Origin: a virus
DNA: 22,942 nucleotides
Reading direction: 5' to 3' (one strand)
IMG/VR virus record: IMGVR_UViG_3300044678_001940
Coordinates: 1-22,942 of that record
Both the position numbers and the translations under genes were made by a program. The notes below the pieces were generated by a model, which was not told the origin of the DNA, did no database searches, and saw only the letters and a list, made by a program, of their open reading frames with translations. Positions 1-22,942 of this stretch are shown piece by piece. Numbering within the stretch: the stretch's first letter is position 1; every line of letters begins with the position of its first letter.

Positions 1-2
1 CA

Positions 3-1142
3 GTGCAGGACGGAGATCATACGCTCGCCGGGCTCAACATCAATCAGACCTTCGTCAATCCGCAAACGGTGGCTATCGCTAGCGTCCAGAACCAGCTCAC
101 CTTATCGCAGACCAACAACAGCGGGTTTTATGATCCGGCGTGCCTTGTGCTTGCCTCTACCGATACCGTCACCAGCACTATCTATGGAGCCGCGCGGGTG
201 TGCTCTGGGTACGAGTCGGCAGCATTCACAGATGAGAAATTTGCCATCCAAACAGCAACTGGCTCGGGAACGTATCAGGACGCTATCACGATCAAGAATC
301 AAGCGGTGACGATCCTCGGAAGCATCGCCGCCACTGGCTCGGCTACGTTCAGCTTCAACAGCGGGACGATGGCGGGCACAATGAAGCCGCTATTCGGCGG
401 AACTGGCTCAATCGGCGACTCTGGCTATTCGTATGGGGCTGGCTACTTCTCTGCCTCTGGCTTCATCCTTACCGATACCACGACCGTAGGCTATGTCTGG
501 ACCGCGACATCCACGGGCGGCGCTGGTTCATGGCAAGCTGCGGCCGCGTGCCCAACCTGCTACGTTCAATCCGGAAATTCATTCGGAACGGCCGCGATAC
601 TTGGGACTTCCGACAACTTCCCCGTGTATTTCAAGACTAACAACGTCGTCCGCTGGGATATATCAGCCGGCGGTAATCTCGTTCCAGATTCAAATAACGC
701 CTACACCTTCGGCCATCCCAGCTTTCGCCCCAGCACGATCTACGCCATCGATCTGAATGCGTCTGGCACTGTGACCCTGGGAGGCAGCATCACTGGCGAC
801 GTGCTCCCCACTACGACTGGCGCATACGTAAGCGGGTCCAACACGTACCGGTGGGGCAAGGTCTCGACCTTTCATGTCGATATTGACGGGGATATCGCAT
901 TGAGTTCCGGCACATCGCTATCCGGCACGCTCGTCCCAACGACCAACAACTTTTACGCGCTTGGGAATACATCCTTCCGCTGGTCCACCGTTGCTACCAC
1001 GAACGTCAACATCTCCGGGACCATCACCACCCCGTCCGGTTCCGCGGGCATCACGTCGACAAAGACCGTGCGCGACTCCGCCGGTACCGGCACCTGCACG
1101 CTGATCTTCAGCGGCGGCATCCTGACCGGCGGCACCTGCTAA
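3..1142 (+). CDS. Phage tail fibre-like protein, C-terminal part (5' end at window edge)
   Basis: Inferred to be the distal part of a tail fibre or another beta-rich virion protein. The frame is open from the window edge; the GTG at base 3 need not be the real start. The protein is rich in Gly, Ser, Thr and Asn with no helical stretches. About residues 224-340 hold three copies of a roughly 39-residue motif: a Leu-Val/Leu-Pro opening, an aromatic-Gly centre, an Arg-Trp (Arg-Pro in the first copy) and a hydrophobic strand ending in a Gly-Thr/Ser turn. The C-terminus has a Cys-Thr-Leu-Ile-Phe segment and ends in Cys. Similar Gly/Thr repeats occur in phage fibres and in surface proteins, so the exact role is unproven. 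The TAA stop overlaps the stop of a leftward gene by two bases. Confidence 0.72.
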   Translation: MQDGDHTLAGLNINQTFVNPQTVAIASVQNQLTLSQTNNSGFYDPACLVLASTDTVTSTIYGAARVCSGYESAAFTDEKFAIQTATGSGTYQDAITIKNQAVTILGSIAATGSATFSFNSGTMAGTMKPLFGGTGSIGDSGYSYGAGYFSASGFILTDTTTVGYVWTATSTGGAGSWQAAAACPTCYVQSGNSFGTAAILGTSDNFPVYFKTNNVVRWDISAGGNLVPDSNNAYTFGHPSFRPSTIYAIDLNASGTVTLGGSITGDVLPTTTGAYVSGSNTYRWGKVSTFHVDIDGDIALSSGTSLSGTLVPTTNNFYALGNTSFRWSTVATTNVNISGTITTPSGSAGITSTKTVRDSAGTGTCTLIFSGGILTGGTC

Positions 1143-1276
1143 TAGATCGCCACTGTCTCACCGCCGAGTAACACTATTTCAACAGCTTCCTCGTCAGGGT
1201 ATTCACCTTGCGCGACAAACACCGGGGCATCGGGCGGCATCGCCTGTAATCTTTCGATGAGTTCCTTGACGGTCAT
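1139..1276 (-). CDS. Small phage protein (45 aa), MTVKELIERLQ type
   Basis: The 45-residue product begins MTVKELIERLQAMPPDAPVF and continues with short beta-type segments to VAIY. This N-terminus (helix, then a Pro-Pro-Asp-Ala turn and a Val-rich strand) is a pattern I recognise from many small phage hypothetical proteins of unknown function. It is monocistronic and convergent with the tail-fibre gene, sharing two bases of stop codons. A -10-like TAGAAT sits at 1288-1283 on the minus strand, six bases before the ATG, so a leaderless message is possible; no good -35 is seen. Confidence 0.65.
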   Translation of the reverse strand: MTVKELIERLQAMPPDAPVFVAQGEYPDEEAVEIVLLGGETVAIY

Positions 1277-1282
1277 GCTTTA

Positions 1283-1288
1283 ATTCTA
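1283..1288 (-). promoter_or_regulatory. Possible leaderless -10 element for the 45-aa gene
   Basis: TAGAAT, then TAAAGC, then ATG at 1276. Spacing and the TAAAG segment match the two stronger leftward promoters at 4787-4815 and 5805-5833. There is no recognisable -35, so this rests on the shared geometry. Confidence 0.35.
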
Positions 1289-1410
1289 CGCCCTCCCCGC
1301 GTGCCCTCTCCCGCGCGGGTGCTTCGCGGGGTGTGCGAAAACACCCTGCTATCTGATCCGCCACGCGCGGAAACAGTAACGGCGGCGTTATGCGCCGCCA
1401 GACTCCTTGG

Positions 1411-1416
1411 TATTCT
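1411..1416 (+). promoter_or_regulatory. Possible leaderless -10 element for the exported-protein block
   Basis: TATTCT lies exactly six bases before the ATG at 1423, the same spacing as the other candidate leaderless promoters here. The expected -35 position (1388-1393) matches poorly. This element supports 1423 over the upstream in-frame ATG at 1390. Confidence 0.35.
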
Positions 1417-1422
1417 CAATTT

Positions 1423-1683
1423 ATGCGTACCCTACTCGCACTCCTGGCCATGGGCATGGCCGGGGCGGCCGAAGCGCCGAAACCCCCCGCCCCCCTGAAG
1501 ACCGCCGAACGTATGGCGCTGTCGGAGCTTTCCGCCAAAGTCGCCGAACTCAACAAGCAAATCGACGTCATCCTCACCGAGGCTTGCGCCGACCGCAGCA
1601 TCCCCAAGGATCGCTGCCGGTTGCAACAGGACGGCACGTTTCTGACGCTGCCGGAACCGCCGAAACCGGAGTCGAAAAAGTGA
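1423..1683 (+). CDS. Small exported protein of the lysis/accessory block
   Basis: An 86-residue protein with a classic signal peptide: Met-Arg-Thr, a Leu/Ala-rich core, then Ala-Gly-Ala-Ala-Glu as a likely signal peptidase I site near residue 16. The mature part is Pro-rich, then a helical stretch of about 30 residues that could form a coiled coil, two Cys separated by 10 residues, and a Pro/Lys tail. There is no lipobox. A spanin-like or periplasmic role is possible from position before holin-like genes, but no family is recognised. The start at 1423 is preferred over 1390 because it begins at the signal peptide. The stop overlaps the next GTG. Confidence 0.55.
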   Translation: MRTLLALLAMGMAGAAEAPKPPAPLKTAERMALSELSAKVAELNKQIDVILTEACADRSIPKDRCRLQQDGTFLTLPEPPKPESKK

Positions 1684-2039
1684 TCTCCGCAAAGCTGATC
1701 CCGGCTATTCTGCTGGCTGTCGTGGCGCTGCGGGGCGAGTCGATCTGCGGCAAGGACGACCGCAACCCCACGCCGAACGTCGATCTCGTCCAGGTGTCCT
1801 GCATCGACTTCGACCGGCTCCGCGCGCAGGCGCCGGACTTCCCGTGGCCGGTGGGCAAGGTGACGCAGGTCCTCGTTCATATCCGCGAAGGCGACGCCGT
1901 GCGCGTGACAGTCGATGGCGTGCAGAAATTCGCCGATCTCATTCGTGACGCTTGGGGCCGGCTGATTGCGCTCGTCCAATTCGACGGCGTGGACTACAAG
2001 GCGGTGACCGTCAAGGTGTACCGGGCGGTGGAGGAGTGA
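1680..2039 (+). CDS. Small exported protein of unknown function (119 aa)
   Basis: Starts at GTG 1680 overlapping the preceding stop (GTGA). The N-terminus MISAKLIPAILLAVVAL is a probable signal peptide. The mature domain has two Cys (about residues 23 and 41) that could form a disulphide, followed by an alpha/beta pattern ending VKVYRAVEE. The frame stays open upstream, but the signal peptide and the stop/start overlap fix this start. No family recognised. Tight coupling to the preceding exported protein suggests both act in the periplasm. Confidence 0.55.
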   Translation: MISAKLIPAILLAVVALRGESICGKDDRNPTPNVDLVQVSCIDFDRLRAQAPDFPWPVGKVTQVLVHIREGDAVRVTVDGVQKFADLIRDAWGRLIALVQFDGVDYKAVTVKVYRAVEE

Positions 2040-2197
2040 AACTCCGCACCGCTGCCGTAGTGGCCACCACCGACAACGGCGACAAGATCGGCGGGCCGTA
2101 CTTCCTCCCGCTGGACCAACCCGCAAAACAGGAAATAAAAGAACTCGCCCGCGAATACGGGCCGCTGGACATCAAGAAACCGGAGCAAAAACTATGA
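2036..2197 (+). CDS. Small hypothetical protein (53 aa)
   Basis: Starts at GTG 2036 inside the previous stop and ends in ATGA shared with the next gene, so it sits in a translationally coupled chain. The product is hydrophilic, with a Gly-Pro-Tyr-Phe-Leu-Pro turn and a charged C-terminal helix. No motif or family is recognised. Confidence 0.5.
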   Translation: MKLRTAAVVATTDNGDKIGGPYFLPLDQPAKQEIKELAREYGPLDIKKPEQKL

Positions 2198-2559
2198 CCT
2201 ACAAGGCAACCAACAGTGCGCACAACATGACCGTCGAAGCCGCTGAGAAGTTCGTCGCCAAACTCCGCGCGCTCGGCTTCCCGGTGGGCAAGTTGCACGC
2301 AAACGGAATGGCGGCCTCGGAAGCGGCGGACTACGTGCCCGTCGAAGAACTGGCGCTGGAACCGGGCGAGAAATACAACCTCGTCGCTTTCGCCGGTGGT
2401 GATTGGCACAACCTGGCCATGCTGGCGCAGATGTTCGGCGGCGGCAGTGTCGAGGAGTTTAAGCGCATCGCGGCCGATCTGGCGACCGATTGGCGATCGG
2501 CAATCCTGAACATCCCCGGCGCCGCAAAGGCTATCGAAAAACTGATCGAGAAGGCATAA
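2194..2559 (+). CDS. Hypothetical protein (121 aa)
   Basis: A soluble protein of alternating helices, with no signal peptide or membrane segment. Residues 10-30 form an amphipathic helix, followed by an alpha/beta middle with a Gly-Gly-Asp-Trp-His segment and a helical C-terminus. It is coupled by ATGA to the preceding gene and lies three bases before the holin-like gene. Unknown function; position suggests a lysis or tail-associated role, but no sequence feature proves this. Confidence 0.6.
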   Translation: MTYKATNSAHNMTVEAAEKFVAKLRALGFPVGKLHANGMAASEAADYVPVEELALEPGEKYNLVAFAGGDWHNLAMLAQMFGGGSVEEFKRIAADLATDWRSAILNIPGAAKAIEKLIEKA

Positions 2560-2562
2560 GCG

Positions 2563-2760
2563 ATGCGTACCGCATGGAAAGCCATTCTCGCCGCCGCGCT
2601 CGGTGGGGCCGCTACGGCAGCATCTGACGCGCTCATGTTCGACGGCACCACTCACCCCAAGCAACTTGCCGCCAAGGCCGCCATTGGGGCCGCTGTGGCC
2701 GTTGCTGGGTACCTCAAACAGTCACCGATCAAGCCCGAGGCACCACCGCCCGAGAAGTGA
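2563..2760 (+). CDS. Holin-like small membrane protein (65 aa)
   Basis: Two Ala/Gly/Val-rich hydrophobic segments (about residues 5-24 and 36-51) separated by a short polar loop containing His-Pro-Lys, then a Pro-rich charged tail. Size, two-helix topology and position just before an XhlA-like protein fit a class II-type holin. The segments are weakly hydrophobic (many Ala/Gly), so this is a topology-based call. The stop overlaps the next GTG. Confidence 0.45.
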   Translation: MRTAWKAILAAALGGAATAASDALMFDGTTHPKQLAAKAAIGAAVAVAGYLKQSPIKPEAPPPEK

Positions 2761-3068
2761 AAACTCCAATGCCGGAGAATGAATTGGAACAACTCGAACG
2801 TATTGCGGGGACCCTCGATAATATGCGCGAGGACGTGAGTGCTCTCACCACGTCCCAAGCTGTCCAGACCTCGGACATCAAGCACATTTTAGACCACCTG
2901 GCGCGGGTTAACGGGCGGCTCGGCAAGTCCGAAGACCGCCTCTCATCGCTCGAAAACGACCGGGCCGAACAGCGCGGGGCGTGGAAGTTTGTCGCGCTTA
3001 TCGCGTCGATACCAGCCGCGCTAGTGGCGTCGATCTTCACCTGGCTGGCGAATCACGGGGGCAAATGA
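2757..3068 (+). CDS. XhlA-like coiled-coil protein with C-terminal membrane anchor
   Basis: A 103-residue protein with a long helical heptad region (residues 6-72, many Leu/Ile/Glu/Arg/Asp), then Gly-Ala-Trp-Lys and a single hydrophobic segment (about 77-98). This architecture matches the haemolysin XhlA family, which works with holins at the cytoplasmic membrane in phage and PBSX-type lysis modules. It starts at GTG 2757 overlapping the holin-like gene and ends in ATGA. An alternative is a tail-measure or chaperone-like coiled coil, but the terminal anchor favours XhlA. Confidence 0.55.
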   Translation: MKTPMPENELEQLERIAGTLDNMREDVSALTTSQAVQTSDIKHILDHLARVNGRLGKSEDRLSSLENDRAEQRGAWKFVALIASIPAALVASIFTWLANHGGK

Positions 3069-3931
3069 CTCAGAAATGGTCGATCACGCGCGATTCCGAC
3101 ATGGTGGCAACCCTCCGCCTGGAAAAGTTCGCCTCGGTCAATGATGAGCGCTGGGTGCTCCTGCAATCCGACGAGCACGCCGACAACCAGCACTCCGACC
3201 TCGACCTCATCCGCCGGCACATGGCGGAAGCCGTCGAGCGCGGCGCACCAGTTCTGAAGTTTGGCGACACCTTCTGTGCCATGCAGGGCCGTTGGGACAA
3301 GCGCGCGGACCCGAGCCAGTTGCGCGAGGAGTTGCGCGGGGCGAACTACCTGGACGAGCTGGTACGCTTCCACGCTGGCCTATATTTGCCGTATGCCGCG
3401 ACCATCGCCGCCATCGGCTACGGCAACCACGAAACCAGCATCCAAAACCACCACCAGACTGACTTGGTAGAGCGCCTTGTAGACCGCCTACGGCAAGCTG
3501 GGAGCCCGGTCCAGAAGCTCGGCTACACCGGATTCGTCCGCATCAATTGCCAGTACGGAAACACAATCCGCACGATTCTACTCCATTTCCACCACGGCAG
3601 TGGCGGGGGCGGCGAAGTCACGCGCGGCTTTATCGACTGGAACCGGACGCGCGGGATGTACTCGGCTGATGTCTACTATGCCGGGCACATCCACCGGCGC
3701 AACATGGACGAGAATATCATCGTCGGCGTATCCGCCAAGGGCACCTGTGAGCGGCGCCACCAGCTCATGCTGCGCGGCTCCTGCTACAAAGACGAGGACG
3801 GCGACGGCGGATGGCACGTGGAGCGCGGGCGCGCGGCACGGCCAAAGGGCGGCTGGTGGCTGCGCGTAACGCCAGGATCGCGGCACGGGCAAAACTCGCC
3901 TGACTTCCGGCTGGAGGCAATTGCGGCATGA
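3065..3931 (+). CDS. Calcineurin-like metallophosphoesterase
   Basis: A 288-residue protein with the whole calcineurin metal-binding set in order: Asp-x-His in SDEH (35-38), GDTF (67-70), GNHE (120-123), a His in HFHHG (174) and GHIH (207-210). These residues coordinate a dinuclear metal centre that hydrolyses phosphate esters; the substrate cannot be read from sequence. Phages often carry such a gene near tail or lysis genes. The start at 3065 overlaps the preceding stop (ATGA); the frame runs upstream, but that part is a shadow of the XhlA-like gene. The C-terminus is basic and Gly/Trp-rich. Confidence 0.85.
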   Translation: MTQKWSITRDSDMVATLRLEKFASVNDERWVLLQSDEHADNQHSDLDLIRRHMAEAVERGAPVLKFGDTFCAMQGRWDKRADPSQLREELRGANYLDELVRFHAGLYLPYAATIAAIGYGNHETSIQNHHQTDLVERLVDRLRQAGSPVQKLGYTGFVRINCQYGNTIRTILLHFHHGSGGGGEVTRGFIDWNRTRGMYSADVYYAGHIHRRNMDENIIVGVSAKGTCERRHQLMLRGSCYKDEDGDGGWHVERGRAARPKGGWWLRVTPGSRHGQNSPDFRLEAIAA

Positions 3932-4269
3932 CCCGCGAAGCCTGGCACCTGTTAGCCGGCGAATGGGCCGCAATCCTCGGCATCACCGAGCGCCCGCGCC
4001 TCCTGATCGTCCCGGCGTCCGAAATTCCAGGCGACGACGCGCGCGCCGACTTCGACGACTGCCGGGCGACGCAGTGGACAGTTAAGATCCGCCGCGGCCT
4101 CCACAAAGACCCCGACCTCATCATCTGCCACGAGCTGCTACATGTCCGCACCGGGCTCACCGACGCCACGCATGAGGCGTGGATCTGCGACGTTGCGGCG
4201 GCGCTAGTGGCGCTTAAGCGGCGGGCTGGCACTTATGGTTCCGCTGCAACGCCCGCGCGGCTGTCATAA
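3928..4269 (+). CDS. Small HExxH zinc metallopeptidase-like protein
   Basis: The 113-residue product has HELLH at residues 68-72 within a hydrophobic helix (Leu-Ile-Ile-Cys before it), the zinc-binding motif of zincin peptidases. A Glu at 83, in THEAW, is placed as a possible third ligand as in gluzincins. It is coupled by ATGA to the phosphoesterase. Phage proteins of this size with HExxH are usually uncharacterised; a peptidoglycan or virion-processing role is possible. The last 56 bp overlap, antisense, the leftward Cys/His-rich gene. Confidence 0.6.
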   Translation: MTREAWHLLAGEWAAILGITERPRLLIVPASEIPGDDARADFDDCRATQWTVKIRRGLHKDPDLIICHELLHVRTGLTDATHEAWICDVAAALVALKRRAGTYGSAATPARLS

Positions 4270-4381
4270 GCCCGCAGGGGCAACGTGGGTACCGCAGCGG
4301 CGGGCCTCCGTTGCGCCCTCCGGTCTTGGTCTTGCGGAGGGCTTGCAGGGCGACGGCGGCGGGGTTTTTGGGTGTGGTCAT
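4214..4381 (-). CDS. Small protein with Cys/His zinc-binding motif (cassette gene 3, copy 1)
   Basis: The 55-residue product starts MTTPKNPAAVAL, identical to the first 12 residues of the gene at 4959-5150. The rest is a Cys-x-Cys-Gly unit followed by a helix and Arg-Asn-His-Lys-Cys, spaced like the small phage zinc-binding proteins with CxCG...RxHxC. The start is ATGA-overlapped with the preceding leftward gene. It overlaps the metallopeptidase gene antisense by 56 bp. It looks like a chimera of the conserved leader with a different C-terminal domain. Confidence 0.6.
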   Translation of the reverse strand: MTTPKNPAAVALQALRKTKTGGRNGGPPLRYPRCPCGLMTAARALQRNHKCQPAA

Positions 4382-4391
4382 CGGGTGGCCT
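4348..4391. repeat. 44-bp repeat R3, copy 1: junction of cassette genes 2 and 3
   Basis: Matches 5117-5160 at 43 of 44 positions. It carries the last codons of gene 2 (Ala-Thr-Arg-stop), the ATGA overlap and the first codons of gene 3. Confidence 0.88.
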
Positions 4392-4557
4392 TGGGCTGGT
4401 CCTGATACCAGATCACCTTGCCGTCTTCAACGATACGGTAGTTGGTTCGGCCCATGTTGGCCGCGTATTTTGCAACGGCGATATTGTCATAGCTTTTGCC
4501 TGTGTCAACCCAGCCTTTTTGCGGGGCGTAGTAGCGAAAAAATTCAAGCCTGATCAT
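4378..4557 (-). CDS. Hypothetical protein (59 aa), cassette gene 2, copy 1
   Basis: It encodes 59 residues: beta-strand-like LEFFRYY, a Trp-Val-Asp turn, a helix (DNIAVAKYAANMG) and a strand pair ending QPKATR. The ribosome binding site is strong: GAGGAG at 4570-4565, seven bases before the ATG, straight after a 6-bp hairpin. The last codons and stop lie in a 44-bp repeat shared with the 5147-5416 gene. Unknown function. Confidence 0.6.
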   Translation of the reverse strand: MIRLEFFRYYAPQKGWVDTGKSYDNIAVAKYAANMGRTNYRIVEDGKVIWYQDQPKATR

Positions 4558-4563
4558 TTTTTG

Positions 4564-4602
4564 TCTCCTCTGCGGGCTTCACGCCGCCCGCTGGCGTTGG
4601 GG
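4564..4602. repeat. Repeat R2, copy 1: intergenic hairpin plus ribosome binding site
   Basis: Lies between cassette genes 1 and 2. It holds a 6-bp stem GCGGGC/GCCCGC (4572-4577 with 4586-4591) and GAGGAG. Both ends match the copy at 5423-5459, while the loop differs. Confidence 0.8.
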
Positions 4603-4606
4603 GTGG

Positions 4607-4780
4607 TTAGCGGGCAGACTTCGCGGCCAAGTACGCGGCCTTGGCTTGTTCAGCGGCGCGCAGATAGCGCTTGGCCGTGGTCGGGGTGATTAGCGGGTTG
4701 GCGTATTTTTCAATGGCTCGCTGCCACTTGGCGTAAGCGGCGTTGAGTGCGTCTTGGGTGGTTTGTTGTGCGCTGTTCAT
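4607..4780 (-). CDS. Hypothetical helical protein (57 aa), cassette gene 1, copy 1
   Basis: The product begins MNSAQQTTQDALNAAY and is nearly all helix, Ala/Lys/Arg/Glu rich, ending LAAKSAR. Its ATG lies six bases after TATAGT of a near-consensus promoter, with no Shine-Dalgarno sequence, so the mRNA is predicted to be leaderless. Promoter and first codons are identical to those of the 5466-5798 gene, but the rest is unrelated. Unknown function. Confidence 0.58.
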   Translation of the reverse strand: MNSAQQTTQDALNAAYAKWQRAIEKYANPLITPTTAKRYLRAAEQAKAAYLAAKSAR

Positions 4781-4793
4781 ACTTTAACTATAA
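4767..4793. repeat. 27-bp repeat R1, copy 1 (promoter and start of cassette gene 1)
   Basis: Identical to 5785-5811. It covers the -10 element, the start codon and the first codons (Met-Asn-Ser-Ala) of the two leftward operons. Confidence 0.9.
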
Positions 4794-4815
4794 ACCAACG
4801 CTGGATTACTGTCAA
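4787..4815 (-). promoter_or_regulatory. Leftward sigma70-like promoter, leaderless, copy 1
   Basis: Reading leftward: TTGACA at 4815-4810, 17-bp spacer, TATAGT at 4792-4787, six bases, ATG at 4780. The -35 is consensus and the -10 has five of six consensus bases. The predicted start of transcription falls on or next to the A of the ATG. Confidence 0.75.
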
Positions 4816-4822
4816 CAACAAA

Positions 4823-5005
4823 ATGACCCGCCGCGCATTATTTTTTCTGGCCGCCGCTGAACCGGACAAACCGCCACCCGTCAGCGAGCAGGCCATGAAC
4901 CGGTTCGCCGGGCTCTGGAATGAGTATGTCGAACGCCTGAAAATCGGCGTGATCGACCTCAAGCAGTGGCGGGCGGTTTGCCGAGAGTGGGAGCGGTTGC
5001 GGTAG
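4823..5005 (+). CDS. Small rightward protein between the leftward operons (60 aa)
   Basis: The product opens MTRRALFFLAAAEPDKPPP, then has two predicted helices with Trp/Leu/Arg spacing and ends REWERLR. The N-terminus could be a short signal-like segment; the C-terminal helix pair resembles small Acidobacteria or phage hypothetical proteins from memory. It starts in the promoter region of the leftward operon and overlaps, antisense, the last 47 bp of the 4959-5150 gene. No ribosome binding site is seen. A TATAAA at 4789-4794 may be a weak divergent -10. Moderate confidence. Confidence 0.5.
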   Translation: MTRRALFFLAAAEPDKPPPVSEQAMNRFAGLWNEYVERLKIGVIDLKQWRAVCREWERLR

Positions 5006-5150
5006 CCTTCGCCCGTCGCGCCGCCACCATTTTTGCAGCCCACTCCGCGCGCTGTTCCGGCGTCTTGGCGGCGTTGGGGCCCTTGGAGACTTTCGCGCGC
5101 CCGCCGCGCCGTCCGAGGGCGACGGCGGCGGGGTTTTTCGGTGTGGTCAT
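4959..5150 (-). CDS. Small basic Ala/Arg-rich protein (63 aa), cassette gene 3, copy 2
   Basis: Starts MTTPKNPAAVALGRRGGRAK and continues as a basic Ala/Lys/Arg-rich helix with TPEQRAEWAAKMVAARRAK. This Gly-Arg-Arg-Gly-Gly type of small protein, seen in many high-GC bacteria and phages, is usually unannotated; a nucleic-acid-binding role is suggested only by charge. The start is ATGA-coupled to the preceding leftward gene. The first 12 residues equal those of the 4214-4381 gene. Confidence 0.62.
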   Translation of the reverse strand: MTTPKNPAAVALGRRGGRAKVSKGPNAAKTPEQRAEWAAKMVAARRAKATATAPTLGKPPATA

Positions 5151-5160
5151 CGGGTGGCCT
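5117..5160. repeat. 44-bp repeat R3, copy 2
   Basis: The second copy of the gene 2/gene 3 junction, with one mismatch to 4348-4391. Confidence 0.88.
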
Positions 5161-5416
5161 CTTTGGCATCCCACAGCGCTTCCCAAACCGGGATCGCCGC
5201 ATCATCAATCATCTGGTCGAGTTCGTAGTGCGGTTGTTCGTCTTCCGGGAAAGCTGGCACTTCGGGGTAATTTCCGCAATAGTCTCCGCGCCCCCAATTA
5301 TGCCGCTTACGGCCCTCATCCGCCGCCACGTCAAACTCATGCGCGGCCCACGTCTTGCCGATTTCCGCGCATTCAGCGGCGATTTCAGCGGGAATCATTT
5401 CAGTGCTTACTCGCAT
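5147..5416 (-). CDS. Hypothetical acidic protein (89 aa), cassette gene 2, copy 2
   Basis: The product begins MRVSTEMIPAEIAAECAEIG and is rich in Asp/Glu/His/Tyr/Trp with a helical C-terminus ending AKEATR. GAGGAG lies seven bases before the ATG, just downstream of the R2 hairpin. It occupies the same slot as the 4378-4557 gene and shares its last codons, but the rest is unrelated. The net negative charge and small size resemble inhibitor or DNA-mimic proteins, but that is only a thought. Unknown function. Confidence 0.6.
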   Translation of the reverse strand: MRVSTEMIPAEIAAECAEIGKTWAAHEFDVAADEGRKRHNWGRGDYCGNYPEVPAFPEDEQPHYELDQMIDDAAIPVWEALWDAKEATR

Positions 5417-5422
5417 CTCTCA

Positions 5423-5459
5423 TCTCCTCTGCGGGCTATGCCGCCCGCTGGCGTTGGGG
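5423..5459. repeat. Repeat R2, copy 2: intergenic hairpin plus ribosome binding site
   Basis: Same stem (5431-5436 with 5443-5448), a loop two bases shorter, and the same GAGGAG seven bases before the next ATG. Confidence 0.8.
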
Positions 5460-5465
5460 TGGGGG

Positions 5466-5798
5466 TTAGGCGGCGTGTTGCTGCTTGGCTACCGCCACCG
5501 TAAAAGAGCCGCAGCAGTTGAAGCCGCGAATGCCGATCGCGTTTGCCGTTTCGTAGTGCTCGAACCAGTCACGCCCACCACCGACCAGCCAAACGCCTTC
5601 AATTCCCATCGTGTATGGCGTTTCAATCTGAATAGCATTTTGATCGACCATGCGCCATGCGCCGTCAGCGATGCGCACGCAATCGGACATGCTGTCAAAT
5701 TCGGCGTTTACTTTCACGAGCAGGTTAGCTGCGTTTTTCTTGATGAAACTCTTGAAATTTGTCTTGGTCCGTCGGTTGGTGTTGTGTGCGCTGTTCAT
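5466..5798 (-). CDS. Hypothetical protein (110 aa), cassette gene 1, copy 2
   Basis: Starts MNSAHNTNRRTKTNFKSFIK, then a mixed alpha/beta domain with a Cys-Val-Arg-Ile segment, a Gly-Val-Trp-Leu-Val-Gly-Gly-Gly turn, a Trp-Phe-Glu-His-Tyr-Glu stretch and Cys-Cys near the end. No recognised family. The ATG is six bases after the -10, so the message is predicted to be leaderless. First gene of the upstream leftward operon, followed by R2 and the 5147-5416 gene. Confidence 0.62.
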   Translation of the reverse strand: MNSAHNTNRRTKTNFKSFIKKNAANLLVKVNAEFDSMSDCVRIADGAWRMVDQNAIQIETPYTMGIEGVWLVGGGRDWFEHYETANAIGIRGFNCCGSFTVAVAKQQHAA

Positions 5799-5811
5799 AC
5801 TTTAACTATAA
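5785..5811. repeat. 27-bp repeat R1, copy 2
   Basis: Exact copy of 4767-4793, same orientation, about 1.0 kb away. Sequence outside the repeat diverges at once. Confidence 0.9.
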
Positions 5812-5833
5812 GCGCTTAACGTTCTAGCGTCAA
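5805..5833 (-). promoter_or_regulatory. Leftward sigma70-like promoter, leaderless, copy 2
   Basis: Leftward TTGACG at 5833-5828, 17-bp spacer, TATAGT at 5810-5805, six bases, ATG at 5798. The geometry equals copy 1 although spacer and -35 flank differ, so the -35 is conserved outside the R1 repeat. Confidence 0.75.
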
Positions 5834-5856
5834 GTCTTTTTTTGAAAAAAAACACC

Positions 5857-7626
5857 ATGAAAAAACTACTACTTTTCCTTGGCGCGCTTGCCGCCTACGG
5901 CCAAACCGTGAGCCTGTCCGACACGCTCACCAACGCGGTTGGCGGGGGCTCATTCACCGGGCGCGTGACGGTAACCCTCAACGCTCCCGGCAGCGCTTCG
6001 CCGCTTTACTACTCGACCACCAGCCTGACCGGTTGGCAAGCCGTCTACTGTATCGGCGTCACGGGCGCGGATTGCACGACGACGACCAGCGCGGGCACTT
6101 TTGCGGCGACGCTGTTTGCCAACAGCACCATCACACCGGCGGGCACCAGCTACTCCGCGCGGTTCCAGCCGGCAAAGGGTGCCGCATGGTCTGAGGTGTG
6201 GACGGTCGAGGCGGCTGACACGAAGCTCTACCAGATCCGCGCCACCGCCGTACCTTCTCCAACAGTCATGTTCCAGCCGTCTCAATTGACGGCGGGCGGA
6301 GCCTCTAACGGCAACTGCCTAGTGTACGACGGCACCACCTGGGAGCCCGCGGCCTGCGCCTCTGGCGGCGGCTCTGGCACTGTCACGAGCGTGGCGGCAA
6401 CCGTGCCGTCTATCCTCGCCGTGACGGGCTCGCCAATCACCTCCAGTGGTACCCTGGCGTTTTCGCTCGCAACGCAGACGGCCAACCAAGTTTTCGCCGG
6501 GCCAACCTCTGGCGGTGCCGCGACTCCGACGTTCCGCGCGCTGGCATCGGCCGACATCCCGGCCAACGCCGCAAACACAAGCGGCAATGCAGCGACAGCC
6601 ACGGCGCTGGCCGCCAACGGCGCAAACTGTTCCGCGGGAAGCTTCCCGCTGGGCGTCGATGCCTCCGGGGCCTCCGAAACCTGCACAGCCCTCCCAACCA
6701 CGATCAGCGGAACGGCCAATGAAATCACGGCGTCGGCGAGTACGGGCGCGGTAACGTTGTCGCTACCTTCGACGGTCAACCTCAGCTCGAAAACCCTCCG
6801 CGTTCCCAACGGCATCTTCCTTCCCGGCGCCTGCACCGTCGGCGACGCGTATATGGACACGGACGCGACGACGGGCTCGCGCTGGTACCTGTGCGAGTCC
6901 ACGAATACCTGGGTGGCGCAGGGAGCGGCGTCTGGCGGGAGCGTGCTGCGCACCACCTACGCCTCGCTTCCGGCGTGCGGTGGGAGCAACACCAATTACC
7001 AATACGTGCTGACGGATTCGATTTACAGCGCGCACTGCAATGGGACTTCGTACGCTTATTGGTCTGGGCAGAAGTACATCCCAACGCTGCCCTGGTCGAA
7101 CGGAACAGCCTATGGTTCTGGCGCATCTGTAACGGCGACAACTGGATCAGTTCTATACGATGGGGGATCTGCGGCTGGATCTGATGCGCTGCGGTTGTAT
7201 ATCAAGGCTATTCCTACCGCGCCATACACGATCATCATTGACCTGGACATCCAACTTGCATCAACGGCGTCTAATGCGTGTGGATTCTTCATAACGGAGG
7301 GTACAACAGCAGCCTCCAACAAAGCTATTGGTCTTCACTATACTAATGCGAAACTCGGAATGGCGAAGTATACTAACGCTACGACCGGGAACTCGGCTTA
7401 TTTCGACTATGCAACTTCTACGCCGAGGGGCAAGATTTCCTTCAAACTGGTAGACGATAATACGAATCGAACTTGGTCCACGTCTGTTGATCGAATCAAT
7501 TGGACGCAAGTAGCCCAACATACACGAACCGATTTTTTGACGGCAACGCACTATGGCTATGGCTGTAATATGGCGGGGGTAAGTGGAACCGCCGCATTAG
7601 TAGTAGAGGGCCTGTATGCGCAGTAA
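5857..7626 (+). CDS. Large tail fibre-like/exported beta-rich protein
   Basis: A 589-residue protein. The ATG at 5857 starts MKKLLLFLGALAAYGQTVS, a convincing signal peptide; an in-frame TTG at 5842 only adds MKKNT. Domains: an N-terminal beta-sandwich-like part (20-140), a linker, a Gly-rich hinge, then a fibre segment with Gly-Thr-Val-Thr-Ser-Val-Ala and Ser-Pro-Ile-Thr-Ser-Ser-Gly-Thr-Leu (about 170-320) of a type common in phage tail fibres. A C-terminal lectin-like all-beta region (about 410-589) follows. Many Cys pairs suggest disulphides. The C-terminal third has much lower GC. A secreted version of a phage fibre is unusual. Confidence 0.68.
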   Translation: MKKLLLFLGALAAYGQTVSLSDTLTNAVGGGSFTGRVTVTLNAPGSASPLYYSTTSLTGWQAVYCIGVTGADCTTTTSAGTFAATLFANSTITPAGTSYSARFQPAKGAAWSEVWTVEAADTKLYQIRATAVPSPTVMFQPSQLTAGGASNGNCLVYDGTTWEPAACASGGGSGTVTSVAATVPSILAVTGSPITSSGTLAFSLATQTANQVFAGPTSGGAATPTFRALASADIPANAANTSGNAATATALAANGANCSAGSFPLGVDASGASETCTALPTTISGTANEITASASTGAVTLSLPSTVNLSSKTLRVPNGIFLPGACTVGDAYMDTDATTGSRWYLCESTNTWVAQGAASGGSVLRTTYASLPACGGSNTNYQYVLTDSIYSAHCNGTSYAYWSGQKYIPTLPWSNGTAYGSGASVTATTGSVLYDGGSAAGSDALRLYIKAIPTAPYTIIIDLDIQLASTASNACGFFITEGTTAASNKAIGLHYTNAKLGMAKYTNATTGNSAYFDYATSTPRGKISFKLVDDNTNRTWSTSVDRINWTQVAQHTRTDFLTATHYGYGCNMAGVSGTAALVVEGLYAQ

Positions 7627-7653
7627 ACGCGGCATCGCCGCCAGGAGTGAGTA

Positions 7654-7959
7654 ATGCTACTTGCCACCGTCCTCCTCGTCTGGCTCGACGCCATCAACCC
7701 GCCTGCGACGACCTACCACGTCTACCGGGCCGCGGGTGTCTGTGCCACCACATCCCGGTTTGATCGCGTCACAGTGGACCCTGTGGCCGTCAAAACCTAC
7801 CGGGATTCGCCTGGGCCGGGTAACTGGTGCTACCGCGTCACGGCCCTATCTGGCGGGCTGGAATCGCCACCATCGGCAGCGGTGGGCATGATCGTTGCGC
7901 CCATGGCTGCAACTGGGCTTACAGCCACGCCCGCCGTCGCCGCAGCATCACCGCCGTGA
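7654..7959 (+). CDS. Fibronectin type III-like protein, frame open past UGA
   Basis: A 101-residue product with an FN3-like pattern: Leu-Val-Trp-Leu-Asp, Thr-Tyr-His-Val-Tyr-Arg, Tyr-Arg-Asp, Trp-Cys-Tyr-Arg-Val-Thr-Ala-Leu and Glu-Ser-Pro-Pro-Ser. These are the strands of a fibronectin III sandwich, frequent on phage tail and virion proteins; two Cys may pair. A ribosome binding site (AGGAGTGAGTA) precedes the ATG. After an Ala-rich linker the frame ends at TGA (7957-7959), but the same frame stays open for 57 more sense codons to TAA at 8131. See the pseudogene/readthrough entry. Confidence 0.65.
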   Translation: MLLATVLLVWLDAINPPATTYHVYRAAGVCATTSRFDRVTVDPVAVKTYRDSPGPGNWCYRVTALSGGLESPPSAAVGMIVAPMAATGLTATPAVAAASPP

Positions 7960-8133
7960 CTGATCGTCCCCGATGGCTTCGTCGGCCGCTACGGCCGCAA
8001 AGGCGACACGTTCTATTGGCCTGAAGGGGTGCCTGATCCGACGATCACCGGCACTGGCTGGGGGCTGGTGCGGGGGTTGGAGAGAGCTCCGCCCGGAACC
8101 ACATTTCACGACATCAAAGCCGCTCCTCCATAA
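7960..8133 (+). pseudogene. In-frame continuation of the FN3 gene beyond UGA
   Basis: It encodes LIVPDGFVGRYGRKGDTFYW followed by PEGVPD and a Gly/Trp-rich segment ending DIKAAPP, in the FN3 frame with no further stop. It is protein-like and ends in the loop of the transcription terminator, which suggests it belongs to the gene. There is no start codon near its 5' end in frame. Either a CGA-to-TGA nonsense mutation, a sequencing error, or readthrough of a UGA followed by C. Not a separate gene. Confidence 0.5.
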
Positions 8134-8152
8134 CAGGTGGGGCGGCTTTTTT
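8119..8152 (+). terminator. Strong intrinsic terminator ending the late block
   Basis: An 11-bp stem, 8119-8129 with 8136-8146 (one G-U wobble, one T-T mismatch), a 6-base loop holding the TAA, and six Ts at 8147-8152. An A-run lies upstream. It is the clearest terminator in the window and separates the tail-fibre block from the early operon. Confidence 0.88.
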
Positions 8153-8202
8153 GCGTCTCAAGTGCTATATAGCGGTTTGTTTGCGGCGCGTGAGGTTTAG
8201 TG

Positions 8203-8231
8203 TTGACCGGCGCGGCGGGCTGGGTTAAGGT
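8203..8231 (+). promoter_or_regulatory. Early rightward promoter, leaderless
   Basis: TTGACC at 8203-8208, 17-bp spacer, TAAGGT at 8226-8231, six bases, GTG at 8238. The -35 has five of six consensus bases and the -10 is weaker. Spacing equals the leftward promoters, so the transcript probably begins at the GTG. Confidence 0.6.
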
Positions 8232-8237
8232 TGGGTT

Positions 8238-8417
8238 GTGAGCAACACAGGAACCACACAAGAGCGGCGGAAAGCGGTACAAATCACGATACTGCCAAGC
8301 GTTCACAAGGACATTATTGAACGGGCCGAGGAGCGTGGACAGCACCCCGGGCGGCTGGTGGAGTGGGCGTGGGGTGTTGCAAGCAAGCGCAAACCGGAGA
8401 CGGAACGCGCTAAGTAA
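8238..8417 (+). CDS. Ribbon-helix-helix-like small regulator (59 aa)
   Basis: The product has a basic N-terminus, a strand KAVQITILPS and two helices (VHKDIIERAEERGQ, then GRLVEWAWGVA), the layout of ribbon-helix-helix DNA-binding proteins such as Arc. First gene of the early operon, with a GTG six bases after a -10, which fits an early regulator; the target is unknown. The C-terminus is basic. The RHH call is from pattern only. Confidence 0.5.
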   Translation: MSNTGTTQERRKAVQITILPSVHKDIIERAEERGQHPGRLVEWAWGVASKRKPETERAK

Positions 8418-8422
8418 ACAGA

Positions 8423-8441
8423 CCACGCAATGCCGACGTGG
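8423..8441 (+). promoter_or_regulatory. AUGCCGAC hairpin H1
   Basis: Stem CCACG/CGTGG (8423-8427 with 8437-8441) around the loop CAATGCCGA. AGAGGGAG and the ATG at 8463 follow. One of four hairpins with the same loop and different stems. Confidence 0.65.
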
Positions 8442-8462
8442 GAAAGAGAGGGAGCAAATACT

Positions 8463-8732
8463 ATGCAAAAGATGTCAGACAGTGAACGCCTTGACGCTCG
8501 AATCAAGGCACGAAAAGCCGTCTTGGAGAACGTGGCGAGCTTCCATCGTTTTTGGCACGAAAAGAGGTATCTGGCGATGGGCGATGAGAAGCTATCACTG
8601 CCTGAGTACCTTTCCGCGTGCGTGCAGGACGTGGAAGTGTTTCTGTCGCTTGAATGGCAGCGCGATCTAGAAGCGCGCATAGAGGCATCACAGCGGCTAG
8701 AGGCCGAGTTCAATCGAGCATCGGCGATCTAG
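8463..8732 (+). CDS. Hypothetical helical protein (89 aa)
   Basis: Starts at ATG 8463 after AGAGGGAG at eight-base spacing; the open frame upstream begins inside hairpin H1 and is not coding. The protein is mostly helical with many Glu/Arg/Lys, Trp in FHRFWHEK and a final helix LEARIEASQRLEAEF. No family recognised. Confidence 0.6.
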   Translation: MQKMSDSERLDARIKARKAVLENVASFHRFWHEKRYLAMGDEKLSLPEYLSACVQDVEVFLSLEWQRDLEARIEASQRLEAEFNRASAI

Positions 8733-8752
8733 CCGTAACCACACAACACAAC

Positions 8753-8770
8753 CGCCCATGCCGACGGGCG
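8753..8770 (+). promoter_or_regulatory. AUGCCGAC hairpin H2
   Basis: Stem CGCCC/GGGCG (8753-8757 with 8766-8770), loop ATGCCGAC. AGGGAG at 8781-8786 and the ATG at 8792 follow. Stem bases differ from H1 while the loop core is identical. Confidence 0.65.
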
Positions 8771-8791
8771 CACAAAAGAGAGGGAGCAACT

Positions 8792-9028
8792 ATGACGACC
8801 TACGAGGTCAAGATGGGCGTGCCATTGCCAGGAATACGCCCGGCTAACGGAGCGCCAAAAGGTGCCTTCCGCCTAGCGTTAGAGGCCCTGCCACTGGGCG
8901 GAATGATTGAGGTGGAGGACACGGCATCCAACCGCAACCTAGCGTCAATTGTAAGGAAGAAGAGCCAACGCACGTTGACCGTGCGGAAGGTGTCAGACGG
9001 CCGACTCGGCATCTGGAGGACCGCATGA
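8792..9028 (+). CDS. Hypothetical small protein (78 aa)
   Basis: Starts at ATG 8792 after AGGGAG. It has a Pro-Leu-Pro-Gly-Ile N-terminal strand, Gly-Gly-Met-Ile-Glu-Val-Glu, and basic strands (RTLTVRKVSDGRLGIWRTA) with a small-domain DNA- or RNA-binding look. No family recognised. ATGA couples it to the next gene. Confidence 0.58.
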   Translation: MTTYEVKMGVPLPGIRPANGAPKGAFRLALEALPLGGMIEVEDTASNRNLASIVRKKSQRTLTVRKVSDGRLGIWRTA

Positions 9029-9261
9029 GCCTCGGAGCCACACGCTGCCCATCAAACGCCGCCGCGCTACCGCTGCCAGCCGGGGCAAAGCGCGCGGGGG
9101 AGCTGAACGACCGCTTGATGAAGCAAATGGACGCCGGTCCGGCGTATCACGACCTCTGGACGCGGGCCATTCGCGCCAACGATCGCGGCGACTTTGACGC
9201 GGTTGAGGTGCTACTTGAAGAGGCGCGCGCCATGGTTCAGGCTAACGGAGGCGCACTGTGA
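9025..9261 (+). CDS. Hypothetical protein (78 aa)
   Basis: A product with a Pro/Ala-rich start and a helical C-terminal half (residues 24-74) with Asp/Glu/Arg charge. Overlaps the preceding stop (ATGA) and the next GTG. No motif; unknown function. Confidence 0.55.
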   Translation: MSLGATRCPSNAAALPLPAGAKRAGELNDRLMKQMDAGPAYHDLWTRAIRANDRGDFDAVEVLLEEARAMVQANGGAL

Positions 9262-9395
9262 AGCCGAACGCCGACGAACTCAAGGCCGCTCGCTGCGGTG
9301 ACTATTGGGGCGCCATGCGCTCGATGAAGCGGCGCACGGGCGCGAGCTGGCATGCGGTTATTGCCGCGCTGCTGGCGGCTGGCGGTGCGGCATGA
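9258..9395 (+). CDS. Very small hypothetical protein (45 aa)
   Basis: Starts at GTG 9258 inside the previous stop. It encodes MKPNADELKAARCGDYWGAM and a helical end WHAVIAALLAAGGAA, then ATGA into the next gene. Only gapless coupling in both directions supports it. Confidence 0.42.
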   Translation: MKPNADELKAARCGDYWGAMRSMKRRTGASWHAVIAALLAAGGAA

Positions 9396-9505
9396 TCGGC
9401 TGGGGCGGCGGGCCGGAAGACCTGCGCATGCTGCAGCGGCGCTCGGATTGGATCGCGGCGGCGGCTGCGCTGGTGTGGGTGGTGGCTTGGGCGGTGACGC
9501 GATGA
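9392..9505 (+). CDS. Very small membrane protein (37 aa)
   Basis: One hydrophobic segment near the C-terminus (WIAAAAALVWVVAWAVTR) after a polar N-terminus. It is coupled by ATGA at both ends, so it is likely translated. Function unknown. Confidence 0.45.
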   Translation: MIGWGGGPEDLRMLQRRSDWIAAAAALVWVVAWAVTR

Positions 9506-9720
9506 AGAAGCACAAGGAATCATTGCCGCTGATTTACCGCTTGGCGGCAGGCATGACGCAGGAAGAGTTTGCAAAAAGCCTTGGCGGGTCTATCAAGACG
9601 GTCTCGAGATGGGAGGCCGGTGAGACTCAGCCATCTCTGAAACGCGAGCGGCAACTGTACGGACATTGCGCGGCATATCACATCGTCTACACCTGCCCTA
9701 TTTGCGAGGTGACGCGATGA
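9502..9720 (+). CDS. Cro/C1-type helix-turn-helix protein (72 aa)
   Basis: Residues 15-48 fit an XRE/Cro-CI HTH: GMTQEEFAKSLGGSIKTVSR then WEAGETQPS, with the usual recognition helix and Trp-Glu-x-Gly turn. The C-terminus has Cys-Pro-Ile-Cys, a possible metal knuckle. Small size suggests a Cro-like regulator. Starts at the ATG overlapping the preceding stop; the longer upstream frame is not supported. Confidence 0.68.
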   Translation: MKKHKESLPLIYRLAAGMTQEEFAKSLGGSIKTVSRWEAGETQPSLKRERQLYGHCAAYHIVYTCPICEVTR

Positions 9721-9962
9721 GCGGCCAACGGCGGGCGAATTGGCGGGCGGAAGCAGAAGGAATTGGCCGCGACGTGGAAGATCGGCTGATGCGACGGATT
9801 GAAGCGCTGGAAATGCGTGTGGAGGCACTGGCGCTTGCGCAAGACGGAAAGTTACTCAGTCTTGTTGATGTGCAGTCCAATCTGCGCCGGCTACGGTTTT
9901 CGCTCCTCGGTTTAGCTATCAGCCTCTTGCTGGTGATTGTCGCGGTGGCGGTGTCCCGATGA
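9717..9962 (+). CDS. Coiled-coil protein with C-terminal membrane anchor (81 aa)
   Basis: A long charged helix (residues 10-58) suits a coiled coil and ends in a strongly hydrophobic segment (about 60-80, LLGLAISLLLVIVAVAV). Topology resembles XhlA-like or signal-anchor phage membrane proteins, here in the early region. Overlaps its neighbours by ATGA. No family assigned. Confidence 0.5.
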   Translation: MSGQRRANWRAEAEGIGRDVEDRLMRRIEALEMRVEALALAQDGKLLSLVDVQSNLRRLRFSLLGLAISLLLVIVAVAVSR

Positions 9963-10141
9963 AAGCGCTGTATGGGGTACTTGCAGCCGCGAACGCCATC
10001 TGCGTTGTACTGAACCGGCGATCTCTGGCTTGGGGGATCGCGAATAACACGCCGTGGTGGTTGAACGCCTTGGCCGCTTTTGCGCTTGCGGTCACAGCGG
10101 CGGCTACGATCCACTGCTTTAAATCGGCGGTGAAGCGATGA
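9959..10141 (+). CDS. Small two-helix membrane protein (60 aa)
   Basis: Two hydrophobic segments (about residues 4-18 and 32-50) joined by a polar loop with Arg-Arg-Ser-Leu, then a basic end. Overlaps the upstream stop and the downstream ATG. Could be holin-like, but it lies among early genes, so a membrane accessory role is as likely. Confidence 0.45.
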   Translation: MKALYGVLAAANAICVVLNRRSLAWGIANNTPWWLNALAAFALAVTAAATIHCFKSAVKR

Positions 10142-10242
10142 GCCGGCGCCGCGACGATACGCCGGAGACTCTCATGCTCGCGCTCTGGCTGTGCTTTGCG
10201 CTGGCGATTGGCTCGTGGGGTTTGGAGGTGCTGGCATGGTGA
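10138..10242 (+). CDS. Very small membrane protein (34 aa)
   Basis: Basic N-terminus MSRRRDD followed by one hydrophobic helix (LMLALWLCFALAIGSWGLEV). It is coupled by overlaps to both neighbours. Third of three consecutive small membrane proteins in this stretch. Unknown function. Confidence 0.42.
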   Translation: MSRRRDDTPETLMLALWLCFALAIGSWGLEVLAW

Positions 10243-10448
10243 GAGACCCGAGGAAAGACCCGAGGCCGGGGGATGTCACGACGTACAGCGAACCGGGGCT
10301 GACGATTCTTTACCGCGTGACACGCCTACAGGGACGCCTGGTCTACTTTTTCGAGACGATCAATGGCGCAACCACCGAGCACGATACCTATGTAGAAGAT
10401 TGGATTGTTGGCTCAGAAACTGACGAGGTGCTGCATGTCGAAAGCTGA
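10236..10448 (+). CDS. DPRxDPRPGDVT-type small phage protein, paralogue A
   Basis: Starts MVRDPRKDPRPGDVTTYS, then a Val/Leu/Tyr-rich strand series and an end with Glu-Thr-Asp-Glu-Val-Leu-His-Val. The same N- and C-terminal signatures recur in the 12739-12945 gene, so these are paralogues within one phage. The Arg-Pro-Gly-Asp start with beta-rich body is a pattern I know from phage and environmental genomes, without known function. ATG 10236 overlaps the upstream stop. Confidence 0.6.
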   Translation: MVRDPRKDPRPGDVTTYSEPGLTILYRVTRLQGRLVYFFETINGATTEHDTYVEDWIVGSETDEVLHVES

Positions 10449-10641
10449 CGCCACATTCATCAACGCCCCCCGCTTCGACGCGTTGGCGGCGCATGTGCCG
10501 GACTGCGGAGCCGATGAGCTGGTGTACGAAATCGACCAGCTTATTTCCATAGCGAAGGACCGTGGACGGGTGGAAGTGGCCGCGCTGCTTAAAAAGGCGT
10601 TGGCGCAAGCGGTGAAGGAGCGCGAAGATGGGCGCGGTTAA
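10435..10641 (+). CDS. Hypothetical helical protein (68 aa)
   Basis: Starts at ATG 10435, 14 bp inside the previous gene. It is acidic with a Leu/Val-rich middle (DELVYEIDQLISIAKDRG) and a Lys/Arg C-terminal helix. No family recognised. Confidence 0.52.
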   Translation: MSKADATFINAPRFDALAAHVPDCGADELVYEIDQLISIAKDRGRVEVAALLKKALAQAVKEREDGRG

Positions 10642-10846
10642 TGACCAACGGCGCGAGCTCGGAGTGCCGACAATTGGCAGTCCAGAGAACACCGCAATGA
10701 TAGCGGCGGCGGCGCTTGACCAACTGATGCACGATGCGCGAAACGCCGGGCTACTAGCGCTAGTGGAAAAGCTGGACGCGGCGTTCCAGCAGGCGGTTGA
10801 AGATTGCAAGACAACAACGGAGGAATCATGTTTGAGCGAGCAGTAA
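10628..10846 (+). CDS. Hypothetical helical protein (72 aa)
   Basis: Overlaps the previous gene by 14 bp and the ATPase gene by 19 bp. Helical, Ala/Leu/Asp-rich centre and a Glu/Thr-rich end. No motif. Support comes from dense packing. Confidence 0.48.
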   Translation: MGAVNDQRRELGVPTIGSPENTAMIAAAALDQLMHDARNAGLLALVEKLDAAFQQAVEDCKTTTEESCLSEQ

Positions 10847-11715
10847 AGAGGAACGCAAAACTACGGTTTGCGATTTGCGGGCCGGCGGGCGGGGGCAAGA
10901 CCTATTCCCTGCTTGAATTGGCGAAGAACCTGGCTGGCGGCGGGAAGGTGGCCGTGATCGACACGGAACACGGCTCCGCCAGCAAGTACGCGGATCTGTT
11001 TGAGTTCGACGTGGTGGAGCCGTCCACATTTGACCCGCGCGAACTCGTCAAAACCCTTGACGCAGCCGTGGAGGGCGGCTATGCGGTCATCGTCGTGGAT
11101 TCGCTATCCCATTACTGGATGGGCAAGGGCGGCGAACTGGACATGGTGGACGCGGCGGCGAAGCGGTCGAGCGGCGGGAATACATTTGCCGCATGGAAGA
11201 ACGTCACGCCATACCATCAGGCGCTAGTGGACAAGATTCTATCCGCGAAGATTCACGTCCTCGTTTCCATGCGGACGAAAACCGAATGGGTGATAGAGGA
11301 AGTGAACGGCAAGCGGGCACCGCGCAAGGTCGGACTTGCGCCAGTCATGCGCGACGGCATTGAGTTCGAGTTTGACGTGTGCGGGGAGATCGACCAGGAC
11401 AACACCCTCACGGTCACCAAGTCGCGCTGCCCGAAGTTGAGCGGCGCGGTTATCAATCGGCCTGGGGTGGAGATGGCGGAAACGCTGCGCGAGTGGCTGC
11501 AAGGGGCGCCGGACGACCGGCCTGAGCCGCCAGCGTGGGCACCGAATGAGCCGATGATTGCGGCGTTCACGGAAGCGGCCAAAGAGCTATCTGCCGATGA
11601 TGTGATGGCGACATTGAACGACTTCGGCGTGGCGCGGCCGCAGGACTTCACAGAAAAAGCACAAGCAACCGCCTGCTATAAGGCGCTCATGGCGAAAGCC
11701 GGAAAGGCCCAATAA
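10828..11715 (+). CDS. RecA-fold ATPase, Sak4-like recombinase (AAA_24 type)
   Basis: A 295-residue protein with Walker A GPAGGGKT (18-25), a VIDTEHGSASKY segment that binds the nucleotide side, and Walker B VIVVDS (87-92). The layout matches the phage AAA ATPase family that includes Sak4, a RecA-fold protein promoting single-strand annealing or repair. Position directly upstream of ssb, as in many Sak4 phages, supports the role. ATG 10828 follows a GGAGGAA site; an ATG 24 bp upstream lacks this. The C-terminal region after about 240 is an extra helical part. Confidence 0.78.
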   Translation: MFERAVKRNAKLRFAICGPAGGGKTYSLLELAKNLAGGGKVAVIDTEHGSASKYADLFEFDVVEPSTFDPRELVKTLDAAVEGGYAVIVVDSLSHYWMGKGGELDMVDAAAKRSSGGNTFAAWKNVTPYHQALVDKILSAKIHVLVSMRTKTEWVIEEVNGKRAPRKVGLAPVMRDGIEFEFDVCGEIDQDNTLTVTKSRCPKLSGAVINRPGVEMAETLREWLQGAPDDRPEPPAWAPNEPMIAAFTEAAKELSADDVMATLNDFGVARPQDFTEKAQATACYKALMAKAGKAQ

Positions 11716-12144
11716 ATGGCATCACGAAGCATAAACAAAGTAACCCTCATCGGGCACCTGGGAAAAGACGCGGAGGGGAAGTTCACGCCGTCCGGCGTGC
11801 ATGTGGCGCGGTTTTCAGTGGCGACCAGCCGTCGGTGGAAAGACAAGGGCTCGGACGAGTGGAAAGAGGAGACGGAGTGGACGAACGTATCCCTATGGCG
11901 CTCTGAAAACCTTGTGCCGTATCTCACCAAGGGGAAGCAGGTCTACGTTGAAGGGCGTTTGCAAACTCGCAGCTATGACAAGGACGGGGAAAAGCGGTAT
12001 TCGACGGAAGTGGTGGCGGACGAGGTGATTCTGCTGGGCGGCGGTGGCGAGAAGCAGGACGGAGGCGGGCTGGTGAGCCAGCCGCGCACGGCACAGCGAC
12101 CGCCCATCGACAGCGGTATCTCAGACGACGACGTTCCCTTCTGA
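11716..12144 (+). CDS. ssb: Single-stranded DNA-binding protein
   Basis: A 142-residue OB-fold protein opening SRSINKVTLIGHLGKDAEGK, then VARFSVATSRRW, TEWTNVSLW, KGKQVYVEGRLQTRSY and a final DDDVPF. These are the standard strands of bacterial/phage SSB, and the acidic Phe-ended tail recruits partner proteins. The gene begins the base after the ATPase stop, so the two are likely cotranscribed and coordinated. It coats single-stranded DNA during replication and annealing. Confidence 0.95.
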   Translation: MASRSINKVTLIGHLGKDAEGKFTPSGVHVARFSVATSRRWKDKGSDEWKEETEWTNVSLWRSENLVPYLTKGKQVYVEGRLQTRSYDKDGEKRYSTEVVADEVILLGGGGEKQDGGGLVSQPRTAQRPPIDSGISDDDVPF

Positions 12145-12338
12145 TCTCCGCGGGCAACCGCCCGCGGCCTGCCGTTCCAAATCAGCGCACGATCTCGGAA
12201 ATCCGCGCGGGACGGCAGACCGGGCGCGAAAAGCTCCCGGAAAAGAGGTAGTCCGTCACGAACCACTGAAAACCTGTTGGATTTGGATTCTTGAGGCGGG
12301 CCGGGGAGACACTGGCCCGCTGAAAACAAAGGAGAGTT
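12145..12338 (+). other. 194-bp structured noncoding region after ssb
   Basis: Largest gap of the early operon. It contains three stems: CCGCGGGC/GCCCGCGG (12148-12155 with 12160-12167, AACC loop), a 7-bp outer stem CTGCCGT/ACGGCAG (12169-12175 with 12212-12218), and GCGGGCC/GGCCCGC (12296-12302 with 12314-12320). AAGGAG (about 12329-12334) and the next ATG follow. No T-run follows the stems, so it is not a simple terminator. No good open frame. Confidence 0.55.
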
Positions 12339-12557
12339 ATGCCACGCGAAACATGCCATTGCGGAGAGTGCCAACGGTGCCACCGACGCGCGTATATGGC
12401 CGCGTGGCGATGGCGGAAGATCCGCGGGCCGCTACCTGCAGCATGGGCGGCGCAAGCGCCGACGGAAGACTGGCAGTTGCAACGCTACATCTGCCCGTTG
12501 GCAGAGATGGCCAAATACGAGTTTGGCCGCAAGACGACGCGGCCGGCGGCGGAATAG
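12339..12557 (+). CDS. Cys/His-rich zinc-binding protein (72 aa)
   Basis: The N-terminus has CHCGECQRCHRR, four Cys and a His close together as in a small zinc ribbon or knuckle, followed by a Trp-rich basic helix (MAAWRWRKIRG). The rest is helical and hydrophilic. A strong AAGGAG site precedes the ATG. Likely nucleic-acid or protein binding; exact role unknown. Confidence 0.6.
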   Translation: MPRETCHCGECQRCHRRAYMAAWRWRKIRGPLPAAWAAQAPTEDWQLQRYICPLAEMAKYEFGRKTTRPAAE

Positions 12558-12566
12558 GAGAGGGAC

Positions 12567-12749
12567 ATGGAAATAGCAACGATCGGACTGTTTTTGCTGG
12601 GCGGCGGCGCCTACCTGCGCTGGAAGCCAACGCGGGCGCAGGCGTGGAACTACATCGCGGCCTGGGCGGCGGCGAATCGGGACGCGGCGATAACGCGGGA
12701 AGCGAAGATGCGGGAGTATTTGGAAGCGGAGGTGAAGCGTGGAGCGTGA
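12567..12749 (+). CDS. Small protein with N-terminal membrane segment (60 aa)
   Basis: Residues 1-17 are hydrophobic (MEIATIGLFLLGGGAYLRW), the remainder helical and basic to acidic. A good ribosome binding site (AGGAGAGGG) precedes the ATG. Could be a short membrane anchor or a signal-anchor. Overlaps the next GTG by 11 bp. Confidence 0.5.
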   Translation: MEIATIGLFLLGGGAYLRWKPTRAQAWNYIAAWAAANRDAAITREAKMREYLEAEVKRGA

Positions 12750-12945
12750 CCCGAGGAACGACCCGAGGCCGGGGGATGTAACGAAAGAAAAGAGCATGTT
12801 TGGCGAGTCGATTATCCGAGTGACAAATCGCGACGGGGATATCGTCAGTTTCATTGTCGGCACTGGTCTAGGAATGGACATGTCTCTCTCGTGGTGGATC
12901 GAGACATCGGAGAGCGACGAGGTGCTGTATGTCGCAGGAGCGTAG
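12739..12945 (+). CDS. DPRxDPRPGDVT-type small phage protein, paralogue B
   Basis: Begins MERDPRNDPRPGDVTKEKS and ends SESDEVLYVAGA, with Asn for Lys in the shared DPRxDPRPGDVT signature of the 10236-10448 gene. The middle strands differ in sequence but follow the same Val/Ile/Phe pattern and a Trp-Trp-Ile-Glu pair near the end. GTG start. Paralogue of A; unknown function. Confidence 0.62.
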   Translation: MERDPRNDPRPGDVTKEKSMFGESIIRVTNRDGDIVSFIVGTGLGMDMSLSWWIETSESDEVLYVAGA

Positions 12946-13498
12946 CGCGGAGTGGTTGAGAGGTGCCCGCGAAGAGGTTCGCCGCCTAGAAGGGGAATGC
13001 GACGTGGTATTTCGTGGCGAGCCGCACATCACTCGCATGGCCTTGTGTGAGCGCGCGGAGGAACTGAAAACCCTTCTCGCCGAAGCCGAAGCCCGCGAGG
13101 CCAGCGTGCCCACGGCGGCGGACCTTGCTGTGGCGGACGAGCTGGACATGCTGGCCGCTCATATCCAGCAGTACATCGGACCAGACGACGCCCGCGATGA
13201 CATCCGGCGTATCTGCCGCAACCGGGCTGAGGACTTGCGGCGTGGGGTGAAGCGCGGGCCGTCAGCTGCAACCGGCACGGGTACCCTCACGCTCTCCGAA
13301 ACCATCGCCGGACTGCGGGAAGCCTGCGCCGGGGTGGTGGTGTCGAAGCATGAGGAGATCACGGCGGCGGAGGTGATCGCGGCGGCGGAGCGGGCGCTGC
13401 GGTGTGGGAAGTGGGAGCATTTTACTTCAGATGAGAGGGAAATGATGGCCGCCGCTTTCGCCGCAATCGCCAAATGGAAAGAGGCACACAATGCGTGA
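12929..13498 (+). CDS. Hypothetical coiled-coil/helical protein (189 aa)
   Basis: Mostly helical, with Arg/Glu-rich repeats (VRRLEGECDV, EELKTLLAEAEARE) and a Cys-containing N-terminal half; the C-terminal third (about 125-189) is Ala-rich with KHEEITAAEVIAAAERAL. No catalytic motif found. ATG start overlaps the preceding gene by 17 bp and the end overlaps the next ATG. It could be two small helical domains fused. Confidence 0.55.
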   Translation: MSQERSAEWLRGAREEVRRLEGECDVVFRGEPHITRMALCERAEELKTLLAEAEAREASVPTAADLAVADELDMLAAHIQQYIGPDDARDDIRRICRNRAEDLRRGVKRGPSAATGTGTLTLSETIAGLREACAGVVVSKHEEITAAEVIAAAERALRCGKWEHFTSDEREMMAAAFAAIAKWKEAHNA

Positions 13499-14114
13499 AA
13501 CACTCAAAGAACTCGCCGGTGATCTGCAAATGATCCACCAATTCCTGGAACAATCGGAGGCCGTTGAGCGGCAGTTGGGTCAGTATTGGCGTGAGCATGA
13601 AGCCGAGCGCGACCAACTCCGCGCCGAGGTGGAGCGGCTGCGGGGACAATCCAAGGCGGCGCTGTTGAACGCGAAGCAGTCGCAGGACGGATGGAGCGAA
13701 GCGTTGAAGCTGCGTGACTCTGCCACCGCCAGAGCCGAAGTCGCCGAGCGGGAATGCGTGGAGTACATTGACTACCGAAACCAAGCGGTCATCAGTCGGA
13801 ACGCGATGGAGCGGGAGCGAGACGAGGCCAGGGCCCACGCCGAAGACCTTTGCGGGGCGCTGAGTGACGAGCTGAGTTGGGCGCGTGCTTATGGACCATG
13901 CCAAGCCCCACACGTCAAGCGCTGCATGTGCCCGCATTGCGTGACAGAGAGGTCTAAAGCCGCCCTCGCCCGCACCCCGGCGCAGTCGCTGGGACGGATT
14001 AAGGCGGAGGCGTTGCGGGAGGAAATAACAGCGTTCGTTGCGTTATTCGGGCCTGCTGCCGGTGACGCACTAGAAGCCGAAGCCGACCGACTGGAGGCCA
14101 CCGATGGACGCTAA
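13491..14114 (+). CDS. Coiled-coil protein with CxCPxC motif (207 aa)
   Basis: Long heptad-like helix from about residue 15 to 130 with Leu/Glu/Arg/Gln, then Cys-Met-Cys-Pro-His-Cys (near 144-149), a possible zinc site, and a helical end. Similar coiled-coil phage proteins are unknown in function. Its start overlaps the previous gene by 8 bp. Confidence 0.55.
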   Translation: MRETLKELAGDLQMIHQFLEQSEAVERQLGQYWREHEAERDQLRAEVERLRGQSKAALLNAKQSQDGWSEALKLRDSATARAEVAERECVEYIDYRNQAVISRNAMERERDEARAHAEDLCGALSDELSWARAYGPCQAPHVKRCMCPHCVTERSKAALARTPAQSLGRIKAEALREEITAFVALFGPAAGDALEAEADRLEATDGR

Positions 14115-14394
14115 ACGGCTGGAGGAGTTGGCGCAGAAGTGCAAGGAAGCAATAGAGTCGCCTGAGTATTGGCTGGACAACTTTCTACAAACGGAGGACA
14201 TCGCCGACCTAGCCCGCTGCGCTGCGGCTTGGGCGAAGGTGGAGCGGAGTATCAACCCGATGATTGAACGCCGGAACTGGCCGCAAGGGGCTAAGTGGTA
14301 TTTTCGGCCAGGTGGCCGATCTACTGGTAGCGGCGACACCGCCATCGCCGCTGTCGAAGCCGCGCAGGAGGTGACTGATGCGAACAAAGGCTGA
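14104..14394 (+). CDS. Hypothetical protein (96 aa)
   Basis: Helical at both ends, with Trp-rich NPMIERRNWPQGAKWYFRPG in the middle, and a polar Gly/Ser stretch. Overlaps the upstream gene by 11 bp. No family recognised. Confidence 0.5.
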   Translation: MDAKRLEELAQKCKEAIESPEYWLDNFLQTEDIADLARCAAAWAKVERSINPMIERRNWPQGAKWYFRPGGRSTGSGDTAIAAVEAAQEVTDANKG

Positions 14395-14569
14395 GGCGCT
14401 GGCGAAGCCGATGGCTGGGGATCGTTGGACAAACAAAAAAGGCGTAGAGCGGTACGTGACGAAAATAGAAGATGAGCGAATTGTGTTTTTCAACACGGAC
14501 AGCTCGGTGTACGCGGATAGGTTCCGCCGCTGGGCCGCGAACGCCGAGTACCTAGGCGGTGCGGAATGA
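14378..14569 (+). CDS. Hypothetical small protein (63 aa)
   Basis: A basic N-terminal helix, then RWTNKKGVERYVTKIEDERI and a strand-rich end with Phe/Tyr (FFNTDSSVYADRFRRW). The compact beta-rich core suggests a small fold of the SH3-like type seen in phage early genes, but this is only a guess. Overlaps both neighbours. Confidence 0.5.
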   Translation: MRTKAEALAKPMAGDRWTNKKGVERYVTKIEDERIVFFNTDSSVYADRFRRWAANAEYLGGAE

Positions 14570-14745
14570 TCCGCCGCGTCCGCATGGCCCGCAAGCGGCT
14601 GGCGATTGCGCGGGAGCAGGCGAAAGCAACTCTCCAGCGTTACTATTCACTGCCAAGCGGAGAACGGCAGCGAGTGTACTGGAAAAAAGAGCGGCGCATG
14701 AATCAGGCATGGGCTGTGGTTCGCAGGAAAGAGAGGATTGCATGA
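14566..14745 (+). CDS. Small basic helical protein (59 aa)
   Basis: Encodes MIRRVRMARKRLAIAREQAK and a similar basic C-terminal half (RQRVYWKKERRMNQAW). ATGA couplings at both ends support translation. Strong positive charge suggests nucleic-acid binding, unproven. Longer frames through this stretch belong to shadow reading. Confidence 0.5.
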   Translation: MIRRVRMARKRLAIAREQAKATLQRYYSLPSGERQRVYWKKERRMNQAWAVVRRKERIA

Positions 14746-15083
14746 ATTGGACAAGAGCGCACGACGTATGGATTGCCGAGCATTGCGAGGGACTGGAGGT
14801 ATCGACCGAGTTTGCCGCGGAGCCGCACGAGATCCGTTTTAACGGGCCGTGGAAGCCCGTCGCCACCTACAACACCGACCCAGCCGCCTGCATCCGCGCG
14901 GCTGAGGCGTGGCGGAAGAAAGGCGAAGGGCGGTATTACAGCTTTAGGTCAGAGCAAAACGACGGCGGCATATTGTTCCAAGAACACGCGGTTTGCTTTT
15001 CCTCGTTTGCGAAGTTTGGCAGCGCGGACGGTCCATCCGCCCTCGCCCAAGCACTATACCGCGCCACCGGAGGGCCAGCATGA
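14742..15083 (+). CDS. Hypothetical protein (113 aa)
   Basis: Starts at ATG 14742 (MNWTRAHDVWIAEHCEGLEV), the ATGA overlap with the preceding gene; the frame continues upstream but that part is a shadow. It has a Trp/Cys-containing first half, a polar turn with SFRSEQNDGGIL and a helical end. The phrase DVWIAEHCEG and spacing resemble phage proteins I cannot name. Unknown function. Confidence 0.55.
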   Translation: MNWTRAHDVWIAEHCEGLEVSTEFAAEPHEIRFNGPWKPVATYNTDPAACIRAAEAWRKKGEGRYYSFRSEQNDGGILFQEHAVCFSSFAKFGSADGPSALAQALYRATGGPA

Positions 15084-15202
15084 AGACCATGTGGTTTTGG
15101 AACTCGCAGGTAGGCCCATGGCGCTGCTGGGGCCTGTGGTACAAGCAGCGGTGGTTTGCGGGGCTGTCAATTGTGCGTAAAGGAGAGGAGTGGAAACTGT
15201 GA
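15080..15202 (+). CDS. Small Trp-rich protein (40 aa)
   Basis: MKTMWFWNSQVGPWRCWGLW and a basic tail RKGEEWKL, with eight Trp in 40 residues. Coupled to the previous and next genes by overlaps. No family recognised; may be membrane-interacting. Confidence 0.42.
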   Translation: MKTMWFWNSQVGPWRCWGLWYKQRWFAGLSIVRKGEEWKL

Positions 15203-15441
15203 TTCACGAACTGAAAACCCTACCAGAATACTGGGATGCGGTAAACAGCGGGGCGAAGCCATTCGAGGTTCGCACGAACGACCGAGATTTCAAGGTTGGC
15301 GACATCCTTCACCTGTACCGATCGGTAGATGCCGACTTCTACGGCGCGGAGTTCATGGAGTTGGCCGTAACCTACGTTCTGTCTGGTGGCAAGTTTGGCA
15401 TTGAACCGGGGTACGTGGTGATGGGGCTGGGGGAGGTATGA
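15199..15441 (+). CDS. DUF3850-like ASCH/PUA-fold protein (80 aa)
   Basis: Starts at GTG 15199 (GTGA overlap), nine bases after AGGAGAGGAG; an in-frame GTG at 15190 sits on the site itself. The product MIHELKTLPEYWDAVNSGAK, FEVRTNDRDFKVGDILHLYR and the strand-turn to YVVMGLGEV follow the DUF3850 pattern, a small ASCH/PUA-related fold. Known members are small phage proteins with putative nucleic-acid binding. No catalytic residues are evident. Confidence 0.7.
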   Translation: MIHELKTLPEYWDAVNSGAKPFEVRTNDRDFKVGDILHLYRSVDADFYGAEFMELAVTYVLSGGKFGIEPGYVVMGLGEV

Positions 15442-15773
15442 ATACCCTCCGACTAACTCGCGCCGAATCCGCCGCCTACACCAACGGCGAGCGGCGGATC
15501 TGGCGGGCGATGCGGAAGCAGCCGCGCGTCGGAATCCGTGGCGACGGCTCGATCATCCACCCGGAGTATTTGGTTTGGGAGGACAAGGGAGACATCATTC
15601 CGCTTACTCCAAGCTGCATGTACCGGATTACCCGGCGCTGTCCCTACGGCCAGCCCGGCGATTTGGTGAAGCTGTCCGGTGGCGAAGTGGTCGAGGGCGT
15701 GTTTATGATCTCCGCCATCACCGTCGAGCAGCGCGGCGGGCGCTGGGGCTGGGTTGTGGAGGTGGGGGCATGA
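15438..15773 (+). CDS. ASCH-like phage protein (111 aa)
   Basis: Contains RAMRKQPRVGIRGDG near residues 23-37 and CPYGQPGDLVKL (about 69-80), the Cys-Pro-Tyr-Gly-x-Pro-Gly-Asp signature of a common family of phage ASCH-like proteins. Those are thought to have a PUA-like nucleic-acid-binding fold. It follows the DUF3850-like gene, so two ASCH-type proteins may be adjacent. Product role not known. Confidence 0.55.
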   Translation: MNTLRLTRAESAAYTNGERRIWRAMRKQPRVGIRGDGSIIHPEYLVWEDKGDIIPLTPSCMYRITRRCPYGQPGDLVKLSGGEVVEGVFMISAITVEQRGGRWGWVVEVGA

Positions 15774-15934
15774 CCCGCCAACCGCCGGCCCTCGCCCGCA
15801 TCGCCGAACTTGAGCGAGTCTACGCCGACGAATACCCGACGGCGCCGCGGGCGGAGCGCAAGCGCTGGGCGGTGGAAGGCGCGCAGTATGAGGCCGATGA
15901 GCGGGACGCGATAAAGAACGAAGGCAGCGAATGA
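15770..15934 (+). CDS. Small helical protein (54 aa)
   Basis: Begins MTRQPPALARIAELERVYAD, then an acidic-basic helix to the end. ATG 15770 overlaps the upstream stop; the end overlaps the next ATG. No family recognised. Confidence 0.48.
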   Translation: MTRQPPALARIAELERVYADEYPTAPRAERKRWAVEGAQYEADERDAIKNEGSE

Positions 15935-16113
15935 AGTGGGGTTGGAGCAGAAGCGACGCGAAAACTTGGCGTTTCAACGCTGATTGGAGCGTCGTTTATG
16001 ACGGCCACCGGTGGTATGTCGTTTGGGCCGGGAATTGGCTACACGAGGATTACGGGAGCGATGCGCTGGCAATCGCCGCGGCCGAAGCCAAAATGATTGA
16101 CTGGAAATTTTAA
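15931..16113 (+). CDS. Hypothetical small Trp-rich protein (60 aa)
   Basis: Strand-rich start (MKWGWSRSDAKTWRFNADWS, VVYDGHRWYVVWAG) and a short helix at the end. The repeated Trp and turns suggest a compact beta sheet. ATGA couples it to the gene before. Unknown function. Confidence 0.52.
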   Translation: MKWGWSRSDAKTWRFNADWSVVYDGHRWYVVWAGNWLHEDYGSDALAIAAAEAKMIDWKF

Positions 16114-16117
16114 CAAC

Positions 16118-16138
16118 CAGGTCAATGCCGACGGCCTG
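16118..16138 (+). promoter_or_regulatory. AUGCCGAC hairpin H3
   Basis: Stem CAGGTC/GGCCTG (16118-16123 with 16133-16138, one G-U pair), loop AATGCCGAC. AGAGGAGAG and the ATG at 16156 follow. The stem differs from the other copies. Confidence 0.62.
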
Positions 16139-16155
16139 AACGAAAGAGGAGAGAA

Positions 16156-16626
16156 ATGCCACGAATACCATGGAAGCCGGGCGACCCATGCCCGCGATGC
16201 AAACAGCCCGTGTATTCACGGGAGGATATGTACAAGGTAAGCCACAACGCCTGCCGTCCATGCGGCCAGCAGGCGCGGCGAGAGTACTTAGATGCAAAAA
16301 AAGAAGCGACGCCGTCCGAGCGTAACTGCGAGGATTGCAGTGCGTTTATAAGTGGCCTGACCACAGCCACCCGCTGTGCTGCATGCGTGGCAAAGAGACG
16401 CGCTGAAGGTGCCCGCCGAGGTACTGAAGCGATGATGGAAAAGCGCCGGTCAGAGCGCGAGATGCGCGAGGCTACTCGCGGACCGGTGGATGCGCCGCGG
16501 CCGGTGCGTAACGCGGGCGCGGCGTACAAGGGATTGCGCGGGGGGCCTGATTGTGAATGGGCAACGCTGGAGGACGTGGGTAATTCGGTGGCGCGCTGGG
16601 CTACGTTGGATGGGGGGCGGGTGTGA
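16156..16626 (+). CDS. Multi-Cys zinc-finger protein (156 aa)
   Basis: Pairs Cys-Pro-Arg-Cys, Cys-Arg-Pro-Cys, Cys-Glu-Asp-Cys and Cys-Ala-Ala-Cys in the first 80 residues can hold two zinc ions, as in an HNH-like or recruiter domain without the HNH residues. A basic helix follows, then a Gly/Asp-rich end. The start lies after AGAGGAGAG, 17 bases past hairpin H3, and the end overlaps the helicase GTG, so it is probably functionally linked to it. Target unknown. Confidence 0.65.
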   Translation: MPRIPWKPGDPCPRCKQPVYSREDMYKVSHNACRPCGQQARREYLDAKKEATPSERNCEDCSAFISGLTTATRCAACVAKRRAEGARRGTEAMMEKRRSEREMREATRGPVDAPRPVRNAGAAYKGLRGGPDCEWATLEDVGNSVARWATLDGGRV

Positions 16627-17993
16627 GCGGCTACCGGGCGTTTCTTGACGGCAAGCACGTTCAGCCGCAACCATCCGGCATTCCCGGAGAGTTTGACCTG
16701 AACAGCAAACTTTTCGGCTTCCAAAAGCAGAGCATCACGCGGGCTCTGAACGTTGGTAAGTTCGCACTCTTTACGGAGTGCGGGAGCGGCAAGACCGCCA
16801 TGCAGGCGGAATGGGCGCGGCAGGTCTGCCAGCATACGGGCGGCGATGCGCTGATACTGGCACCGTTGGCGGTGACCGCGCAGACCGTGGCAGAGGGCGC
16901 GAAGTTTGGCGTTGAGATCACGCAGTGCCGAAGTCAGAAGGACGTGCGGACGGGTGTGAACGTCGCCAACTACGACATGCTGAAGCATTTCGACGCGGGC
17001 CGCTTCGACGCCATCGTACTGGACGAGTCGAGCATCCTAAAGAACTTCACCGGTGCGACCAGGCGGCTACTGCAAGACTCGTTTGCGAGCACGCCCTACA
17101 AGCTGTGTTGCTCGGCTACGCCGTCGCCAAACGATCACATGGAGCTAGGCAACCACTCGGAGTTTCTCGACATCATGAGCGGCGGGCAAATGCTTATGCG
17201 ATGGTTCCTGAACGACACCATGAAGGCGGGCGGCTACCGGCTGAAAGGCCACGCCGAAGCTGACTACTGGCGGTGGGTGGCGTCGTGGTCAGTGTGCATG
17301 GAAAAGCCGTCAGACCTTGGGTTTTCTGACGACGGCTGGAATATGCCCGAGTTGCGCATTCATGAGGAGATTGTAGCCGTCGATCAATCCATCAACGCCA
17401 ACGGCCAACTGTTCCGGGTGGCGGACGTATCGGCGACGGGACTGCATCGGGAGATGCGGCTGACGGCGCCGGCGCGGGCCGCGCGCGTTGCCGAGATCAT
17501 CGGCGACTCGAAAGAGCCGTGGTGTATCTGGTGCAACACCAACTACGAGGCCGACGAACTGATGCGCGTGATCGACGGAGCCATCGAAGTGCGCGGCGAC
17601 GAGCGGACGGAGGCGAAAGAGGAGAAGCTACTGGGATTCACAAACGGCGCGTTCCAGCGCATCGTCACGAAGCCATCAATCGCGGGTTTCGGCATGAACT
17701 GGCAGCACTGCAACCGTCACATCTTTTGCGGGCTGTCCTACTCCTACGAACAGTTCTATCAGGCCGTGCGCCGGTCCTGGCGGTTCGGTCAAACTCGGCC
17801 GGTTGACGCCTACATGGTCATCGCGGAGACGGAAGGCCCCGTCCTCAAAACGATCCGCGAAAAGCAAAAGAAGCACGAAGAAATGAAAGCGGCCATGGTT
17901 CACGCGATGGCGGCAATTCAAAACGGTACCGGGCGGCGCCAGCTTGCATCGGCCGTCGGCACAAAGCAAATGAATCTTCCGAGGTGGATCTAA
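16623..17993 (+). CDS. SNF2-like SF2 DNA helicase/ATPase
   Basis: A 456-residue protein with a Walker A variant ECGSGKT (52-58), DESS as the DEAH-like box II (134-137), SAT motif III (164-166) and a C-terminal motif VI containing RFGQ (387-390), characteristic of SNF2-type proteins. Two RecA-like lobes use ATP to translocate on DNA. Phages often carry this beside a methyltransferase and RusA. It is probably a replication or recombination helicase. GTG start overlaps the upstream gene and the stop shares one base with the methyltransferase ATG. Confidence 0.85.
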   Translation: MSGYRAFLDGKHVQPQPSGIPGEFDLNSKLFGFQKQSITRALNVGKFALFTECGSGKTAMQAEWARQVCQHTGGDALILAPLAVTAQTVAEGAKFGVEITQCRSQKDVRTGVNVANYDMLKHFDAGRFDAIVLDESSILKNFTGATRRLLQDSFASTPYKLCCSATPSPNDHMELGNHSEFLDIMSGGQMLMRWFLNDTMKAGGYRLKGHAEADYWRWVASWSVCMEKPSDLGFSDDGWNMPELRIHEEIVAVDQSINANGQLFRVADVSATGLHREMRLTAPARAARVAEIIGDSKEPWCIWCNTNYEADELMRVIDGAIEVRGDERTEAKEEKLLGFTNGAFQRIVTKPSIAGFGMNWQHCNRHIFCGLSYSYEQFYQAVRRSWRFGQTRPVDAYMVIAETEGPVLKTIREKQKKHEEMKAAMVHAMAAIQNGTGRRQLASAVGTKQMNLPRWI

Positions 17994-18985
17994 TGAACGT
18001 GATTTTAGACGAGCGGCACGGCCGCAACTGGGCGCTCTACAACGGCGACTGCTGCGAAGTCATCAAGGGCATTCCCGATGAGTCGGTAGACCTGACGGTG
18101 TTTTCGCCGCCGTTTTCCAGCCTGTACATGTACTCTGACTCCGAGGCCGATATGGGCAACTGCGCGAGCGATGAGGAGTTCTTTGCGCACTTCGGATTCC
18201 TTGCGCCTGAACTACTTCGCGTGACGACGACTGGGCGGTTGTGCGTGATGCACGTTAAGGACCTGCCGACGTATCGGAATAGTGACGGCGCCAGCGGCCT
18301 ACGCGACTTCCCAGGCCAGTGTATCGCCGCCATGGAGCGCGCCGGGTGGGCGTTCCATAGCCGGGTGACGGTGTGGAAGTGCCCGGTGACGGAGCGGGAA
18401 CGGACCAATAACAACGGGCTCCTCCATAAAACCGTCATGCGTGATTCTTCGCAGATCCGGCAGGGAATGGCTGACTACGTGCTGGCCTTTCGCAAGACGC
18501 CCCCAGGTGACAATCTCAGCACGAAGCCGATTGAGCGGCCGACTGGGTTCGAGCGGTATATCGGCGACGCGGCGCAAGATCCGCGCGAAACCGACCAGCA
18601 CCCTTCGAAATACGCCCGCAAAGGCCGCGACGGGCGGACAAGCGTGGAGATTTGGCGGCGGTACGCGGAGCCGGTGTGGTGGGACATCGACCAGACGGAC
18701 GTGCTGAACTTTCGCATCGCCCGCGACGAAAAGGACGAGAAGCACATCTGCCCGCTGCAGCTCGGGTTGATTCGCCGGTGCCTGGAACTGTGGTCCTCGC
18801 CGGGCGACGTCGTGCTATCGCCGTTCGCCGGTGTTGGCTCGGAGGGGTTTGTTGCGCTGGACGAAGGCCGCAAGTTCATCGGGATTGAGCTGAAGCCGGG
18901 TTACTTTTCAACGGCGATTAAACACCTGGAAAGCGCGGAGGCATATGCCGGCGCTCAAGGAGGGCTATTCGATGCCATCGACTGA
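17993..18985 (+). CDS. DNA methyltransferase (adenine N6 or cytosine N4 type)
   Basis: A 330-residue protein with motif IV SPPF (38-41) preceding motif I FAGVGSEG (278-285), and IEL nearby; this order fits beta-class methyltransferases. The four-residue catalytic core transfers a methyl group from S-adenosylmethionine to an exocyclic amine. The target base (N6-adenine or N4-cytosine) cannot be decided from SPPF alone. No restriction partner is visible, so self-protection or regulation is likely. Starts at ATG 17993 (TAATG), nine bases after an in-frame GTG. Confidence 0.82.
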   Translation: MNVILDERHGRNWALYNGDCCEVIKGIPDESVDLTVFSPPFSSLYMYSDSEADMGNCASDEEFFAHFGFLAPELLRVTTTGRLCVMHVKDLPTYRNSDGASGLRDFPGQCIAAMERAGWAFHSRVTVWKCPVTERERTNNNGLLHKTVMRDSSQIRQGMADYVLAFRKTPPGDNLSTKPIERPTGFERYIGDAAQDPRETDQHPSKYARKGRDGRTSVEIWRRYAEPVWWDIDQTDVLNFRIARDEKDEKHICPLQLGLIRRCLELWSSPGDVVLSPFAGVGSEGFVALDEGRKFIGIELKPGYFSTAIKHLESAEAYAGAQGGLFDAID

Positions 18986-19160
18986 CAACCCTATCGCCAC
19001 CGCCCAGCGCGAACAGCGAGAAGCGGCGGCGCGGTACACGATCAAGCAGCAGCGCGAAGCCGCGAAACGCTGGCGAAAAGACAGGCACCCCGGCGCCTGG
19101 GATGGCCTGTGCGATTGGCTTATGGAAGAGTGCCTGTTATCGCAGGAGGCCGCAAAATGA
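18972..19160 (+). CDS. Small helical protein (62 aa)
   Basis: ATG 18972 follows GGAGGG at seven-base spacing, better than the upstream in-frame ATG at 18945. It is a long helix (AQREQREAAARYTIKQQ) with a C-terminal Trp/Cys/Leu segment (WDGLCDWLMEECL). Basic middle; no motif. Overlaps the methyltransferase end by 14 bp. Confidence 0.52.
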   Translation: MPSTDNPIATAQREQREAAARYTIKQQREAAKRWRKDRHPGAWDGLCDWLMEECLLSQEAAK

Positions 19161-19471
19161 CCCGCCCATGGACCCTAGCTGAATCCCGCACCATCGCCGA
19201 GCGCGTGATGGAGTGGCAGGTATTCGAGTTCCGCGGGCGACTGGTCCGCGTCGATGGCGGAATGGTTCCAGACTGGCCACATACTGACGCGGGCGAGGTG
19301 CTGGCGGCGATACAGATGGACGGGTGGCGCGTCGAAGGCTTCTGGACGGGGGCGAGCCATACGTTCTGCGTGCGGCTGCGGCACCCGATCACCAAAGACG
19401 CAGCCGAGGGTAACGCGCGGGAGTGGTTCGAGGCCGTGATGCTGGCGGTGTTGGCGGCGGTGGAGGGATGA
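19157..19471 (+). CDS. Phage ABA-sandwich-like protein (104 aa)
   Basis: Starts MTRPWTLAESRTIAERVMEW and contains a PDWPHTDAGEVLAAIQMDGW stretch, then a strand series and a C-terminal helix with Ala/Val/Leu. The arrangement resembles the phage ABA sandwich domain, common on phage genomes with unknown function. ATG 19157 overlaps the prior stop. Assigned by resemblance only. Confidence 0.48.
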   Translation: MTRPWTLAESRTIAERVMEWQVFEFRGRLVRVDGGMVPDWPHTDAGEVLAAIQMDGWRVEGFWTGASHTFCVRLRHPITKDAAEGNAREWFEAVMLAVLAAVEG

Positions 19472-19671
19472 GGGATTTCCACCAATACGCCGATGAGCCA
19501 CTGAAGCCATATTTGCCAAATTCCATGCGGCGACTTGGGCACAAGGCAGATGGAGCGATTGCGGTGAGGCAGCGGAGCCACGTGCAGGCTGATTGGACAT
19601 GGGAGGAGATGTTTATGCAGGACGATGAGGCCAGAAAAACCATTCGATATCCACGCGGTGAGAGGCCATGA
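19468..19671 (+). CDS. Hypothetical protein (67 aa)
   Basis: Starts at ATG 19468 (ATGA overlap), MRDFHQYADEPLKPYLPNS, then a basic loop and an acidic Trp-rich segment. No family recognised. The end overlaps the RusA start. Confidence 0.52.
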   Translation: MRDFHQYADEPLKPYLPNSMRRLGHKADGAIAVRQRSHVQADWTWEEMFMQDDEARKTIRYPRGERP

Positions 19672-20093
19672 GGCCGCCCGACGTCGAACTCGTCGTCCTT
19701 GGCGTGCCAGGGCCGCAAGGCTCGAAGCGGCACGTAGGCGACGGGCGCATGATCGAATCCAGTAAGAAGGTGAAGCCGTGGCGGGATTCCGTGGCGTGGG
19801 CTGCGCGGGAAGCCATGGCGGGACGGCCGCCGATTGATGGGCCTGTGCGGTGCCAGATGGTGTTCATTTTTCCGCGGCCGAAGTCTCGCAAGCGCACGGC
19901 GCTGCATGACCGCAAGCCGGATCTATCAAAGCTCATCCGGTCAACAGAAGACGCGCTGACCACGGGAGGGGCCTGGGCGGACGATGCGCGGGTGGTGGAG
20001 TATGTGACCACATGCAAGCGGTACGCCGATGAGATGCCACCGGGCTCAATTACGAGCGGCGCCGCGATCCGGATATGGCGGGCCACGCCATGA
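19668..20093 (+). CDS. rusA: RusA-family Holliday junction resolvase
   Basis: A 141-residue protein with the RusA signature: GPQGSKRHVG near the start, then H-DRKPDLSKLIRSTEDAL (Asp85, Asp95) and WADDARVVEY with Asp105/Asp106. The conserved acidic residues bind metal and cut four-way DNA junctions. Length fits the family. Partners nearby are the Sak4-like ATPase, SSB, helicase and methyltransferase, together a recombination and replication set. It starts at an ATG overlapping the previous stop. Confidence 0.88.
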   Translation: MRPPDVELVVLGVPGPQGSKRHVGDGRMIESSKKVKPWRDSVAWAAREAMAGRPPIDGPVRCQMVFIFPRPKSRKRTALHDRKPDLSKLIRSTEDALTTGGAWADDARVVEYVTTCKRYADEMPPGSITSGAAIRIWRATP

Positions 20094-20263
20094 CCATCCT
20101 CGACCAACTCAAGCGCGCCGGCGCCGTGCTGGTGCGCCAAAAGAATCACCAGGTGTGGCGCTTGCCTAACGGACGGCGCTACGTGATAGCGAAGACGCCT
20201 AGCGATGGGCGGGCGGGCAGGAATCAGTCGGCCGTGCTGAAACGGCTGATGCGGGCGAAGTAA
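20090..20263 (+). CDS. HicA-like dsRBD-fold small protein (57 aa)
   Basis: The product MTILDQLKRAGAVLVRQKNH, then QVWRLPNGRRYVIAKTPSD and a basic helix, follows the HicA/YcfA layout, including the His at position 20 and the strand-turn. HicA proteins are RNA-cleaving toxins of the HicAB pair. No HicB antitoxin is found next to it, so an inactivated or repurposed version is likely. ATG 20090 overlaps the RusA end. Confidence 0.6.
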   Translation: MTILDQLKRAGAVLVRQKNHQVWRLPNGRRYVIAKTPSDGRAGRNQSAVLKRLMRAK

Positions 20264-20267
20264 ACGG

Positions 20268-20288
20268 GGCCGCTATGCCGACGCGGCC
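20268..20288 (+). promoter_or_regulatory. AUGCCGAC hairpin H4
   Basis: Stem GGCCGC/GCGGCC (20268-20273 with 20283-20288), loop TATGCCGAC. AGGGAG at 20296-20301 follows, then ATG 20305 and the replication ATG 20330. All four copies precede purine-rich ribosome binding sites. Confidence 0.65.
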
Positions 20289-20304
20289 GAGAAAGAGGGA
20301 GCAG

Positions 20305-20346
20305 ATGAAGCGAGAACAGGGGTGCGGCTATGGCACGCGCCCGTAA
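20305..20346 (+). CDS. Possible 13-residue leader peptide
   Basis: ATG 20305 is three bases after AGGGAG and encodes MKREQGCGYGTRP, ending in TAA at 20344. It overlaps the replication-gene start (20330) in another frame. Short, so weak evidence; it may couple or attenuate translation of the next gene, or be a by-product of the ribosome binding site. Confidence 0.3.
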   Translation: MKREQGCGYGTRP

Positions 20347-21331
20347 CATCAAGCCGGGATTCTTCGAGAGCGACGACCCGGCAAAAGTCGGCTATCCGCA
20401 GCGCCTTCTGTGGATCGCCATGTGGACGCTGGCGGACAAAGAAGGCCGCCTGGAGTACCGCCCGACGCGGCTCAAAAAGTACGCCTTTGGCTTCGATCCG
20501 GCGACCGTGGAAGACGTCGCGCAGTGGGTTCACGACCTCCACGACGCCGGGCTGATCGTCCTTTATCCGGTTGGATCGGTCGAGGTAATCCAGTGCGTGA
20601 ACTTCCTGAAGCACCAGCGGCCGCACTATAAGGACCAGGAGAGCGAGTACCCTCCTCCCCAAAGTTCCCCAAAGTTCCCCGGGATTTCGGTTAATGATAA
20701 GCCGATCATAGACGATTTCCCCAAAGTTCCCCAAAGTTCCCCGGGGAATCCTGGGGAAACGCTTGATGATACGTCAATGATAGAGGCAAATCCCGGGGAA
20801 TCCTGGGGAAACGGCCTATCATTGGCCGATCATAGACGATTTCCCCAAAGTTCCCCAGGATTTGCCTCTATGATAGGGGGGGTTCCCGGTATGAATGTTG
20901 AATGTGGAATGTTGAATGTGGAAGGGGGAAGGGGGAATGGCGCGCTGGCGCTCGCCCCGCCCCCGCCGCAGCAGCTCCGCATCGATGACAGCGGACCGGA
21001 CCCCGACGAGCTTTTCCAGACCGCGGCGAAGTTTGCCTGCGAGCACCTGCCGGCCGGCGGCGATGTCGGGCTTACGGCTTCAGCCATGCGCTCGGAGTTT
21101 CAGAAGTTGGCCAGCTTCGAGGGTAACCCGGCCGGGTTCTGCCTGGCCTACACTGCCAGCGTCCGCAAGTGGCGCGCGGCATACGACGCCAACCCGGATC
21201 TGCGGACGAAGCAGGCGCAATGGTGGACCCGCGACGGCACGTACTCGCAAGCACCGCCAGCACCACGGGCGCCGCGAAGGTTTGGGCCGGTGGACTTGAA
21301 GGCCGGGCTGGAGGTGGACGATGCCTTGTAA
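20330..21331 (+). CDS. O-like phage replication protein with origin repeats inside
   Basis: The N-terminal 100 residues carry the replisome-organiser-type pattern: MARARNIKPGFFESDDPAKV, WIAMWTLADKEGRLEYRPTR, and VNFLKHQRPHYKDQESEYPP, typical of phage O-like or DnaD-like initiators with a winged-helix fold. The middle (about 108-205) is low-complexity and coincides with iteron repeats in the DNA. The C-terminal part (about 225-333) is helical and may bind partners. By analogy with lambda O, the gene both encodes the initiator and contains the origin. ATG 20330 has a weak GGGG site. Confidence 0.72.
   Translation: MARARNIKPGFFESDDPAKVGYPQRLLWIAMWTLADKEGRLEYRPTRLKKYAFGFDPATVEDVAQWVHDLHDAGLIVLYPVGSVEVIQCVNFLKHQRPHYKDQESEYPPPQSSPKFPGISVNDKPIIDDFPKVPQSSPGNPGETLDDTSMIEANPGESWGNGLSLADHRRFPQSSPGFASMIGGVPGMNVECGMLNVEGGRGNGALALAPPPPQQLRIDDSGPDPDELFQTAAKFACEHLPAGGDVGLTASAMRSEFQKLASFEGNPAGFCLAYTASVRKWRAAYDANPDLRTKQAQWWTRDGTYSQAPPAPRAPRRFGPVDLKAGLEVDDAL
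20701..20857. repeat. 33-bp direct repeats (iteron region)
   Basis: A 33-bp unit, starting GCCGATCATAGACG and ending in a TTCCCC-AAAG-TTCCCC core, occurs at 20701-20733 and 20825-20857. The copies are 124 bp apart and in different codon phase. The core TTCCCCAAAG also repeats at 20657-20683. Confidence 0.85.
20740..20813. repeat. 22-bp direct repeats inside the origin region
   Basis: An exact 22-bp unit beginning CCCGGGGAATCCTGG occurs at 20740-20761 and 20792-20813, 52 bp apart, again in a different codon phase. The unit is roughly the reverse complement of the TTCCCC core. Confidence 0.85.
20776..20877. repeat. Long near-perfect inverted repeat at the putative origin
   Basis: A left arm (about 20778-20811, with ATAGAGGCAAATCC) is matched by the reverse complement of the right arm (about 20840-20875) at nearly all positions. 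A short GGCC/GGCC stem (20813-20827 region) lies between the arms. It could form a cruciform. Confidence 0.7.
20894..20921. repeat. Tandem 14-bp repeat after the iterons
   Basis: AATGTTGAATGTGG occurs twice in tandem, then a purine-rich run of A/G. The unit length is not a multiple of three, so the encoded peptide is read in two phases. Confidence 0.8.
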
Positions 21332-21800
21332 TCGCGGGACGGCCACCGCCCAGCTCAACCGCATGTCGAATCTCCAGGGGTTCGGCTTCATGGCACCGGA
21401 GACGTTCACCTCGCTCATTGACGTTCTCGCCAGCCACTCCGACGATGCGGCGCACGCTCGGGCGGCGGTGGATCTCATACTGGGCCGCAAATCGCTTCCA
21501 ACGGGGCCGCAAGAAATCGCGGACGCGCTGAACGAGGCGAAGCATGGGCAGCCGGTAAACGAAGCTCCTCGGGCAAATACGGGAGGGTGCGGGCGCGAGG
21601 TGCCTGGGCTCACGTATTGGGACTACGATCCAAACTCGCGCGGGCTCGAAAAGATCCACCACCCGGCACGATGCGCAGGTGGAGAAATCCGCGTCACCAA
21701 GTGGGTACGGGTGCAGGGCATGGTGGACGAGCAGGGCAACCAGCTCAAACAGCCGTACGAGTTCAGCGCGAAATGCCGTTGCGCTGGGGGCACGCTATGA
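21321..21800 (+). CDS. Protein after the replication initiator (159 aa), possible loader or partner
   Basis: The first 70 residues are helical (ETFTSLIDVLASHSDDAAH, then RAAVDLILGRKSLP); the second half has Cys at several spots (GGCGREVP, RCAGG, KCRCAGG) that could bind zinc. No Walker A is present, so it is not DnaC-like. In lambda the gene after O is P, the helicase loader; position suggests a similar job but sequence does not show it. Overlaps the upstream stop by 11 bp. Confidence 0.5.
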   Translation: MPCNRGTATAQLNRMSNLQGFGFMAPETFTSLIDVLASHSDDAAHARAAVDLILGRKSLPTGPQEIADALNEAKHGQPVNEAPRANTGGCGREVPGLTYWDYDPNSRGLEKIHHPARCAGGEIRVTKWVRVQGMVDEQGNQLKQPYEFSAKCRCAGGTL

Positions 21801-22000
21801 GCGAAGAGGACGAAGAGTTGCTGTACGCTCGGTTGACGACAATGCGTAGGGAAATAAAGGAGTTACGACGACACAGCAACCTGATGCAACGCATCTTAGC
21901 GGACCAATCCGCGACGATGGCTGCGCTGTGGGAAGCGCTACGGGTTGCGACGGCGAAGAAAATATTACACGTGAGGCTTGACACTGTGAAAAAAAAATAG
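21797..22000 (+). CDS. Small coiled-coil protein (67 aa)
   Basis: Highly charged helix through residues 4-50 (EEDEELLYARLTTMRREIKE), then a basic end KKILHVRLDTVKKK. Starts at ATGA overlap. The end carries a TTGACA that may be a promoter for the next gene. Unknown function. Confidence 0.55.
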   Translation: MSEEDEELLYARLTTMRREIKELRRHSNLMQRILADQSATMAALWEALRVATAKKILHVRLDTVKKK

Positions 22001-22006
22001 CGTAAT
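21978..22006 (+). promoter_or_regulatory. Probable internal promoter before the 22077 gene
   Basis: TTGACA (21978-21983), 17-bp spacer, CGTAAT (22001-22006). The -35 is consensus and the -10 four of six. Transcription would begin about 22013, just before a hairpin-rich leader. Confidence 0.5.
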
Positions 22007-22012
22007 GGAAAT

Positions 22013-22063
22013 AAGCCGTAAGGCTCCCCCGGTGGGGAAAATCACCGCCAGCCCTCACGGGCT
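22013..22063 (+). promoter_or_regulatory. Three-hairpin leader RNA
   Basis: AGCC-GTAA-GGCT (22014-22025), CGGTG/CACCG with 8-base loop (22030-22047) and AGCCC-TCAC-GGGCT (22050-22063), directly followed by GAGGAG at 22071. The first has a GNRA-type tetraloop. May control translation of the next gene. Confidence 0.5.
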
Positions 22064-22076
22064 CCCAATCGAGGAG

Positions 22077-22352
22077 ATGCGCTTGGACACCTTGAAACTG
22101 GCCGGACCGACTGTGATTTGTGAGAACGCAAGCGGTAAGCGGCGAGCAATCAGCCTTGCAACCTTGCGCATCCTCAAAACCGCTGGTGCTGTGGCGCGGC
22201 TGATTCAGCGCAAAAAAGACAAGGCAATCACGCGGGTTTTCCTGTTAGCTGAACCAAACGAGATCGCCACGCGGATAACGGCGCAAGCCACTGTGGTTAA
22301 GGTGCTTCCGAATACCTACACCCACCGCTCATCGCTGATGGCTGGGTTGTGA
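22077..22352 (+). CDS. Hypothetical basic protein (91 aa)
   Basis: The product starts MRLDTLKLAGPTVICENASG, then a basic helix (LATLRILKTAGAVARLIQRK) and a beta end with FLLAEPNEIATRIT. ATG 22077 touches GAGGAG; TTG 22083 has better spacing; ATG 22005, 72 bp upstream, would read through the hairpin leader and lies before the predicted transcript start. No family recognised, possibly DNA-binding. Ends in GTGATG overlap. Confidence 0.5.
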   Translation: MRLDTLKLAGPTVICENASGKRRAISLATLRILKTAGAVARLIQRKKDKAITRVFLLAEPNEIATRITAQATVVKVLPNTYTHRSSLMAGL

Positions 22353-22600
22353 TGATCGACCAATTTGCTCAATGGCTGGCTAGTGTGGTGCGCGAGTGGC
22401 GGTTGCGGCAGCGTCGAAAGCACATTGCTGAACTCACACGCGACATGAAGCGAATGGGCTTTTCGCCCAACACGCAAAACCTTGAGCGTGTGATCTACGG
22501 CAATAACGAAGCCTACCTATGCCCACCTCCCCGCCCCGCTGGTGCGCACGATGCCGAGAAGCCCACGCCGACGCCTGCCCACAACGACAGCCGCGGGTAG
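22352..22600 (+). CDS. Hypothetical basic protein (82 aa)
   Basis: MIDQFAQWLASVVREWRLRQ, a basic helix (RRKHIAELTRDMKRMGF), then a Pro/Ala-rich tail. A GTG at 22349 is one codon earlier. Overlaps the HNH gene by 82 bp in another frame, so its C-terminal Pro-rich part might be partly shaped by the HNH coding. Confidence 0.48.
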   Translation: MIDQFAQWLASVVREWRLRQRRKHIAELTRDMKRMGFSPNTQNLERVIYGNNEAYLCPPPRPAGAHDAEKPTPTPAHNDSRG

Positions 22601-22869
22601 ACCATAGGCCACACGCTACAGCGCGTGGGTATGACGGTAGGTGGCAGAAGATCAGGGCGGCGAAGCGCGGACGTGATCCGCTGTGCGAGTGGTGCAAGGA
22701 AGCAGGCCGCGTGGTACTAGCCGAACTCGTTGACCACTACATACCACTGGCAGCGGGTGGTACTCATGATAATGAGAACCTAGTATCAATGTGCAGACCG
22801 TGCCATGGGTTGAAGACGGAGCAGGATAAGCGGAAGTATCCGCAAGTGTATAAAAAGAATACAGTTTGA
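22519..22869 (+). CDS. HNH endonuclease
   Basis: A 116-residue protein with the HNH fold: Cys56-x-x-Cys59, VDHYIPLAAGG with Asp72-His73, Asn87 in NENL, and Cys92-x-x-Cys95-His96 followed by GLKT. His73, Asn87 and His96 are the nuclease residues and the four Cys bind structural zinc. Small phage HNH proteins of this kind are usually found beside terminase and aid packaging or cleavage at cos sites; terminase, if present, lies beyond the window. ATG 22519 without an obvious ribosome binding site. Confidence 0.88.
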   Translation: MPTSPPRWCARCREAHADACPQRQPRVDHRPHATARGYDGRWQKIRAAKRGRDPLCEWCKEAGRVVLAELVDHYIPLAAGGTHDNENLVSMCRPCHGLKTEQDKRKYPQVYKKNTV

Positions 22870-22926
22870 GGTGTATAATATTTATACGAAATGGCTATTA
22901 GGGTGGGGGTTGTATAAATCTTAGAC
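22848..22926. promoter_or_regulatory. Three 15-bp dyad sites GTAT-N7-ATAC
   Basis: Sites at 22848-22862, 22873-22887 and 22912-22926 (the last ends AGAC, one mismatch). The middle one overlaps TATAAT (22874-22879). Spacing about 25 and 39 bp. Looks like operators for a dimeric regulator acting on a promoter after HNH. Confidence 0.45.
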
Positions 22927-22942
22927 ACATTGAGGACTACAC

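Follow-up and report, generated by a model that had tools for sequence, protein, structure and literature searches.

The SAS/ESAS elements of cluster K mycobacteriophages are repeated, asymmetric elements located just before the starts of many unrelated phage genes, mostly in one orientation and with inverted repeats in about half of them; SAS is a 13-mer, GGGATAGGAGCCC, and ESAS consists of conserved 17-bp arms separated by a variable spacer of 4-13 bp (PMC3203893). Phage elements of this repeated, start-associated kind have been known since 2011, and as late as 2025 their role was still called unverified (PMC3203893, PMC12699233). The gene 43 operator of phages T4 and RB69 is a leader hairpin upstream of the ribosome binding site (RBS), in which loop bases are important for binding; the T4 operator serves one autoregulated gene, is bound by the phage's own DNA polymerase and carries a -UAAC- loop (PMC3014915). 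In the Com-mom system of phage Mu, a small zinc-finger protein activates the translation of a phage gene by binding a hairpin-loop close to its start, the loop motif being CC(N)2-3GAG and lying beside an inhibitory structure (PMC6483171). Cluster O mycobacteriophages carry 17-bp palindromic repeats, many per genome and often intergenic, which are linked to gene gain and loss (PMC4351075). The element that we describe here appears to work like start-associated elements and hairpin operators, and agrees with none of the described systems in every respect.

The window, by which we mean the whole 22,942-base stretch of DNA analysed (virus record IMGVR_UViG_3300044678_001940), matches no isolate phage closely at the DNA level. 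Its rightward operon runs from 8238 to 22869 and encodes, among other products, an AAA ATPase, SSB, a helicase, a DNA methylase, RusA and a replication initiator; an HTH ORF lies at 9502-9720, and a polymerase gene was not recognised in the window. The operon genes overlap for the most part, leaving just five gaps longer than 40 bp. Four of these gaps are each filled by one hairpin (H1-H4), followed by a purine-rich RBS and then a start codon. The gap count from 8238 to 22869 thus agrees with the preliminary description of this DNA, and all four hairpins reported there were confirmed by position. The features of the five gaps are as follows.

Gaps longer than 40 bp between 8238 and 22869: 8418-8462, 8733-8791, 12145-12338, 16114-16154 and 20264-20304.
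8423..8441, plus strand: hairpin H1 (site A), CCACG[CAAUGCCGA]CGUGG, with the 5-bp stem CCACG/CGTGG and loop CAATGCCGA; the stem begins 5 nt past the stop of the 8238-8417 ORF.
8445..8465, plus strand: site A RBS AGAGAGGGAGCA and ATG 8463 of an 89-aa ORF.
8753..8770, plus strand: hairpin H2 (site B), CGCCC[AUGCCGAC]GGGCG, with stem CGCCC/GGGCG and loop ATGCCGAC; it begins 20 nt past the upstream stop.
8776..8794, plus strand: site B RBS AAGAGAGGGAGCA and ATG 8792 of a 78-aa ORF.
12296..12320, plus strand: hairpin of the remaining gap (the fifth-gap hairpin), GCGGGCC[GGGGAGACACU]GGCCCGC, with stem GCGGGCC/GGCCCGC and loop GGGGAGACACT.
16118..16138, plus strand: hairpin H3 (site D), CAGGUC[AAUGCCGAC]GGCCUG, with stem CAGGTC/GGCCTG, including one U-G pair, and loop AATGCCGAC; the stem begins 4 nt past the upstream stop.
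16142..16158, plus strand: site D RBS GAAAGAGGAGAGA and ATG 16156 of a zinc-ribbon-like 156-aa gene (16156-16626).
20268..20288, plus strand: hairpin H4 (site E), GGCCGC[UAUGCCGAC]GCGGCC, with stem GGCCGC/GCGGCC and loop TATGCCGAC; it begins 4 nt past the upstream stop.
20291..20346, plus strand: site E RBS GAAAGAGGGAGCA and the 13-codon ORF MKREQGCGYGTRP (ATG 20305).

The AUGCCGA(C) loop that had been proposed as common to the hairpins is present in all four copies, except that H1 pairs the final C of AUGCCGAC, shifting its loop by one. The distances from stem end to ATG (21, 21, 17 and 16 nt for H1 to H4) fall within the 16-21 nt given previously; the ATG behind H4, however, opens the 13-codon ORF and no long gene. 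This short ORF overlaps the replication initiator (start 20330) and is kept in several relatives. The motif ATGCCGAC occurs five times in the window against 1.2 copies expected, a count reached in one of 100 shuffles, and the fifth copy, at 15329, falls within coding sequence and has no stem. The stability of the leaders is ordinary within the window (z between -0.9 and +0.35), and since single leaders are not unusually stable, the evidence for the element is comparative rather than thermodynamic. Folding predictions for the window copies leave the purine-rich RBS mostly unpaired. Intrinsic terminator-like sites on the plus strand were not found at H1-H4, where the stems run into purines.

We scanned IMG/VR for related contigs both by pattern and by protein, obtaining several dozen, and built a covariance model (R1) from 12 aligned copies. 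R1 recovers the four window hairpins at E-values from 6.9e-13 to 1.5e-9 (H1, 44.0 bits, E=1e-10; H2, 39.7 bits, E=1.5e-9; H3, 40.7 bits, E=8.1e-10; H4, 51.8 bits, E=6.9e-13), and its next match in the window has E=0.36. The sequence GGCCGC[AAGACGAC]GCGGCC at 12525-12544, where a coding region ends and the next start follows shortly, could be a degenerate copy but was not accepted (E=2.3). R1 yields 133 matches in 89 related IMG/VR loci, counts that include loci from one and the same contig and a few weak matches arising by chance; the strong matches lie on the gene strand. The longer contigs of the phage group (22-44 kb) contain one to five significant copies each.

The loop proved to be conserved in relatives: among 53 distinct copies it reads (N)W(T)RCCRAC, with the CC and the A invariant, and it is carried on 18 distinct 5-bp stems. 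In the copies compared, the start codon follows the stem end by 12-24 nt, mostly 14-21, and the stem starts 0-13 nt past the upstream stop in most of them (20-24 nt at site B). The RBS (GAAAGRGGGAGCA) is part of the conserved module.

In the alignment of model matches, standard pairs occupy 94% of the pair cells, compared with 51% after shuffling, and the covariation score is 0.82, compared with 0.19 (sd 0.03) for shuffled alignments and at most 0.29 for the slid control. On both measures, paired percentage and covariation, the real alignment lies above all shuffled and all slid controls. The hand-picked copies from which the model was built are paired in 100% of cells, versus 54% after shuffling. 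Since the alignment of matches leans to the model, we used as an independent control patterns of loop plus RBS that are silent on the stem. Stems of at least 5 bp accompany 29 of 32 such matches inside the group and 5 of 65 outside it, the outside set being other viruses and bacterial genomes (p=2.5e-16, a value that overstates independence because the group members are closely related). Among the distinct stems G-U outnumbers A-C mismatches 7 to 1, as predicted for sense RNA. The group itself is narrow (helicase 93-100% identical), so the copies are not independent of each other. Most of the covariation is found between different sites of one genome, that is, between paralogous copies, and few clean double changes occur inside one orthologous site; at the third pair of site A, the window has A-U where L265 has G-C, with loop and register unchanged. 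A stem pair is broken in some orthologues (site D in L040, L043 and L014; site A in L136 and L128), and the site C stem of L057 differs from the minimum-energy fold.

Such mismatched orthologous stems, together with the shared RBS, which may mark the copies as duplicates, are what would be expected if RBS leaders had been repeated by chance or descent only, with loop and stem functionless. We regard this as highly improbable in view of the 18 distinct stems with 94% of cells paired, the invariant loop core and the outside matches without stems. The stems are different and still complementary, as the preliminary description had it. Its proposal of a cis-acting RNA element of the phage finds good support in the many further copies that the covariance search recovered, in the conservation of the loop, and in pairing and covariation above all controls; neither of the outcomes that it had named as refuting was observed.

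Like SAS/ESAS, the window element is tied to the starts of genes of different families, with a similar distribution. No match to the SAS 13-mer was found in the window within 2 mismatches, and unlike in ESAS, the arms of the window group are 5-6 bp long and variable (18 stems), whereas the loop, corresponding to the spacer, is conserved. The element shares with the T4 gene 43 operator the form of a conserved-loop leader hairpin upstream of the RBS, but is common to several unrelated genes and has the loop core RCCRAC instead of -UAAC-. As in Mu Com-mom, one of the downstream genes is Mom-like, and a zinc-ribbon gene is encoded in the same operon. In contrast to Mu, GAG occurs in no loop variant and an inhibitory structure over the RBS was seen in none of the folds made; the zinc-ribbon proteins gave no match to the Com family, just weak sub-threshold zinc-ribbon matches. 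The many copies per phage genome, their often intergenic location and their link to gene gain and loss recall the cluster O repeats, which differ from the window element in having invariant arms and no clear orientation, and in not being closely tied to starts (PMC4351075).

At one and the same site, the downstream gene is exchanged while the element stays. Site A precedes the 89-aa ORF, a 265-aa ORF or, in L265, another unrelated ORF. Behind site C lies a Mom-like protein (PF25680, phrog_1384), one of three kinds of C5-methyltransferase (two recognised by Pfam match and one by sequence reading), or a zinc-ribbon gene, and site E is followed either by the 13-codon ORF with the replication initiator or by a gene of 311, 93 or 163 aa. 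The genes after the element are not translationally coupled to the upstream gene. The zinc-ribbon gene just upstream of the operon-type helicase is accompanied by the element in 30 of the 30 contigs holding that region with enough upstream sequence, several of which are near-duplicates. In L052 and L067, where the helicase lies in another genome context, the element is absent upstream; the helicase of these two contigs is 94-96% identical and is the first gene behind an apparent promoter. We also observed three contigs in which the site C hairpin is fused directly to the site D zinc-ribbon gene (L046, 5094-5133; L062, 9395-9434; L074, 9434-9473). The junction in L046 and its kin carries a shared GAAAGGGAGCA and resembles a crossover within the shared RBS.

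The swapping of non-homologous genes right behind the element could reflect a function at the DNA level, either as a recombination linker at module borders or as a protein-binding inverted repeat that enables gene exchange, and a within-module crossover predicts junctions like that of L046 and its kin. A linker would have to be identical in sequence, yet the stems vary from site to site without losing complementarity, the orientation is always that of the gene, and the spacing to the start is narrow. We therefore consider a DNA-level function very unlikely, and gene exchange may be a by-product.

The conserved loop, the variable complementary stem, the narrow distance to an open RBS and the unrelated genes downstream point to a loop-recognised RNA element acting at the level of translation. 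Our best explanation, to which we give a little better than an even chance, is that the hairpin is a sense-strand leader RNA element governing translation initiation and probably bound at its loop by a putative trans-acting protein. Each hairpin would act in cis within the mRNA leader, its variable but complementary stem of 5-6 bp presenting the fixed loop (core RCCRAC) upstream of the start codon. A putative RNA-binding protein, coded by phage or host, would read this loop, and its binding would alter 30S loading on all these genes together. We lean towards repression of early accessory genes in the manner of the T4 operator, as the element looks open by default, with its stem on the upstream border of the initiation footprint; activation in the manner of Mu Com is nearly as likely. 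Since the stem is mostly situated 0-13 nt past the upstream stop, it would be covered by a ribosome terminating there, and the state of the element may in this way be tied to upstream translation.

The preliminary description had inferred binding by a protein, a ribosome or a processing enzyme. A leader structure that needs no protein, with the hairpin alone serving as a 5' stabiliser, as a ribosome standby or insulator past the stop, or as a gene-uncoupling barrier, would account for the frequent start of stems 0-13 nt past the upstream stop and for the fifth gap. The hairpin there precedes AAAGGAGAGTT-ATG 12339 with the same architecture as H1-H4; its loop differs, so that it is not a member by loop. 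In the relatives L136 and L176 its stem reads GCTGGCC/GGCCAGC, a double change from G-C to U-A. All five gaps longer than 40 bp therefore have a hairpin just before the RBS, one of them with an unrelated loop, which favours the hairpin as such at these places. The invariant CC-A loop core of the 53 distinct copies, on stems that vary, is left unexplained by a protein-free structure, which we judge to be unlikely.

Processing sites are common in intercistronic gaps, and both the location of the element and its conserved loop would suit an mRNA processing or decay site at which a phage or host nuclease reads the loop and cuts, providing each cassette with its own 5' end. We find this doubtful, and quite unlikely overall: the element keeps its spacing relative to the start codon and RBS, the RBS lies within the conserved module, and, for RNase III, a stem of 5-6 bp is short. 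Translation initiation is favoured over processing by the fixed distance to the RBS. Two further ideas were rejected. A start codon or mini-ORF in the loop disagrees with relatives in which AUG is replaced by AAG, CAG, AUA or UUG, and with the differing frames; pairing of the loop with UCGGCAU at 9006 was dropped, the complement being UUGGCAU in L136.

Control of translation initiation through the loop could extend to a phage-wide translational regulon, in which one putative RNA-binding protein reads the loop common to exchangeable cassettes, a tentative proposal that we rate as rather unlikely. DNA-modification genes (Mom-like and several C5-methyltransferases) would in that case plug into a conserved hairpin-RBS socket and so come under common control, and the zinc-ribbon protein, whose own gene always has the element in the operon-type contigs seen, would be a candidate for an autoregulatory reader. 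The element also suggests how unrelated anti-restriction genes might be exchanged in phages yet keep a common control. That its loop is fixed while the complementary stems vary points to recognition as RNA, which makes the role of such start-associated elements directly testable, and the element could yield a new orthogonal RNA-protein pair.

The element appears to be confined to one group of uncultured phages and is, as far as we checked, undescribed. No convincing copies were found in helicase relatives of at most 60% identity, nor did a search of sister phages, whose helicases are 45-60% identical, turn up any other convincing loop recurring ahead of starts. The element is absent from more distant Mom relatives (58-67%) and was not found in isolate phages. 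Rfam gave no match at the gathering threshold across the window, and nothing at E<=1 for 8400-8830 and 20240-20340. Among 84,980 bacterial and archaeal species, with one genome each, the pattern used gave chance-level matches only; 53 stretches from bacterial genomes were rejected as copies, about 60 being expected by chance according to our own estimate and most being without stems. The matches in L121 (4-bp stem, followed by a capsid-like gene) and L022 are probably due to chance as well.

A hairpin of the form TGTCTC[TATGCCGAC]GAGACA is present inside the Mom-like gene (L036, 4358-4395; L057, 537-558), soon after the site C element and start codon, and may represent a second site or a chance occurrence. 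Finally, L070, a contig more diverged than most, contains a new site at 3004-3037, where the element, with a shorter RBS, precedes an endonuclease-like gene.
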